Assembly: GCF_900090285.1 (NCBI RefSeq)
Contig: NZ_LT607754.1
Span: 3,250,001-3,314,000, forward strand
Source of the DNA: Micromonospora inositola
GTDB lineage: Bacteria > Actinomycetota > Actinomycetes > Mycobacteriales > Micromonosporaceae
DNA length: 64,000 bases
Direction: 5' to 3'
In this document: one piece after another, positions 1 to 64,000 of the stretch
How positions within the stretch are numbered: the stretch's first letter is position 1
Layout of the letters: each line of letters opens with the position of its first letter
Position numbers and translations under genes: made by a program
Notes under the pieces: model-generated
Seen by the model: the letters and a program-made list of their open reading frames with translations, nothing else
The model's database searches: none
Told to the model about the DNA's origin: nothing

Positions 1-2082
<2,082 letters not shown>

Positions 2083-2171
2083 CAAGCTGCTACGCGTCCA
2101 CTGTGCAACTCCCGACAAACGAACAACACCCCAGCATCGCTGGTTGGTTGGTTGTTTGACATGTCGATAGA
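2083..2171 (+). other. 23S-5S internal spacer
   Basis: This 89-nt spacer holds no tRNA. It contains an AC-rich segment (CAAACGAACAAC near 2115-2126) and a GT-rich segment (GTTGGTTGGTTGTTTG near 2143-2158) that can pair imperfectly, which would give a processing stem between the mature 23S and 5S ends. Pairing is seen; a processing role is inferred. Confidence 0.55.
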
Positions 2172-2288
2172 GTTACGGCGGTCATGGCGGAGGGGAAACG
2201 CCCGGTAACATTCCGAACCCGGAAGCTAAGCCCTCCAGCGCCGATGGTACTGCACTCGGGAGGGTGTGGGAGAGTAGGACACCGCCGG
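2172..2288 (+). rRNA. rrf: 5S ribosomal RNA
   Basis: Starts GTTACGGCGGTCATGGCGG and ends ACACCGCCGGA, with the typical internal CCGAACCCGGAAGCTAAG loop. The length of 117 nt is normal for an actinobacterial 5S. It lies 89 nt after the 23S in the same orientation and is followed at once by a terminator, so it closes the rrn operon. Confidence 0.97.
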
Positions 2289-2299
2289 ACAATCTTTCC

Positions 2300-2331
2300 A
2301 GATGAGGTCACCCTTCGGGGTGGCCTCATCT
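2300..2331 (+). terminator. rrn operon terminator
   Basis: Stem of 14 bp (AGATGAGGTCACCC with GGGTGGCCTCATCT, one G-U pair) closed by a TTCG tetraloop, directly behind the 5S gene. The downstream T-run is weak, as is common in high-GC actinobacteria. Confidence 0.85.
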
Positions 2332-2412
2332 GCGTTTCCGGCCCCGGAATTCGACCGTGCGGAGGACCGAGGGCACGCCGCGGGCGAGCCGGCGACGTGC
2401 CCCGAAAACTGG

Positions 2413-3093
2413 TCAGCGGGTCTGGATGCCCTCGCGGAGCTGGCGGAACAGGCCGGCGGCCTGGTCGACGGGACGCCCCGGGAACATCGCCATCACCACG
2501 CTGCCGTGGTCGGCCCAGCCACACACGGCGAAGTCGCCGCCGTCGCCGCTGGTCGTACCGCACTTCATGACGCCGCCCAACCGGCCGGCGTCGACCTCGC
2601 GCAGCCCGGTGACCTTGCCGGTCGCGTCCGTCATCAGGCCGAAGAGGCTGTCCAGATCGCGCTCCGGCTGCCAGAGCAGGGTGGTACCGCCGAAGACGAG
2701 CACCGCGCGCTTCGCGTCTGCCGGGTCCTTGTAGACCGTGCCGAAGCTCTTGTCCAGGTCGATGTCGGCGGCGAAGCCGTCCCGCAGGTAGTCGGCCGTG
2801 CTGCGCGCCCGATCGCTGTCGTCCCGGGTGAGTCCGGCCACCTTCGCGGGGGTGGCCAGGTCGGTGTCCTTCTGCTCCAGCACCCGCCAGCCGCCGGCGC
2901 CGAGCGCCCCGAGCCCCGCCAGGCCGACGACCAGCGCGCCCGCGAGCACCACTCGCCGGCGGCGGGAGGGCGCGGCGCCCCGCTCCGGGTCGCTTTCCGG
3001 GTCGCGGCGGCTCAGCTGGATCGGCTCGTGGGTCAGGTCGACCGGCTCGGGCCCGTCGCCGAGCGGACGCTCGGTGAGATGTGCGTCGGACAT
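2413..3093 (-). CDS. Membrane-anchored or exported protein of unknown function (paralogue of 20597-21859)
   Basis: 226 residues starting at ATG 3093. A charged N-terminus ending in SRRRR (about 44-48) precedes one hydrophobic segment rich in Ala, Leu and Gly (about 49-67), so most of the protein should lie outside the cell. The outer domain has DDSDRARSTADYLRDGF, FGTVYKDPADAKRAVLVFGG, and near the end CGWADHGSVVMAMFPG. The same order (acidic helix, VYATDD, FGGT, CTSVDHGSLTTGVF) recurs in the C-terminal domain of 20597-21859, so the two are paralogues sharing one extracellular fold. No known domain is recognised. It converges on the rrn terminator and is divergent from valS, with only 69 nt between the two starts. 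Confidence 0.8.
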   Translation of the reverse strand: MSDAHLTERPLGDGPEPVDLTHEPIQLSRRDPESDPERGAAPSRRRRVVLAGALVVGLAGLGALGAGGWRVLEQKDTDLATPAKVAGLTRDDSDRARSTADYLRDGFAADIDLDKSFGTVYKDPADAKRAVLVFGGTTLLWQPERDLDSLFGLMTDATGKVTGLREVDAGRLGGVMKCGTTSGDGGDFAVCGWADHGSVVMAMFPGRPVDQAAGLFRQLREGIQTR

Positions 3094-3162
3094 GTCCGCC
3101 ACCGTACGCGAACAACAGGTGGCGCACGTCGGGTCCGCCGAAGCGCTCCGTAGACTTTCAGG

Positions 3163-5781
3163 GTGACCGAGAGACTGGATGCCCGACGCCCCGACGCCCC
3201 GACCCTTGCCGGCCAGTACCAGCCCGGCGAGGTGGAGCAGCGACGGTACGAGCAGTGGGTAGCCGCCGGCCACTTCCGGGCGTCGGCGGAGAGCGACAAG
3301 CCCCCCTTCACCATCGTCATCCCGCCGCCGAACGTCACCGGCTCGCTGCACATGGGCCACGCGTTCGAGCACACGCTGATGGACGCCCTCACCCGGCGGA
3401 AGAAGATGCAGGGCTTCGAGGCGCTCTGGCTGCCCGGCATGGACCACGCCGGCATCGCCACCCAGAACCTGGTCGAACGGCAGCTGGCCGGCGAGGGCCT
3501 GTCCCGGCACGACCTGGGCCGGGAGAAGTTCGTCGAGCGGGTCTGGCAGTGGAAGGCCGAGTCCGGTGGCGCCATCCTCGGCCAGATGCGCCGGCTCGGC
3601 GACGCCGTGGACTGGGACCGTGAGCGCTTCACCATGGACGAGGGCCTGACCCGGGCCGTCCAGACCATGTTCAAGAAGCTCTTCGAGGACGGGCTCATCT
3701 ACCGGGCCAACCGGATCATCAACTGGTGCCCGCGCTGCCTGACCGCCCTGTCCGACATCGAGGTGGAGCACACCGACGACGAGGGTGAGCTCATCTCCAT
3801 CCGCTACAGCGACGACGTGGTGGTGGCCACCACCCGGGCGGAGACGATGCTCGGCGACACCGCGGTGGCCGTCCACCCCGACGACCCGCGGTACCAGCAC
3901 CTGATCGGCACCGAGGTGGCGGTCCCCCTCACCGACCGGCGGATCCCGATCGTCGCCGACGAGCACGTCGACCCGGCCTTCGGCACCGGCATGGTGAAGG
4001 TGACCCCGGCGCACGACCCGAACGACTTCGAGATCGGCCAGCGGCACGACCTGCCCGCACTGACGATCATGGACGAGCGGGGCGTCATCACCGCGCACGG
4101 CCCGTTCCAGGGCCTGGACCGGTACGAGGCCCGCCCGGCGATCGTCGCCGCGCTGCGCGAGCAGGGCCGGATCGTGGCCGAGAAGCGGCCGTACGTGCAC
4201 GCGGTGGGGCACTGCTCCCGCTGCCGTACGACCGTCGAACCGCGGCTGTCGCTGCAGTGGTTCGTCAACACCGCCCCGCTGGCCAAGGCGGCCGGTGACG
4301 CGGTCCGCGACGGCCGGGTGAAGATCGAGCCGGCAGAGCTGGCCAAGCGGTACTTCGCCTGGGTCGACAACATGCACGACTGGTGCATCTCCCGGCAGCT
4401 CTGGTGGGGCCACCGCATCCCGGTCTGGTACGGCCCGGACGGCGAGATCGTCTGCGTCGGCCCCGATGAGGCGCCGCCCACCGGCGAGGGCTGGCGCCAG
4501 GACGAGGACGTCCTCGACACCTGGTTCTCCAGCGGACTGTGGCCGTTCTCCACCCTCGGCTGGCCCGAGCGGACCCCGGACCTGGCGAAGTTCTACCCGA
4601 CTAGCGTGCTGGTCACCGGGTACGACATCCTCTTCTTCTGGGTCGCCCGGATGATGATGTTCGGCCTGTACGCGATGGACGGCGTCCAGCCGTTCGACGT
4701 GGTCGCCCTGCACGGCATGGTCCGCGACGAGCACGGCAAGAAGATGTCGAAGTCGTTCGGCAACGTGGTCGACCCGCTGGACTGGATCGACCGGTTCGGC
4801 GCCGACGCCACCCGGTTCACCCTCGCCCGGGGCGCCAACCCCGGGCAGGACGTGCCGGTCAGCGAGGAGTGGTGCCAGGGCTCCCGCAACTTCTGCAACA
4901 AGCTCTGGAACGCCACCCGGTTCGCGCTGCTGAACGGCGCGCACACCGACGGCCCGCTGCCGGAGGCCGGGACGCTGTCGACCGTCGACCGGTGGATCCT
5001 GTCCCGGCTGGCGCACGTCACCGCCGAGGTGGACGAGCAGTTCGAGGCGTACGAGTTCGCGAAGGTCTGCGACCTGCTGTACCACTTCGCCTGGGACGAC
5101 GTCTGCGACTGGTACGTGGAGCTGAGCAAGCCGGTGCTCGCCGAGGGCGGCCCGGCCGCCGACGCCACCCGCCGGGTGCTCGGGCACGTGCTGGACCAGC
5201 TGCTGCGGCTGCTGCACCCGGTGATCCCGTTCGTCACCGATGAGCTGTGGAGCGCCCTGACCGGCGCCGAGACGGTGCTGACCGCCGCCTGGCCGGTGGC
5301 CGACCGTACGCTGGTCGACGACGCCGCGGAAGGCGAGGTCGGCACCCTCCAGCGGGTGGTGACCGAGATCCGCCGGTTCCGGTCGGACCAGGGGCTGCGG
5401 CCGACGCAGCGGGTCGCGGCCCGGCTGGACGGCCTCGCGCCGGCGGGCATCGCCGCGCACGAGCCGCTGATCCGGTCGCTGGTCCGGCTGGACGCGCCCA
5501 CCGGGGACTTCCAGGCCAGCGCCACGCTCGCCATGCCGGGGGAGGTCAGCGTCGCGCTGGACACCCGTGGCTCGATCGACGTGGCCGCCGAGCGGGCCCG
5601 GCTCACCAAGGACCGGTCGGCCGCCGAGAAGGAGGCCGCGCAGGCGCGGGCGAAGCTGGACAACCCGGCCTTCGTCGGGAAGGCCCCGGAGCCGGTGGTG
5701 GCGAAGATCCGCGAACGGCTCGCCGTGGCCGAGGCCGACCTGATCCGGATCGACGCTGCCCTGGAGGCGCTGCCCTCGTGA
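3163..5781 (+). CDS. valS: Valyl-tRNA synthetase
   Basis: Charges tRNA-Val in the cytoplasm. 872 residues, GTG start. The class I signature is present as [14 protein letters not shown] (about 58-71, HIGH-type HMGH) and the KMSKS loop as KKMSKSFGN (about 526-534). The CP1 editing domain lies between, with [17 protein letters not shown]. The C-terminus carries the ValS coiled-coil tail ([20 protein letters not shown] and so on, about 806-872). The VTGSLHMGH form and the short length separate it from IleS and LeuS. Its TGA overlaps the GTG of folC (GTGA), a common actinobacterial valS-folC arrangement that suggests translational coupling. Confidence 0.97.
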
Positions 5782-7112
5782 CCGACCGCACCGAATTCGC
5801 CGCCGTCGACGCCGCCCTGGCCGCGCGCGGCTTCACTCGCATGCACTTCGAGCTGGACCGGATCGAGATGCTGCTCGACCTGCTCGGCAGCCCGCAGCGG
5901 GCGTACCCGTCGATTCACCTCACCGGGACCAACGGCAAGACCTCGACGGCCCGGATGATCGACTCGCTGCTGCGGGCCTTCGGGCTGCACACCGGGCGCT
6001 ACACCAGCCCGCACCTGGAAACCGTCCGGGAGCGGATCAGCCTGGACGGCGAGCCGGTCGGCGAGGAGCGCTTCGTCGCCACGTACCGGGAGGTGGAGCC
6101 GCTGGCCGAGCTGGTCGACCAGCGGTCCGCGGAGCCGCTGACCTACTTCGACCTGACCACCGCGCTGGCGTTCGCGACGTTCGCCGACGCGCCGGTCGAC
6201 GTCGCCGTGGTCGAGGTCGGTCTCGGCGGCGCCGAGGACGCCACCAACGTGATCCAGGCCGGGGTGGCCGTGCTCACCCCGATCGCGCTGGACCACACCG
6301 AGTGGCTCGGCGACACCATCGAGGACATCGCGCTGCACAAGGCCGGCATCATCCACTCCGGCGCCACCGTCATCTGCGCCGCACAGGAGGAGGAGGCCGC
6401 CCGGCCGATCCTGGAGCGCTGCGCCGAGGTGGGCGCCACCGTCGCGCGCGAGGGCGCGGAGTTCGGCGTGCTCCGCCGGGCGGTCGCGGTCGGCGGCCAG
6501 GTGCTCAGCATCCAGGGCCTCGGCGGGGTGTACGACGAAGTGTTCATCCCCCTGCACGGCGCCCACCAGGCGCAGAACGCGGCCCTGGCGCTCGCCGCCG
6601 TCGAGGCGTTCCTCGGCGCCGGGGCCCGGCGGCAGCTCGACATCGAGGCCGTCCGGGAGGGCTTCGCCGCGGCCAGCTCGCCCGGCCGGCTGGAGAAGGT
6701 CCGCACCGCCCCGACGGTTTTGCTCGACGGCGCGCACAACCCGCACGGGATGGCCGCCACGGTCACCGCGCTGCAGGAGGAGTTCGCGTTCAGCAAGCTG
6801 GTCGGCGTGCTGGCCGTGCTCGGCGACAAGGACGCCGCCAGCCTGCTGGAGCTCCTGGAGCCGGTGCTCGACTCGCTGGTGGTCACCGGCAACAGCTCGC
6901 CCCGCGCAATGCCGGTCGACGAGCTGGCCGAGCTGGCCCGGGAGGTCTTCGGACCGGAGCGGGTGGAGGTCGCCGAGGACATGCCGGACGCCATCGAGGC
7001 GGCGATCGCCGAGGCCGAGTCCGACGTGCCCGGCGAGCTGTCCGGGGTCGGCGTGCTGATCACCGGGTCGGTGGTGACCGTGGCCGACGCCCGCCGGCTG
7101 CTGAAGCGATGA
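5778..7112 (+). CDS. folC: Folylpolyglutamate synthase / dihydrofolate synthase
   Basis: Adds glutamate to dihydropteroate and to reduced folates. 444 residues from the GTG at 5778, which overlaps the valS stop by 4 nt. A Mur-ligase type P-loop [13 protein letters not shown] lies near residues 48-60, followed by [13 protein letters not shown], the [15 protein letters not shown] motif with ALDHTEWLG, and [11 protein letters not shown] near 315. Order and length match FolC. The next gene again overlaps by 4 nt (ATGA), so valS, folC and the DUF4233 gene form one transcription unit. Confidence 0.96.
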
Positions 7113-7591
7113 CCGGCCAGGTGGAGGAGGGTCCGGGCGGCACCGGCCGGCCCGCTGACGGACCGGACGTCGGAGCCGTGCCGGCGGCCGGTGCCGGCGG
7201 GGCGGAACGGGCGGCCGAGGGGCCGGATGCGGGCGCGCCCGAGCCCGCGCAGCGGCGGTCCGGGCTGCGGAACCCGGAGAAGGCGGTGCGCGGGCTCGGC
7301 GCCGGCACGCTGGCCCTGGAGGCCCTGGTGCTGCTGCTCGCCATCCAGCCGATCCGGTTGGTCGGCGGGGACCTCGGCGGCGCCGCCATGGCGGCGATCG
7401 TGGCCTTGGCCGTGGCCTGCGTCGTGCTCGCCGGCCGGATGGGGCGGCCGTGGGCCTGGCACGCGGGCAGCCTGCTGCAGGGCCTGCTGATGCTCTCGGG
7501 CCTGCTGCACTGGTCGCTGCTGGTGCTCGGCGTCATCTTCGCCCTGGTGTGGGCCTACGCCCTGCACGTCCGCCGGGTCATCCTCGGCTGA
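7109..7591 (+). CDS. DUF4233-type membrane protein
   Basis: 160 residues. A proline/glycine-rich hydrophilic stretch (about 1-50) is followed by four hydrophobic segments (about 62-78, 84-104, 112-128 and 132-148) and a short basic end, HVRRVILG. DUF4233 proteins with this size and topology usually sit directly behind folC in actinobacteria, and the ATG here overlaps the folC stop (ATGA). Function is unknown. The position suggests only co-expression with folate and tRNA charging genes. Confidence 0.85.
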   Translation: MTGQVEEGPGGTGRPADGPDVGAVPAAGAGGAERAAEGPDAGAPEPAQRRSGLRNPEKAVRGLGAGTLALEALVLLLAIQPIRLVGGDLGGAAMAAIVALAVACVVLAGRMGRPWAWHAGSLLQGLLMLSGLLHWSLLVLGVIFALVWAYALHVRRVILG

Positions 7592-7596
7592 GCCGC

Positions 7597-7624
7597 GGGC
7601 CGGGCGCCCGGCGGCGCCCGGCCC
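7597..7624. terminator. Bidirectional hairpin terminator
   Basis: Perfect 12-bp stem GGGCCGGGCGCC / GGCGCCCGGCCC with a CGGC loop, lying between two convergent genes, the valS-folC-DUF4233 unit and the 7630-8898 gene. There is no T-run on either side. Confidence 0.75.
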
Positions 7625-7629
7625 GGCCG

Positions 7630-8898
7630 TCAGACGTCGGCGAGGGTGCGCCACTGGGTGAGGGCGATGCCGTGACCGTCCGGGTCGCGGAACGCCGCCG
7701 CCCACACCTCCAGCTTCGCGCCCCGGTTGACCACCCGCGGGGCGTACGTGAAGCGGACCCCGGAGCCGCGCAGCCGCTCGTACGCGGACTGGATGTCGTC
7801 GACCTCGAGGTTGACGTGGACCAGCCGCCGGCTGATCGGGGCCGCTCCGGTGATCTCGCGCAGCACCAGGCGGGTGGCGCCGGAAGCGAGGACGGCGTTG
7901 CCGGAGCCCCGGTCCACCTCGTCGAAGCCGAGGTCCCGGTAGAACTCCAGCGACCGGGTCAGGTCGGTCACGAGCAGGGTGATGCCGATGCCGCTGATCG
8001 GGCCGGCCACCTCGGCGGCGTCGTCGCCCGCGTACCCGAAGATGGCCTCGTCCAGCTCCTCCGCGGTCGGCGGCGCCTCCGGCGCCGGGTCGTCCAGCGG
8101 CACGTCGATCGGGTCCAGCGGCACGTCGATCGGGTCCACGAGCACCGTCGCGTCGAACCATTCCTCGGCGGGTGGGCGCGGCGCCGGGGTCGCCCGGCGG
8201 GGCAGCGGCCCGGCCGCCTGCTCGACCACCGTGCCTTCCAGCACCACCGGGCCGCCCGGACGCTGGTGCACCACCACCGGTTCGCGTTCCTCGGCCAGCA
8301 CGGTGACGTCGTCGAGGAGCGGGTCCGGCGCGGGTGGGAAGTCGTCGCGGAAGTCGTCCTCCGGGGCGCGGTCGGCCCACGGCGGCGCCTCCTGGGCGAT
8401 CAGCACCTCGTCGACCGGGTCGGGGCCGGCGTACTCCGGCGGGAGGTCCGCCGTCGCGGCGGCCGTCTCGGCATGGGTGGGCACCTCGTCCCAGAGGACG
8501 CGGACGTGCCGCTGATCGTCCAGGGCGACCCGGATGGGCAGCGGCTGACCCAGCGACGGCCACTTGGCGACCGGCACCCGGGGCTCGATGATCTTCTTGG
8601 ACCGGGGCGGCAGCCCGGGGGCGTCGATCACCAGCTGGAGCTCGCAGCGGCCGAAGGCGTACTGCGTGGGAGGCTCGGAGGCGCTGTGCACGTGACCGAC
8701 GCCGACCACCCAGGTGCGCCCGCCCCCGCGCACCGTGGCCAGGGCGATCGCCAGCACCAGCAGCGCGACGCCGAGGGCCACGATGGCCCAGCTGGTCATC
8801 CCCAGCCCGAACAGCACGATGAAGGTCGCCACGGTGCCGAGCACCGCGCCGATCAGCTTGCGCACCGGCGCGATGGGCCGGTTCCCGCCGTTCGCCAC
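7630..8898 (-). CDS. Membrane protein fused to a C-terminal glyoxalase/VOC domain
   Basis: 422 residues from ATG 8898. Two hydrophobic segments (about 11-35 and 38-58) open the protein. A small domain with VGHVHSASEPPTQYAFGRC follows (about 65-130), then a long acidic proline-rich linker (about 140-290) containing a duplicated IDVPLDP unit. The last 125 residues form a VOC fold: GIGITLLVTDLTRSLEFYRD, HVNLEVDDIQSAYERL and FRDPDGHGIALTQW. VOC domains are usually soluble metal-dependent lyases, dioxygenases or drug-binding proteins. Tethering one to the membrane through such a linker is unusual. The substrate cannot be named. Confidence 0.8.
   Translation of the reverse strand: MANGGNRPIAPVRKLIGAVLGTVATFIVLFGLGMTSWAIVALGVALLVLAIALATVRGGGRTWVVGVGHVHSASEPPTQYAFGRCELQLVIDAPGLPPRSKKIIEPRVPVAKWPSLGQPLPIRVALDDQRHVRVLWDEVPTHAETAAATADLPPEYAGPDPVDEVLIAQEAPPWADRAPEDDFRDDFPPAPDPLLDDVTVLAEEREPVVVHQRPGGPVVLEGTVVEQAAGPLPRRATPAPRPPAEEWFDATVLVDPIDVPLDPIDVPLDDPAPEAPPTAEELDEAIFGYAGDDAAEVAGPISGIGITLLVTDLTRSLEFYRDLGFDEVDRGSGNAVLASGATRLVLREITGAAPISRRLVHVNLEVDDIQSAYERLRGSGVRFTYAPRVVNRGAKLEVWAAAFRDPDGHGIALTQWRTLADV
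8092..8137. repeat. 21-bp in-frame tandem duplication
   Basis: GTCCAGCGGCACGTCGATCGG is present twice in a row (8092-8112 and 8113-8133), followed by 4 more matching bases. It encodes the doubled IDVPLDP unit in the linker of the membrane-VOC fusion. The copies are identical, which suggests a recent slippage event. Confidence 0.9.
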
Positions 8899-9041
8899 AG
8901 TGGACCTCCCAGGGGTCTACGGCCAGGCTAGGCCGGACCGGCGACCGAGGGGAAGAGCGGCCGCCGCGCCGACGCCGGGACCGGGTCGCTAGGCTGAACC
9001 TACCCAGCCAGACCGGCTTCCGCGCACAGGAGGAACCCAGC

Positions 9042-9467
9042 GTGTCCAGCAGCAGCCCGGATGAGCGCTCGCTCGTACTGATCAAGCCCGACGCGGTCCG
9101 CCGCGGTCTGGTCGGCGAGATCGTGTCCCGCTTCGAGCGCAAGGGCCTGCGGATCGACGCGATGGTGACGCGGACGATGGACGGCGACTTCGCCGACCAG
9201 CACTACGCCGAGCACGTCGACAAGCCGTTCTACCCGCCGCTGAAGGCCTTCATGACCAGCGGTCCGCTGGTCGCCCTGGTGCTCTCCGGCGATCAGGTGA
9301 TCGAGGTCGTGCGCAGCATGCTCGGCAGCACCGACGGCCGCAAGGCCGCCGCCGGCACCATCCGGGGCGACCTCTCCCTGTCCAACCGGGAGAACCTGGT
9401 GCACGCCTCCGACTCCACCGACAGCGCGAAGCGCGAGCTCGCCCTCTGGTTCCCCGAGCTGGGCTGA
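9042..9467 (+). CDS. ndk: Nucleoside diphosphate kinase
   Basis: Transfers the gamma phosphate between nucleoside triphosphates and diphosphates through a phosphohistidine. 141 residues, GTG start preceded by AGGAGGAA. RSLVLIKPDAVRRGLVGEI opens the fold, and the active histidine lies in SNRENLVHASDST near residue 122. Length and order are standard for the family. It is followed by a bidirectional hairpin. Confidence 0.97.
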   Translation: MSSSSPDERSLVLIKPDAVRRGLVGEIVSRFERKGLRIDAMVTRTMDGDFADQHYAEHVDKPFYPPLKAFMTSGPLVALVLSGDQVIEVVRSMLGSTDGRKAAAGTIRGDLSLSNRENLVHASDSTDSAKRELALWFPELG

Positions 9468-9475
9468 GCCGCCGA

Positions 9476-9506
9476 CGGCCCCGACCCCGGACCGGGGTTG
9501 GGGCCG
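9476..9506. terminator. Bidirectional terminator between ndk and the sigma factor
   Basis: 13-bp stem CGGCCCCGACCCC / GGGGTTGGGGCCG with one wobble pair, placed between the convergent ndk and 9517-10401 genes. Confidence 0.8.
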
Positions 9507-9516
9507 TTCCGTGTGC

Positions 9517-10401
9517 TCAGCCGGGCAGCCGGGACAGCTTCGCCGGGTTGCCGACCAGGTAGAGGTCGGTGATCCGGCCGTCCGCGGCCGCGATGGCCAG
9601 CGTGTAGCGGGTCCCGTCGGGCCAGCGGAGCACCAGCGCCGGCCCGCCGTTCAGCTCGGTGGGCGCCGCCTCGATACTGCGGGGCCGGCCGTAGACGCCG
9701 GCGAAGAAGCGAGCGATCCGGTCCGCGCCGCGCACCGGGTTGCGCGCCGCACGGACGGCGCCGCCCCCGTCGTTCCAGGAGACCGCGTCGGACGCCACCA
9801 GCTCGGTCAGCCGGGCCAGGTCGCCGTCGCGGGCGGCGGCCAGGAAGGCGTCCAGCAGCCGCCGCTGCTCGGCCGGGCCGGCGGTGAAGCGTGGCCGGCC
9901 GTCGGCGATCCGGGCCACCGCCCGGTGGTACAGCTGCCGGCAGTCGGCCGCCGAGCGGTCCAGGATCTCGCCGATCTCCGCGTACGGCAGGGCGAACGCG
10001 GTGTGCAGCACGTAGACCGCGCGCTCCGGCGGGGTGAGCCGTTCCAGCAGGTGCAGCAGCGCGACCGACACGGAGTCCCGCAGCTCGGCGCTGTCCAGCG
10101 GCCCGAACGGCTCCGCCGCGCCGGTCGGCACCGGTTCGGGCAGCCACGGCCCGACGTACGTCTCCCGGGCGGCCTGCCGGGCGCGCAGCCGGTCGACCGC
10201 CAGCCGGGTCACCACCCGGGACAGGTACCGGCGCGGCTCGGCGACCGACTCCCGGTCGACGTCGAGCCAGCGCAGGTACGCCTCCTGGAGCACGTCCTCC
10301 GCGTCGTGCAGGCTGCCCAGCAGCCGGTACGCCAGCCCGAGCAGCATCGGCCGGTGCGCGGTGAGCGCACCGGCCGCCTGCGCCGCCGGGGTGCCGGTCA
10401 C
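9517..10401 (-). CDS. ECF41-type (SigJ-like) RNA polymerase sigma factor
   Basis: 294 residues from the GTG at 10401, which overlaps the stop of the upstream decarboxylase gene. Sigma region 2 reads AHRPMLLGLAYRLLGSLHDA with DVLQEAYLRW, and region 4 reads LTPPERAVYVLHTAFALPYA. The family mark is the extra C-terminal SnoaL-like domain (about 180-294). The ECF41 motifs are all present in recognisable form: YVGPWLPEP in the linker, NDGGGAVRA, and NPAKL at the end. In ECF41 proteins this tail takes the place of a separate anti-sigma factor and tunes activity. Overlap with the decarboxylase gene indicates one operon, and a matching promoter lies upstream at 10873-10900, so the operon probably drives itself. 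Confidence 0.9.
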   Translation of the reverse strand: MTGTPAAQAAGALTAHRPMLLGLAYRLLGSLHDAEDVLQEAYLRWLDVDRESVAEPRRYLSRVVTRLAVDRLRARQAARETYVGPWLPEPVPTGAAEPFGPLDSAELRDSVSVALLHLLERLTPPERAVYVLHTAFALPYAEIGEILDRSAADCRQLYHRAVARIADGRPRFTAGPAEQRRLLDAFLAAARDGDLARLTELVASDAVSWNDGGGAVRAARNPVRGADRIARFFAGVYGRPRSIEAAPTELNGGPALVLRWPDGTRYTLAIAAADGRITDLYLVGNPAKLSRLPG

Positions 10402-10838
10402 CCCTCGGTCGGCGGCTGCGCCTGGCTGGTCACCGCGATCCGGTTCCACACGTTGATTGTGGCGATCGCGACGACCAGATCCGCCAGCTCCTTCTCCGAC
10501 CACACCTTGGCGGCGGCGTCCCAGACCTCGTCCGGCACGCCGTGCTCGCCGAGCCGGGTGACCGCGTCGGTCAGCGCCAGCGCGGTCCGCTCCCGCTCGT
10601 CGAAGAAGGGCGCCTCCCGCCAGGCCGCGACCGCGAACAGCCGCCGGCTGGACTCGCCCGCGGCGAGCGCGTCCCGGCTGTGCATGTCCACGCAGAACGC
10701 ACAGCCGTTGAGCATCGACGCCCGCAGCTTCACCAGCTCCAGCACCGTGTGGTCGACGTTGGTCTGGATGTACTTCTCCAGCCCGAGCACCGCCTGGTAC
10801 GCCTGCGGCACCACGGCGGCCATGTTGATCCGACTCAT
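10398..10838 (-). CDS. Carboxymuconolactone decarboxylase family protein (ECF41 partner)
   Basis: 146 residues from ATG 10838, with GGGAGG 10 nt upstream. The AhpD-like core is clear: LELVKLRASMLNGCAFCVDM with the CxxC pair and the HSRDA histidine (about 45-56). Proteins of this family with CxxC act as disulfide-based peroxidase-like or decarboxylase enzymes. The gene lies first in the operon with its ECF41 sigma factor, which is the classic pairing for that group. The substrate is unknown. Confidence 0.9.
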   Translation of the reverse strand: MSRINMAAVVPQAYQAVLGLEKYIQTNVDHTVLELVKLRASMLNGCAFCVDMHSRDALAAGESSRRLFAVAAWREAPFFDERERTALALTDAVTRLGEHGVPDEVWDAAAKVWSEKELADLVVAIATINVWNRIAVTSQAQPPTEG

Positions 10839-10872
10839 TTCCGGCCTCCCTCGATAACGGCTACACGCGTAC

Positions 10873-10900
10873 GACGGGAGACCGCGCCGCCGACGTGACA
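10873..10900 (-). promoter_or_regulatory. Candidate ECF41 target promoter
   Basis: On the reverse strand, TGTCAC (forward 10895-10900) is followed by 18 nt and then CGTC (forward 10873-10876), about 35 nt before the decarboxylase ATG. This matches the TGTCAC(A) / CGTC pattern described for ECF41 sigma factors. Presence of the motif is seen; autoregulation is inferred. Confidence 0.7.
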
Positions 10901-11020
10901 GCGGACGGCTGTGACGGTGGTCATGCCCCGGCGGTCCACCAGTGGTCAGCCGGGGTTCCCCCGCCGGCTACCCGCACCGCCGGAACACCTCATCTCTGCC
11001 CGGTAGACCACTGGTGACGG

Positions 11021-11079
11021 CCGGGGCCGGGGCCGGGGCCGGGCCGGGCCGGGCCGGTGGGGTGGGGTGGGGGTTGGGT
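11021..11079 (+). repeat. G-rich tract with quadruplex potential
   Basis: A run of repeated CCGGGG and GGGCC units followed by GTGGGGTGGGGTGGGGGTTGGG lies in the 240-nt gap between two divergent reverse-strand genes and abuts the stop codon of the 11079-11867 permease. More than eight G-runs of 3-5 bases in 60 nt could form a G-quadruplex on the + strand, with a C-rich i-motif opposite. It may act as a 3' end signal for the exporter operon. Confidence 0.6.
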
Positions 11080-11867
11080 CAGAGGGTGTCGAGGGAGGCG
11101 CGGCGGCGGCTTTCGGCCTCGAAGACCTTGAGGAGCACGGCGGCCAGCAGGGCGTACCCGAGACCTACGGCGAGTTCGGCGGCGAGCGCCGGGGCGGCCG
11201 CCGCGAAGCCCTCGCCGGCGACGAGGCGGCGGGCCGCCCGGGCCGCGTGGGTGATGGGCAGCACCTCGCCGACCGCGCGCATCCACGCCGGCAGCCCGGC
11301 GGCCGGGACGTTCACCCCGGTGAGCAGGAGCAGCAGCGCCACCGAGACGTTGGAGACCACCCAGACGTCCCGGAACCGCAGCCCGACCGCGCCCAGGGTG
11401 AGGCCGAAGAAGCCGCAGGCCAGCGAGCCCGTGGCCAGGGTCAGCAGCAGGCCGGGCAGGGCGTCGACGGGCATCCGCAGGCCGAGCAGGAGCGAGCCGA
11501 CGGTGAGCGTGCTCACCGCGATCAGCAGGCCGTTGCCGGCGTACGGCAGGGCCCGGCCGAGGAACACGGCGGTGCGGCTGCGCGGCGACAGCAGCACATG
11601 GCCGAGGGTGCCGAAGCGCCGCTCGTTGGCCACCGCCATCGTCCCGCCGAAGACGCAGGAGAGCGAGGCGGCGAGCACCGCGTTGCCGACGATGTAGAAC
11701 CGGTCGTCGGCGACGCCCAGTTGGCGGCCCAGGTAGGCGAAGAAGAGCAGTTGGAAGATCGGGCCGACCAGCAGCGAGCCGATGAACATCGCCGGGGTGG
11801 TCCAGTTGAACAGGGCCCGGTAGGCGATCACGCCGCCCACGCCGATCAGCCGGAAGAGTGCCGTCAT
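11079..11867 (-). CDS. ABC-2 type transporter permease (second)
   Basis: 262 residues from ATG 11867. Six hydrophobic segments are spread over the whole length, with a cytoplasmic loop ERRFGTLGHVLLSPRSRTAV typical of ABC-2 permeases (about 82-101). It would pair with the 11878-12648 permease as a heterodimer powered by the 12645-13655 ATPase. The gap between the two permease genes is only 10 nt. This architecture belongs to drug or antibiotic exporters, but the cargo cannot be read from sequence. Confidence 0.88.
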   Translation of the reverse strand: MTALFRLIGVGGVIAYRALFNWTTPAMFIGSLLVGPIFQLLFFAYLGRQLGVADDRFYIVGNAVLAASLSCVFGGTMAVANERRFGTLGHVLLSPRSRTAVFLGRALPYAGNGLLIAVSTLTVGSLLLGLRMPVDALPGLLLTLATGSLACGFFGLTLGAVGLRFRDVWVVSNVSVALLLLLTGVNVPAAGLPAWMRAVGEVLPITHAARAARRLVAGEGFAAAAPALAAELAVGLGYALLAAVLLKVFEAESRRRASLDTL

Positions 11868-11877
11868 CGTCGTCTCC

Positions 11878-12648
11878 TCAGGCCAGCGCGAGGGTCGCCG
11901 CGGCGCGGGCCCGTCGCTCGACGTGGGTCATCATCAGCGCGCCCGCGGCCAGGCAGCCGAGGCTGATCGCCAGGCAGATGCCGAGCGAGGGCCAGACCGG
12001 CCCGCCGGTGGCCGCCTCGCGGACCGCCCGGGCGCCCCAGGTGGTGGGCAGCGCGGCGGCGATCGGTCCGGTCCAGCCGGGCAGCACGGTGAGCGGCACC
12101 AGCATCCCGGAGACCAGCCAGATCGGGTACTCCAGCGTGTTGGTCAGCGCGTTGGCGTTGCGCATCAGCACGAACGTGGAGGCCAGCAGCAGGCCGAACA
12201 TGCCCAGGCCGAGCACGCAGCCGGGCACCGCGACCAGGAAGAGCAGGGGGTGCGCGAAGTCCAGCGGGATGCCGTAGAGCACCCGGCCCCAGAGCAGGGT
12301 GGCGAGCATCGCGTACGTGCCGGTGAGCGCGGTGGCCAGGGTGATCGGCAGGATCACCAGTGCCGGCGGGCGGGGCGCCAGCATGATCATCTCCAGGGTG
12401 CCCTGCCAGCGCTGCCCCTGGATCGCACCGCCGGAGCCGAAGAGCACCGACGACCAGACCCCCATCAGTCCCGCCCCGACGGCGGCCTCCAGCAGCCGGC
12501 CCGGCTCGCCGCCGGCCCGGAACAGGTAGACCGCCAGCGTCGCCTGCACCACCGGCACGATCAGCGCGGTGGCGATCTCGAACGGGGAGCGGCTGAGCTG
12601 CTTGGCGTGCAGCAGCGCGCCCACCGCGATCATCCGCAGCGTCCTCAC
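11878..12648 (-). CDS. ABC-2 type transporter permease (first)
   Basis: 256 residues from the GTG at 12648 (VRTLRMIAVGALLHAK), which overlaps the ATPase stop codon as GTGA. Six membrane segments are predicted, with the ABC-2 loop GQRWQGTLEMIMLAPRPPAL near residues 78-97. It forms an operon with the ATPase before it and the second permease after it. Overlapping starts suggest fixed stoichiometry by coupled translation. Confidence 0.88.
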   Translation of the reverse strand: MRTLRMIAVGALLHAKQLSRSPFEIATALIVPVVQATLAVYLFRAGGEPGRLLEAAVGAGLMGVWSSVLFGSGGAIQGQRWQGTLEMIMLAPRPPALVILPITLATALTGTYAMLATLLWGRVLYGIPLDFAHPLLFLVAVPGCVLGLGMFGLLLASTFVLMRNANALTNTLEYPIWLVSGMLVPLTVLPGWTGPIAAALPTTWGARAVREAATGGPVWPSLGICLAISLGCLAAGALMMTHVERRARAAATLALA

Positions 12649-13655
12649 GCGGCCACCGCCTCGACCGGGCGGGCCTGCGCGGCGACCCGGTTCACGATCG
12701 CCACGTACGCGTCCTCCAGGGTGGGCTGGCGGGCGGTGACCCGGCCCAGCCGGACGCCGTCCAGCTCGCGCAGCACGTCGGCCTGCACGTCCACCCCCGC
12801 GTCGGACTGCACGGTCAGCGTCTGCGCCGCGCCGGTGACGGTCACGCTCGCCTCGCGGACCCCGGGCAGGGCGTGGATCGTGGCGAGCTGGGCGTCGGTC
12901 ACCCCGTACGCCTCGACCTCCAGCACCTGCCGGCCGTCGGCGTGGTGCCGCAGCTCCGCCGGGGTGCCCAGCGCCTGGATGGCGCCGTTCGCGATCACCG
13001 CGATCCGGCCGCAGAGCTCGTCCGCCTCGGCCATGTAGTGCGTGGTCAGCAGCACGGTGGTGCCGGTGGCGGCCAGGTCGGCGACGGTCTGCCGCAGCTC
13101 CCGGGCGGCCACCGGGTCCACCCCGATCGACGGCTCGTCGAGGAAGAGCACCTGCGGGCGGTGCAGCAGGCCGCGGGCGATGTGCAGCCGCTGCCGCATG
13201 CCCCGGGAGTAGCCCTCCACCCGCTCGTCCTCCCGGCCGGCGAGCCGGACCAGCTCCAGCAGCTCGACGATCCGCCGCTGCTGCTCCCGTCCCGGCACGC
13301 CGTACAGCTCGGCGAAGTAGCGCAGGTTGTCCCGGGCGGAGAGCCGGTCGTAGAGGCCCCGGTCGCCGCCGAAGACGTACCCGATCCGGCGGCGTACCTC
13401 CCGGGTCTCGGCCACCACGTCGTGGCCGCAGATCCGGGCCGTGCCGGCGGTCGGGATGAGCAGCGTGTTCAGCAGCTTGATGGTGGTCGTCTTGCCCGCG
13501 CCGTTCGGTCCGAGCAGCCCGAACAGCTCCCCGTTGCCGACCGTCAGGTCGACGCCGCGGACCGCCTCCACCTCCCGACGCTGCGGTCGTATCCATCCCG
13601 TTCGGCTGCGGTAGGTGCGGCGCAGCCCGGCCGCCTCGATCGCGTACTCGCTCAT
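12645..13655 (-). CDS. ABC transporter ATP-binding protein, drug-exporter type
   Basis: 336 residues. Walker A is GLLGPNGAGKTTTIKLLNT (about 46-64), the signature is EGYSRGMRQRLHIARGL (about 147-163), Walker B is VLFLDEPSIGVDP, and the H-loop is LLTTHYMAEAD. The signature has YSRGM in place of LSGGQ, which is common in this DrrA-like subfamily. The C-terminal 90 residues match the extra domain of such exporters. It energises the two permeases encoded after it. Confidence 0.93.
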   Translation of the reverse strand: MSEYAIEAAGLRRTYRSRTGWIRPQRREVEAVRGVDLTVGNGELFGLLGPNGAGKTTTIKLLNTLLIPTAGTARICGHDVVAETREVRRRIGYVFGGDRGLYDRLSARDNLRYFAELYGVPGREQQRRIVELLELVRLAGREDERVEGYSRGMRQRLHIARGLLHRPQVLFLDEPSIGVDPVAARELRQTVADLAATGTTVLLTTHYMAEADELCGRIAVIANGAIQALGTPAELRHHADGRQVLEVEAYGVTDAQLATIHALPGVREASVTVTGAAQTLTVQSDAGVDVQADVLRELDGVRLGRVTARQPTLEDAYVAIVNRVAAQARPVEAVAA

Positions 13656-13715
13656 GCCGGGGAATGTAGAGAGTCGGGCCGGGACGGGGAAACGAATTCG
13701 GCGCTGGCCGAATCC

Positions 13716-14732
13716 TCAGGCCGAGGCGGTCGCCGGGTCCGCGCCGATCAGGCTGACCAGGGCCACGCCGGCCGGTTCCAGGCCGTACAGCACCCGCCGG
13801 CCGACCCGGCGGCGGTGCACCACCCCGGCGGTGAGCAGCGCGGCGAGGTGCTCGGAGACGGTGCTCGGGGCGAGCCCCAGGGTGGCGGCGAGCCCGGCGG
13901 TGGTGGCCGGGCGGCTGAGCGCGCGCAGCACCTGGGCCCGGCCGCGCCCCACCAGGACGGCCAACCGGTCGGTTGTCGCGGGCGGGGTGCCGGGCGCCGG
14001 CCGGTCGGCGAGCAGGACCGCCCCCCGGGCCTGGTACGAGACCGCGATGACCTCGGGATGGTCGGTGGAGTGGGTCAGCGCGCCCCGGGAGAAGATCAGC
14101 GGGATCAGCAGCAGCCGCTGGTCGACCGCGGCGAAGCGCCATTCGCTCGGCTTGACCAGGGTCAGCACCGGCTTGTCCCAGCGCACCCGCTCGTGCAGGT
14201 CGGCCAGGAGCGCGTCGGGGCCGTCGGCGGCGAGCGCCCGGGCCCGGTGCAGCACCTCCTCGTCCAGGGCGGCGCGCATCGCCGGCCACCAGGGCGCGAT
14301 CGCCGCGTCCCAGTACGCCTGGAGGCCGTCGGCGAGCCGGTCCAGGGCCGCCTGCCGGTCGGTGACGAACGGGCGCAGCCAGCCGGGCAGGTCGTCGGCG
14401 CGGTGGTAGCGCGGGATCTGCTCGGCGATCACCTCGGCCGGCGTGGCGCGCAGCGCCGCCAACTCCTCCTCGATCGTGGGGCTGGCGGTGGGCGGCACCG
14501 GGCCGAGGAAGTCCGGGTACCAGGGGCCGGTCTGCGCGTAGAGCCTCGCCGGGGCCGCCGCGGGCAGCTCGGCGAGCACCCTGTGGGCGTGCCGGGCCCA
14601 GCCGGTGTACGGCCAGGGCGCCTCGTCCGGGTACCGGTCGAGCAGGTAGAGGCTGCACTTGGCCTCCCAGAGCGGGCTGGTCGCGATCCGGGTACGGGCC
14701 AGCGTCGGCTCGTCCAACTCGATTCGGATCAC
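13716..14732 (-). CDS. ArsR-like winged-helix transcriptional regulator (DUF5937 type)
   Basis: 338 residues. The N-terminal 240 residues resemble the DUF5937 sensory region (LARTRIATSPLWEAKCSLYL). The C-terminus is an ArsR-type winged helix: VLRALSRPATTAGLAATLGL, APSTVSEHLAALLTAGVV and HRRRVGRRVLYGL. It lies 60 nt upstream of the ABC exporter operon in the same direction, so it is a good candidate for that operon's regulator. No ligand is evident. Confidence 0.85.
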   Translation of the reverse strand: MIRIELDEPTLARTRIATSPLWEAKCSLYLLDRYPDEAPWPYTGWARHAHRVLAELPAAAPARLYAQTGPWYPDFLGPVPPTASPTIEEELAALRATPAEVIAEQIPRYHRADDLPGWLRPFVTDRQAALDRLADGLQAYWDAAIAPWWPAMRAALDEEVLHRARALAADGPDALLADLHERVRWDKPVLTLVKPSEWRFAAVDQRLLLIPLIFSRGALTHSTDHPEVIAVSYQARGAVLLADRPAPGTPPATTDRLAVLVGRGRAQVLRALSRPATTAGLAATLGLAPSTVSEHLAALLTAGVVHRRRVGRRVLYGLEPAGVALVSLIGADPATASA

Positions 14733-14784
14733 CCGCCGAGATTACTCGCGAGCGATCTCCGTTCCCGATCGAGTACGCTTGTCG

Positions 14785-15019
14785 CACACAGGCGACGACC
14801 CGGCCATCACCGGCGAGCCTCCGGAAGAACAGCCGGGTGACCGGCCCAGTAGAACCGGACGGGACGGCCCGTCACAGCCGGCCAACGAGCGGGCGGTCGC
14901 ACCTTGACCGCCAAGCGGGGTGGTACCGCGGGCCGCTCGGGCACGCCGTCGAGGCGTACCCGGGAAGCTCGTCCTCGCAGACCACACGACAGTGAGCTGC
15001 GCGAGGAGAGCGACCCCCG
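14785..15019 (+). promoter_or_regulatory. Translational T-box leader of ileS
   Basis: The hallmark T-box sequence GGGTGGTACCGCG is at 14918-14930. A candidate isoleucine specifier codon ATC lies at 14806-14808 in an upstream stem. Behind the T-box comes the actinobacterial pattern ending in CGTCCTCGCAGACC and a purine-rich ribosome site (GAGGAGAG) just before the ileS ATG. There is no terminator stem with a T-run, which fits the translational class known for actinobacterial ileS. In that class uncharged tRNA-Ile stabilises the anti-sequestrator and exposes the ribosome site. Confidence 0.9.
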
Positions 15020-18000
15020 ATGGCCTATCCGTTGCACGACCCGACCGCCGCCGGCGTCCCGGCGAGCCCGGACCTGCCCGCGGTCGAGCGCCGGGTCCTG
15101 GAGCACTGGACGGCCGACAAGACCTTCGAGGCTTCGGTCGAAGCCCGGCCGGCCGGCGACGACGGCAAGAACGAGTACGTCTTCTACGACGGCCCGCCGT
15201 TCGCCAACGGCCTGCCGCACTACGGCCACCTCTTCACCGGGTACGTCAAGGACGTGGTGCCGCGCTACCAGACCATGCGCGGCCGGCACGTCGAGCGGCG
15301 GTTCGGCTGGGACTGCCACGGCCTGCCCGCCGAGGTGGTCGCCGAGAAGCAGCTCGGCATCACCAGCAAGGCGGAGATCCTCGACCTGGGCGTGGCCCGG
15401 TTCAACGAGGCCTGCCGCACCTCGGTGCTGGAGTTCACCCAGGACTGGGAGCGGTACGTCACCCGGCAGGCCCGCTGGGTCGACTTCGCCAACGACTACA
15501 AGACCCTCGACCTGGACTACATGGAAAGCGTGATGTGGGCCTTCAAGACCCTGCACGACAAGGGTCTGGTCTACGAGGGCTTCCGGGTGCTGGCGTACTG
15601 CTGGCGGTGCGAGACGCCGCTGTCGAACACCGAGACCCGGATGGACGACGTCTACAAGGACCGGCACGACCCGACGCTGTCGGTGTGGTTCGGGTTGACC
15701 CGGGACGACAACGCGCCGGAGCTGGTGCGCGGGCCGGTCAAGCTGGGCGTCTGGACCACCACGCCGTGGACCCTGCCGTCGAACCTGGCGCTCGCCGTCG
15801 GCCCGGACATCGAGTACGCGGTGCTGGAGCGCGACGGGGAGCGCTACGTGGTCGGCGCGGCGCGGCTCGGCGCGTACGCCAAGGAGCTGGAGGGGTACGA
15901 GCAGGTCGGCACCGTGCGCGGTGCGGACCTGGTCGGGCGCCGCTACACGCCGCTCTACGACTTTCTCGTCGAGCAGGCCGGGGAGAACGCGTACCAGGTG
16001 CTCGGCGCGGACTTCGTCACCACCGAGGACGGCACCGGGATCGTCCACCTGGCCCCGGCCTTCGGCGAGGACGACCAGAACGTCTGCAACGCCGCCGGCA
16101 TCCCCACCATCGTCACCGTGGACGACCACACCCGGTTCACCGCGCTGGTCCCGCCGTACCAGGGCGAGCAGGTCTTCGACGTCAACAAGCCGGTGATCCG
16201 GGAGCTCAAGGAGCGGGGGGTGGTGCTCAGGCAGGACACCTACACCCACTCGTACCCGCACTGCTGGCGCTGCGACACCCCGCTGGTCTACAAGGCGGTC
16301 TCGTCGTGGTTCGTCGCGGTGACGCAGTTCAAGGACCGGATGGTCGAGCTCAACCAGCAGATCAACTGGACACCGGGACACATCAAGGACGGCTCGTTCG
16401 GCAAGTGGCTGGCCAACGCCCGCGACTGGTCGATCAGCCGGAACCGGTTCTGGGGCTCGCCGATCCCGGCGTGGAAGTCCGACGACCCGAACTACCCGCG
16501 CCTCGACGTGTACGGCTCGCTGGCCGACATCGAGCGGGACTTCGGCGTACGCCTGACCGACCTGCACCGGCCGGCGGTGGACGACCTGGTCCGCCCCAAC
16601 CCGGACGACCCGACCGGGAAGTCGATGATGCGCCGGGTGCCGGAGGTGCTGGACTGCTGGTTCGAGTCCGGCTCGATGCCGTTCGCCCAGGTGCACTACC
16701 CGTTCGAGAACCGCGACTGGTTCGAGCACCACTACCCGGGCGACTTCATCGTCGAGTACATCGGACAGACCCGCGGCTGGTTCTACACCATGCACGTGCT
16801 GGCCACCGCGCTGTTCGACCGGCCGGCGTTCCGCAACTGCCTCAGCCACGGCATCCTGCTCGGCTCCGACGGGCGCAAGATGTCCAAGAGCCTGCGCAAC
16901 TACCCGGACGTGTACCACGTCTTCGACGCGTACGGCTCCGACGCGATGCGCTGGATGCTGATGTCCTCGCCGGTGCTGCGCGGCGGGGACATGGCGGTCA
17001 CCGAGGCGGGCATCCGGGACGCCGTCCGGCAGGTGCTGCTGCCGCTGTGGAACGTCTGGTACTTCTTCTCGCTCTACGCCAACGCCGACGGGTACCAGGC
17101 GAGCCGTCGGGTGGACAGCACGCACCTGCTCGACCGGTACGTGCTGGCGAAGACGAACGAGCTGGTGTCGACGGTCCAGGGGCAGATGGAGGCGTACGAC
17201 ATCTCCGGCGCCTGCGCCACCGTCCGCTCCTTCCTCGACGCGCTGACCAACTGGTACGTGCGGCGCTCCCGGGACCGGTTCTGGTCGGGTGATGCCGAGG
17301 CGTTCGACACCCTGTGGACGGTGCTGGAGACGCTCTGCCGGGTGGTGGCGCCGCTGGCGCCGCTGACCGCGGAGGAGATCTGGCGCGGCCTCACCGGCGA
17401 ACGGTCGGTGCACCTGACCGACTGGCCGTCGGCCGAGGAGTTCCCGGCCGACCACGATCTCGTCGCCGCGATGGACGCCGTCCGCGCGGTCGCCTCGGCG
17501 GCGCTCTCGCTGCGCAAGGCCAAGGGCCTGCGGGTCCGGCTGCCGCTGCCGAAGCTGACCGTTGCCTCGCCGGTGGCGGACCAGCTGCGCCCCTTCGCCG
17601 AGCTGGTCGCCGACGAGGTCAACGTGAAGGCGGTGGAGTTCACCGACGAGGTGTCCGCGTACTGCCAGCAGGTGCTGACCGTGGTGCCCCGGGCGCTCGG
17701 CCCCCGGGTCGGCAAGGCGGTCCAGCAGGTGATCAAGGCGGTCAAGGCAGGGGAATGGGAGCTGGCCGACGGCGCCCCGGTCGCCGCCGGGGTCACCCTC
17801 GCCGAGGGCGAGTACGAGCTGCGCCTGGTCGCCGCCGACGCGGAGCACTCCGCGCCGCTGCCCGGCGGTGAGGGCGTGGTCGTGCTGGACACCGAGGTCA
17901 CCCCGGAGCTGGCCGCCGAGGGGTTGGCCCGGGACGTGGTCCGGGTGGTGCAGCAGGCCCGCCGGGACGCCGACCTGGACGTCTCCGACCGGATCGTGGT

Positions 18001-18175
18001 GTCGCTGTCGGCCTCCGAGGAGGTCCGGGCGGCGGTGTCCGCGTACGCCGATTTCGTGGCCCGGGAGGTGCTGGCCGACACCATCGACTTCGCCGACGGG
18101 ATCGACGGCGCCGACGGCTTCGCCGGTGAGGCCGGCGAGGGCGAGCGGGTGACGGTGGTCGTCCGGCGGGTATGA
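15020..18175 (+). CDS. ileS: Isoleucyl-tRNA synthetase
   Basis: Charges tRNA-Ile. 1051 residues. The ATP-site motif is [20 protein letters not shown] (HYGH form, about 57-76) and the KMSKS loop is [14 protein letters not shown] near 616-629. The editing domain has [15 protein letters not shown]. Cys pairs appear in [11 protein letters not shown] and [11 protein letters not shown]. Length and the HYGH variant place it with the eukaryote-like IleS2 class found in actinobacteria, which is often naturally tolerant of mupirocin (known for the family, not tested here). Expression is under the T-box at 14785-15019. Confidence 0.97.
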
Positions 18176-18307
18176 GGTGGTGACGCGTGGTCCGGCGGCG
18201 TGCGCGCCGCCGGGCCACCACCCGGGCGGCCGGCCACCCGATCGGGTCGGCGTGGGACCGTCCGCTACCGTGACACCGCCCGTTCAGGTACGACCGCCGG
18301 AGGACCA

Positions 18308-19009
18308 GTGCCCCTGCTCTACACCATCGGCAAGCTCACCGTGGCGCCCGCGCTCCGGTTGGCCTTCCGTCCGCACGTGGAGGGGTTGGAGCACATCCCG
18401 GCGACCGGTGGTGCGATCTTCGCGGGCAACCACCTCTCCGTCGCCGACGAGCTGCTGCTCGGCACCGTCGTCCCTCGGCACCTGGCCTTCTGGGCCAAGT
18501 CGGAGTACTTCACGGGCACCGGCGTGAAGGGCGCCTTCTCCAAGTTCGTGCTCACCGGGCTGGGCGCCATCCCGGTCGAGCGGGCCGGCGGCCGGGCGGC
18601 GCTGTCGGCGTTCGACGCCGCCATCCCGGTGCTCAAGGCCGGTGACCTCGTCGCCGTCTACCCGGAGGGGACCCGTTCGCCCGACGGCCGGCTCTACCGG
18701 GGGCGGACCGGCGCGGCCCGGCTGGCCGTGGCGGCCGGCGTGCCGATCATCCCGGTCGGCGTGACCGGCACCGACAAGGCGCAGCCCATCGGGGCCCGGG
18801 TGCCCCGGCCTGGCCGGGCCGAGATCAGCATCCGGTTCGGCAAGCCGCTGGACTTCACCGGCCGCTCGGACGACCGGACGTCGCTGCGGGCGATGACCGA
18901 CGAGCTGATGGCCGAGATCCAGAAGCTGACCGGCCAGGAGTACGTGCCGCGCTACGCCCCGCCGCGCGCCCACCCGCCGGTCAGCGGCGAGCCGCCGACC
19001 GCGTCCTGA
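18308..19009 (+). CDS. 1-acylglycerol-3-phosphate acyltransferase (PlsC family)
   Basis: Probably acylates lysophosphatidate at the membrane. 233 residues from the GTG at 18308, with GGAGGA just upstream. The HX4D motif is FAGNHLSVADELLLG (about 40-54), the substrate motif is VYPEGTRSPDGRLYRG (about 116-131), and PIIPVGVTGTDKA follows. The C-terminal 25 residues are a proline-rich tail. It sits alone between ileS and a convergent photolyase gene. The exact acyl donor cannot be read. Confidence 0.9.
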   Translation: MPLLYTIGKLTVAPALRLAFRPHVEGLEHIPATGGAIFAGNHLSVADELLLGTVVPRHLAFWAKSEYFTGTGVKGAFSKFVLTGLGAIPVERAGGRAALSAFDAAIPVLKAGDLVAVYPEGTRSPDGRLYRGRTGAARLAVAAGVPIIPVGVTGTDKAQPIGARVPRPGRAEISIRFGKPLDFTGRSDDRTSLRAMTDELMAEIQKLTGQEYVPRYAPPRAHPPVSGEPPTAS

Positions 19010-19043
19010 GCCGGGGCGGCGCGCCGCGCTGCCTCCCGCGCCG

Positions 19044-20513
19044 TCACGGCGGGTCGTTGCCGCGGCGCTTCTCCTGGGCCACCACCGCGTCGAGGTCGGC
19101 GAGGCGTTCCATCTGCTTCATGGTGCGGGCCATCCGGGCGTTGCCCGGGATGCGGTCCCGGTTGCGGGACAGGAACGCCCAGTAACCGGCGGTGAACGGG
19201 CAGGCGTCCTCGCCGAGCCGCTTGCGCGGGTCGTACCGGCAGCCGCCGCAGTAGTCGCTCATCCGGTTGATGTACGCGCCGCCGCCGACGTACGGCTTGG
19301 TGGTCATCCGGCCCAGGTCGGCGTACTGGCTCATGCCGACCACGTTGCCGGTCATCACCCACTCGTAGCCGTCCACGAAACGGGTGTGGAACCACTCGAC
19401 CAGCTCGGCGGGGCGCCAGCCGCGCTGCAGTGCGTAGTTGCCCAGCACCATCAGCCGGGGAATGTGGTGCACCCAGGCCCGGTCGCGGACCCCGGCGAGC
19501 ACGTCGGAGAGGCAGCGCGCGTCGACCGCGTCGGCGTCCAGGTCGTTCCACCAGCCCGGCAACGACCGCCGCGCGCCCAGCTCGTTGCTGTTGCGCCAGC
19601 CGGCCTCGAAGTACCAGTAGGTGTGCCAGATGTAGTCCCGCCAGCCGAGGATCTGCCGGACGAAGCCCTCCACGCTCGGCAGCGGCGCGCCCTCCCTGCG
19701 GTACGCCCGCTCCGCGCCTCGGACCGCCTCCATCGGGTCGAGCAGGCCCAGGTTGAACGACGACGACAGCACGCTGTGCGCCAGCCACGGATCGGTCGAC
19801 AGCATCGCGTCCTCGTACGGGCCGAACGCGGCGAGCCGGTGCCGGAGGAAGTGCCGCAGCCGGGCCTTGGCCTCCTTCGCGGTGGCGGGAAACCGGCGCG
19901 GCCCGTCCCGGCCGACGAACCGGATCCCGTCCCGCTCCCAGCGGTCCAGGTCGGCCCGGACCTCGGCGTCGATGTCGTCCTCCTTCGGCATCGGCGGCGC
20001 CGGCACGTCGAGCTTTCCGTCCTTGGGCGGCGGCTCGCGGTTCTCGGCGTCCAGGCTCCACCGGCCACCGGCCGGGTCGCCGCTGTCCAGCAGCACCCCG
20101 TGGTGCTCCCGGGCGAACCGGTAGAACGCCTCCATCCGCAGCGCGCCCCGGCGCTGGTCCGCCCACTCGGCGAAGTCCGCCAGGCTGGTCACGTAGCCCC
20201 GCTCCGGCAGCACGGTGACCCGGTCCAGGCCGCGGACGAAGTCCAGGGCCCGTCGCGAGGTGGGGTGGCAGACCTCCAGCGGCTCGCGGACCTTCTTCAA
20301 CGCCTGCCCGTACGTCTCGGCGCGCAGGAAGACGGCCTGGTCGCCGAGCTCGGCGGCGCGGTGCCGCAGCGCGGAGAGGATCAGGTGGGCCTTCTGCCGG
20401 TGGTGGACGCGACGCCGGAAGACCGCCTTCGACTCGATCAGCAGGACCGGCTGCCGCCGGTCGTCGAGGAAGTGCGGCCCCAGCTGATCGGCGAAGAGCC
20501 AACGCCGCGACAT
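19044..20513 (-). CDS. Cryptochrome/photolyase-related protein of the FeS-BCP (PhrB-like) class
   Basis: 489 residues from ATG 20513, chosen because family members begin with RWLFADQLGPHF; an ATG 11 codons earlier is possible. FAD-site features include GWRDYIWHTYW and GNYALQRGWRPAELVEWFH. The class mark is the iron-sulfur cysteine set: MSDYCGGCRYDPRKRLGEDA with ACPFT, plus an earlier Cys in DARCLSDVLAG, giving the four Cys for a 4Fe-4S cluster. Such proteins are bacterial (6-4) photolyases or blue-light receptors. It is transcribed toward plsC and away from the short AT-rich gap at 20514-20596. Confidence 0.9.
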   Translation of the reverse strand: MSRRWLFADQLGPHFLDDRRQPVLLIESKAVFRRRVHHRQKAHLILSALRHRAAELGDQAVFLRAETYGQALKKVREPLEVCHPTSRRALDFVRGLDRVTVLPERGYVTSLADFAEWADQRRGALRMEAFYRFAREHHGVLLDSGDPAGGRWSLDAENREPPPKDGKLDVPAPPMPKEDDIDAEVRADLDRWERDGIRFVGRDGPRRFPATAKEAKARLRHFLRHRLAAFGPYEDAMLSTDPWLAHSVLSSSFNLGLLDPMEAVRGAERAYRREGAPLPSVEGFVRQILGWRDYIWHTYWYFEAGWRNSNELGARRSLPGWWNDLDADAVDARCLSDVLAGVRDRAWVHHIPRLMVLGNYALQRGWRPAELVEWFHTRFVDGYEWVMTGNVVGMSQYADLGRMTTKPYVGGGAYINRMSDYCGGCRYDPRKRLGEDACPFTAGYWAFLSRNRDRIPGNARMARTMKQMERLADLDAVVAQEKRRGNDPP

Positions 20514-20596
20514 GTCCCGATTGTGGACTCTCCGCCGGTTATGCAACCACGGGAATCGTGGACTTTATGTATTTGCAACAACGCGGAGCGTGACGA

Positions 20597-21859
20597 TCAG
20601 GGCTGGTCCGGGATGACGATCTGCCGCCGCAGCTTGTCCAGGAGGTTACCGCTGTCGTCCACCGACAGCCGGGTGAAGACGCCGGTGGTGAGGCTGCCGT
20701 GGTCGACCGAGGTGCAGACCACCACCGCGTCGCCGTCAACGCGGCCCACCGCGCAGCGCTCGTACCGGCCCCGGACGCCGGTCTCCACCGGCACCGCGGG
20801 ATCGAGCGCGTACTGCTCCTGGAGACGGGCGATCTCCGCCTTCGCGTCGGACTCCGGGCTGAGCCGGAAGCCCGTGCCGCCGAAGATCGTCACCCGCTTG
20901 CCGTCGTCCGTGGCGTAGACGCCCGCGAAGGTGTCCTCGGCGAGCAGGTGGGCCTGGCGTACCTCGGTCTTCAACCGCTCGGCGGTGGCCTGGCTGCGCT
21001 CGTCCTCCCGCAGCCGCAGGCCGGCGACCTGGTCGGGCAGCGCCGCGCTGGCCGGGTACTGGGTGGAGAGCGGCTGGGCCCACCAGAGCGGAACGCCGCA
21101 GCAGCAGACGAGGCTGAGCAGCAGCAGCCACGGCCAGCGTCGCCGGCGGCGGACCGGGACCGGGACGTACCCCTTCGGCGCCCGCCAGTCCGGCGGCGGG
21201 GCGACCGGCGGCGGGGTCGCCCGGCGGCGCTGCTTCGGCGGCCGGGTCGGGGCGGGCGGCTGCGGGGACACCGGCACCGGCGGTGGCGACACCGGACGGG
21301 CGGCGACCGGCGTGGGCGTGCCCGGCGGGCCGGGCGGTGGGGCGACCGGCGGCGCCGGGTAGGGCAGCGTGTGCGGCGGCGCCGGGTAGGGGAGCGTCGG
21401 CGGCAGGGCCGGGAAGTCGGCGGAGTGCAGCTCCCAGCCGCTCGTGTCGGCACCCGCCCATGGGTCGACCGGGACCTGGTGCTCCGGCGCGTGAGGTGGG
21501 ACCGGGGTGGGCTCGGCCGACTCGCCCCAGCCGCGCTTGCGGGGCGGCGGTGGCGGGACGGCCGCCGAGCCGCTCCACCGCGGGGCCGCCGGCTCCGGCC
21601 GGGTCTCCACCCGCGTCGGGTCGGGCCGGCCGCCCGGGGCGGCGGCGTCGTCCGTCCCGGACCGGTCGCCGGCCACGGGCGGTTCGCCGTCGTCGGTCGC
21701 GGCCGGGGAGTCGGTGGGCGGCATGGAGGGGCCGTCCGGGCCCGTGGGCGCGGCAGACGGCGGTACGGGCTCGTCGATGACCGCCGGATCCCGGTCCCGG
21801 CCCGTGACCGGGTTGCCCCCGTCGGCCGGCCGGTCTGCTCCCGGCTGCGGCTCCGGCAT
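20597..21859 (-). CDS. Proline-rich single-pass membrane protein (paralogue of 2413-3093)
   Basis: 420 residues from ATG 21859, with AGAGGAGA 9 nt upstream. The first 230 residues are a disordered Pro/Ala/Glu-rich region with repeats such as LPYPAPPHTLPYPAPP. A basic VRRRRRWPW stop precedes one hydrophobic segment (LLLLSLVCCCGVPLWW, about 255-270). The outer domain (about 275-420) shows LREDERSQATAERLK, FAGVYATDDGKRVTIFGGTG and CTSVDHGSLTTGVFTRL, which align with the outer domain of 2413-3093. The long proline-rich cytoplasmic tail is absent from the smaller paralogue. Function unknown. Confidence 0.8.
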   Translation of the reverse strand: MPEPQPGADRPADGGNPVTGRDRDPAVIDEPVPPSAAPTGPDGPSMPPTDSPAATDDGEPPVAGDRSGTDDAAAPGGRPDPTRVETRPEPAAPRWSGSAAVPPPPPRKRGWGESAEPTPVPPHAPEHQVPVDPWAGADTSGWELHSADFPALPPTLPYPAPPHTLPYPAPPVAPPPGPPGTPTPVAARPVSPPPVPVSPQPPAPTRPPKQRRRATPPPVAPPPDWRAPKGYVPVPVRRRRRWPWLLLLSLVCCCGVPLWWAQPLSTQYPASAALPDQVAGLRLREDERSQATAERLKTEVRQAHLLAEDTFAGVYATDDGKRVTIFGGTGFRLSPESDAKAEIARLQEQYALDPAVPVETGVRGRYERCAVGRVDGDAVVVCTSVDHGSLTTGVFTRLSVDDSGNLLDKLRRQIVIPDQP

Positions 21860-21955
21860 CGCGGCAATCTCCTCTCGCGCCGGTTGCGAGGTTAGTACCG
21901 GCGTGCCACCGTCGCCCACCCCGCCCGCCGCCCAGCGGGCCGCCCGGTCACCGGC

Positions 21956-22261
21956 ATGGTGCTCTACCTGTTCAGCGGCGTGCTGGGCTGGTTCGTCAGT
22001 CCGGTGCTCGGGGTGATCGGCATCGTGGTCATGATCGTCTATCACGCGCTGACCAGCGAGGGCGTACGCCGGGGGGCGGCCGCACCGCCGCGCGGAGCGC
22101 CACTGACCGCTGGTGGTCCGGTTCCTCCCGGCATGGGCGGCCGGGCCGGCGGGCGGTGCGGCGCGGTGCCCGGCCGACGGGCGCGTACCCTTGGGCATCA
22201 TGAGTGCCCCGTCCACGACGCCGCGCCCCGCCGCGGCGAACTCCGTCTGGCCCCAGCTTGA
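21956..22261 (+). CDS. Possible small membrane protein
   Basis: The reading frame begins MVLYLFSGVLGW and holds one or two convincing hydrophobic segments in its first 33 residues. The remainder is arginine- and proline-rich and overlaps the start of the radical SAM gene by 62 nt, which argues against it. No clear ribosome site precedes the ATG. It could be a real short gene with a spurious extension or simply noise. Confidence 0.25.
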   Translation: MVLYLFSGVLGWFVSPVLGVIGIVVMIVYHALTSEGVRRGAAAPPRGAPLTAGGPVPPGMGGRAGGRCGAVPGRRARTLGHHECPVHDAAPRRGELRLAPA

Positions 22262-24191
22262 GCCGCTGCTGCCCCAGGTGACCAAGCCCATCCAGTACGT
22301 CGGTGGCGAGCTGGGTGCGGTGGTCAAGGACTGGGACGCGGCGACCGTCCGCTGGGCGCTGATGTATCCCGACGCGTACGAGGTGGGCCTGCCCAACCAG
22401 GGCGTGCAGATCCTCTACGAGGTGCTCAACGAGCTGCCCGACGTGCTCGCCGAGCGGACGTACGCGGTCTGGCCGGACCTGGAGAACCTGATGCGCGCCC
22501 ACGGCGTGCCGCAGTTCACCGTCGACGCGCACCGCTCGGTACACGACTTCGACGTGTTCGGCGTCTCGTTCTCCACCGAGCTGGGCTACACCAACCTGCT
22601 CACCGCGATCGACCTGGCCGGCATCCCGATGCTGGCCGCCGACCGCACCGACGCCGACCCGGTGATCGTGGCCGGCGGGCACGCCGCGTTCAACCCGGAG
22701 CCGATCGCCGACTTCATCGACGCCGCCGTGCTCGGCGACGGCGAGGAGGCGGTCCTGGAGATCACCACGATCGTCCGGGAGTGGAAGGCCGAGGGTTCCC
22801 CGGGTGGCCGGGACGAGCTGCTGCTGCGGCTGGCCCGCACCGAGAGCGTCTACGTGCCGCGCTTCTACGACGTCGACTACCTGCCGGACGGCCGGATCCA
22901 GCGGGTCGTGCCGAACCGGGCGGACGTGCCGTTCCGCGTGCACAAGCGCACCACCATGGACCTGGACGCCTGGCCGTACCCGAAGAAGCCCCTCGTGCCG
23001 CTCGCCGAGACGGTCCACGAGCGGTACGCGGTGGAGATCTTCCGGGGCTGCACCCGGGGTTGCCGGTTCTGCCAGGCGGGCATGATCACCCGCCCGGTGC
23101 GGGAGCGGTCGATCACCACCGTCGGCCAGATGGTCCGCGACGGCCTGGAGTTCTCCGGCTTCCACGAGGTGGGCCTGCTGTCGCTGTCGTCGGCCGACCA
23201 CTCCGAGATCGGCGACATGTGCTCCGGCCTCGCCCAGCAGTACGAGGGCACGAACGTCTCGCTCTCGCTGCCGTCGACCCGGGTGGACGCGTTCAACATC
23301 GACCTGGCCCAGGAACTGTCCCGCAACGGCCGGCGGACCGGCCTGACCTTCGCCCCCGAGGGCGGGTCGGAGCGGATCCGCAAGGTGATCAACAAGATGG
23401 TGTCCGAGGAGGACCTCATCCGCACCGTGGTCACCGCGTACACCAACGGCTGGCGGCAGGTGAAGCTCTACTTCATGTGCGGCCTGCCCACCGAGACCGA
23501 CGAGGACGTGCTGCAGATCGCCCGGATGGCCCACGAGGTCATCAAGGCCGGCCGGGCCGCCACCGGTTCGAAGGACATCCGCTGCACGGTCTCCATCGGC
23601 GGGTTCGTGCCGAAGCCGCACACCCCGTTCCAGTGGGCGGCGATGGCGCGGCCGGAGGTCATCGACAGCCGGCTCAAGATGCTCAAGCAGGAGATCAACT
23701 CGGACCGCTCGCTCGGCCGGGCGATCGGTTTCCGCTACCACGACGGCGAGCCGTCGCTGATCGAGGGCCTGCTCAGCCGCGGTGACCGCCGGGTCGGCGC
23801 GGTGATCCGCAAGGTCTGGGAGAACGGCGGCCGGTTCGACGGCTGGAGCGAGCACTTCTCGTACCAGCGCTGGGTGGACGCCGCCGCCGAGGTGCTGCCG
23901 ACCTTCGGCGTGGACCTCGACTGGTACACCACCCGGGAGCGCGACGAGCTGGAGGTTCTGCCCTGGGACCACCTCGACTCGGGTCTCGACAAGGACTGGC
24001 TCTGGCAGGACTGGCAGGACTCGCTGTCGGAGTACGAGCAGGACGACTGCCGGTGGACCCCGTGCTTCGACTGCGGCGTCTGCCCGTCCATGGACACCGA
24101 GATCCAGATCGGCCCGACCGGGAAGAAGCTCCTGCCGTTGACCCCGATCGGCGGATCTGGCCTGAAGGTCCCCACCGGCGCCCAGCACTGA
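22200..24191 (+). CDS. Radical SAM protein, TIGR03960 type
   Basis: 663 residues from ATG 22200. A B12-binding-like N-terminal region (ALMYPDAYEVGLPNQG, FGVSFSTELGYTNLL, VIVAGGHAAFNPEPI) precedes a radical SAM core with the cluster motif FRGCTRGCRFCQAGMITRP (CxxxCxxC, about 280-298). A second Cys cluster, CFDCGVCPSMD, lies near the end. In some genomes this protein is fused to the DUF2344 protein encoded next, so the two are expected to act together. Proposed roles in RNA modification remain inference. Confidence 0.92.
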   Translation: MSAPSTTPRPAAANSVWPQLEPLLPQVTKPIQYVGGELGAVVKDWDAATVRWALMYPDAYEVGLPNQGVQILYEVLNELPDVLAERTYAVWPDLENLMRAHGVPQFTVDAHRSVHDFDVFGVSFSTELGYTNLLTAIDLAGIPMLAADRTDADPVIVAGGHAAFNPEPIADFIDAAVLGDGEEAVLEITTIVREWKAEGSPGGRDELLLRLARTESVYVPRFYDVDYLPDGRIQRVVPNRADVPFRVHKRTTMDLDAWPYPKKPLVPLAETVHERYAVEIFRGCTRGCRFCQAGMITRPVRERSITTVGQMVRDGLEFSGFHEVGLLSLSSADHSEIGDMCSGLAQQYEGTNVSLSLPSTRVDAFNIDLAQELSRNGRRTGLTFAPEGGSERIRKVINKMVSEEDLIRTVVTAYTNGWRQVKLYFMCGLPTETDEDVLQIARMAHEVIKAGRAATGSKDIRCTVSIGGFVPKPHTPFQWAAMARPEVIDSRLKMLKQEINSDRSLGRAIGFRYHDGEPSLIEGLLSRGDRRVGAVIRKVWENGGRFDGWSEHFSYQRWVDAAAEVLPTFGVDLDWYTTRERDELEVLPWDHLDSGLDKDWLWQDWQDSLSEYEQDDCRWTPCFDCGVCPSMDTEIQIGPTGKKLLPLTPIGGSGLKVPTGAQH

Positions 24192-24230
24192 CCGCTGTCC
24201 CGCACTGACCGCTTTCCCGCAGTGACCGCG
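24187..24230. repeat. 17-bp tandem repeat behind the radical SAM gene
   Basis: ACTGACCGCTGTCCCGC is followed by ACTGACCGCTTTCCCGC and a partial third copy AGTGACCGC. The first copy straddles the radical SAM stop codon. No role is evident. Confidence 0.6.
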
Positions 24231-24261
24231 GCGGTCGGCGATCCGACCGCCCGCCGCCACC

Positions 24262-24322
24262 GTTGATCATTAAGTTGTTGTCACCGGCACGGCGTGTCGC
24301 CGGCAACAACTTCATGATCAAC
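24262..24322. repeat. 19-bp inverted repeat, REP-like palindrome
   Basis: GTTGATCATTAAGTTGTTG (24262-24280) faces CAACAACTTCATGATCAAC (24304-24322), with one mismatch and a 23-nt GC-rich loop that can itself pair (CCGGC / GCCGG). It is AT-rich against a GC-rich background. It ends 26 nt before the DUF2344 start, between two genes that are normally fused or tightly linked. Confidence 0.85.
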
Positions 24323-24348
24323 CGTTCCTGACCTCGAGGAGCACGACG

Positions 24349-25125
24349 ATCAGCAAGAAACCACAGCCGGAGGGCGGGCAGGCGCCCGTCGTCCAGCGCG
24401 TCCGGATCCGGTACGCCAAGCGCGGACCGCTGCGGTTCACCTCGCACCGGGACTTCGCCCGGGCCTTCGAGCGCGCGCTGCGCCGGGCCGGCGTACCGAT
24501 CGCCTTCTCCCAGGGCTTCACCCCGCACCCGAAGATCTCGTACGCCAGCGCCGCGCCCACCGGGGTGGCCAGCGAGGCCGAGTACCTGGAGATCGGCCTC
24601 CGCGAGCCGGTCGACCCGGCCCAGCTGCGGGCCGCGTTGGACGCCGCGCTCTCGCCGGGGCTCGACGTGCTCGACGCGGTCGTGGCCGGGGGTGGCAGCC
24701 TCGCCGACCGGATCGAGGCGTCGCGCTGGCGGATCGAGCTGCCCGAGGTCGACCCGGCCCTGGCGCGGCAGGCGGCGGCGGCCTTCACCGCCGCCGAGGA
24801 GATCCAGGTCGAGCGGATGACCAAGCAGGGCCGGCGGATCTTCGACGCGCGGGCGGCGGTCATCGGCATCGATGTCGTTCCCGAGTCCGAGACGCCTTCC
24901 GGGGCACCGGCCGTACCGTGTGCGATACTCGAACTGGTCGTGCGGCAGGTCACCCCGTCCGTACGGCCCGATGACGTCCTTTCCGGCCTCCGCGTGGTGG
25001 CCGCCCTGGAGCCGCCGGTCGCCCCGAGGGTGATCCGGCTGGCACAGGGCACGCTGACCGCGCAGGGCGAGATCGTGGATCCGTTGGATGCGGACCGCGA
25101 CGGGGCAGCCATCGGTGAGCACTGA
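24349..25125 (+). CDS. DUF2344 (TIGR03936) protein with an apparent non-canonical AUC start
   Basis: About 258 residues. The conserved family core starts almost at once: VRIRYAKRGPLRFTSHRDFA, then FSQGFTPHPKISYASAAPTG. No ATG, GTG or TTG in this frame precedes the core; the first in-frame ATG is at 24565, well inside the conserved region. A good ribosome site GAGGAG (24336-24341) is spaced 7 nt from the ATC at 24349, where the coding text ISKKPQPEGG begins. The simplest reading is an AUC start, or an ATG changed by one base. The partner is the radical SAM protein before it. Confidence 0.85.
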   Translation: MSKKPQPEGGQAPVVQRVRIRYAKRGPLRFTSHRDFARAFERALRRAGVPIAFSQGFTPHPKISYASAAPTGVASEAEYLEIGLREPVDPAQLRAALDAALSPGLDVLDAVVAGGGSLADRIEASRWRIELPEVDPALARQAAAAFTAAEEIQVERMTKQGRRIFDARAAVIGIDVVPESETPSGAPAVPCAILELVVRQVTPSVRPDDVLSGLRVVAALEPPVAPRVIRLAQGTLTAQGEIVDPLDADRDGAAIGEH

Positions 25126-25257
25126 CCGACGGTCAGTGCTCGAAGCAGGCAGACTTCGGCGGTCGTGCACCTCGCGCGCCCGGCGGAAACACTTTTGCGG
25201 CGACCCTGCGTGGCAGCGCTCACCCGCGCCCGGGGCAGCCAGAACTGGAGAACGTCC

Positions 25258-28200
25258 ATGCTCGAGAACGAGCCCGAGGGCGGCGAACGGACCGGTTCAC
25301 AGCCGGCCGGCGACACCGCCGACAACAGCACTGACAGCACCGCCGAGGCCCGGCCGCCGGCCCGCAAGCGGACCAGCCGCCGCCGGACCGCCCCGCTGAA
25401 CCAGCCGGAACAGACCGACGCGCCGGCCGAGGCGCCCACCGAGGCCGGCACGACCACCGGCGAGTCGCCCCAGGCGGAGGTGTTCGCCCCGGTCGTGGGT
25501 GAGCTGGAGGCCGCCCCGAAGACCCCCCGGCGCCGCCGCAAGGCGACCACCGCCAAGGCGGCCGAGGAGCCCGTGGTGGCGACCGGCGCGGAGGAGGCCT
25601 CCGCGGAGGTCGTCCCCCCGGTCAAGGTGACCCGCACCCGGCGCCGGAAGGCCGTCCCGCCGGAGGCCGAGACCCCGGCCGCCGAGCCGCGGGAGGACGC
25701 CGCGCCGGCCCTGGCCGAGGAGGCGCCGGCCGAGGAGACCCCGGCCGACGAGATCACCGCCGAGGAGGAGGCCGCCGAGCCGACCGAGGCCGAGGAGACC
25801 GCGCAGCGGACCCCGGCCGCGGAGCCGACGCCGGCCGCCTCGGGTACCGCCGAGATCCCCCCGGCCGCCGAGGGCGCCACCCCGCCGCGGGCCGGGGACC
25901 GCAGCGGCGACGTCGCGCCCGGCGCGGCGGTTCCGGGCGAGCAGCCGGCCGAGCAGCCGGAGCCGCGTACCCGCCGGCGGCGGGCCGCGCTCTCCGCGCC
26001 GACGGTGCTCTTCATGGCGCCGCAGCCGGAGGAGGCGCCGGTCGTCCGGGTCACCGCGCCCGCGCCGGCCGCCGAGGAGCCGGCCGAGGAGCCGGTCGAG
26101 ACCGGTCGCCGCCGGCGGCGCGGCCGCCGCGAGGTGGAGCCGGTCGAGGCCGAGGTCGAGGTCGAGGAGGAGCCCGCCGTCGAAGCCGAGGAGATCGGTG
26201 AGGCGGAGGACGAGGACGAGGACGAGGAGACGGCCGCGGCGCGTCGCCGTCGCCGTCGCGGCCGGCGGGGTCGCGGCCGGGGCAAGGGCGGCGCGGAGGA
26301 CGAGGAGGCCGAGGAGGCCGAGGAGGCCATCCAGGCCGAGAGCGCCGAGGCCGAGGCCGAGGAGACCGAGGACGAGGAGGGCGAGGGCGACGGGCTGACC
26401 CGCCGCCGGCGCCGCCGCCGTCGTCGGGGCGCCGGTGACGTGGAGGGCGGCGCCGAGGACGGCGTGCCCACCGTGGTCAAGATCCGCGAGCCGCGCCGGG
26501 CCGTCGACGAGGTGCAGGGCGTCTCCGGCTCGACGCGGCTGGAGGCCAAGCGGCAGCGCCGCCGGGACGGTCGGGAGCAGCGGCGTACCCGGCCGCCGAT
26601 CCTGAGCGAGTCGGAGTTCCTGGCCCGCCGGGAGGCGGTCGACCGGGTGATGGCGGTCCGCCAGCGCGGTGACCGCACCCAGATCGCCGTCCTCGAGGAC
26701 GGCGTGCTGGTCGAGCACTACGTCACCCGCAACTCCTCCGGCACCATGGCCGGCAACGTCTACCTGGGCAAGGTGCAGAACGTCCTGCCCAGCATGGAGG
26801 CGGCCTTCGTCGACATCGGTCGCGGCCGCAACGCCGTGCTCTACGCCGGCGAGGTGAACTGGGACGCCACCGGCCTGGAGGGCCGGGCCCGCTCGATCGA
26901 GCAGGCGCTCCGCTCCGGCGACTCGGTGCTGGTGCAGGTGACCAAGGACCCGATCGGGCACAAGGGCGCCCGCCTGACCAGCCACATCGCGCTCTCCGGG
27001 CGGCACCTGGTCTACGTGCCCAACGGCAACGCCTCCGGCATCAGCCGGAAGCTGCCGGACACCGAGCGCAAGCGGCTGCGCGACGTGCTCAAGAAGCTGG
27101 TTCCGGACGGCGCGGGCGTGATCGTGCGGACCGCCGCCGAGGGGGCGAGCGAGGACGAGCTGGCCCGGGACGTCAAGCGGCTCCAGGCGCAGTGGGAGGA
27201 AATCCAGGCCAAGGCGGCCGAGGGTGGCGCCCCGGTGCTGCTCTACGAGGAGCCGGACCTGGTCATCCGGGTCGTGCGGGACCTGTTCAACGAGGACTTC
27301 CGCGACCTGGTGATCGAGGGCGAGCAGGCGTACGGCGAGGTCGAGTCGTACCTGTCGCACGTCTCGCCGGACCTGGTCGCCCGGCTGCGCCGGCACGCCG
27401 GCACCACCGACGTCTTCGCCGAGTACCGGATCGACGAGCAGATCCTGAAGGGGCTCGACCGCAAGGTCTTCCTCCCCTCCGGCGGCTCGCTGGTGATCGA
27501 CCGGACCGAGGCGATGACCGTCATCGACGTCAACACCGGCAAGTACACCGGCTCCGGGGGCAACCTGGAGGAGACGGTCACCCGGAACAATCTGGAGGCG
27601 GCCGAGGAGATCGTCCGCCAGCTCCGGCTGCGCGACCTGGGGGGCATCGTGGTGATCGACTTCATCGACATGGTGCTGGAGTCGAACCGGGAGCTGGTGC
27701 TGCGCCGGCTCACCGAGTGCCTGGGCCGGGACCGCACCAAGCACCAGGTCACCGAGATCACCTCGCTTGGCCTGGTGCAGATGACCCGCAAGCGGATCGG
27801 CGCGGGCCTGCTGGAGGCGTTCAGCGAGACCTGCGAGTGCTGCAAGGGCCGCGGTCTGATCATCCACACCGAGCCGGTGCCGGAGAAGCCGCGTGCCGGC
27901 GGTGGCGCGGGGGAGAAGGTCAAGGCGGTCGCCTCGGCCGTCACCACCCCCGCCGCCGAGCAGGGCGGCACCGCCTCGTCCCGGCGTCGGGCCCGCAAGG
28001 CCGCCGCGCCGGAGAAGACCGTGGCCGAGGTGACCGAGACCACCGACGCCGTGGCGCAGGCGGAGTCGGAGTACCACGACACGATGGGCTACGACCTGTC
28101 CCGGTACGAGTCCGAGACGCCGGCCGCCCCGGCGGTCGCCGACAGCCAGGAGGGCGAGTCCGCCCGGCTGGCCGCACCGGACGACCCGGACGCGCTGGGT

Positions 28201-28284
28201 GACACCGACGAGGAGGGCGCCGAGGGCGGCACCGGCCGGCGGCGCTCCCGTCGCGGCGGCGCCCGGCGGCGTACCCGGCCGTGA
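25258..28284 (+). CDS. rne: Ribonuclease E/G
   Basis: Single-strand endoribonuclease for rRNA processing and mRNA decay. 1008 residues from ATG 25258. A long charged N-terminal extension (about 1-430) alternates acidic blocks (EDEEAEEAEEAIQ) with basic ones ([15 protein letters not shown]), as in actinobacterial RNase E. The S1 domain begins near 470 (NVYLGKVQNVLPSMEAAFVD). The catalytic DNase-like domain has TVIDVNTGKYTG and IVVIDFIDM with the metal-binding Asp residues. The zinc-link is CECCKGRG near 858. The C-terminus returns to an Ala/Arg-rich tail. Confidence 0.95.
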   Translation: MLENEPEGGERTGSQPAGDTADNSTDSTAEARPPARKRTSRRRTAPLNQPEQTDAPAEAPTEAGTTTGESPQAEVFAPVVGELEAAPKTPRRRRKATTAKAAEEPVVATGAEEASAEVVPPVKVTRTRRRKAVPPEAETPAAEPREDAAPALAEEAPAEETPADEITAEEEAAEPTEAEETAQRTPAAEPTPAASGTAEIPPAAEGATPPRAGDRSGDVAPGAAVPGEQPAEQPEPRTRRRRAALSAPTVLFMAPQPEEAPVVRVTAPAPAAEEPAEEPVETGRRRRRGRREVEPVEAEVEVEEEPAVEAEEIGEAEDEDEDEETAAARRRRRRGRRGRGRGKGGAEDEEAEEAEEAIQAESAEAEAEETEDEEGEGDGLTRRRRRRRRRGAGDVEGGAEDGVPTVVKIREPRRAVDEVQGVSGSTRLEAKRQRRRDGREQRRTRPPILSESEFLARREAVDRVMAVRQRGDRTQIAVLEDGVLVEHYVTRNSSGTMAGNVYLGKVQNVLPSMEAAFVDIGRGRNAVLYAGEVNWDATGLEGRARSIEQALRSGDSVLVQVTKDPIGHKGARLTSHIALSGRHLVYVPNGNASGISRKLPDTERKRLRDVLKKLVPDGAGVIVRTAAEGASEDELARDVKRLQAQWEEIQAKAAEGGAPVLLYEEPDLVIRVVRDLFNEDFRDLVIEGEQAYGEVESYLSHVSPDLVARLRRHAGTTDVFAEYRIDEQILKGLDRKVFLPSGGSLVIDRTEAMTVIDVNTGKYTGSGGNLEETVTRNNLEAAEEIVRQLRLRDLGGIVVIDFIDMVLESNRELVLRRLTECLGRDRTKHQVTEITSLGLVQMTRKRIGAGLLEAFSETCECCKGRGLIIHTEPVPEKPRAGGGAGEKVKAVASAVTTPAAEQGGTASSRRRARKAAAPEKTVAEVTETTDAVAQAESEYHDTMGYDLSRYESETPAAPAVADSQEGESARLAAPDDPDALGDTDEEGAEGGTGRRRSRRGGARRRTRP

Positions 28285-28308
28285 GTCGCTGACCGGCGCG
28301 ACGTTTGA

Positions 28309-28352
28309 CAGAGCCCCTTCCCCGGCAACAGTGTCCGGTGGGAGGGGCTCTG
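28309..28352 (+). terminator. Terminator behind rne
   Basis: CAGAGCCCCTTCCC pairs with GGGAGGGGCTCTG across a 15-nt loop, directly after the rne stop codon. Confidence 0.75.
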
Positions 28353-28402
28353 CCGTCTCGACGACCCCCGGCCGGACGGCGGCTCCTCGGACAGGAGGAG
28401 AC

Positions 28403-28888
28403 ATGCGTCGCCCGCTCGCGGCCACGATGGTGACCGCCGTGCTGCTGACCGGCGCGGCCTGCGCCGACAACGACTCCAACCCCTTCAGTGTGGGGTTCGC
28501 CTCACCGGCGCCGTCGGCCACGGCTGCACCGGGCGTCTCCGGCACGCCCACCCCGACGCCGACCGGTGACGCGGGGGTCTGCCTGGCCGCGAAGCGGGCC
28601 GGCTCGACCGCCGTGCAGACGTACGTCCAGAAGCTGGCCGAGATGCTGACCGTCGGTCGCACCGACCGGGCGGCGGCCGACGCCGCCCGCCGCGACGCCG
28701 AGGCGGCCCTGGCGGGCTGGCGGGACGCCCTCCGGCAGCAGTCGGGGCGGGCGACCGACCCGCAGCTCAAGACGCTGCTGGCCGACCTGGCCACCGAGGT
28801 CGGTAGCCTGGGCACCGACGTCGAGAAGATCGACGAGGCGGAGTTCGACCGCCTCCAGCAGCGCCTCGACGAGCTCTGCCCGCGCTGA
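28403..28888 (+). CDS. Small lipoprotein, function unknown
   Basis: 161 residues from ATG 28403, preceded by AGGAGGAG. A signal peptide with lipobox-like LLTGAAC (Cys about 17-18) suggests a lipid-anchored outer-surface protein. A Thr/Pro/Ser-rich linker follows (about 30-55), then a helical domain of about 100 residues (KLAEMLTVGRTDRAAADAAR, TEVGSLGTDVEKIDEAEFDR) with one Cys near each end (GVCLAAK and ELCPR) that could form a disulfide. No family is recognised. Confidence 0.8.
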   Translation: MRRPLAATMVTAVLLTGAACADNDSNPFSVGFASPAPSATAAPGVSGTPTPTPTGDAGVCLAAKRAGSTAVQTYVQKLAEMLTVGRTDRAAADAARRDAEAALAGWRDALRQQSGRATDPQLKTLLADLATEVGSLGTDVEKIDEAEFDRLQQRLDELCPR

Positions 28889-29053
28889 CCAGCGGCCCGG
28901 TTTGGGCGGCGGGCCGGGTATGGCGTACGCTTGCCTGCGGCGCACTTTGGTGTGCCGAGTTCCCGCGTGCCCGCGCCGCCGGTGTCACTGCTGCCCGGCG
29001 AGTCGCCGTGGGAACGACCGCCAGCAGCCTCAACGACAGGGAGTCCGCCTCCG

Positions 29054-29368
29054 ATGTACGCGATCGTCAAGACCGGCGGCAAGCAGTACAAGGTCGCCGA
29101 GGGCGACGTGATCGAGGTCGAGAAGCTCACCGGTGCCCCCGGTGACGCGGTGAAGCTCACCGCGGTGCTCCTCGTCGACGGTGACGACCTGGTGACCGAA
29201 GCGGCGAAGCTTGCCAAGGTCGCGGTGTCCGGCGAGATCGCCGCGCACACCAAGGGCCCGAAGATCAAGATTCACAAGTTCAAGAACAAGACCGGCTACC
29301 ACAAGCGCCAGGGTCACCGCCAGCCGCTGACCCAGGTCAAGGTGACCGGCATCTCCAGCGGGAAGTAG
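29054..29368 (+). CDS. rplU: 50S ribosomal protein L21
   Basis: 104 residues. [18 protein letters not shown] at the start and [18 protein letters not shown] near the end are diagnostic of bL21. It is followed 11 nt later by rpmA, and obg comes after a terminator, which is the usual rplU-rpmA-obg order. Confidence 0.98.
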
Positions 29369-29379
29369 GTCGTCCTCCA

Positions 29380-29634
29380 ATGGCTCACAAAAAGGGTGCG
29401 TCCAGCTCGCGTAACGGTCGCGACTCCGCGGCCCAGCGGCTCGGCGTGAAGCGCTTCGGTGGTCAGGTCGTCAGCGCGGGTGAGATTCTCCTCCGTCAGC
29501 GTGGCACCAAGTTCCACCCCGGTGACCTGGTCGGCCGTGGCGGCGACGACACGCTGTTCGCGCTGGCCGCCGGCTCGGTCCAGTTCGGCACCAAGCGGGG
29601 TCGCAAGACCGTCAGCATCGTGCCGCAGCAGTAG
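29380..29634 (+). CDS. rpmA: 50S ribosomal protein L27
   Basis: 84 residues. [20 protein letters not shown], then [20 protein letters not shown], is the standard bL27 start, with no Firmicutes-type cleaved N-terminal extension. It is cotranscribed with rplU. Confidence 0.98.
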
Positions 29635-29642
29635 TTCGAAGG

Positions 29643-29687
29643 CGAAGCGGGCCGCGGACCTCGTGTCCCGGCCCGCTTCGTCTTTTC
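29643..29687 (+). terminator. Intrinsic terminator behind rpmA
   Basis: 12-bp stem CGAAGCGGGCCG / CGGCCCGCTTCG followed by TCTTTTC, one of the few T-tailed terminators in the window. It separates rplU-rpmA from obg, so obg may be read from its own promoter or by read-through. Confidence 0.88.
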
Positions 29688-29724
29688 TCACGCGGGGGTG
29701 GACCCCGCTGGAAGGATTGGCGTC

Positions 29725-31194
29725 GTGACGACGTTCGTTGACCGGGTCGTCCTGCACATGCAGGCCGGCGACGGCGGGCACGGCTGTGTCTCCATCCACC
29801 GGGAGAAGTTCAAGCCCTTCGGCGGCCCCGACGGCGGCAACGGCGGGCACGGCGGCAGCGTCTCGCTGGTCGTCGACCCGCAGGTGACCACGCTGCTCGA
29901 CTTCCACTTCCGCCCGCACCTCAAGGCCGAGAACGGCAAGGGCGGCGCCGGCTCGAACCGGGACGGGGCCAACGGCCACGACCTGATCATCAAGGTGCCG
30001 AACGGCACCGTGGTGCAGAGCCTCGACGGTGAGGTGCTGGCCGACCTGGTCGGCGCGGGCACCACCTTCGAGGCGGCCCGGGGTGGCCGCGGCGGGCGGG
30101 GCAACGCCTCGTTGGCCAACGCCCGGCGCAAGGCCCCCGGCTTCGCCGAACTGGGTGAGCCCGGCGACCTCCTGGACGTGGTGCTGGAGCTGAAGAGCGT
30201 CGCCGACGTCGGCCTGGTCGGCTTCCCGTCGGCCGGCAAGTCCTCGCTGATCTCGGTGATCTCCGCCGCCAAGCCGAAGATCGCCGACTACCCGTTCACC
30301 ACCCTGGTGCCGAACCTGGGCGTGGTCCGGGTGGACAACCACACCTTCACCGTCGCCGACGTGCCGGGCCTGATCCCGGGCGCGGCCACCGGCAAGGGCC
30401 TTGGGCTGGAGTTCCTCCGCCACGTCGAGCGCTGCGCCGTGCTGGTGCACGTGGTCGACACGGCGACGCTGGAGCCCGGCCGGGACCCGCTCGCCGACAT
30501 CGACACCATCGAGGCGGAGCTGTCCGAGTACGGCGGCCTGGCCGACCGGCCCCGGCTCGTCGCCCTCAACAAGATCGACGTACCGGACGGGCGGGATCTC
30601 GCCGAGATCGTCCGGCCGGACCTGGAGGCGCGCGGTTTCCAGGTCTTCGAGGTCTCCACGGCCACCCGCGAGGGGCTCAAGGAGCTCATGTACGCGATGG
30701 CCGAGCTGGTCGAGCAGGGCCGCAAAGCGGCGCCGCCGGCCGAGCCGACCCGGATCGTGATCCGCCCGAAGGCGGTCGACGACACCGGCTTCACCATCGA
30801 GGCGGAGGAGGACGGCTCCTTCACCGTCCGGGGCGTCCGGCCCGAGCGCTGGGTGCGGCAGACGAACTTCGACAACGACGAGGCCATCGGCTACCTGGCC
30901 GATCGGCTGGCCCGGCTCGGTGTCGAGGAGAAGCTGGCCAAGGCCGGCGCGAACCCCGGCGACCTGGTGCGGATCGGCGATCGGGAGTTCGACTGGCAGC
31001 CCACCCTCTACGCCGGGGTGGACTTCGTCCCGGGCAACCGGGGCACCGACGTCCGGCTGGAGGACAAGTCGGCCCGCGCCTCGGCGGCGGAGCGGCTGGC
31101 CGCCCGCAAGGCCCGCCGCCGGCGTCCCGAGGACGAGCTGGAGTCCGGCGGCCTGGACGCGGACCTCTCCGACGACCTGGACGACGACGAATAG
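29725..31194 (+). CDS. obg: Obg family GTPase
   Basis: GTPase linked to 50S assembly and stress. 489 residues from the GTG at 29725, with GGAAGGA upstream; a longer frame opens at 29698 but lacks a ribosome site. The glycine-rich Obg fold comes first ([32 protein letters not shown]). The G domain has G1 [16 protein letters not shown] (about 172-187), G3 DVPGLIPGA and G4 NKID. The C-terminal OCT domain follows, with [16 protein letters not shown], and the protein ends in an acidic tail. Confidence 0.97.
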
Positions 31195-31264
31195 CTCGGC
31201 TACGTCCGTGTTCGGGTCGTTGGCCGGAAACCTCCGCGAAATCCGCTCGGCTTAGCGTGACGGG

Positions 31265-31714
31265 ATGCTGATCGAATCCCGTCCCGCCACCGATCCCGAG
31301 ATCGCCGCCCTGGTCACGGCCCAGCAACGTGATCTGCGGGCGGCCGACGGCGGGCTGGACGGGCAGGCGACGCTGACCCAGGACGACATCCACTACCTGG
31401 CGGCGGTGGTCGGCGGCCGGGCGGTCGGCTGCGGCGGCCTCCAGGCGCTGGACGGCGACACCGGGGAGCTGAAGCGGATGTACGTCCGCCCGGCGTACCG
31501 GGGGCGGGGCATCGCCCGGCAGTTGCTGGCCGCCCTCGAGGAGCTGGCCTTCCAGCGCGGACACGCCGTGGTCTGCCTCGAGACCGGGACGTACCTGCCG
31601 GCCGCGATCGGGCTCTACACCTCCAGCGGGTACGAGCCCATCCCGGTCTACGGCGAGTACGTCGGCAACCCGTACAGCGTCTGCTTCGCCAAGCGGCTGC
31701 CCGTCGCCGCCTGA
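31265..31714 (+). CDS. GNAT family N-acetyltransferase
   Basis: 149 residues. The acetyl-CoA motif A reads LKRMYVRPAYRGRGIARQLL (about 72-91), with VVCLETGTYLPAAIGLYTSS and a GYEPIPVYGEY end. The acceptor is unknown. It stands alone, 70 nt after obg. Confidence 0.85.
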   Translation: MLIESRPATDPEIAALVTAQQRDLRAADGGLDGQATLTQDDIHYLAAVVGGRAVGCGGLQALDGDTGELKRMYVRPAYRGRGIARQLLAALEELAFQRGHAVVCLETGTYLPAAIGLYTSSGYEPIPVYGEYVGNPYSVCFAKRLPVAA

Positions 31715-31748
31715 CGGCGGCCGACCCGGGCGGCGGGGGCGCCCCCGG

Positions 31749-32408
31749 TCAGGCGCCGGTCTCGGCGTGCGCGGCGGTGACCGGCTTCGACTCGGGGCTG
31801 GCGTGCTGCCGCAGCACGATGCTGAGCAGGATCAGCACGCCGACGGCGAGGAACTCGCTCTGCCAGTTCTGCATGGACTGGAACCAGAAGTCGCTGGTGA
31901 AGAGGAACTGCCAGGCGCCGATCGGGGCGGCCCCGCTCTCCAGCGCCTGCTCCTGGTTGTACTCCGCCACGCCGCCGAACAGGTGGCCGAGGAACGAGCC
32001 GGCGAAGATCAGCAGCAGCGCCAGCGAGAGGCTGTTGCGGTAGACGGCCAGGGGGAAGCCGCCCACCCGGACCGGCCAGGGGGAGTCCGGCTTGGCCCGG
32101 CGCGGGTCGTCGTCGGGCCGGTCGTCCTGGCCCTCGGGCTTCGACTCCGCCGAGCCCTTCTGCACCAGGTACGCGGTGAGCAGCACGTAGCCGCCCATCT
32201 GGAGGAACTCCGACTCCCAGTTCTCGAAGACCGCCTCGGCGAAGTGCCCGGTGCCGAGGTACGCCCACCAGCTCAGCGGGGCCGCGCCGTACTGGGTCAG
32301 CTCCTCGTTGTGGACCTGCCAGCCGGTCACGCTCTGCAACGCGAGGAAGACCAGGAATGCGCCGAGCATGGCGACCGTGAGCGCGTTCTCCCGCAACCAC
32401 CGTGGCAT
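31749..32408 (-). CDS. DUF6766-type membrane protein
   Basis: 219 residues with four hydrophobic segments (about 9-25, 71-86, 122-142 and 186-202). Each pair is separated by a Trp-rich loop with FENWESEFLQMGGYV and MQNWQSEFLAVGVLI, so the protein is an internal duplication of a two-helix unit. It matches the DUF6766 pattern. Function unknown. Confidence 0.75.
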   Translation of the reverse strand: MPRWLRENALTVAMLGAFLVFLALQSVTGWQVHNEELTQYGAAPLSWWAYLGTGHFAEAVFENWESEFLQMGGYVLLTAYLVQKGSAESKPEGQDDRPDDDPRRAKPDSPWPVRVGGFPLAVYRNSLSLALLLIFAGSFLGHLFGGVAEYNQEQALESGAAPIGAWQFLFTSDFWFQSMQNWQSEFLAVGVLILLSIVLRQHASPESKPVTAAHAETGA

Positions 32409-32532
32409 CGCAGGACCTCCTCGTCCGTCGGATCACTCCCCGTGGTGACCCTCCGTTGCCCCGGGCAAGGATTCGGCAAACCCGCGCCCAGTGTGTCGGG
32501 TGACGGACCACCCGACCGGGTGAAGGCGCAGA

Positions 32533-33015
32533 TCAGGGGCGGTCGATCGGGGTGTCCAGCCGGCCGCCGGTGCCGACGTCGTTGGAGAGCAGCAGCCCCA
32601 CGACGAGCATGCCGAAGCCGAGGAACAGGTGCAGCCAGTTGTCCGCGTCGTTGAACGGCACGAAGTTGGCCGCGGTCTTCATGTCGATGCCGAAGCCGTA
32701 CAGCCAGAGGCCCAGGTAGACGGCGCCGCCGCCGGCCAGGAAGAGCCGGGCCCCGGCGACCCGACGCGCGAGCACCAGCCCGACCAGGCCGAAGAGCAGG
32801 TGCAGCAGGTTGTGCAGGACCGACACCTGGAACAGGCCGAGCAGCTTCGCCTCCGAGTGGTGCCCGGCGAAGGTCAGGTCGCCGTAGTGCGTGGTGACCC
32901 CGGGGACGAACCCGAGCACGCCGATCAGGACGAAGACGGCGGCCACCGCGGCGGCGACCGGCTGGATCCGGGGCTTCGGGCCGGCCGGGGCGCGTCCGCG
33001 CACGTCACGTGCCAT
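32533..33015 (-). CDS. DUF4383-type membrane protein
   Basis: 160 residues from ATG 33015. Four hydrophobic segments are spread over the chain, with HNLLHLLFGLVGLVLARR and DNWLHLFLGFGMLVVG, the His/Asn pattern typical of DUF4383. It is transcribed toward the DUF6766 gene, leaving 124 nt between. Function unknown. Confidence 0.8.
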   Translation of the reverse strand: MARDVRGRAPAGPKPRIQPVAAAVAAVFVLIGVLGFVPGVTTHYGDLTFAGHHSEAKLLGLFQVSVLHNLLHLLFGLVGLVLARRVAGARLFLAGGGAVYLGLWLYGFGIDMKTAANFVPFNDADNWLHLFLGFGMLVVGLLLSNDVGTGGRLDTPIDRP

Positions 33016-33213
33016 CGCTGTCACCTCCGTGGAGCAGCCGCCGCCCGGGGCCGGACGACCCTCCATTGTGTGATCGAGGTGGGGCGGTTCCGCAGAGAAA
33101 TGACGAATCAGGCATGGACCCGACGACTGGGGGTAGGTCAATGGTCACGCCGACAACACGTCGGCACGACCCCACGACACAACCGCTACGACCATCCGAG
33201 CGGAAGGGTAATC

Positions 33214-34008
33214 ATGACCTACGATCTTTCCCCCACGTCCTCCACCTACGGGCAGGAGTCGCACAACGGCGGTGGCGTCCGTGACCAGGCCCGCCAGGTC
33301 GGCTCGGAGGCGGCGAACGCGGGCGGCGCCGTCGCGGAGACCGCCAAGGAGCAGGGCAAGGAGGTGGTGGGCGAGGCGAAGCGCCAGGCCCGCAACCTCT
33401 ACGGCGAGGCCCGCAACCAGGTCGCCGCCCAGACCAGCCAGCAGCAGCAGCGCGCCGCCGGCGGCCTCCGCTCGCTGGCCGAGGAGATGCGCTCGATGGC
33501 GCAGGGCAGCGGCCAGTCCGGCCCGGTGACCGAGCTGGCCCACCAGGCCGCCGACCGGGTGCACGGCGTGGCCGGCTGGCTGGAGCAGCGCGAGCCGGGC
33601 GACATCCTGCACGAGGTGAAGAGCTACGCCCGCCGCAACCCGGGCACCTTCCTGGTCGGCGCCGCCGTCCTCGGCGTCCTCGCCGGCCGGCTGACCAAGA
33701 ACATCGCCGCCACCGGCGACGACGACCCGGCCCGCCGGGCGTACGGCCCGGGCTACGACCCGGACCGGACCGCGGTCATCCCGACCTCGCGCGCGGTGCC
33801 GGAGGCCGTGCCGCCGGGCGGCTACCTCGACCCGACCCCGGGCAGCTACGCCGACCCGCAGACCGGCTACGCCGAGCCGGGCGGCTACACCGACCCGACC
33901 CGCGGCGGCTACGCAGAGCCGCAGACCGGCACCGGCCAGCCGCTGCCGCCGGTGAGCCAGACCGACCCGCTGCCGGGCGTGCCGTCGAGCGGCGTCACCC
34001 GTCCGTGA
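33214..34008 (+). CDS. Amphipathic, membrane-anchored protein with Tyr/Pro repeat tail
   Basis: 264 residues from ATG 33214. The first 95 residues are an Ala/Glu/Gln-rich amphipathic helix region (AKEQGKEVVGEAKRQARNLY), then WLEQREPGDILHEVKSYARR leads into one short hydrophobic segment (FLVGAAVLGVLAGRL, about 147-161). The tail carries GGY-x-DP/EP repeats (GGYLDPTPGSYADPQTGYAE). It is the first gene of a three-gene set with the holin-like and DUF3618 proteins that follow, a cluster seen in actinobacterial cell-envelope or stress loci. Role unknown. Confidence 0.75.
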   Translation: MTYDLSPTSSTYGQESHNGGGVRDQARQVGSEAANAGGAVAETAKEQGKEVVGEAKRQARNLYGEARNQVAAQTSQQQQRAAGGLRSLAEEMRSMAQGSGQSGPVTELAHQAADRVHGVAGWLEQREPGDILHEVKSYARRNPGTFLVGAAVLGVLAGRLTKNIAATGDDDPARRAYGPGYDPDRTAVIPTSRAVPEAVPPGGYLDPTPGSYADPQTGYAEPGGYTDPTRGGYAEPQTGTGQPLPPVSQTDPLPGVPSSGVTRP

Positions 34009-34044
34009 GCGGCCGATCCGTCAGAAGGGAGGCGACGGCATGAC

Positions 34045-34506
34045 ATGCCGACGCAGGGGTCCGGACTGGACTCCGGTTACCACGCGGAGACGGGCGCCCC
34101 GCACACCGCGGACGAGGTCCGGGGCAGCTCCCTCGGTGAGCTGATGCGCCAGGTGACCACCGACCTCTCGACGCTGATGCGGCAGGAGGTCGAGCTGGCC
34201 AAGGCGGAGATCCGCCAGGAGGGCAGGAAGGCGGGCAAGGCCGCCGGGCTGTTCGGCGGCGCCGGCTTCGGCGGCTACATGGTGGCGCTCTTCCTCTCCA
34301 TCGCGCTGTGGCAGGCCCTGGACAACGTGATGGATTCGGGCCTGGCCGCGCTGATCGTGGCCGTCATCTGGGCCGCGATCGCGGCGGTCCTCTACTCCAT
34401 GGCCAAGAAGAACGCCGAGCGGATTCGCGGCCTCAAGCAGACCAACGACAGCGTGCAGCGCATCCCCGACGCGCTCAAGCCGCACCCGGAGGGAGTCACC
34501 CGATGA
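34045..34506 (+). CDS. Phage holin family / DUF1469-like protein
   Basis: 153 residues. A helical N-terminus with STLMRQEVELAKAEIRQEGR is followed by two hydrophobic segments (about 70-92 and 98-117) and a basic C-terminus. This is the actinobacterial holin-superfamily (DUF1469) form, which is usually a chromosomal envelope gene and not a phage lysis gene. Its TGA overlaps the ATG of the DUF3618 gene (ATGA). Confidence 0.85.
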   Translation: MPTQGSGLDSGYHAETGAPHTADEVRGSSLGELMRQVTTDLSTLMRQEVELAKAEIRQEGRKAGKAAGLFGGAGFGGYMVALFLSIALWQALDNVMDSGLAALIVAVIWAAIAAVLYSMAKKNAERIRGLKQTNDSVQRIPDALKPHPEGVTR

Positions 34507-35153
34507 GCACCGACCCCGACCAGATCCGGCGGGAGATCGAGGCCACCCGTAACAGCCTCAGCTCGGACGTGGACGCGCTGGCGTACAAGGTCAGCCCGAG
34601 CCGCATCGTCGACGACCGCAAGCAGCGGGCGCGCAACGCGCTCCAGAATGTGAGGGACAAGATCATGGGAACCGCCTCGGACTACGGCCACAGCACCGGT
34701 CACGCCGCCCACTCGGCGGCCGACCACGCCTCCTCGGCGGCCTCCACCGTCGGCGACAAGGCGCACGCCGCCGCCTCCACGGTCGGCGACGCCGCCCAGC
34801 GGGCCCCGCACGTGTTGCGGGAGAAGTCCGAGGGCAACCCGCTGGCCGCCGGCCTGATCGCGTTCGGCGCCGGCATGCTGGTCTCCTCGCTGATCCCGGC
34901 CAGCCGCCGCGAGCAGCAGGTGGCGGCGCAGGTCAAGGAGAAGGCCGGCGAGCACGCCGGCGCGGTGAAGGAGAAGCTGGGCGAGGTGGCCGGCGAGCTC
35001 AAGGAGGAGCTGCGCGAGCCGGCGCAGCAGGCCACCGAGTCGGTGCGCTCCACCGCCCAGGACGCAGTGCACGCGGTCAAGGACGACACGAAGTCGGCCG
35101 CGCAGGACGTCAAGGGCACCGCGCAGCAGTCCCGCGAACAGGTCCGGTACTGA
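34503..35153 (+). CDS. DUF3618 domain protein
   Basis: 216 residues. It begins with the DUF3618 motif DPDQIRREIEATRNSLSSDV. An Ala/His/Ser-rich helical part contains the repeat STVGDKAHAAASTVGDAAQR, then a hydrophobic turn (LAAGLIAFGAGMLVSSLIP) and a long Ala/Glu/Lys amphipathic tail resembling LEA or apolipoprotein-like helices (KEKAGEHAGAVKEKLGEVAG). Overlap with the holin-like gene suggests a membrane-associated complex. Confidence 0.85.
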   Translation: MSTDPDQIRREIEATRNSLSSDVDALAYKVSPSRIVDDRKQRARNALQNVRDKIMGTASDYGHSTGHAAHSAADHASSAASTVGDKAHAAASTVGDAAQRAPHVLREKSEGNPLAAGLIAFGAGMLVSSLIPASRREQQVAAQVKEKAGEHAGAVKEKLGEVAGELKEELREPAQQATESVRSTAQDAVHAVKDDTKSAAQDVKGTAQQSREQVRY

Positions 35154-35172
35154 CCCGGACCCTCGTACGCCG

Positions 35173-35218
35173 CAGCTCGCGGTCACACCCGGCCCGACCG
35201 GGGAGTGGCCGCGAGCTG
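35173..35218. terminator. Bidirectional terminator behind the DUF3618 operon
   Basis: CAGCTCGCGGTCAC pairs with GTGGCCGCGAGCTG (one wobble) around an 18-nt loop. It lies between the convergent DUF3618 and glycosyltransferase genes. Confidence 0.75.
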
Positions 35219-35273
35219 TCGCGTGCCCGGCGGACCTGTCGGCGAACGCTGTGGAGCTGATGGCGTGGACGAT

Positions 35274-36452
35274 TCAGCTCGGCAGCCGGCCGGCGGCTGA
35301 GCCGGTGACCTCGTTGCGGCAGCCCGCGACCGCCGCCGTCGGTCGGCCGGCGGCGCGCACGTCCGACTCCACCCACAGCACCAGGTCACCGGGACCGTTC
35401 CCGGCCAGCCGGCGGCGCAGCGTCCGGATGGAATGCGCGGGGTCGCGCACCCGCGCGTCGGCGTAGGGCATGCCGCCGCGCAACCGCCGGCCCAGCGCGA
35501 GCCAGGAGCAGACTCCGCGTTCCAGCACCCAGAGCGGGGCGGCCAGCGCGGTGCGCGCCGGGAAGACCCGGGCGCCGCCGGCCCGCCGGCGGCCCACCTC
35601 GGCGACGGCCACCGTCGCCACGGCGGCGCGCAGCAGCAGGCCCGGCCGGCGGGCCGCGAGCGCGGCCGCCACGCCCGGCAGCACCGCCAGCGCCGCCACC
35701 AGCCGGACCGGTTGGGCCTGGTCGTCGTACGCCTGCCGGATCCGCTGCCCGCGGAAGTGCGCGACGGTCGGCGGGACCCGGCGTACGTGCAGCCAGGCCG
35801 GGGTCGCCGTGGCGCCCCCGTACGCGCACACGGTGCGAACCAGCTCGAGGTTCTCGAAGAGCACGTCCGGGTCGTACCCGCCAGTGGCGCGGAAGGTGCT
35901 CCGGCGCACGGCCAGGGTGCCCGGCCAGTCGCCGCCGAACGCGCGGTTGAGCAGAATGCGGCCGGTGTCCCACCAGGCGTGCCAGGGCAGCGGGTCGAAG
36001 TGGTTCTGCGGCCGGACCAGGTCCACCCGGTCCAGCAGTTCGTGCACCGCCCGCAGCCCGGCCTCGTCGTACCGGACGTCGTCGTCGGCGATCACCACGT
36101 GCTCGTGCCGGGCCAGGCCGATCCCGGTCAGCACCCCGAGCACCTGGCTGTTGGCGCCGCGCGGCGTGGGGTCGGGGCGGACGTGTCGGACCAGGTTCCG
36201 CCACGCGGCGGCGTGCCGGGCGAAGAGGTCCGATGCGGAGCCGTCGACCACGGTGACGTCCACCCACCGGGTGAGATCGCGCAGGTAGTCGGTCAGCCCG
36301 GTGAGGCCGGTGTCGTCGGACCGGCGCAGCGGCAGGACGTACTCGACGGGGAGCCGATCGGGTGGCAGGCCGCCGCCCGCCGCGGTGGCCGCGCCACCGA
36401 CGACCGGGGCCGGCGCGAACGCCGCGTGCTGGTCGCGGGCCGGGGCGCTCAT
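35274..36452 (-). CDS. Family 2-like glycosyltransferase
   Basis: 392 residues from ATG 36452. The nucleotide-sugar fold shows VEYVLPLRRSDDTG, VDVTVVDGSASDLF and the DxD-type motif HVVIADDDVRYDE (about 119-131), then NRAFGGDWPGTLAVRRST and DPDVLFENLELVRTV. The C-terminal part holds hydrophobic stretches (VAALAVLPGVAAALAA and others), so it probably acts at the inner membrane face. The acceptor is unknown. It is transcribed divergently from the SRPBCC gene. Confidence 0.82.
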   Translation of the reverse strand: MSAPARDQHAAFAPAPVVGGAATAAGGGLPPDRLPVEYVLPLRRSDDTGLTGLTDYLRDLTRWVDVTVVDGSASDLFARHAAAWRNLVRHVRPDPTPRGANSQVLGVLTGIGLARHEHVVIADDDVRYDEAGLRAVHELLDRVDLVRPQNHFDPLPWHAWWDTGRILLNRAFGGDWPGTLAVRRSTFRATGGYDPDVLFENLELVRTVCAYGGATATPAWLHVRRVPPTVAHFRGQRIRQAYDDQAQPVRLVAALAVLPGVAAALAARRPGLLLRAAVATVAVAEVGRRRAGGARVFPARTALAAPLWVLERGVCSWLALGRRLRGGMPYADARVRDPAHSIRTLRRRLAGNGPGDLVLWVESDVRAAGRPTAAVAGCRNEVTGSAAGRLPS

Positions 36453-36675
36453 GCCGACCCCGGGCCCGACGGGGCGAACGGCCGGCTGCCGGCGTGCCGG
36501 CCCGGTCCGCGGTGATCGACGGCCACGCTGCCTCCCGGATGAGCGCTGGGGCGGGGTCGGCCGATTGCCCGGATCTCTGCTAATCAAACCGTTTTGTCGT
36601 TTCGACGCCTCCGCGCCGGGTAGCGCTGCGGGATGCGGGCGGTCCATCCCCGGACGCCCGGGCTGAGGAGATGTG

Positions 36676-37215
36676 ATGGCCAGCAGAGGAACGAGGTGGG
36701 CGGTGGCGGGCGCCGCCACGGCGGCCGCGATCGGTGTCGGCCGGATGGTCGCCCGACGGCGGCGTCCACACCAGCTCGAGCGGGTGGACGGCTGGTACGT
36801 CGTCCGGCGGGGGATCATCGTGGACCGCCCGATGGAAGCCGTGATCGGCTTCTGGACCGACCGGGAACGGCTGGACCGGGCGCTGGCCGAGTGGGCCACC
36901 CTGGAGCGGCTCGACGAGAACCTGTGGCGCTGCGTGGCGAGCGACCCCGCCGGCAGGGGCACCGAGTGGCGTGCCGAGCTCACCGTCGACGGTCCGGGCC
37001 GGCTGAGCTGGCGGGTTACCGAGGGGCCGGTGGCCGAGCAGGGGCGGGTCGAGCTGGTCTCCGCCCCGCAGGACCGGGGCACCGAGATCCGGACCGAAAT
37101 GCGCTGGCGGTCCAGCCCGGTCCGCCGGGCGCTGGGGCTGACCACCGGCCGGGACCCGGAGATCGGGCTGCGGGACACGCTGCGCCGGGTCAAGTCGCTG
37201 GTCGAGACCGGCTAG
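36676..37215 (+). CDS. SRPBCC / polyketide-cyclase-like protein with membrane anchor
   Basis: 179 residues from ATG 36676; a GTG one codon earlier is equally placed behind GAGGAG. A short hydrophobic N-terminus (WAVAGAATAAAIGVGRMVAR) is followed by an SRPBCC fold: IIVDRPMEAVIGFWTDRERL, then LSWRVTEGPVAEQG and a final helix RDTLRRVKSLVE. This is the START/Bet v1-like ligand-binding fold. The ligand is unknown. Confidence 0.8.
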   Translation: MASRGTRWAVAGAATAAAIGVGRMVARRRRPHQLERVDGWYVVRRGIIVDRPMEAVIGFWTDRERLDRALAEWATLERLDENLWRCVASDPAGRGTEWRAELTVDGPGRLSWRVTEGPVAEQGRVELVSAPQDRGTEIRTEMRWRSSPVRRALGLTTGRDPEIGLRDTLRRVKSLVETG

Positions 37216-37325
37216 TTCCGGATGCCGCTGGACCCGACCGCCGGCCAGTTGGCCCCCCCGACCGACGGCGCAGCCGGCCCGACGCGGTCGATTCGTTCGG
37301 CGGGCGGCCGGGTACAGCAGTCGTC

Positions 37326-37865
37326 ATGCCTGCGCAGAACGAGGAGAAACCGTCCCCTGCCGGCACCGCCGCAAGAGCGTTCGGCGGCAGCGCCGTCGCC
37401 CTGGTGGTGGCCGGCACGGTCGCCCTGCTGACCCGGCAGCCGTGGCTCTTCCCCAGTCTCGGCCCGGCGGTCGTGCTGCACGTCGAGCAGCCCGGCAAGC
37501 CCGAGTCCTCGCCCCGCAACACCCTCATCGGGCACCTGGTGGCGCTGCTCGCCGGGTACGCGATGCTGGTGCTGACCGGGCTCGCCGACCATCAGTCCGC
37601 CCTCCAGGAGGGCGTCTCGGTGCCCCGGGTCATCGCGGCCGTGGGCTCCCTCGCGGTCACCGCCGCGGTGTTGGTGCTGCTGAGCGCCGCGCACCCGCCG
37701 GCGGGCGCGACCACACTGATCGTGAGCCTGGGGCTGCTGCGCACCCCCACCCAACTGGTGACCGCGTTCGCGGCCGTGCTCCTGGTGACCGTGGTCGACC
37801 TGCTGTTCAACCGGGCCACCGGCCGGCGGATGCCGCTGTGGCGGGAAGCTCCAGAGGAGGGGTGA
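37326..37865 (+). CDS. HPP family membrane protein
   Basis: 179 residues. Four hydrophobic segments surround the family motif LSAAHPPAGATTLIVSLG (about 118-135), which holds the HPP triplet. PSLGPAVVLHVEQPGKPESS with NTLIGHLVALLAGY is also typical. Some HPP proteins transport nitrite or related anions. It lies 3 nt upstream of the molybdopterin oxidoreductase, so an anion-linked redox role is a plausible inference. Confidence 0.87.
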   Translation: MPAQNEEKPSPAGTAARAFGGSAVALVVAGTVALLTRQPWLFPSLGPAVVLHVEQPGKPESSPRNTLIGHLVALLAGYAMLVLTGLADHQSALQEGVSVPRVIAAVGSLAVTAAVLVLLSAAHPPAGATTLIVSLGLLRTPTQLVTAFAAVLLVTVVDLLFNRATGRRMPLWREAPEEG

Positions 37866-37868
37866 GAG

Positions 37869-40445
37869 ATGGTGGACCGGATCGCGGACCCGTGGGGGCC
37901 GCGCACCCCGTACGGGCCGGGGGAGCGGTGGCCGGTGCGGGTGGACAGCTTCCTCGCCGACGGGCACACCGAGGCCGACGTGCAGCGCTGGGTGCCGACC
38001 GCGTCGATCCTGCACTCCAACGGCGACGCGATGGACATCGCGGTGGTCGACGACCGGATCGTCGGGGTCCGTGGGCGGGCCGGCGACCGGATCAACCACG
38101 GCCGGGTCGACCCGAAGGACCTGTACGGCTGGCAGGCCAACCACAGCCCGGACCGGCTGCGCCGGCCGCTGGTGCGCGAGGGCGACCGCCTGGTGGAGAC
38201 CGACTGGGACACCGCGATGGGCCGGATCGTGGCCCGCTCGAAGGAGTTGCTGGACGGCCCGGGCGGCTGGGGGCACTTCGGCTTCTACACCAGCGGCCAG
38301 CTCTTCCTGGAGGAGTACTACACGCTCGGCCTGATCGGGAAGGCCGGGCTCGGCACCCCGCACATGGACGGCAACACCCGGCTCTGCACCGCCACCGCCG
38401 CCGCCGCCCTGAAGGCGTCGTTCGGCACCGACGGGCAGCCCGGGTCGTACACCGACGTGGACCACTGCGACGCGATCGCGCTCTGGGGGCACAACGTCGC
38501 GGAGACCCAGACGGTGCTCTGGATGCGCATGCTGGACCGGCGGCGAGGGCCGAACCCGCCGGCGATGCTCGCGGTCGACCCGCGCGCCACGCCGGCGGCC
38601 CGGGAGGCCGACGTGCACCTGGCGCTGCGCAACGGCACCAACGTGGCGCTGCTCAACGGCCTGCTCCGTGAGCTGATCCACCGCGGCTGGTACGACGAGG
38701 AGTACGTCCGGGCGCACACCGTCGGCTTCGACGAGCTGTGCCGGGTGGTCGACGACTACCCGGTGGCGAAGGTGGCCGAGATCTGCGACCTGCCGGCCCG
38801 CGACATCGAGCGGGCCGCCGACCTGCTCGGCCACTCCTCCCGGCTGCTCTCCACCGTGCTCCAGGGCTTCTACCAGTCCAACCAGGCCACCGCGGCGGCC
38901 TGCCAGGTGAACAACCTGCACCTGATCCGGGGCATGATCGGCCGGCCCGGGGCCGGGATCTATCAGATGAACGGCCAGCCGACCGCGCAGAACAACCGGG
39001 AGTGCGGCGCCGACGGCGACCTGCCCGGCCTGCGCAACTGGGAGAACCCGGAGCACGTCGCGGAGCTGGCCCGGCTCTGGAACGTCGAGGTGGACACCAT
39101 TCCGCACTGGGCGCCGCCGACCCACGCCATGCAGATCTTCCGGTACGCCGAACAGGGTTCGATCAAGCTGCTCTGGATCTCCGCCACCAACCCGGCGGTC
39201 TCCCTGCCGGACCTGGCCCGGGCCCGCCGGATCCTGGCGAAGCCGGAGCTGTTCCTGGTGGTGCAGGACCTGTTCCTGACCGAGACCGCCGAGCTGGCCG
39301 ACGTGGTGCTGCCGGCCGCGACCTGGGGCGAGAAGACCGGCACCTTCACCAGCGTCGACCGGACCGTGCACATCTCCGACAAGGCCGTCGACCCGCCCGG
39401 TGAGGCCCGTCCGGACCTGGACATCTTCCTCGACTACGCGCGCCGGATGGACTTCCGGGACTCCGCCGGAGCGCCGCTGATCAAGTGGTCGGACCCGGAG
39501 TCCGCGTTCGAGGCGTGGCAGGAGTGCTCGCGGGGCCGGCCCTGCGACTACACCGCGATCACGTACGAGCGGCTGCGCGCCGGCGGCATCCAGTGGCCGT
39601 GCACCGAGGAGCACCCGGACGGCACCGAGCGGCTCTACACCGACGGGGTCTTCAACACCGACCCGGACTACTGTGAGTCGTACGGTCACGACCTGGCCAC
39701 CGGGGCGGAGCTGCTGCCCGACGAGTACCGGGCCAAGGAACCGCGCGGGCGGGCGTTCCTGCACGCGACGCCGTACCAGCCGTCGCCGGAGGTGCCGAGC
39801 GGCGACTATCCGCTGCTGCTCACCACCGGGCGCACCGTCTACCAGTTCCACACCCGTACCAAGACCGGGCGGGCCAGCCAGCTGATGCACGCCGCGCCCG
39901 AGGTGTGGGTGGAGCTCAGCCCGGCCGACTCCCGGACGCTCGGGGTGGGGGAGGGGGACCTGGTCCGGGTCGAGTCGCCGCGCGGCGCCGTCCGCGCCCG
40001 GGCCCGGATCTGCGGGGTACGCCCCGGCGTGGTCTTCCTCCCCTTCCACTACGGCTACTGGGACGCCGCCGACCCCGCCGGGCCCGGGCCCGGCGGGGTC
40101 GGCGGTCCGGGAGGCGGCGCTCCCGGCGAAGGCCCGGATGGCGGCGCTCCCGGCGAAGGCCCGGATGGCGGCGCTCCCGGCGAAGGCCCGGATGGCGGCG
40201 CTCCCCACGGCGGTGCCGACGGGCGGCACGAGCGGGCCGCGAACGAGCTGACCATCACCGCCTGGGACCCGGTCTCCAAGCAGCCGATCTTCAAGGTCGC
40301 CGCGGTGCGGGTGGTGAAGGAGGCGGACTCCGGGGGCCGCCCCTCGCCCGCGCCCACCGTCGGGGGCTCCGCGCCGCCCGAGGGATCGGGCATCCCGGCC
40401 ACCGTCGGCGGGCCGGCCGCCGAGGCATCCTCGAGGGGGGAGTGA
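37869..40445 (+). CDS. Molybdopterin oxidoreductase lacking the N-terminal FeS cysteines
   Basis: 858 residues. Bis-MGD enzyme features are clear: HMDGNTRLCTATAAAALKAS (a Cys at the usual ligand position), IALWGHNVAETQTVL, VDPRATPAAREADVHLALRN, and the C-terminal MGD half with LLLTTGRTVYQFHTRTKTGR. The first 60 residues would normally hold CxxCxxxC plus a fourth Cys for a 4Fe-4S cluster. Here the aligned stretch reads VQRWVPTASILHSNGDAMD, with no Cys. A triple GGAPGEGPD repeat interrupts the C-terminal domain. Substrate unknown. It is cotranscribed with the HPP gene and the 40447 gene. Confidence 0.88.
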   Translation: MVDRIADPWGPRTPYGPGERWPVRVDSFLADGHTEADVQRWVPTASILHSNGDAMDIAVVDDRIVGVRGRAGDRINHGRVDPKDLYGWQANHSPDRLRRPLVREGDRLVETDWDTAMGRIVARSKELLDGPGGWGHFGFYTSGQLFLEEYYTLGLIGKAGLGTPHMDGNTRLCTATAAAALKASFGTDGQPGSYTDVDHCDAIALWGHNVAETQTVLWMRMLDRRRGPNPPAMLAVDPRATPAAREADVHLALRNGTNVALLNGLLRELIHRGWYDEEYVRAHTVGFDELCRVVDDYPVAKVAEICDLPARDIERAADLLGHSSRLLSTVLQGFYQSNQATAAACQVNNLHLIRGMIGRPGAGIYQMNGQPTAQNNRECGADGDLPGLRNWENPEHVAELARLWNVEVDTIPHWAPPTHAMQIFRYAEQGSIKLLWISATNPAVSLPDLARARRILAKPELFLVVQDLFLTETAELADVVLPAATWGEKTGTFTSVDRTVHISDKAVDPPGEARPDLDIFLDYARRMDFRDSAGAPLIKWSDPESAFEAWQECSRGRPCDYTAITYERLRAGGIQWPCTEEHPDGTERLYTDGVFNTDPDYCESYGHDLATGAELLPDEYRAKEPRGRAFLHATPYQPSPEVPSGDYPLLLTTGRTVYQFHTRTKTGRASQLMHAAPEVWVELSPADSRTLGVGEGDLVRVESPRGAVRARARICGVRPGVVFLPFHYGYWDAADPAGPGPGGVGGPGGGAPGEGPDGGAPGEGPDGGAPGEGPDGGAPHGGADGRHERAANELTITAWDPVSKQPIFKVAAVRVVKEADSGGRPSPAPTVGGSAPPEGSGIPATVGGPAAEASSRGE
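40113..40204. repeat. 27-bp in-frame tandem repeat, 3.4 copies
   Basis: Three identical 27-bp units (40113-40139, 40140-40166, 40167-40193) and 11 further bases encode GGAPGEGPD three times inside the oxidoreductase. Perfect identity indicates recent expansion or length polymorphism. The insert falls between HYGYWD and the ANELT region of the C-terminal domain. Confidence 0.95.
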
Positions 40446-40446
40446 C

Positions 40447-40905
40447 ATGCAGCTGGCGCACTATCTCGGGCTGCTGCACAAGGCTCAGACCCGCCTCGGC
40501 GACGCGTTCACCGAGGTCGGCGAGGCGCACCGGGAGGAGCCGGACGTCTTCCACACCTGCCAGAAGCTGACGGTCCAGTGCCGCCGGCACGCGGAGCAGC
40601 TCGAGCCGTTCTCCCGCCGGTACGCCGAGGACGCCCCGGCGGAACCGGACCGGCTGCACTCGCAGCTCTTCTCCGGCACCCGGACCGGCGGCATCGGGCT
40701 GCTCCGCGACCTGCAGGATCTCTACCTGATGGCGGCTGAGTGCGACATCTGCTGGGCGGTGGTCGGTCAGGCCGCGTACGGGGCCCGGGACGAGGACCTG
40801 CTGGCGGTGGTGAGGTCCTGCGAGCAGGAGACCGCGATCCAGCTCAAGTGGCTGCGTACCCGGATGAAGCAGGCCGCCCCGCAGGCGCTGGTGGTGGCGG
40901 AGTGA
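40447..40905 (+). CDS. Four-helix-like protein paired with the oxidoreductase, unknown function
   Basis: 152 residues, starting 1 nt after the oxidoreductase stop codon. It is nearly all helical, with His, Glu and Cys residues spaced along the helices (HYLGLLHKAQTRLGDAF, FHTCQKLTVQCRRHAEQLE, AAECDICWAVVGQ, CEQETAIQLKWLRT), suggestive of a ferritin-like bundle. No family is assigned. Tight linkage suggests a maturation, electron-transfer or regulatory partner of the molybdoenzyme. Confidence 0.7.
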   Translation: MQLAHYLGLLHKAQTRLGDAFTEVGEAHREEPDVFHTCQKLTVQCRRHAEQLEPFSRRYAEDAPAEPDRLHSQLFSGTRTGGIGLLRDLQDLYLMAAECDICWAVVGQAAYGARDEDLLAVVRSCEQETAIQLKWLRTRMKQAAPQALVVAE

Positions 40906-40912
40906 GCCCGGC

Positions 40913-42160
40913 TCACGCGGTGCGGCGGACGCCGTCGATCAGGAAGCCGCTCGGCGGCAGGGTGGGTAGCCGGCGCAGGCTGAGCGCCAGGTCCTGCGGT
41001 GGCACCCGGTAGCTCATGGCCGCGGTCAGGTTGGTCACCGCGCGCTTCATCAGCTCGATGGTGAGCCACTCCCCGGCGCAGCGGTGGCCGGTGAGGTGGT
41101 CCCCGCCGCCCTGCGGGACAAGGTTGAACGGGTCGCCGCGCCAGCCGACGAACCGGTCGGGCCGGAACTGCTCCGGCCCCGGCCACAGCTCCGGATGGTG
41201 GTTGGTGCCATAAAGGTCGAGCAGCACCCGCCGCCCCAGCGGGAAGTGGTGGCCCGCCCACTCGAAGGGGCGCCGGACCCGGGCCGCCGCCACGGAGAAG
41301 AACGGGTAGTAGCGGCGCACCTCCTGCACGAAGGTCTCGGTGGCCGGTTCGTTGCCGCGGACCCGTTCCCGCCAGTGCGGGTGGTCGTGCAGCGCCATCG
41401 CGGCGAAGACCACGAAGCGGTCCACGGCGACGGTCGGGCGGAGGACGTTCAGCAGCTCCACCGCGGCGATCCGGCGGGGCAACGGGCGGCCCCGGTCGTC
41501 CCGGTGCTCGGCGATCACCCGCAGCGCGCTGCCCTCCGGGGCGGGCAGCGCGCCGGTCCGGGCGCGGTCGACGACCGCGCCGGTCCAGCGTTCGGCGCGG
41601 CGGCGGCCGAGCAGGCCCCGCCAGTGCCGAGGGCCGAGCGCGGCCGAGGCGTCGATCATCGCGTGCAGCTCGGCGGTGCGCAGGGCCACCTCCGAGTCGG
41701 CCAGCGGCACCCCGGCCCAGGCGCAGACCGCCCGGGTCAGCATCCGGGCGACCTCGTCGTAGAGCACCACCGGGCCGGACCGCTCCCAGACCGGGATCCG
41801 GGCCCGCCATTCGTCGTCGAAGAGCTGGCCGAGCTGGTGGATCGCGGCGGGCGTCATGATCGACATCAGCATCGCCTTCCGCACCCGGTGCGCGGCGTCG
41901 TCCAGCCCCTGCACCCCGCCGACCCCGGTGAGCGTTCGCTGCCCCCGCATCGGCATGGCCCCCCGCCGCCGGAAGCGGTCGTCGTCGTAGAAGAGCTCGG
42001 CGGCGGGCCGGCCACGCAGGCAGATGGTCGGTTCCAGCAGCAGCCGGGTCTGGAAGATGTCGCTGCCGTACCGGTCGCAGCGGTCGGCGATGAACCGGTA
42101 ACCCTCCCGAAGGAACGCCAGGGTGCTCTCCGGGCTGCGGTCGACGGGGATCCTGCTCAT
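40913..42160 (-). CDS. CYP152-like cytochrome P450 fatty acid peroxygenase
   Basis: 415 residues from ATG 42160, with AGGAGCAG just upstream. The heme-binding loop is VPQGGGDHLTGHRCAGEWLT (Cys near 362), longer than in ordinary P450s. The I-helix reads LLNVLRPTVAVDRFVVFAAM, where the usual acid-alcohol pair is replaced by Arg-Pro. Both features mark the hydrogen-peroxide-using CYP152 group (P450 BS-beta, SP-alpha, OleT), which hydroxylates or decarboxylates fatty acids. The ExxR motif is VQEVRRYYPF. No redox partner gene is nearby, as expected for a peroxygenase. Confidence 0.88.
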   Translation of the reverse strand: MSRIPVDRSPESTLAFLREGYRFIADRCDRYGSDIFQTRLLLEPTICLRGRPAAELFYDDDRFRRRGAMPMRGQRTLTGVGGVQGLDDAAHRVRKAMLMSIMTPAAIHQLGQLFDDEWRARIPVWERSGPVVLYDEVARMLTRAVCAWAGVPLADSEVALRTAELHAMIDASAALGPRHWRGLLGRRRAERWTGAVVDRARTGALPAPEGSALRVIAEHRDDRGRPLPRRIAAVELLNVLRPTVAVDRFVVFAAMALHDHPHWRERVRGNEPATETFVQEVRRYYPFFSVAAARVRRPFEWAGHHFPLGRRVLLDLYGTNHHPELWPGPEQFRPDRFVGWRGDPFNLVPQGGGDHLTGHRCAGEWLTIELMKRAVTNLTAAMSYRVPPQDLALSLRRLPTLPPSGFLIDGVRRTA

Positions 42161-42268
42161 CTGCTGCTCCTGACCTGGTTCCGGCAGCGGGCTCGGCCCT
42201 CGGCCGTCTGCGTCTACCCCCGGGCGGCCGGCTGAACCGCCCATCATCACCGAATCCACCGCCCAGGA

Positions 42269-42303
42269 GAGGGGCCAGCCGAAGCTCGTCGCGCTGGCCC
42301 CTC
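42269..42303. other. Hairpin in the 390-bp gap between P450 and DUF397
   Basis: 11-bp perfect stem GAGGGGCCAGC / GCTGGCCCCTC with a 13-nt loop. The remainder of 42161-42550 shows no gene: the forward frames are arginine-rich and have no ribosome site. The gap lies between the start of the P450 gene and the end of the DUF397 gene, both on the reverse strand, so the hairpin probably ends the DUF397 transcript. Confidence 0.55.
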
Positions 42304-42550
42304 CCCGGACGACGGAAATCTGTTTGGCCGCCGCATGCGAGGCCGGCCGGCCGGGCCGGATCGACGACGGGAGGACGAATGCGGGACAACAGGTCGCCGT
42401 CCTGGCGGCAGCGGCGGGTGGTCGACGCGCTCGGCGCCGGCGTCCGGGCTTCCACCACGCCCCCGGGTACGGGCGGTCTCGGCTGGGGCGAAGGTGATCT
42501 GTGAACGCCGCCGGGAGGTGGCGCACCGTCCCGGCGGCGGAGCGCCGCGG

Positions 42551-42769
42551 TCAGTCCAGGTCGAACTCGCCGTCCTGGGCGCCCGCGACGAACGCGTCCC
42601 ACTCGGCCTGGGTGAAGACCAGCACCGGCCCGTCCGGCTCGGCCGAGTTGCGCATGCCGATCAGGTCGTCGACGAAGGCCACCTCGACCGCGCTGTCGGA
42701 GGTGTCGCCCTCGGCCCGCTGCCAGACCGCCCGGGTGAGGTCGAAGTCGCCCTTGGGGTGCTGACCCAT
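42551..42769 (-). CDS. DUF397 protein
   Basis: 72 residues from ATG 42769 with GGAGGAACAAGG upstream. The motif AVEVAFVDDLIGMRNSAEPD followed by VLVFTQAEWDAFVAGAQDGE is diagnostic of DUF397. These small proteins normally pair with an XRE/DUF5753 regulator, as in BldB- and WhiJ-type systems of sporulating actinomycetes. No such partner lies next to it, so it is an orphan here. Confidence 0.9.
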   Translation of the reverse strand: MGQHPKGDFDLTRAVWQRAEGDTSDSAVEVAFVDDLIGMRNSAEPDGPVLVFTQAEWDAFVAGAQDGEFDLD

Positions 42770-42836
42770 CCTTGTTCCTCCATCGCCGCGCGTCACCGGG
42801 GAGCCGGTCCGGATCCCCATCGGGCAGGATAAGCGG

Positions 42837-45353
<2,517 letters not shown>

Positions 45354-45479
45354 CCGGGGTCGAGGCCGGGCTCGCCACGGGCCCGGCCCGGCCCGGCGCG
45401 GGGCCGCGGCGGCGACCGATGATCGGGACCGCCGGCGGCCCCGCCTGGCGTCCACCCGGCACCGGCCTACGATCGTTTG

Positions 45480-46076
45480 GTGGAGGAAGACATCCGGCGG
45501 ATCGGGATCATGGGCGGCACCTTCGACCCGATCCACCACGGGCACCTGGTCGCGGCCAGCGAGGTGGCGGACCGGTTCGAGCTGGACGAGGTGGTCTTCG
45601 TCCCCACCGGCCAACCGTGGCAGAAGGCCGACGAGCCGGTCAGCCCGCCCGAGGACCGCTACCTGATGACGGTCATCGCCACCGCCTCCAACCCCCGGTT
45701 CCAGGTCAGCCGGGTGGACATCGACCGGGGTGGCCCGACCTACACCGTCGACACCCTGCGCGACCTGCACGCCGAGTACGGCCCGAAGGTGCAGCTCTTC
45801 TTCATCACGGGCGCGGACGCGCTGGAGAAGATCCTCTCCTGGAAGGACCTGGACGAGATCTTCGAGCTGGCCCACTTCGTCGGGGTGACCCGGCCGGGCT
45901 TCGAGCTGACGGACAAGCACCTGCCCGCCGACACGGTCAGCCTGGTGCAGGTGCCGGCGATGGCGATCTCCTCCACCGACTGCCGCGCCCGGGTCGCCCG
46001 GGGTGAGCCGGTCTGGTACCTGGTACCGGACGGTGTGGTGCAGTACATCGCGAAACGGCGCCTCTATCAGGAGTGA
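45480..46076 (+). CDS. nadD: Nicotinate-nucleotide adenylyltransferase
   Basis: Makes deamido-NAD from nicotinate mononucleotide and ATP. 198 residues from the GTG at 45480 (a TTG lies one codon earlier). The nucleotidyltransferase site is [20 protein letters not shown] (about 10-29), with [20 protein letters not shown] and the ISSTDCR motif near the end. It opens the nadD-rsfS-gpgP run known from mycobacteria. Confidence 0.96.
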
Positions 46077-46186
46077 TACCGCCCGGAATGCGAGCGTATG
46101 TCCCCGTAATCGACCAGAACTGACAAGTCGTCGCCCAGCCGGGTGTGAGAGGCTTGGAGGGTCGCACGGTTGATCGAAGGAGAACG

Positions 46187-46597
46187 GTGACAGTTTCCGA
46201 ACGCGCTCACGAGCTGGCGATGGCCGCCGCCCAGGCCGCGGCCGACAAGAAGGCACAGGACATCGTCATCATCGACGTGGGCGACCAGCTCGCCATCACC
46301 GACGCGTTCGTCCTCGCCGCGGCCCCCAACGAGCGTCAGGTGCTGGCCATCGTCGACGCCATCGAGGAGCGCCTGCTCGAGCTGCCGGAGAAGGCCAAGC
46401 CGGTCCGGCGCGAGGGCGAGCGGGGCGGCCGCTGGGTGCTGCTCGACTACGTCGACATCGTGGTGCACGTCCAGCACACCGAGGAGCGCGAGTTCTACGC
46501 CCTCGACCGGCTCTGGAAGGACTGCCCGCAGATCCCGTTCGTGGACCGCGACCTCGTCGACGCCGACTCCGCCGCCGGCGCCTCCGCCGCGGAATGA
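46187..46597 (+). CDS. rsfS: Ribosomal silencing factor RsfS
   Basis: 136 residues from the GTG at 46187, with GAAGGAGA just upstream. The Iojap/RsfS core has DIVIIDVGDQLAITDAFVLA, then GERGGRWVLLDYVDIVVHVQ and EEREFYALDRLWKD. It binds L14 and blocks subunit joining in starvation. The gene overlaps the phosphatase gene by 4 nt (ATGA). Confidence 0.95.
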   Translation: MTVSERAHELAMAAAQAAADKKAQDIVIIDVGDQLAITDAFVLAAAPNERQVLAIVDAIEERLLELPEKAKPVRREGERGGRWVLLDYVDIVVHVQHTEEREFYALDRLWKDCPQIPFVDRDLVDADSAAGASAAE

Positions 46598-47223
46598 CCC
46601 GCCTGATCATCTGGCGGCACGGCAACACCGACTGGAACGCCGCCAACCGCGTGCAGGGGCAGACCGACGTGCCGCTCAACGACCTCGGTCGGGAGCAGGC
46701 CCGGACCGCCGCGCCGCTGCTCGCCGGGCTGCGCCCGGACGCCATCGTGGCCAGCGATCTGTGCCGGGCGGTCGACACCGCCGCGGCGCTCGCCGCGCTG
46801 ACCGGGCTGCCGGTACGCACCGACGCCCGGCTGCGCGAGCGATACTTCGGCCTGTGGCAGGGTCTCTCCCTGAGCGAGGTCGCCGAGCGCTTCCCCGACG
46901 AGTACGCCCGCTGGCGGGCCGGCGACCCCGATCCGGGCGCGGAGATCGAGACTCTTGACGACCTGGGCAAGCGGATTGGCGCGGCCTTCCAGGACGCGGC
47001 CGACCTGGCCGTCGGTGGGACCGTCGTGGTCAGCACCCACGGTGGCGGTGCCCGTCAGGGCGTCGGCCACCTGCTCGGTTGGGACCACGCGGTGCTGCGC
47101 AGCGTCGGCTCCCTGTCCAACTGCCACTGGACCGAACTGCGCCACGACGACGTCCGGGGCTGGCACCTGCGCGCCCACAATGTCGGGCTGATCACGCAGC
47201 CGGCGCTGACCGAGGCGGTCTGA
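46594..47223 (+). CDS. gpgP: Histidine phosphatase, probable glucosyl-3-phosphoglycerate phosphatase
   Basis: 209 residues. The RHG motif is IIWRHGNTDWNAANRVQGQT (about 5-24) with the catalytic His near 9, LRERYFGLWQGLSL holds the second active-site acid, and VVVSTHGGGARQG supplies the second His. The position after nadD-rsfS matches M. tuberculosis Rv2419c (GpgP), which makes glucosylglycerate for methylglucose polysaccharides. The gene symbol rests on that synteny; phosphoglycerate mutase-like specificity cannot be excluded. Confidence 0.85.
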   Translation: MTRLIIWRHGNTDWNAANRVQGQTDVPLNDLGREQARTAAPLLAGLRPDAIVASDLCRAVDTAAALAALTGLPVRTDARLRERYFGLWQGLSLSEVAERFPDEYARWRAGDPDPGAEIETLDDLGKRIGAAFQDAADLAVGGTVVVSTHGGGARQGVGHLLGWDHAVLRSVGSLSNCHWTELRHDDVRGWHLRAHNVGLITQPALTEAV

Positions 47224-47270
47224 CCGTACGGCCCAGGCACGCCGCGACGACATCGGCTAGCGTGCCGGGC

Positions 47271-48143
47271 ATGCCCGTCGCGGTCGTCACCGACTCCACC
47301 GCCTACCTCCCTCCCGAGCTGGTGCGGGCGCACCGGCTCACCGTCGTCCCGCTGACCGTCGTGCTCAACGGGTCCGAAGGGCTGGAGGGGGTGGAGACCT
47401 TCCCGGCCGACGCCACCCGGGCGCTGAGCGGGCGGCGGGTCTCGGTGAGCACCTCCCGCCCGTCGCCGGAGCAGTTCGCGCAGGTCTACCGTTCGCTGCT
47501 GGCCGGGGGCGCCGACGGGGTCGTCTCGGTGCACCTCTCCGCCGAGCTCTCCGGCACGGTCGAGGCGGCCCGGCTGGCCGCCGCCGAGGTCGGCGACCGG
47601 GTCGCGGTGGTCGACAGCCGCGCCACCGGGATGGGCCTCGGCTTCCCGGTGCTCGCCGCCGCCGCGGCCGCCGAGAGTGGCGCGGACCTCGCCGCCGTAC
47701 GGCAGGCCGCGCTGGACACGGTCGACCGGACCACCGTCTTCTTCTACGTCGACACGCTGGAGTTCCTGCGCCGGGGTGGCCGGATCAACGCCGCCGAGGC
47801 GCTGTTCGGCACCGCCCTGTCGGTGAAGCCGATCATGCACATGCCGGACGGCGCGATCGTGCTCAAGGACAAGGTGCGCACCGCCAGCCGGGGCGTGGCC
47901 CGCCTGGTGGCCCTGGCGGTCGAGGCGGTCGGCGACGCGGCCGTGGACCTCGGCGTGCATCACCTCGCCGCGCCGCAACGCGCCGAACAACTGCTCGCGG
48001 CGCTCACCGACCGGCTCGGCGACCGCCTGCACGACACGTACGTCACGGAGGCCGGGGCGGTGGTGGCGGCGCACGCCGGACCGGGCCTGGCCTGCGTGGT
48101 GATCCACCGCCGCCCGGGGACGGACACGGCGTCGGAGGGCTGA
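47271..48143 (+). CDS. DegV family fatty-acid-binding protein
   Basis: 290 residues. The start VAVVTDSTAYLPPELV and the lipid-binding pattern VSTSRPSPEQFAQVYRSLLA, then VVSVHLSAELSGTVEAARLA and FFYVDTLEFLRRGGRINAAE, are typical DegV. In Firmicutes DegV-type proteins (FakB) hand fatty acids to the kinase FakA; no fakA-like gene is in view. It follows gpgP as in mycobacteria, though the intervening octT homologue is absent. Confidence 0.92.
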   Translation: MPVAVVTDSTAYLPPELVRAHRLTVVPLTVVLNGSEGLEGVETFPADATRALSGRRVSVSTSRPSPEQFAQVYRSLLAGGADGVVSVHLSAELSGTVEAARLAAAEVGDRVAVVDSRATGMGLGFPVLAAAAAAESGADLAAVRQAALDTVDRTTVFFYVDTLEFLRRGGRINAAEALFGTALSVKPIMHMPDGAIVLKDKVRTASRGVARLVALAVEAVGDAAVDLGVHHLAAPQRAEQLLAALTDRLGDRLHDTYVTEAGAVVAAHAGPGLACVVIHRRPGTDTASEG

Positions 48144-48189
48144 CCGGGTCCTCCGTGGTGACCGGGTCCGACGTGGTGACCGGTCCTAC

Positions 48190-48488
48190 GTGGTGACCGG
48201 CGGGGGTCGGGGCGTCGGCCGGGCGATCGTGGAGCGGCTGTCCGCCGACGGCGGCACCGTGGTCGTCGTTGAACGGGACCCGGAGGCGCTGGCCTGGCTG
48301 CCGGCGCATCCCGCCGCGCGATCGTCAACATCTCCTCCCACCAGGCCCGCCGCCCGGTGCCCGGCGCCCTGCCGTACGCGACCGCCGTGGCGTTCCTGCT
48401 GTCGCCGCAGGCCGGCCTCATCAACGGGGTGACCCTGCCGGTGGACGAGGGCCGCGCGGCGCTGGGCCTCGACCCGCAGGCCCGGTGA
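48190..48488 (+). pseudogene. Short-chain dehydrogenase/reductase remnant
   Basis: Three SDR pieces survive in order. The cofactor loop reads VVTGGGRGVGRAIVERLSAD and ends at LAWLPAHP. After a deletion and frameshift comes AIVNISSHQARRPVPGALPY with the catalytic Ser and Tyr. A second deletion leads to VAFLLSPQAGLINGVTLPVD and a TGA at 48486-48488. Roughly 80 and 50 residues are missing at the two breaks, including the NNAG and YxxxK Lys regions. The product cannot be functional. It sits behind a short GTGGTGACCGG tandem repeat at 48157-48200. Confidence 0.88.
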
Positions 48489-48611
48489 GGTCCGCATCCG
48501 TCCCTTACCACGTCGCCTCATGATCAGGGCGTTGTCCACAGGGGAGCCCATCGTCCACACAGGGCTCGCTCGGGCCTGAGCGGGGCCGCTGGCCCGCCCT
48601 AGCCTCGCCTC

Positions 48612-49778
48612 GTGTCAGATGACGAGGAGAGCCGGGTGCGGCAGCGGCTGTCCCGACTGTTCGACCCGCCGCCGACGGCCACGGCCGACCCGTCATGGGG
48701 CTCGGCGCTGCCCGCCGATCTTCGGGCCGCCCGTCTCGACCCGTCGTCGGGCTCGGCGGTTCCCGCCGACCTGCGGGCCGCCGATCCCGACCCGGCGGCC
48801 CGTTCCCGCCCGCGGCCGGCGGGTCCGCTGGTCGCGATCCAACCCGACTGGCCGACGTTCGACCTGCTTCCCACGGCCCGGTCGCACCCGCCGATGCCGG
48901 ACCCGTCCCAGGGCCCGGTCCTGGGCATCGAAGCCGCGGAGTCGCCCGGATCGGTCACGTCGGAGTCGCCCGAGGGGTCGAACTCCGGCCCGCGTCGCCT
49001 GTCCGGGCCGCGCCGGTCCACCTCGCCCCGGGTCGCCGTGGGAAATCAGTTCATCCTGTCCCCGGCCGCGGTCAGGGCACCCCCGGCCGCCGTCCGGGAC
49101 GACGAGAAGCCCTCGGGCCCGCCCTCCCGCCTGCCCGGCCCTGGCCCGTTCGACCCCGGACGGCGCGGAGTGCGGGCGCTGATCGCCGTCGCCCTGGTCG
49201 TGGTGCTCGGTGCCGCACTCTGGGCCTGGCGGTCCCGGCCGCACGCCGAGCCCGTCCGGCCGGCGTCGACGCTCGCCGCGCCGGTCGCTCCGGCGCCGTC
49301 CCTCGCCGGCTCGCCCGGCGCGGCGAACGGCCAGATGGTGGTCGCCGTCGCCGGCAAGGTACGCCGCCCCGGACTGGTGCGACTGCCGGCCGGCGCCCGG
49401 GTCGCCGACGCCGTCGACGCGGCCGGGGGAGCCCTGCCCGGCGTGGACGTGGCACTGCTCAACCCGGCCCGCAAGCTCACCGACGGCGAACTGGTCCTGG
49501 TCGGCGTCGCCGCCCCGCCCGGCCCCGCCGGCCAGCCCGCGGCCGGCGGAGCGGCCGGCCCGGCGGCTGCTGGCGCGGCACCGGGCGGGCCGGTCAACCT
49601 GAACACCGCCACCCTGGCCCAGCTCGACGCCCTGCCCGGGGTCGGACCGGTGCTCGCCCAGCGGATCCTCGACCATCGGGAGCAGCACGGCGGCTACCGG
49701 TCGGTGGCGGACCTGCGCCAGGTCGAGGGCATCGGCGACGCCCGGTACGAGCAGCTCAAGGACCTGGTGACGGTGTGA
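48612..49778 (+). CDS. comEA: ComEA-like DNA-binding competence protein
   Basis: 388 residues from the GTG at 48612. A long disordered N-terminus (about 1-180) precedes one membrane segment (RALIAVALVVVLGAALWAW, about 188-206). An SLBB domain follows (VVAVAGKVRRPGLVRLPAGA), then a Gly/Pro linker, then a double helix-hairpin-helix: VNLNTATLAQLDALPGVGPV with HGGYRSVADLRQVEGIGDAR. It binds incoming DNA outside the membrane in competent bacteria. Its TGA overlaps the comEC GTG. Confidence 0.93.
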   Translation: MSDDEESRVRQRLSRLFDPPPTATADPSWGSALPADLRAARLDPSSGSAVPADLRAADPDPAARSRPRPAGPLVAIQPDWPTFDLLPTARSHPPMPDPSQGPVLGIEAAESPGSVTSESPEGSNSGPRRLSGPRRSTSPRVAVGNQFILSPAAVRAPPAAVRDDEKPSGPPSRLPGPGPFDPGRRGVRALIAVALVVVLGAALWAWRSRPHAEPVRPASTLAAPVAPAPSLAGSPGAANGQMVVAVAGKVRRPGLVRLPAGARVADAVDAAGGALPGVDVALLNPARKLTDGELVLVGVAAPPGPAGQPAAGGAAGPAAAGAAPGGPVNLNTATLAQLDALPGVGPVLAQRILDHREQHGGYRSVADLRQVEGIGDARYEQLKDLVTV

Positions 49779-50674
49779 GCAGCAGGAGCGCCACCGCCGA
49801 GAACCGCCGCGGCGACGGGCCGGCCGACCGCCGGATGACGATGGACGACGGTCCCGCTGTTCCGGACGCCCCACCCGCCGGCGACGGGACCCCGGAGGTG
49901 GCCCCCGACCTGCGCCTGGCCGGGCTGGCCGTGGCGGCCTGGCTCGCCGCGCTGGCCGGGCTGCACCTCACCGCCGCGGGGGCGGCCGCGCTGGCCGCCG
50001 TCGCCGCCGGCCTCGCCGCCCCCGTCGGCGTCCACCTGCTCGGCGTCCTCGGGCGTCCGGCAGCTCCGGTCCGCCGGCACGGCTGGGTCGTCGTCGCCGT
50101 GCTGATCGGAGTGGTCTGCGGTGCGAGCGCGACCGCCGCCCGCCTGGTGGTCCGCGATGCGGCCCCGATCCGGGAGCTGGTGGACGAGCGGGCCCTGGTC
50201 ACCGTGGAACTGGTCGTCCGCGACGACCCACGGCCCGTCCGTGGCGCCGCCGGCCGGCCGGCGACCCTCCTGGTCCGGGCCGACTTCGAACACCTCACCG
50301 GTCGGGACGGCCAGCGGGTGGCCGGACCGGTCCGTGGCCTGGTGCTGGCCACCGGCTCGGCCTGGCGGGGGTTGCTGCCCGGGCAGCGGGTGGGCGCGCA
50401 GGGGCGGTTGACCGCGCCGCGCGGCGGCGACCTGACCGCCGCGGTGCTCACCGTGACCGGCCCGCCGACGCCGCACGGCCCGCCGCCGTGGCTCCAGCGC
50501 GCGGCCGGCACGCTCCGCGCCGGCCTGCAACGCGCCTGCGCACCCCTGCCGGACGAGCCGGGCGGTCTGCTGCCCGGTCTGGTCGTCGGCGACACCAGCC
50601 GGCTGACGCCCGCCGTCGAGGCGGACTTCCGGGCCACCGGCATGACGCATGTCATCGCTACCCTAAGGCGGTGA
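49775..50674 (+). pseudogene. comEC: comEC 5' half, truncated by element insertion
   Basis: 299 codons from the GTG at 49775, overlapping the comEA stop. It holds hydrophobic segments (LRLAGLAVAAWLAALAGLHL and others) and the OB-like region (ALVTVELVVRDDPRPV, GLLPGQRVGAQGRL). It keeps the ComEC motif start LPGLVVGDTSRLTPAVEADF and RATGMTH, then departs from homology into VIATLRR and a TGA at 50672-50674 supplied by the inserted element. The complementary 3' half begins THLNAVSGSNVAIV at 60455. Ten kb of unrelated DNA separates the two. Confidence 0.93.
50643..50646. other. attL crossover core (TGAC)
   Basis: In comEC the sequence across the left edge is CACCGGCATGACGCATGTC. The TGAC at 50643-50646 is also found at the right edge in the same codon phase. 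The next base differs (G at left, C at right) and CA follows in both, so the exact crossover dinucleotide lies within or next to TGAC. Short cores of this kind are normal for serine integrases. Confidence 0.75.
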
Positions 50675-52035
50675 CTACCGCCGCGATCTACGTCCGCATC
50701 AGCTCGGACGACACTGGGGAAGGGCTCGGCGTGGCCAGGCAGGAAGCCGAGTGCCGCGCCACGGCCGAACAGCTCGGATGGACCGTCACAGAGGTCTACC
50801 GGGACAACGACATCAGCGCCTACTCCGGCAAGCTCCGGCCAGGGTATGAGCGCCTGCTGTCCGACGTGGAGGCCGGCACCGTACGCGGCCTGATCGTCTG
50901 GCACGCGGACCGCCTCCACCGCTCTCCGAAGGAGCTGGAGCGCTTCATTGACCTGGCCGAGCGCACCCGCCTCCAGGTCCAGACCGTCCAGTCCGGCCGG
51001 GTGGACCTGTCCAGCCCGGACGGCCGGATGCGTGCCCGGTTGCTCGGCACTGTCGCCCGGTACGAGAGCGAACACAAGTCGGCCCGTATCCGGCTCAAGA
51101 TGGCGCAGAACGCGAAGGACGGCAAGCCGCACGGCGGACACCGGCCGTACGGGTGGGAGCCGGGCCGCATGATCATCCGGGAGAGTGAAGCTGCCGTCAT
51201 CCGGGAAGCCACGTCGCGCATCCTGGCCGGGGAGCCGCTGCGCTCGATCTTCCGTGACCTGAACGCACGCGGCCTCCACAACGCGAGCGGGAAGCCGTGG
51301 ACCCACCCGACGTTCCGTAACGTGCTGCTCCACGCTCGCCACGCCGGACTCCGCGAGCACAACGGCCAGGAGGTGAGCGTGGCCGCGTGGCCGGCGATCA
51401 TCCCGCCGGAGACGTGGCGCGCCGTGCGCCGGGTGCTGAACGATCCGGACCGGGTGACCACTCCAGGACGCGGGGGCCGGTTGCACCTGCTCTCCGGGAT
51501 CGCGGTCTGCGGCGTGTGCGGCTCGCCCCTGCGCGTGGGTCACAGCAGGTCCACGGAGGCGTACCGCTGCATGGCGTCCGCGTGCGTGAGCCGCCGCCGG
51601 GACCGGCTGGAGGAATACGTGGAGGCCGTGGTGATCGCGCGCCTGAGCCGCGCGGACGCTGCCGCCCTGCTCGCCCCGGAGGATGACGGGGGAGAGCGCG
51701 AGCGCGCCGCTCAGGCGGCGGAGCGGGTACGGCAACGGCTGGACGACGCGGCGGCTAGCTTCGCGTCCGGCGTGATCACGGCGCGGCAGCTAGCCACGAT
51801 CACCGGGCAGCTCCGGCCAGAACTGGCCGCGCTGGAGGCTGCCGCCGCGCCTCCGCCGGACCGCGCCTCCGTGCTCGGGGAACTCGTCACGGCCGGGGAC
51901 GTGGCGAAGGCGTGGGAGGCGCTGAGCCCGGACGCGCGCCGGACCGTGGTCCGCCTGCTCATGGAGATCAAGGTGAGCCGGGGCCGGCGCGGACCGGGTT
52001 TCAGCACGGACGGGATTGAGATCGTGTGGCGCTGA
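50671..52035 (+). CDS. Large serine integrase/recombinase
   Basis: 454 residues from the GTG at 50671, chosen because the catalytic start AAIYVRISSD follows directly. Arg9 and Ser11 match the RxS active site, and VWHADRLHRSPKELERFI, DGRMRARLLGTVARYESEHK and the Recombinase domain (GKPHGGHRPYGWEPGRMIIR) follow. A zinc ribbon (AVCGVCGSPLRVG and YRCMASACVSRRR) and a coiled coil near the end complete the large-serine-recombinase layout. The GTG overlaps the TGA closing the comEC 5' piece (GTGA). It inserts and, with a directionality factor, excises the element at comEC. Confidence 0.96.
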   Translation: MTTAAIYVRISSDDTGEGLGVARQEAECRATAEQLGWTVTEVYRDNDISAYSGKLRPGYERLLSDVEAGTVRGLIVWHADRLHRSPKELERFIDLAERTRLQVQTVQSGRVDLSSPDGRMRARLLGTVARYESEHKSARIRLKMAQNAKDGKPHGGHRPYGWEPGRMIIRESEAAVIREATSRILAGEPLRSIFRDLNARGLHNASGKPWTHPTFRNVLLHARHAGLREHNGQEVSVAAWPAIIPPETWRAVRRVLNDPDRVTTPGRGGRLHLLSGIAVCGVCGSPLRVGHSRSTEAYRCMASACVSRRRDRLEEYVEAVVIARLSRADAAALLAPEDDGGERERAAQAAERVRQRLDDAAASFASGVITARQLATITGQLRPELAALEAAAAPPPDRASVLGELVTAGDVAKAWEALSPDARRTVVRLLMEIKVSRGRRGPGFSTDGIEIVWR

Positions 52036-52041
52036 CCAAGG

Positions 52042-52230
52042 TCACAGACTGGTCGGGTCCCGGTACTCCGCGCACTGCCGGTTGCGGCACTTCTCCACGG
52101 GCTGCCACTGGTCCGTGTCATCCAGGCTGCCCGCGTTGGCCCACCCGAGTTCCCGCCGCTGGCCACAGGACGGGCACGGCTTGGGCTTGTACAGGTGTCG
52201 GGTAGCGCTGGTGAAGGTAGGGGTGTCCAT
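52042..52230 (-). CDS. Small zinc-ribbon-like protein
   Basis: 62 residues from ATG 52230. Two Cys pairs, KPCPSCGQRRE and KCRNRQCAEY, are spaced as in a treble-clef or ribbon zinc site. The ribosome site is weak. It converges on the integrase, with 6 nt between stop codons. Small proteins next to serine integrases often serve as recombination directionality factors, and this is one candidate; function is not established. Confidence 0.6.
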   Translation of the reverse strand: MDTPTFTSATRHLYKPKPCPSCGQRRELGWANAGSLDDTDQWQPVEKCRNRQCAEYRDPTSL

Positions 52231-52305
52231 GTGGCGGACCCTAGCCACTGGAGCATGAGCAGGGGAGCCGACGCGCCGGGTTTCTCCACTGCGCATTGTC
52301 GAGTG

Positions 52306-52506
52306 TCACTGCGCGGCGGAGCAATCCACCCGGTGCGCCTTGACCACCCCGACCGCCCACGCGAGCATCCCGCAACCGTCGTCCCGGCACTGCGCGCAGC
52401 GGCCGGTAGCACGGTGCGGGGTGGCCGGCTCGGAGTGTGCCGTGATCACGCGCTTAGCCGTCCAGAGCACGAGAGCCGGCGTGATCGGTCCGTCATCCAT
52501 GGGCAT
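52306..52506 (-). CDS. Small conserved-looking protein with CxxC
   Basis: 66 residues from ATG 52506, preceded by GGAGGGA. It has a hydrophobic helix (ALVLWTAKRVITAH), a Cys pair in TGRCAQCRDDGCGMLAW and a Cys near the end. Not recognised. It is expressed leftward from the divergent control region at 52507-52659. Confidence 0.6.
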   Translation of the reverse strand: MPMDDGPITPALVLWTAKRVITAHSEPATPHRATGRCAQCRDDGCGMLAWAVGVVKAHRVDCSAAQ

Positions 52507-52583
52507 GGTCGGTCCCTCCGCAGAAACGGCGGACCCCGGGCACGGAGACTAGTCACGTACCCGGGGTGCCTTCGCCACCCACC

Positions 52584-52650
52584 GTGACCTGTCACACCCG
52601 TTAGTGTCAAGAGTGACAGGTGTCGGATGTGACAGTCTCGCGTTGCATAG
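52584..52650. promoter_or_regulatory. Operator-like GTGACA/TGTCAC cluster
   Basis: The divergent gap before the AlpA-like gene holds an inverted repeat CCTGTCAC (52588-52595) / GTGACAGG (52613-52620) and a further GTGACAG at 52629-52635. The spacing between the last two half sites is 16 nt. Repeated half sites between divergent genes are typical of binding sites for the element's own regulator. Confidence 0.6.
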
Positions 52651-52659
52651 CGTCGGATC

Positions 52660-52869
52660 ATGGTCCGTAGGTTGTACGGCAGCGCAGAGCTACAGGAGCG
52701 CCTACAGGTGTCTCGTGCTCGGGTCGTACAGATCACGAGCCGCCCGGACTTCCCGGAGCCGTTCGATCGGTTGGCCGGGGGAGCGGTGTGGCTCGTGGAA
52801 GACGTGGAAGCGTGGATCGCGGAGCACCGGCCGCACCAGGCGCGCGGAGCCGACCCGGACGAGTGCTGA
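52660..52869 (+). CDS. AlpA/MerR-like helix-turn-helix protein, putative excisionase
   Basis: 69 residues. The DNA-binding part is LYGSAELQERLQVSRARVVQ with ITSRPDFPEPFDRLAGGAVW and VEAWIAEHRP, the winged-helix form of AlpA and excisionase-like proteins. It lies downstream of the operator cluster and ends in a strong palindromic terminator. In satellites and prophages such proteins control integrase or excision. Here it could be the directionality factor or a regulator. Confidence 0.8.
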   Translation: MVRRLYGSAELQERLQVSRARVVQITSRPDFPEPFDRLAGGAVWLVEDVEAWIAEHRPHQARGADPDEC

Positions 52870-52879
52870 GACAGCGAAG

Positions 52880-52905
52880 GGCCCGGACCTGATCAGGTCC
52901 GGGCC
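52880..52905. terminator. 26-bp perfect palindrome terminator, copy 1
   Basis: The palindrome GGCCCGGACCTGA / TCAGGTCCGGGCC lies between the convergent AlpA-like and 52921-53178 genes and can end both transcripts. It belongs to a 45-bp cassette that recurs at 53266-53311. Confidence 0.88.
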
Positions 52906-52920
52906 GTTCGTCCAGGTGGC

Positions 52921-53178
52921 TCAGCGGCTAGCGATCTTCTCCAGCCAATCGGAGATGTACCGCGCGTGCGTGCCGACCCCGAAGCCACTTTGATCTTTCA
53001 AGGCAACCTCCACGCCGCTGACTGCGTGGCGCAGCTCGCGGATCTCGTCGGCCACGGAGAGAAGCGCGTAGACCAGCGCTTCATGGCGGTGTTCCTCTGC
53101 TTCGGCGGCCGTCACATCATCTGAGTGGGCATCCCCGAGCAGGTCCAAAACGATCGTGCGCGCGGTTGGCTTGGCCAC
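52921..53178 (-). CDS. Small helical protein, unknown
   Basis: 85 residues from the GTG at 53178, chosen because GGAGGAGA lies 5 nt upstream; the frame opens further back at 53262 without a ribosome site. The chain is helical (ALVYALLSVADEIRELRHAV), with acidic EAEEHRHE. Not recognised. Its stop codon runs straight into the copy 1 terminator cassette. Confidence 0.65.
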   Translation of the reverse strand: MAKPTARTIVLDLLGDAHSDDVTAAEAEEHRHEALVYALLSVADEIRELRHAVSGVEVALKDQSGFGVGTHARYISDWLEKIASR

Positions 53179-53265
53179 GGCGTCTCCTCCAGTGATCCGG
53201 CGGTCCCGTGATCCTGACCGTCCGGACCGGTGCCGGTGGTCGATCTGTCGGGTGGACGACACAAC

Positions 53266-53291
53266 GGCCCGGACCTGCTCAGGTCCGGGCC
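53266..53291. terminator. Terminator copy 2 of duplicated cassette
   Basis: 12-bp stem GGCCCGGACCTG / CAGGTCCGGGCC with a 2-nt spacer, followed by GTTCGTCCAGGTG as in copy 1. It stands directly behind the 53307-54410 gene on the reverse strand. Confidence 0.88.
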
Positions 53292-53306
53292 GTTCGTCCA
53301 GGTGAC

Positions 53307-54410
53307 TCAGGCGCTCTGAGACGCCTTCGCTTTCGCCACCTTCGCAGCGGCACGCTCCAGGGGCGCGAGGGTCGCAGCGGCGCGCTCGCGCGTCTCCCTG
53401 GCCGCCTCCACCGCGTTGCCGGCCAGGAAGGACCCGGCGGAGAAGAGGCGTCCCGCTCCGGGGTCGTCCACGGTCTGCCGTACCCGGTCGATCTCCATCA
53501 GGTCCGCGATCGTGGCGTCCAGCTCCCCGATCGCGGCGTCCAGGCGCGCCAGCCCGTGAGCGGCCTGATCCCGGAGGTACGTCACGTACTCGTCCCGGCG
53601 CTCCGCGATACCGGCCGCCACCTCGTGCTGCACCTTCTCCACGGCATCCCGGGTACCCGCGGCCACGGCCTCCGCGGTGTCCGCCGCTTCCTGTAGGTCG
53701 CGCCCGAGTCTCGAGACTTCCTCGGTGTCCAGCGCCTTCCCGGCCATGGCCGCTTCCGACGCGAGCCGCCGCACCGTGGCCGGACCCTCCATAGCCGCAG
53801 TGCGAGCCGCGTGCGCCTCACTGGCGAGCCGGTCCGCGTGCTCCGCCATGCCGGCCAGGCGCGTGAGATCCGCCCTCGTGGCCGCGTGGACGTGCCGGTC
53901 CGGGATGGTGCCGACGCCCCGGACGGACAGCGGCTCACCGGTCCACACGCGCGGAGCCTTGCTACCGGCCGGAGCAGGCTCCAGGATCCCCGGCTTGATC
54001 GGGAACGGCTCCGTGAGGGTCCACAGCTCGTCCATCTGGCCGGCCTGCGCCATGTCCCGAGCCTGCCGCTCGCCTTCCGCGTCCGCGAGCGGGCACTGGC
54101 TCGCGTTGGCCTGCTCCTGCGCCGGACCGTGCTCCGTGGCAGTGCCGTGACCCACGATCACCACGGCACCCTGCCGGAAGATCGGGTGCACGAGCGCCCC
54201 GGACGTCTGCATGCCGCTCGCCCCGTTGTAGCTAAACGACTCGGGGGCGCAGGTGCACCCGTCCGGCATGTCCCCGGACTCTGCGGCGTAGGCGAGCATC
54301 GCGGCCAGGATGGTGGAGGCACTGGCGCTGTGATGCTCCCTCGTGTCCACGGTCCAGACGTGGAGGGACGGGGAGTACCGCACGCGATCGTCGGTCGGAT
54401 AGATGGTCAT
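53307..54410 (-). CDS. Unknown protein with N-terminal compact domain and long coiled coil
   Basis: 367 residues. The N-terminal 100 residues start TIYPTDDRVRYSPSLHVWTV and include CTCAPESFSYNG and VVIVGHGTATEHG. Residues about 170-367 form a long Ala/Arg/Glu-rich coiled coil (EHADRLASEAHAARTAAME, RDLQEAADTAEAVAAGTRDA). The ATG overlaps the stop codon of 54407-54661 (ATGA), and together with the TerS-like gene they form one leftward unit. Scaffold-like or structural interference roles can be imagined from the coiled coil, but nothing shows this. Confidence 0.75.
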   Translation of the reverse strand: MTIYPTDDRVRYSPSLHVWTVDTREHHSASASTILAAMLAYAAESGDMPDGCTCAPESFSYNGASGMQTSGALVHPIFRQGAVVIVGHGTATEHGPAQEQANASQCPLADAEGERQARDMAQAGQMDELWTLTEPFPIKPGILEPAPAGSKAPRVWTGEPLSVRGVGTIPDRHVHAATRADLTRLAGMAEHADRLASEAHAARTAAMEGPATVRRLASEAAMAGKALDTEEVSRLGRDLQEAADTAEAVAAGTRDAVEKVQHEVAAGIAERRDEYVTYLRDQAAHGLARLDAAIGELDATIADLMEIDRVRQTVDDPGAGRLFSAGSFLAGNAVEAARETRERAAATLAPLERAAAKVAKAKASQSA

Positions 54411-54661
54411 CGGGAAGCCTCCATGAGTCGGGTCCAGGCGGCTTCCGCCGCGTCATCCGCGCACCCGGGGCAGTAGCCACGGGGAGCGGCCTTGCGCTTG
54501 CTACGGGCCGGCTCCGGGGCCGGCTCGCCCCACTGCTCCAGGTATGAGCGCGCCTGCCGTGCCACGAGATCCGCGGCCAGGTGCTCCAGGTCCGTCACCC
54601 GGGACGGGATCAGGGGTCGGCGGTGGATCCGGCACTTCCCGAGCGCGCCCGGGGTAGCCAT
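54407..54661 (-). CDS. Small Cys-containing protein
   Basis: 84 residues from ATG 54661. A helical middle (DLEHLAADLVARQARSYLEQ) leads to a basic segment ARSKRKAAPRGYCPGCADD with CxxC, and another Cys lies in GKCRIHRR. It sits 20 nt after the TerS-like gene and overlaps the next gene by 4 nt. Not recognised. Confidence 0.65.
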   Translation of the reverse strand: MATPGALGKCRIHRRPLIPSRVTDLEHLAADLVARQARSYLEQWGEPAPEPARSKRKAAPRGYCPGCADDAAEAAWTRLMEASR

Positions 54662-54681
54662 GTCCGGCCGGGCGAGCGGGC

Positions 54682-55053
54682 TCACTGCGCGATTCCCTGT
54701 TCGATGCTGACTACGAAGGCAGCCGGCAGGCGCAGCCCGTAGAGCTGGACGCGCTCGCGCTCCAGGGAGAGCAGCGTGTTGAGCACCCGCACGGTGTCCT
54801 GCGTGGACAGATCCGAGTCCAGCAGCGTGTTGCAGCGGCGCATCCACCCGTTAATCCGCGCTTCCGACTGCCGCCGGAGGGTGTCCGCTTCCTGTGCCGG
54901 GATGCGCTGGAGCGCGGCCTGTACGCGTCGTGAGGCTGTCGCACGGCCGATCTCCAGGCGCTCCGCGATCACGTCGATGGAGTGTCCGGCGTTGCTCAGC
55001 TCCAGAGCCCGTATCTCCTGCTCATGGCGCTTTCCGGCTGTCATTCGGGGCAT
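54682..55053 (-). CDS. Helix-turn-helix protein resembling a small terminase subunit (TerS)
   Basis: 123 residues from ATG 55053. The N-terminal HTH reads LELSNAGHSIDVIAERLEIG with RATASRRVQAALQ. The rest is a helical hairpin, RQSEARINGWMRRCNTLLDS and TVRVLNTLLSLERERVQLYG, ending in the ERxxLxGL pattern common at the C-terminus of actinophage small terminase subunits. A resolvase-like or sigma-like DNA-binding role is the alternative. If TerS, it would bind DNA to direct packaging. It heads the leftward operon 55053-53307. Confidence 0.6.
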   Translation of the reverse strand: MPRMTAGKRHEQEIRALELSNAGHSIDVIAERLEIGRATASRRVQAALQRIPAQEADTLRRQSEARINGWMRRCNTLLDSDLSTQDTVRVLNTLLSLERERVQLYGLRLPAAFVVSIEQGIAQ

Positions 55054-55080
55054 GTCTCATTGTATCAAGGTTTGTATCAG
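55054..55080 (-). promoter_or_regulatory. Promoter-like region with direct repeats before the TerS-like gene
   Basis: Two TTGTATCA repeats (55060-55067 and 55072-55079) lie 12 bp apart. On the reverse strand a TACAAT -10-like box (forward 55059-55064) stands 5 nt before the ATG, which would make the transcript leaderless. The AT-rich patch stands out from its surroundings. Confidence 0.55.
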
Positions 55081-55123
55081 ATCGGGCGCATCATAATACC
55101 GCTTATGGTGGGGGTGATCCGGC

Positions 55124-55585
55124 GTGGTGGACCCGATCCGCAGCATGAACCTGAACGCGGAGAAGACGGATCGTGCGCGGCCGGGGGGAGCGGGCGCTGT
55201 CGCTCGTGCGGCCCGCCGGTTGTACGCGGTCCGGAAGCGCCCCGGCATGTACATCGGTTGCAAGCCCCGTTCAGGCTCCCCTTCTAGCGCATCCACCGCT
55301 GAGGTAGGTCCCTGCCTCCCGTGGTCTCTGACCTGGGCAATCGATGCCGCTGGAGGTACCTCCGCTTGCCCGAAACGTCCACTCCCGACGACGACTAGCT
55401 CACAGAGTCCGGGGTACGAGCGCCGTTTTTCAGACCGAGCCCGCAAGATATGCGCACCGGGTGCCACGGCTCTGTCGGGTCGCTGTGATTCCGTAGAGCT
55501 TGCCCCCTGCGGGACCCGCCTACCGGCGGCAACGTGGGCGTGCAGCCGCAGAGAAGACATCCGCGCGGCTAGCACGTTGGGTTAG
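55124..55585 (+). CDS. Frame with a GyrB-like N-terminal motif, possibly a gene fragment
   Basis: Up to 153 residues; ATG 55145 (MNLNAEKTDRARPG) is an alternative start. Residues about 30-47 read ARRLYAVRKRPGMYIG, which matches the conserved RKRPGMYIG segment near the start of the DNA gyrase B / ParE ATPase domain. The downstream text (about 48-153) is not GyrB-like in any frame and looks non-coding. It is either a short decoy-like protein carrying only this strip, or a relic of a gyrB-type gene. The ATP-site residues (E/N and GxxGxG) are absent. Confidence 0.4.
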   Translation: MVDPIRSMNLNAEKTDRARPGGAGAVARAARRLYAVRKRPGMYIGCKPRSGSPSSASTAEVGPCLPWSLTWAIDAAGGTSACPKRPLPTTTSSQSPGYERRFSDRARKICAPGATALSGRCDSVELAPCGTRLPAATWACSRREDIRAASTLG

Positions 55586-55680
55586 TGGCAAGGCGGAGCG
55601 CCTTAGGTGCGACGCCCTGCCGCACGGTCGGGCGGGACGGAGTTGTACGCCCCGGCCATTACAGTGCTTTGAACGTGGCC
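55586..55680. other. Unassigned stretch inside the element
   Basis: Together with about 55290-55585 this holds no convincing gene. A small hairpin AAGGCGGAGCGCCTT is at 55590-55604. An ATTACAGTGC patch and TTGAAC near 55661-55674 could be promoter pieces for the following gene. Confidence 0.4.
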
Positions 55681-55749
55681 GATGACCCGCAGTCGGGGGT
55701 CATCAAGGCGGCGGGTTCCCGGGGACTGCCATCCCCGGGGCCGCCTTGA
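55681..55749 (+). promoter_or_regulatory. Two overlapping hairpins in the 5' region of the 55808 gene
   Basis: Hairpin 1 is GATGACCC / GGGTCATC (55681-55704). Hairpin 2 is TCAAGGCGGC plus CCCGGGG against CCCCGGG plus GCCGCCTTGA (55703-55749). The end of the first and the start of the second share 2 nt, so the two may compete. This could be a terminator pair or a switch in the leader. Confidence 0.5.
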
Positions 55750-55807
55750 CAGGTCGCGTCTCACCGAATGTCCAGCCATGAACATGCAAGGGGAGGAACC
55801 ACAACCG

Positions 55808-56062
55808 ATGACCACGGTACCGAGAGGGTCTGAGCAGCACCAGAGCGGCACCGGCAACGGGCCGGAGAAGTTCCTGATCGGGGCGCTTGTCCTGATCTTC
55901 GTGGTGGCGCAGGCCACGATGGTCTACACCCTGAAGCTCGCTGACGACCCGAGCAGCGTTGCCCCGGTGGTGGTGCCGGCCAGCAGCGCCATCTCCCTGG
56001 CCGCGATCAGCGCCATCGCGGTGGTGCTGCGGAAGCGGCCGGGTCGGTCGCGTCGGTCCTAG
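55808..56062 (+). CDS. Small two-pass membrane protein
   Basis: 84 residues from ATG 55808, chosen over 55778 because GGGGAGGA lies 9 nt upstream. A polar N-terminus precedes two hydrophobic segments (FLIGALVLIFVVAQATMVYT and SSAISLAAISAIAVVL) and a basic end, RKRPGRSRRS. Not recognised. A small membrane protein on a mobile element might act in superinfection or host membrane effects, which is speculation. Confidence 0.7.
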   Translation: MTTVPRGSEQHQSGTGNGPEKFLIGALVLIFVVAQATMVYTLKLADDPSSVAPVVVPASSAISLAAISAIAVVLRKRPGRSRRS

Positions 56063-56137
56063 CTGCGGGCCGGGTTGGTGGAGCCGGTGCCGAGTTCATC
56101 GGTGCCGGCTTCACCAACCTCGTCAACATGCACATGG

Positions 56138-56355
56138 ACACGGGACACGCGGAGACGTGGACAAGATCATGGACAAGGCCACGGACACCATGGACAGGCG
56201 GACACGGACGGACACGGACACGCCGACCGTGGACAAGATCAGGACCCCGGACACGGACAACTGTCCGGACACCGTGGACAGTGGACACGGACGGACACCC
56301 GGTGTCCGGACAGCGCGGACAGGCTGGACAGGACAGCCGGACACGGTGACCCAAT
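56138..56355. repeat. GGACA repeat field, left block
   Basis: About 21 copies of GGACA, mostly GGACAC, GGACAA or GGACAG, lie in 215 bp on one strand, with two TGTCC copies in the opposite sense. Spacing is irregular (6-16 nt). All reading frames through it are low-complexity and mutually similar, so it is not a gene. Confidence 0.9.
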
Positions 56356-56372
56356 AGCCGGCCCGGACATGT

Positions 56373-56540
56373 CCTGACCTGCGGTTATGGCTCCGGGTGA
56401 ACTAGTTCAGGGTGTCCTAGGTCCGGCCCCATACCTGCGTTGACCCGGGAAAACGGCTCCGCACGACCTAGGACACGTAACCTAGGTTCGGCCCCATACC
56501 GCCCCTGACCTGCGGTTACGGCTCCGGACAACCTAGGTTG
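56373..56540. repeat. 65-bp iteron-like array with CTAG palindromes
   Basis: Two and a half units of about 65 bp. Shared blocks are CTGACCTGCGGTTA, GGCTCCG and GGCCCCATACC. Each full unit carries a pair of CTAG-centred palindromes 14-15 bp apart (CTAG at 56402, 56417, 56468, 56482 and 56533). Units 1 and 3 share 24 bp with one mismatch. The array sits between the two GGACA blocks and near the replication gene, as an origin would. Confidence 0.85.
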
Positions 56541-56720
56541 CCGGTGGACACGCAGACACCCGAGCCGCGGACATGTCCACGGACACGCGGACAAGATCAG
56601 GACACGGACACGCGCCCGGACGGGAAGTGTCCAGGCGCGTTGTCCAGGCTGTCCGTCCTACGTGTCCTGTCCGGACACGGTGGACAGGACGCGCTTACGA
56701 CGGACGCAGCGCGGACACGA
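56541..56720. repeat. GGACA repeat field, right block
   Basis: About 9 GGACA and 6 TGTCC copies in mixed orientation, continuing the motif of the left block past the iterons. The block ends about 35 nt before the stop codon of the HEPN-like gene. Confidence 0.85.
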
Positions 56721-56753
56721 CTGCCGGCCGACCCGGGAAGTGTGCACCCCGCA

Positions 56754-57251
56754 TCATCCCCAGGGCCGTGGCCCCATCTGATACTCGGCCACCATCCGCG
56801 CGAGGTGAGCATCCGATCCGGCGTCATCAATCACCCGACCAGCGTCTTCCAGCTCTTCCCTGGTCGCGGTTACCGCGTGATCACCGATGAAATCGACAGC
56901 CCCACGGATGTCAGGCTCAGCCTCGTCGATGATGACCGTGCTCGCGTGGACGAAACGGTTGCGCAAGACGCGGGCCCGATCAGCCTTGTCGAGGAAGCTT
57001 CGCAACCGGTCGGCAACCTCTTGCTCAATGACGCCGTCGTCCTCCCTGATCGCCAGGCATAGCCGGCACTGCTCGATTATCCGGACGAACGTCATCCTTT
57101 TGTTGGCCCGTCGCGCCGCGTCCGGCGACGTCATCCTCGGTGTCTGAAGCCAGGCGAGCAGGCTAGCGATGTTCACCTCCAGCCGCGCACCGCCGAGGAC
57201 GATCCGGCCGTACAGCTCCCTCACCTCTGGATCGTTCACGTCGAGTGGCAT
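56754..57251 (-). CDS. HEPN-like protein with RNxxxH motif
   Basis: 165 residues from ATG 57251; ATG 57290 is an alternative, and neither has a strong ribosome site. The chain is helical: VRELYGRIVLGGARLEVNIA, RMTFVRIIEQCRLCLAIRED, and DKADRARVLRNRFVHASTVI. The last holds R97-N98-x3-H102, the RX4-6H active site of HEPN ribonucleases found in toxins and abortive-infection proteins. It ends the leftward replication operon. The motif is seen; nuclease activity and an anti-phage role are inferred. No antitoxin partner (MNT or other) is adjacent. Confidence 0.65.
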   Translation of the reverse strand: MPLDVNDPEVRELYGRIVLGGARLEVNIASLLAWLQTPRMTSPDAARRANKRMTFVRIIEQCRLCLAIREDDGVIEQEVADRLRSFLDKADRARVLRNRFVHASTVIIDEAEPDIRGAVDFIGDHAVTATREELEDAGRVIDDAGSDAHLARMVAEYQMGPRPWG

Positions 57252-57307
57252 CCCGACATGGTCGCTGACTACGGAGAGAGGCACCAGCATCAGGAGGGGA
57301 CCATGGC

Positions 57308-57607
57308 TCACCGGGCCAACTCCAGGTGGCGCCGGTACGCGGACGACTGCCGGCCACGGAGCGCCGTCACCCACTCCGGCCGGAACGGCTCCGCCGCGAT
57401 CCGGATCCGCTCGTACTCATTGCCCCGGTGACAGTGCGAGATCCGCTCGGTGACGTCCCCGGGGGAGTGGTCCGGCTGCTCCACGGTGCCGGCTCCGTGC
57501 CAGTGCAGGCCGTTGCACGGCTCGCAGGGGACCACGAGGGACAGGGGCGTACCGGTGGACAGGTGGCGGTTGCTGGCGGCCAGGTAGCCGGTGACGGTCT
57601 GCGTCAT
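57308..57607 (-). CDS. Cys/His-rich small protein
   Basis: 99 residues from ATG 57607, preceded by GAAGGAAA. PCEPCNGLHWHGAG and ISHCHRGNEYERI supply four potential metal ligands, suggesting a zinc ribbon or a reduced HNH-like fold without the catalytic Asn. It is followed by the HEPN-like gene in the same direction. Function unknown. Confidence 0.65.
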   Translation of the reverse strand: MTQTVTGYLAASNRHLSTGTPLSLVVPCEPCNGLHWHGAGTVEQPDHSPGDVTERISHCHRGNEYERIRIAAEPFRPEWVTALRGRQSSAYRRHLELAR

Positions 57608-57690
57608 GACCGTTTCCTTCGTGGTCAGGTTGATCGGCCAGGGAGGGATGACCTCCCCCCGCCTTGCTTTTCGATTGCTCCCCCACCGGC

Positions 57691-57800
57691 CCCGGTGACC
57701 TCCCCCCTCCCGCTCCCCCTAGAGGGCGGGGGAGCGGGGGAGGTGGAGGTGACCTCCCCCGCTCCCCCGGGGGGAGGTGGGGGGACGTGGGGGGAGGTCA
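57691..57800. repeat. Polypurine/polypyrimidine inverted-repeat tract
   Basis: Runs of C (CTCCCCCCTCCCGCTCCCCC) and G (GGGCGGGGGAGCGGGGGAGG) alternate twice over about 110 bp, with GGTGACCTCCCCC and GGGGGGAGGTCAC at the ends. Large stem-loops and quadruplex forms are possible. It lies directly behind the replication gene stop and ahead of the 57308-57607 gene, a place for transcription attenuation. Confidence 0.75.
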
Positions 57801-59930
57801 CTGCTCGGCGCTCTCTCCCTGGCCGCTCTGGCCGTCCACCTCCGGCGCGAGGCGGTGGAGCTTGGCGTTGCGTAGTCCCCGCTCCACGAGCACCCGGCCG
57901 GAGTCCTCCAGCCACGCGAGCGCCTTGCCCACGTCTCCCTTGCGGACGTGGGCGCGTCTCTCAATTTCGGCCAGGGACAGCGGCTCCGGGCGACCGTCCA
58001 GGGCAGCGACCACGGCGGCCACGGGCTTACGGAGGTGGCTCGGGATCGGGTTGGTGTCGTCCGCCTCGTCCTCGTCCACGAACGGAGGCCACAGGATCAG
58101 GCTGACCATTTCGCCGCTCGTGGCATCCCCCACGAGATCCCCGATGTGGGTCAGGTTGGCCTCGTCCGCCTTGCCGTACGGCCGGAGTCCACCGTTGCGA
58201 TCCTTGGTGATCAGGACCTTAGAAACGCCCTTGGAGCCGCGTCCCCACGTCTTCGTGACCTCCATCGTGAACATCACGCCCGTGAGTCCGGCCAACTTGT
58301 GCTGCGCCCCGATGCTGTACCGGCCGCGCGCGTCCCGGTTCTTCACCACGTGGTCAGTGGTGAGCGTGGCCGTCCCGAGGGTCAGAGCCGGTTTCACGAG
58401 CGCCTGACGCCACTTCGCGATGTCGTCCTGACTCATGATGTCCTGACCCATGAGCGCGGCACCTTCGGTCCATCCGTCGTACACGAGCAGTTCCGCCGGA
58501 CCGTCCGGGAAGGTGAGCAGCGCGAGCACGTCACCGGCCCGCGGCGCGCCTTCCGGCCGGACGTAGCGGAACTGTCCGGATGCCGGCCGGAGCCGGTCCG
58601 CCAGTACGCCGAGATCCAGCAGGCGACCGACCACCGTTGCCGCGTCATCCTCGAAATCCACGTACAGCACCCGGCCACCGGAGAGCAGCACGTCCCGGGC
58701 GCACATGAGCGCGAACCACGTCTTGCCGCTCTCCGGCTCACCGGCCACCGCGTGCTCTTTGCCCCGGTAGAGCAGCGCCACGCCGTCCTGACGCTGCGCT
58801 AGCTCCGGCACCACCCGCACGCGCTTCCCGGAGAGCACGTCCGTGAGGTCATCAGCCGTCCAGCCCGGCGCGGCCTGCTCTCCCTGGCCGGTGCTCTCCA
58901 GGTGGTCCGGCACGACGGTCCACGGGTCCGCCTTGCCGTCCCGGATGCCGTTGCGGATCTGCGTGTCTGCGTCCCGGTGCGTCCGCTGGTATCCGTTGGC
59001 CTGCGCCGCGTCCAGGAGGGTCCGGTGTGCCTCCGGCTCCGTCATGAAGCCGGCAGCCACGCAGCGACCCGCGATCACCGCGACACCGGCCAGGAGGTTG
59101 CTCCGCCCGTTGCCTTCGGTGGTCAGCGACCGGAAGCGGTCCACCTGCTCCGCGAAGGTGGCGAGCCCACCGGCACGTGACTTCGTGCCAGCGCCACCGA
59201 TCAGCATGGACGCCGGGGGGAACGGGTCCGCCACCGTGCCCGGCGTGCTCACCGGAGCCGGCTCCGGCTCGGTCAGGAAGGCGAGCCACGCGGCCGGTAG
59301 CTCCGGCAGCTCCGTCCGCTCCGGCACCCGGCCGCTCGGCTCCCCGTCCGGTCCGTACCACCGGTACGGCTGCCCGGTCCCGGGGTGGATGCTCGGCGCT
59401 ACCACGGCGTACCGGTGGCCGCGGTGGATGATCTCCACGTCCTCCCCGTACGCCTTGCGGAAACGCTGCTCCGCGTCGGCCAGGTCGGTACCGGTGCCGG
59501 GGACGTGGAAGAAGTGGATCCGGGACGGCTGCCCGGGGCCGCGCGATGTGCTGGACCATGTGGCCGGCAGCTCCCCGAGGTCCGCTACGGCCTTTGCCAG
59601 CGATTCCGCGCCGCGCTTGTCTCCGTAGCTGTCCACGTCGATTCCGACCGTGCCGGCCATGCGGAGCCCGATGTTGTGCGCTGCCTCCGGACCCTCCGTC
59701 CAGGCGTGGAGATCCGGGCCGGAGACGTTACGACCTTCCCTGCCGGTGTATCCCCGCGGCGGCCACTTCTTTTCCTTGACCGGGATCGGATTGGCCCAAC
59801 CGGCGCGCCAGTACGCCATTGCGTGCGAGGCGTACGGACCCGAATTACCAACTTCCGCGTTAGAATCGGAGGCGGTGGTCATAGTGGGAGCGCCTTGCTG
59901 GGGAGCGGGGCGCTTTTCCATGTCGGTCAT
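57798..59930 (-). CDS. PrimPol-RecA-like helicase replication protein
   Basis: 710 residues. The N-terminal bifunctional primase/polymerase domain (about 30-215) shows HNIGLRMAGTVGIDVDSYGD with the metal pair D98 and D100, GQPSRIHFFHVPG, and HRYAVVAPSIHPGTGQPYRW. A linker leads to a RecA/RepA-type ATPase: Walker A AVAGEPESGKTWFALMCARD (about 394-413), a Walker B-like AELLVYDGW, and TTDHVVKNRDARGRYSIGA. A winged helix (LSLAEIERRAHVRKGDVGK) ends the chain. This layout occurs in replicases of satellites, plasmids and integrative elements. Translation is coupled to the small gene before it (ATGA). Confidence 0.9.
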   Translation of the reverse strand: MTDMEKRPAPQQGAPTMTTASDSNAEVGNSGPYASHAMAYWRAGWANPIPVKEKKWPPRGYTGREGRNVSGPDLHAWTEGPEAAHNIGLRMAGTVGIDVDSYGDKRGAESLAKAVADLGELPATWSSTSRGPGQPSRIHFFHVPGTGTDLADAEQRFRKAYGEDVEIIHRGHRYAVVAPSIHPGTGQPYRWYGPDGEPSGRVPERTELPELPAAWLAFLTEPEPAPVSTPGTVADPFPPASMLIGGAGTKSRAGGLATFAEQVDRFRSLTTEGNGRSNLLAGVAVIAGRCVAAGFMTEPEAHRTLLDAAQANGYQRTHRDADTQIRNGIRDGKADPWTVVPDHLESTGQGEQAAPGWTADDLTDVLSGKRVRVVPELAQRQDGVALLYRGKEHAVAGEPESGKTWFALMCARDVLLSGGRVLYVDFEDDAATVVGRLLDLGVLADRLRPASGQFRYVRPEGAPRAGDVLALLTFPDGPAELLVYDGWTEGAALMGQDIMSQDDIAKWRQALVKPALTLGTATLTTDHVVKNRDARGRYSIGAQHKLAGLTGVMFTMEVTKTWGRGSKGVSKVLITKDRNGGLRPYGKADEANLTHIGDLVGDATSGEMVSLILWPPFVDEDEADDTNPIPSHLRKPVAAVVAALDGRPEPLSLAEIERRAHVRKGDVGKALAWLEDSGRVLVERGLRNAKLHRLAPEVDGQSGQGESAEQ

Positions 59931-60130
59931 CGCGCGGCCACCGCCGGAGCGAACACGGCTCGCAGCTTGGCCACCTGATCGGCGGACAGGTCCGGAGCCC
60001 GGTTCACCACTGCGGCCACGGCACTGGCGAGGTGCGCCTGACTGGCGATTTCCTTACGCCGGTCCGGGGAGAGGCTAGCGGCGCGGGCGCGGCCGGCACG
60101 GGACGCGCGCTCGGTGGTGGACATGGGCAT
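59927..60130 (-). CDS. Small basic protein upstream of the replication gene
   Basis: 67 residues. ERASRAGRARAASLSPDRRK with EIASQAHLASAVAAVVNRAP resembles short actinobacterial proteins of the ribbon or helix type that precede replication genes. It overlaps the PrimPol ATG by 4 nt. It may aid or regulate replication initiation. An alternative start is ATG 60124. Confidence 0.6.
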   Translation of the reverse strand: MPMSTTERASRAGRARAASLSPDRRKEIASQAHLASAVAAVVNRAPDLSADQVAKLRAVFAPAVAAR

Positions 60131-60309
60131 TGGATTGCTCCACTCAACAAAGGGATTGTGAGTGGGCTCTCTGTCGGCGCTAACCGATTCCTAGCCCTGC
60201 CGGATGCGCGCTCCGGAACGTGCGCCATACGAGGGGAGCCGCATTCCGGTTTGCTAGCCGGCCTAGCGTCCGCCGTGGCGGAAGGGTCCGTTCCCTGCTC
60301 TGCCTCCAA

Positions 60310-60396
60310 TGTAGCAAGCCGCTAACGCAATCCGCTATTACTAAATTGTTAGTAAGTCTCCATTCCTACGCAATTCTTAGTGTGTTCTTAGTAAGT
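60310..60396. promoter_or_regulatory. AT-rich control region at the right end of the element
   Basis: The inverted repeat TTACTAA (60338-60344) / TTAGTAA (60349-60355) has a 4-nt loop, and direct repeats TTCTTAGT (60374-60381) and TTCTTAGTAAG (60385-60395) follow. This is the most AT-rich stretch of the element and lies upstream of the leftward replication operon, so it probably holds its promoter and operator, and possibly arms of the attachment site. Confidence 0.65.
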
Positions 60397-60452
60397 GGGT
60401 GCCCGTGAGCAGGGCAGACACCGAAGGTTCTTAACCCGCCTTGGTTGCGGTG

Positions 60453-60456
60453 TGAC
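60453..60456. other. attR crossover core (TGAC)
   Basis: The right edge reads GTTGCGGTGTGACCCACCTG; TGAC at 60453-60456 matches the left core and sits in the same codon phase. Joining the two restores ATG ACC CAC CTG AAC in comEC. Confidence 0.75.
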
Positions 60457-62062
60457 CCACCTGAACGCGGTCTCCGGCTCGAACGTCGCCATCGTGGTCG
60501 GCGCGGTGCTGCTGCTCGCCCGCTGGGCCCGGGCCGGTCCCCGGACGGCCGTCGTGGCGTGCGGGCTGGCCCTGATCGGCTTCGTCATCCTGGTTCGACC
60601 GTCGCCGAGCGTGGTCCGGGCCGCCACCATGGGGGCGATCGGCCTGGCCGCGCTCGCCGCCGGCCGACCCCGGGCCGCGCTGCCTGCCCTCTGCGCCGCG
60701 GTCACCGTGCTGGTGCTGGTCGACCCGGAGCTGGCCGGCGACGCCGGCTTCGCCCTGTCCGTGTTCGCCACCGCCGGGCTGCTGCTGCTCGCCCCCGGCT
60801 GGCGGGACGCGCTGCGTCGTCGGGGCGTACCGGTGGGGCTGGCCGAGGCGCTGGCGGTGCCGGCGGCCGCCCAGCTCACCTGCGGCCCGGTGGTCGCCGG
60901 CATCTCCGGGACGGTCAGCCTGGTCGCCGTGCCCGCCAACCTGCTGGCGGTGCCGGCCATCGCACCGGCCACCGTGCTCGGCGTCGCCGCGGCCGTGGTG
61001 TCGCCGGTCTGGCCGGCGGGAGCCGAGTTCGCCGCCTGGTTGGCGAGCTGGCCGGTCCGCTGGCTGGTGACCGTGGCCGGGTACGGGGCGGGGCTGCCGG
61101 CCGGGACCCTGCCGTGGCCCGGCGGGCTGACCGGGGCGCTGCTGCTGGCCGGGCTCACCGTGGCGCTGCTGCTCGCCACCCGGCGACCGCTGGTCCGGCG
61201 GCTCGTCGCGGTGTGCGCCGTCGCGGTGGTGCTCGGCACGCTGCCCGTCCGGCTGCTGGCCGGCTGCTGGCCACCGCCCGGCTGGGTGGTGGTGGCCTGC
61301 GCGGTGGGGCAGGGCGACGCGCTGGTGCTGCCGGTCGCCGCCGGTCGGGCGGTGGTCGTCGACGCCGGCCCCGACCCGGCCGGTGTGGACGGCTGCCTGC
61401 GCCGGCTGGGCGTACGCGAGGTGCCGCTGCTGGTCGTCAGCCACTTCCACGCCGACCACGTCGGCGGGGTCGCCGGGGTGTTCCGGGGCCGCCGGGTGGC
61501 GGGCGTGCTCGCCCCACAGTGGTCGGAGCCCGCCTTCGGGGTGTCCCAGGTACGCGTCGCCGCACTGGCCGGTGCGGCGGGCCTGCGTACCGCGCCGGTG
61601 GGCTGGAGCTGGCGGGCCGGGGAAGTGGAGCTCGTGGCGCTCGGGCCGCCGTACCCGCTGCGGGGCAGCCGGTCGGATCCGAACAACAACTCCCTGGTGC
61701 TGGCCGCAACCGTGGCCGGGGTGCGGATCCTGCTGCTCGGCGACGCCGAGACCGAGGAGCAGCGGGCGTTGCGGGAGGCGCTGCCGTCCGGGGCGTTCCG
61801 GGCCGACGTGCTGAAGGTCGCCCACCACGGCTCGGCGTACCAGGACCCGGAGTTCCTCGACGCGGTCCGGCCGTCGGTCGCGCTGGTCTCGGTCGGTGTG
61901 GGCAACGACTACGGACACCCCAACCCCGGGCTGCTGACCCGACTGTCCCGCGCCGGCGCCCGGGTGCTGCGGACCGACATCGACGGGGACGTCGCGGTGG
62001 TGCGGGACCGGCGCGGACTGGCGGTGGTGGCCCGCGGCACCCGACCGGGACGGCAGCCGTGA
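60455..62062 (+). pseudogene. comEC: comEC 3' half, displaced by element insertion
   Basis: 535 codons. It begins with the conserved ComEC segment THLNAVSGSNVAIVVGAVLL, runs through some eight further membrane segments, and ends with the metallo-beta-lactamase-like domain (VACAVGQGDALVLPVAAGRA, LVVSHFHADHVGGVAGVFRG, LKVAHHGSAY, NDYGHPNP). The reading frame is intact. An in-frame GTG at 60395 inside the element, and the GTG at 60452, could start translation, but neither has a ribosome site. Joined to the 5' half it gives 825 residues, the normal ComEC size. Confidence 0.93.
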
Positions 62063-62306
62063 CGCGTTCCGGTGCGCGGGGCTGCTGGCGCGATCGTCCT
62101 GGCGTCCACGCCCCCGGTCCGTCGCAGCCGTCACCTTCTTTGGCGAAGCAGGCAGGCGGGCCGCCCGGACGGAGTGGCCGACCAATCGAGGCAGCTTGTT
62201 GCGGTAGCAGGTGGGTCGACTCAAATGTCGGGATTGGCGCTGAGTGCGGGCTGCGCCGTCACAGTCGCCGATGACCAGGCACGATCCGGTCGAGGGCCGT
62301 GCGAAT
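62063..62306. other. Intergenic stretch comEC-holA
   Basis: 244 nt with no credible gene on either strand. It contains a slightly AT-richer patch (TTGTTGCGGTAGCAGG, 62198-62213) that may hold the holA promoter. No hairpin terminator was found. Confidence 0.5.
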
Positions 62307-63287
62307 ATGGGCGGCGTGACCCCCGCCAGCCTGCCTCCTATTCTGCTTGTCCTCGGCGACGAGGAGCTGCTCGCCACGCGAGCGGTCAGCGACACCGTCG
62401 CCAAGGCGCGTGCCGTCGACCCGGACGTGGACGTCCGGGAGTACCAGGCCGGCGCCCTGGCGGTGGGGGAGATCGCCGAGATGCTCAGCCCGTCGCTGTT
62501 CGGCGGCCGCCGGGTGCTCGTGCTGCGCGCCGGGCAGGACGCCCGGAAGGACCTGGTCACCGCGCTGCTGGCGTACGCGAAGAACCCCGACCCCGAGGTG
62601 CAGCTCGTCGTGCTGCACCTCGGCGGCGCGAAGGGAAAGGCCTTCGCCGACGGGCTGCGCGCGGCCGGCGCGACCGTGGTGCCGGCGGCGAAGCTGAAGG
62701 GGCACCGGGAGCGGGCGGCCTTCGTCCGGGACGAGATCCGCCGGGGTGGCGGCCGGTGCACCGACGACGCCGCCGAGGCGCTCATCGCGGCCGTCGGCAC
62801 CGACCTGCGGGAACTGGCCGCCGCCTGCTCGCAGCTCATCGCCGACACCGACGGCCGGATCGGGGCCGACACGGTGGCCCGCTACTACCGCGGCCGGGTC
62901 GAGGTGACCGGCTTCACCGTCGCCGACGCGACCATGGTCGGTGACGTCCCCGCCGCGCTGGAGGCGCTGCGCTGGGCGCTGCACGTCGGCGTCGACCCGG
63001 TGCCGATCGCCGACGCGCTCGCCGACGGCGTACGCACGGTGGCCCGGGTGGCCTCCGCCGGCCGAGGCACGCCGTACCAGCTGGCCAGCAGCCTCGGCAT
63101 GCCGGCCTGGAAGATCGAGCGGGCGCAGCGACAGGGGCGGGGCTGGACGCCGGAGGGCCTGGTGCACGCGATGCGCGCCGCCGCCGAGTGCAACGCGGCC
63201 GTCAAGGGCGGCGCCGACGACCGGGCGTACGCGCTGGAGCGGGCGGTCTTCTCGGTCGCCGCCGCCCGGCGGGGCGGCGCCCGGTGA
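62307..63287 (+). CDS. holA: DNA polymerase III subunit delta
   Basis: Clamp-loader subunit that opens the beta ring. 326 residues from ATG 62307; the frame opens at 62244, and a GTG three codons later (62316) is also possible. The family text is ILLVLGDEELLATRAVSDTV, FGGRRVLVLRAGQD, EVQLVVLHLGGAKGKAF, and a C-terminal LASSLGMPAWKIERAQRQGR. It follows comEC as in mycobacteria. Its stop overlaps the GTG of the next gene. Confidence 0.93.
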   Translation: MGGVTPASLPPILLVLGDEELLATRAVSDTVAKARAVDPDVDVREYQAGALAVGEIAEMLSPSLFGGRRVLVLRAGQDARKDLVTALLAYAKNPDPEVQLVVLHLGGAKGKAFADGLRAAGATVVPAAKLKGHRERAAFVRDEIRRGGGRCTDDAAEALIAAVGTDLRELAAACSQLIADTDGRIGADTVARYYRGRVEVTGFTVADATMVGDVPAALEALRWALHVGVDPVPIADALADGVRTVARVASAGRGTPYQLASSLGMPAWKIERAQRQGRGWTPEGLVHAMRAAAECNAAVKGGADDRAYALERAVFSVAAARRGGAR

Positions 63288-63763
63288 CCCGATCCCCCCG
63301 TATGGGCTGGGCGACGGTCCCCACCGACCAGGAGCGGTACCGGCCGCTGTACGCCCGGGTCCTCGCGCTGCGCTTCGTCAACCCGGGCGGGGTGCTGTGC
63401 TTCCTCTTCTTCGAGGGCTCCGTCGCGCTCGCGGTGCTGCTCGCCCTCGCCGAGCTGGTCACCTGGTGGGCGGTGCTGGTGCTGCCGGTCGCGGTGGCGG
63501 CGATGGTGAAGCTCAACGACCTGGTCGCCGAGGTGGTGGTCCGCACCGCGGCGCTGGTGCCGGAGCAGGAACGCGACCGGTTCCGCCGGCAGATGGAGCC
63601 GGTGGTCGGCCGGGCCCGGGTGCCGTCCGCCCCGCGCGCACTCCCCGGCGTGGTCCTCGGCTCCGACCCGACGCTGCGCGCCGCCCGCCCCGGCGACCAG
63701 GTCGCCCGGTACGACGAGGGCGCCTCATGGACGGACCCGGTCCGGCGCGACCCGACGCGCTGA
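63284..63763 (+). CDS. Small membrane protein downstream of holA
   Basis: 159 residues from the GTG at 63284, overlapping the holA stop (GTGA). Two adjacent hydrophobic segments (GGVLCFLFFEGSVALAVLLA and VTWWAVLVLPVAVAAMVKLN) are followed by a hydrophilic C-terminus with RDRFRRQMEPVVG. Function unknown. The overlap makes it part of the holA unit. Confidence 0.75.
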   Translation: MTRSPRMGWATVPTDQERYRPLYARVLALRFVNPGGVLCFLFFEGSVALAVLLALAELVTWWAVLVLPVAVAAMVKLNDLVAEVVVRTAALVPEQERDRFRRQMEPVVGRARVPSAPRALPGVVLGSDPTLRAARPGDQVARYDEGASWTDPVRRDPTR

Positions 63764-63780
63764 CCGCGGATACGCAGACA

Positions 63781-63816
63781 GCCGGAAGCCCCGGGTCAGT
63801 GCCCGGGGCTTCCGGC
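63781..63816. terminator. Bidirectional terminator holA unit / rpsT
   Basis: Perfect 15-bp stem GCCGGAAGCCCCGGG / CCCGGGGCTTCCGGC with a 6-nt loop, between convergent genes. Confidence 0.88.
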
Positions 63817-63833
63817 AGATCTACAGGCGCTCG

Positions 63834-64000
63834 TCAGGCCGAGAACGAGGCGACGCGCTTGGCGATCGCCGACTTCCGGTTCGCCGCCTGGTTGCCGTGG
63901 ATGACGCCCTTGCTGGCGGCCTTGTCCAGCTTGCGGGCGGCGTCACGCATGAGGGCGGTGGCCTTCTCGGCGTCACCGGCCTCCGCAGCCTCGTTGAACT
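63834..64000 (-). CDS. rpsT: 30S ribosomal protein S20, C-terminal part (start outside window)
   Basis: About 55 residues are visible. Read on the reverse strand the text is [40 protein letters not shown] and [14 protein letters not shown] with a [18 protein letters not shown] is diagnostic of bS20. The N-terminal third lies beyond the window edge. The position next to holA matches mycobacteria. Confidence 0.96.

Follow-up and report, generated by a model that had tools for sequence, protein, structure and literature searches.

The integrases of phage-inducible chromosomal islands (PICIs) are usually tyrosine recombinases. The part of PMC6092414 cited here describes these islands, the SaPIs and their kin, as small islands with int, an AlpA-type regulator, one or more replication genes and sometimes terS, and all of this recurs in an element of Micromonospora inositola which we analysed within a stretch of 64,000 nucleotides (the window) of a genome that consists of a single contig of 6.7 Mb. 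By its predicted genes the element resembles a PICI in being small and, in the ORFs scanned, free of structural and lytic genes, in encoding an AlpA-type helix-turn-helix (HTH) protein and, like some PICIs, in encoding a TerS homologue. It differs from PICIs in its serine integrase, in a replicase which combines PrimPol and AAA_25 domains and in its insertion in comEC or, in a relative, comM; moreover, no Stl/Rpr repressor was identified in it and no helper is known.

Four other described systems come close to the element. The PICMI satellites of Vibrio have a similarly minimal set of int, alpA and primase without capsid-remodelling genes, yet the fis site and the DUF3987 or DUF5906 primases described for them in the cited part of PMC10803314 are absent here, where comEC and PrimPol plus AAA_25 are found instead; the word terminase is absent from the main text on PICMIs in that report. 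Candidate PICIs of Mycobacterium have an actinobacterial host too, and one of the four mapped has a serine integrase, but these and the cf-PICIs are defined by a major capsid protein gene (PMC10654092, in part), of which there is none in the window ORFs scanned. The MulchRoom and MiniFlayer satellites of Streptomyces are likewise actinobacterial and possess a small terminase gene, but they also encode TerL, portal and capsid proteins and appear in the cited part of PMC10690885 without known primases. Finally, AICEs resemble the element in their integrases, which are of the serine type in 19 of 144, and in the Prim-Pol that 40 of them have, but carry an FtsK/SpoIIIE Tra protein (PMC3218068, in part); the window element combines integrase and Rep/Prim-Pol as AICEs do and lacks, in the window ORFs scanned, the FtsK/SpoIIIE TraB. 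According to one survey, satellites could be among the explanations for small prophage-like elements of actinobacteria (PMC10023795, in part), and in the open-licence papers searched we found no description of such an element in Micromonospora.

The sequence-only reading had taken the element for an actinobacterial counterpart of PICIs, with a serine integrase in place of a tyrosine one. The recurrence of the element, its PICI-like content and the lack of conjugation and structural genes in the copies read speak for the satellite, and we consider the element to be probably a PICI-like phage satellite of Micromonospora which brings its own TerS and replicase. The serine integrase is not the novel point, since satellite candidates of Mycobacterium (PMC10654092) and AICEs (PMC3218068) with such integrases are, in the cited parts of these papers, already in print.

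The element and its site in comEC

The element comprises 9,810 bp (positions 50643-60452 of the window) and is inserted within comEC with TGAC at both ends, just as the split of this gene by some 9.8 kb at a shared TGAC had been read from the sequence. In what follows, L and G numbers denote loci and genomes; L073 (G201) and L074 (G330) are the two other copies in comEC, and L094 (G197) and L095 (G305) are further members of the family. The site and the left part of the element comprise:

49835-50646, forward strand: comEC 5' fragment (start codon assumed; continuous with the intact comEC of relatives)
50643-50646, no strand: attL core TGAC (sequence read)
50671-52035, forward strand: large serine integrase, 454 aa (Pfam Resolvase/Recombinase/Zn ribbon; kin of 91% and 85% identity at the same comEC site)
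52042-52296, reverse strand: orf84, a doubtful small ORF (sole match 32% over 53 aa in L082)
52306-52506, reverse strand: orf66, small conserved Cys-containing protein (kin in seven loci)
52660-52869, forward strand: AlpA/excisionase-like HTH protein, 69 aa (phrog_66, 1.2e-6)
52877-53315, no strand: 53-nt direct repeats with inner palindromes, at 52877-52929 and 53263-53315, either side of the orf113 cassette (repeat search)
52921-53262, reverse strand: orf113, accessory protein (kin in L095, L240 and L241)
60453-60456, no strand: attR core TGAC (sequence read)
60453-62062, forward strand: comEC 3' fragment (81% to L073 and L074)

The reading frame of the comEC 5' fragment continues into the element up to a stop at 50674, and the insertion should inactivate comEC while the element stays. 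With 68.9% GC the element stands apart from about 8.5 kb of its flanks (75.8%), and the window contains no tRNA that could have served as target. In the attP arms, as deduced from both ends of the element, CCGCCTT is inverted between the two sides of the core, an arrangement that is usual for serine integrases. Among named integrases, the nearest to that of the element come from Micromonospora. Both the integrase (Resolvase 4e-30, Recombinase 3e-13, Zn ribbon 1.5e-6) and the AlpA-like HTH protein, which matches the excisionase family phrog_66 and falls below the cut-off of Pfam HTH_17 (0.016), bear out the earlier naming of these genes; the latter would be a regulator by homology. It is 97% identical in L240, 83% in L094 and L095 and 50-55% in L074 and L073. 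The identity of orf66 is 61-78% in L073, L094, L095, L240 and L241 and 40% in L074 and L100; neither orf66 nor orf84 matched a family in the family-profile searches.

A 448-bp comEC probe from the right of the site matched in 55 of 61 genus genomes, and 30 of these 55 loci were read. Twenty-five are uninterrupted across the insertion point, two (the window and G330) are occupied by this element family, and three (L115, L126 and L134) have inserts of another kind, which lie some 15-23 bp deeper in comEC. The nearest empty site, L108, with 97% DNA identity over the probe, reads GGCATGACCCACCTGAAC and thus looks, as expected, the way attB should. Integration by the element's own integrase at a defined site is suggested by these intact sites and by the TGAC core in all three comEC copies; with the att core and empty sites at hand, helper, excision and packaging become directly testable. 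The serine integrases of the three other comEC inserts are 29-38% identical to that of the window, and among such inserts one encodes a free-standing tape measure protein (L137), one a TraB-type FtsK protein (5e-8; L138) and one a HerA/FtsK-like ATPase (L139). That several unlike inserts are found in comEC marks this gene as a repeated target.

The TerS operon and its surroundings

Adjacent to the orf113 cassette lies an operon on the reverse strand, and at higher coordinates come a hairpin and the gene of a small protein with TM-like segments:

53307-54410, reverse strand: 367-aa conserved protein, third gene of the TerS operon (kin in L073, L074, L094 and L095)
54407-54685, reverse strand: 92-aa protein (start and stop overlap both neighbours, GTGA and ATGA; start conserved in L240)
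54682-55053, reverse strand: TerS-like protein, 123 aa, HTH and two long helices (phrog_645, 1.8e-12; AF2; TerL-adjacent kin)
55703-55749, no strand: conserved hairpin TCAAGGCGGC...GCCGCCTTGA (pattern present in related loci)
55808-56062, forward strand: 84-aa protein, two hydrophobic, TM-like stretches plus basic tail (conserved; downstream of the hairpin)

The three genes of the TerS operon run into one another by a few bases, which suggests translational coupling. The TerS-like protein is 78-97% identical in five members and the 367-aa protein 37-85% (37-56% for L073, L074, L094 and L095). Family-profile searches matched nothing to the 92-aa protein, and the 367-aa protein had no family match worth naming in Pfam, PHROGs or NCBIfam. 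The TerS-family protein is the evenest part of the family.

The TerS-like HTH protein of the sequence-only reading has emerged stronger than at first sight, and homology supports the assignment. In addition to the phrog_645 match, a profile of the family protein found genes immediately upstream of TerL in four phages or proviruses, and the homology extends beyond the HTH into the C-terminal half. It is nevertheless conceivable that the protein is a regulator without a role in packaging, in which case the element would be a self-replicating integrative plasmid or a passive island. The AF2 model (pLDDT 83.9) lends itself to this view in that HTH matches rank top in Foldseek against the PDB, with regulators such as DeoR best, and fold support for TerS is weak, TerS rows appearing among the VIA-align results; also, seven of the 11 records that the profile matched outside the family lie elsewhere than next to TerL. 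Since the homology includes the C-terminal half, and since TerL-adjacent genes were found in unrelated phages and proviruses, we regard this explanation as distinctly improbable and keep to a TerS-encoding satellite. Five phage members of phrog_645 were examined, two of which overlap TerL and three of which do not adjoin it; the label 'RNase E' of this group is taken as misleading. Pattern scans of the viral contig collection found no relatives of the TerS-like and 367-aa proteins, and the profile search brought up remote relatives of TerS at two viral loci that had been retrieved by integrase.

Replication genes and the question of transfer

The right part of the element contains a repeat array and the replicase:

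56130-56720, no strand: GGACA-type repeat array, candidate origin (includes two 57-nt CCTAGG-bounded repeats, 56416-56537)
56754-57374, reverse strand: 206-aa accessory protein with R-x4-H motif (without relative in the element loci compared)
57308-57607, reverse strand: 99-aa conserved protein (62% in L073, 59% in L240)
57798-59930, reverse strand: replicase, PrimPol plus AAA_25 (RecA-like), 710 aa (Pfam, PHROGs)
59927-60130, reverse strand: 67-aa protein, overlaps the PrimPol start (ATGA; 68% in L073, 51% in L074, 55% in L094)

What had been called a PrimPol-RecA helicase is confirmed by Pfam (PrimPol 1.5e-16, AAA_25 5.6e-7); such a protein could do the job of a PICI primase-replicase but belongs to another family, with the array as its candidate origin. 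The array had been described as iterons and is indeed iteron-like, with 33 forward and 10 reverse copies of GGACA, where 500 shuffles gave 3.4 forward copies on average and 11 at most. Repeats near the replicase vary by copy, being of the GGACA type in the window and L073 and of other types in L074. The motif GACCCGGA, which we take to be a TRS motif of the pSVH1 type, occurs once in the window element, eight times in L074 and not in L073. Rfam gave nothing above its gathering scores, and low-score matches were treated as chance.

The earlier HEPN-like label of the 206-aa protein derived from its sequence RNRFVH, an R-x4-H motif of the type linked to HEPN proteins; Pfam, PHROGs, NCBIfam, PDB sequences and PADLOC returned chance-level scores only and leave this identity unsupported. 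For phage interference genes, PADLOC likewise gave chance-level scores (0.018 and 0.03) with nine proteins, six of them from the window.

Structural, lytic and conjugation genes had been reported as missing, and in the window ORFs scanned with Pfam, PHROGs and NCBIfam there is indeed no member of the capsid, portal, TerL, tail, lysin, relaxase or TraB families. In the host genome a search with PF03354 found no TerL of that family. Loci with kin of the replicase were screened for TerL by four queries and for TraB by two, the counts being lower bounds from unequal query sets: at least four of 14 genome loci have TerL (a single Janibacter contig accounts for two of them) and none was found to have TraB, and in a collection preselected as viral the corresponding numbers are at least 11 and none of 36. 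One of these viral loci, L046, gave match coordinates and identity that are the same as those of genome locus L025. A third set of 12, made up of ten family loci (L073 and L074 included) and two plasmids, has at least two with TerL and two with TraB. Being lower bounds from unequal queries, these counts favour the phage side only mildly; homologues were found neither solely with TraB nor solely in whole phages, either of which would have counted against the sequence-only reading.

But could the element be an AICE-like integrative element minus TraB, or a mobilizable element which depends on TraB from an AICE resident in the cell? Conservation of the small two-TM protein speaks for this, and under this explanation the GGACA array would presumably be a TraB recognition site and the 84-aa protein a Spd-like spread protein, as we assume. 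The host genome has 16 FtsK/SpoIIIE matches, some of which may be TraB, and kin of AAA_25 on p-XQ-29-C and of PrimPol in L075 adjoin an FtsK gene and TraB, respectively; the comEC inserts with TraB (L138) and HerA-like ATPase (L139) point the same way, as does the existence of AICEs with Prim-Pol and with serine integrases (PMC3218068, in part). Yet TraB is missing from the window ORFs scanned and was not found by the two queries in L073, L074, L094 or L095, the GGACA array is not kept in L074, and the part conserved most evenly is a TerS-family protein. We therefore think a conjugative origin unlikely. As for the 84-aa protein itself, two TM-like segments are seen in six of seven copies, the L241 copy changes frame, and family-profile searches matched no family.

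A family in competence genes and its remnants

The sequence-only reading had suggested looking for the same gene set in other actinobacterial genomes, and the set recurs. The integrase search (E 1e-130 or better) identified three of 160 genus genomes (the window, G201 and G330), all three with the element in comEC, and L073 and L074 have the gene order of the window element at the same comEC point. The TerS profile identified eight of 160, five strongly (the window, G201, G330, G197 and G305) and three distantly (G312, G096 and G165), and at family level seven of 300, five of which are common to both profile searches. In G197 the same backbone is combined with another serine integrase (41%) and, as replicase, a 468-aa AAA_25 protein without Prim-Pol match, and the element sits in comM, with Mg_chelatase domains in the left flank and dprA on the right. 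G305 has kept TerS, the 367-aa protein, AlpA and orf66, and its integrase matched over 150 residues only; at L097 and L098 the integrase is of the tyrosine type and is accompanied by a D5-type protein in the former and an AAA_25 protein in the latter. Judged by these comparisons, the element belongs to a recurrent compact family of the genus. Its stable parts appear to be the AlpA-like HTH protein, the TerS operon, the hairpin with the 84-aa protein, and the 67-aa protein, while integrase (41-91% identity in four members), replicase (26-40% in four) and cargo vary. Its members form a defined set of satellite candidates with TerS but no capsid genes, in a genus of antibiotic-producing actinobacteria, and because modules are exchanged around a TerS operon that stays even, they offer a way to ask what packaging specificity requires.

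How would such a satellite move? The mechanism that we consider plausible would start with a helper phage which induces AlpA, whereupon AlpA and Int would excise a circle that the PrimPol-AAA_25 protein would replicate, starting from an origin within the array at 56130-56720. TerS of the element would then guide the TerL of the helper to a site on the element, the conserved hairpin close to terS being a candidate for it, and helper particles would carry the DNA away; going by operon position, the 367-aa protein may have a part in packaging or in the assembly of heads. Helper induction, excision, replication from the array and packaging by the helper, the last being the key step, are what we infer from gene content.

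Mobile elements have been proposed to knock out competence genes in order to avoid deletion by transformation, in a paper whose main text does not use the word Actinobacteria (PMC4774983, in part); the comEC and comM insertions extend this idea to actinobacteria. It is possible, and we put this forward tentatively, that a TerS-encoding satellite lineage of Micromonosporaceae has specialised in competence genes, entering comEC and comM by separate serine integrases, swapping replicases and origins freely, contending for almost the same few comEC base pairs with elements that are AICE-like or carry a tape measure gene, and thereby disabling the uptake route by which it could be deleted.

The hairpin pattern is present in ten of 160 genomes, four of which are element carriers (G000, G197, G201 and G330). 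In G265, G162 and G153 it lies next to a relative of the 84-aa protein, neither TerS nor the integrase has a match there, and we read these loci as remnants; G162 and G153 also have relatives of orf66 and of AlpA (97% and 48% to that of the window, respectively), the AlpA of G153 being 81% identical to that of L074. Such decayed members, together with the phage-type integrase and TerS, might suggest that the element is itself a degenerate prophage which has retained integrase, replication genes and TerS. However, the same compact set with coupled open frames is found in separate species and at separate sites, remnants of structural genes were not found, and the evenness with which TerS and backbone are conserved points to selection, all of which makes decay very unlikely and agrees better with a satellite. 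In G175 no relative was seen, the matches in G187 and G282 were outside the reading, and a reversed control pattern matched in G181 only.

Elements inserted in comEC and comM

The comEC gene, which holds the studied element, seems to be a target common to conjugative and satellite-like elements, since two other comEC inserts encode a TraB-type FtsK protein and a HerA-like ATPase, respectively.

839-14461 (locus L137, genome G144): insert of about 13.6 kb in comEC, about 18 bp off the studied comEC site
L138: comEC insert encoding a TraB-type FtsK protein
L139: comEC insert encoding a HerA-like ATPase

Besides its serine integrase, the L137 element encodes a primase-like protein and a tape measure protein of 582 aa that is free-standing (phrog_305, 4e-57); no capsid gene was found among the few ORFs scanned. 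The L077 element, bordered on its left by the start of comM, encodes a serine integrase (44%), an AAA_25 relative and a 903-aa tape measure protein. Satellites of Micromonospora with a tape measure gene alone may exist. Moreover, a second serine integrase left of the comM fragment in L094, which holds a family member of the studied element, indicates that two elements may be stacked within this single comM.

7333-18328 (locus L077, genome G249): element with the start of comM (ChlI domain, 1e-21) as its left flank
2006-4190, opposite strand (locus L094): second serine integrase

Terminase-associated relatives

TerL and kin of AAA_25 or PrimPol occur together within one fetched locus in L020, L081 and L082; these loci may represent prophages of Micromonosporaceae or satellites that form their own capsids. 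The PHROGs label 'RNase E' for phrog_645, the family matched by the TerS-like protein of the window, looks wrong; its members include TerS-like genes adjoining TerL.

Hairpin and orf113 repeats

The hairpin at 55703-55749, which precedes the gene of an 84-aa two-TM protein, is not an ordinary terminator because no T-run follows it. Bases of its inner stem are altered and yet complementarity is kept, and 7 of its 10 matches across the genus lie within the element's family or its remnants. Finally, orf113 and its bracketing repeats form a cassette-like arrangement.

52877-53315: orf113 with palindrome-containing 53-nt direct repeats on both sides
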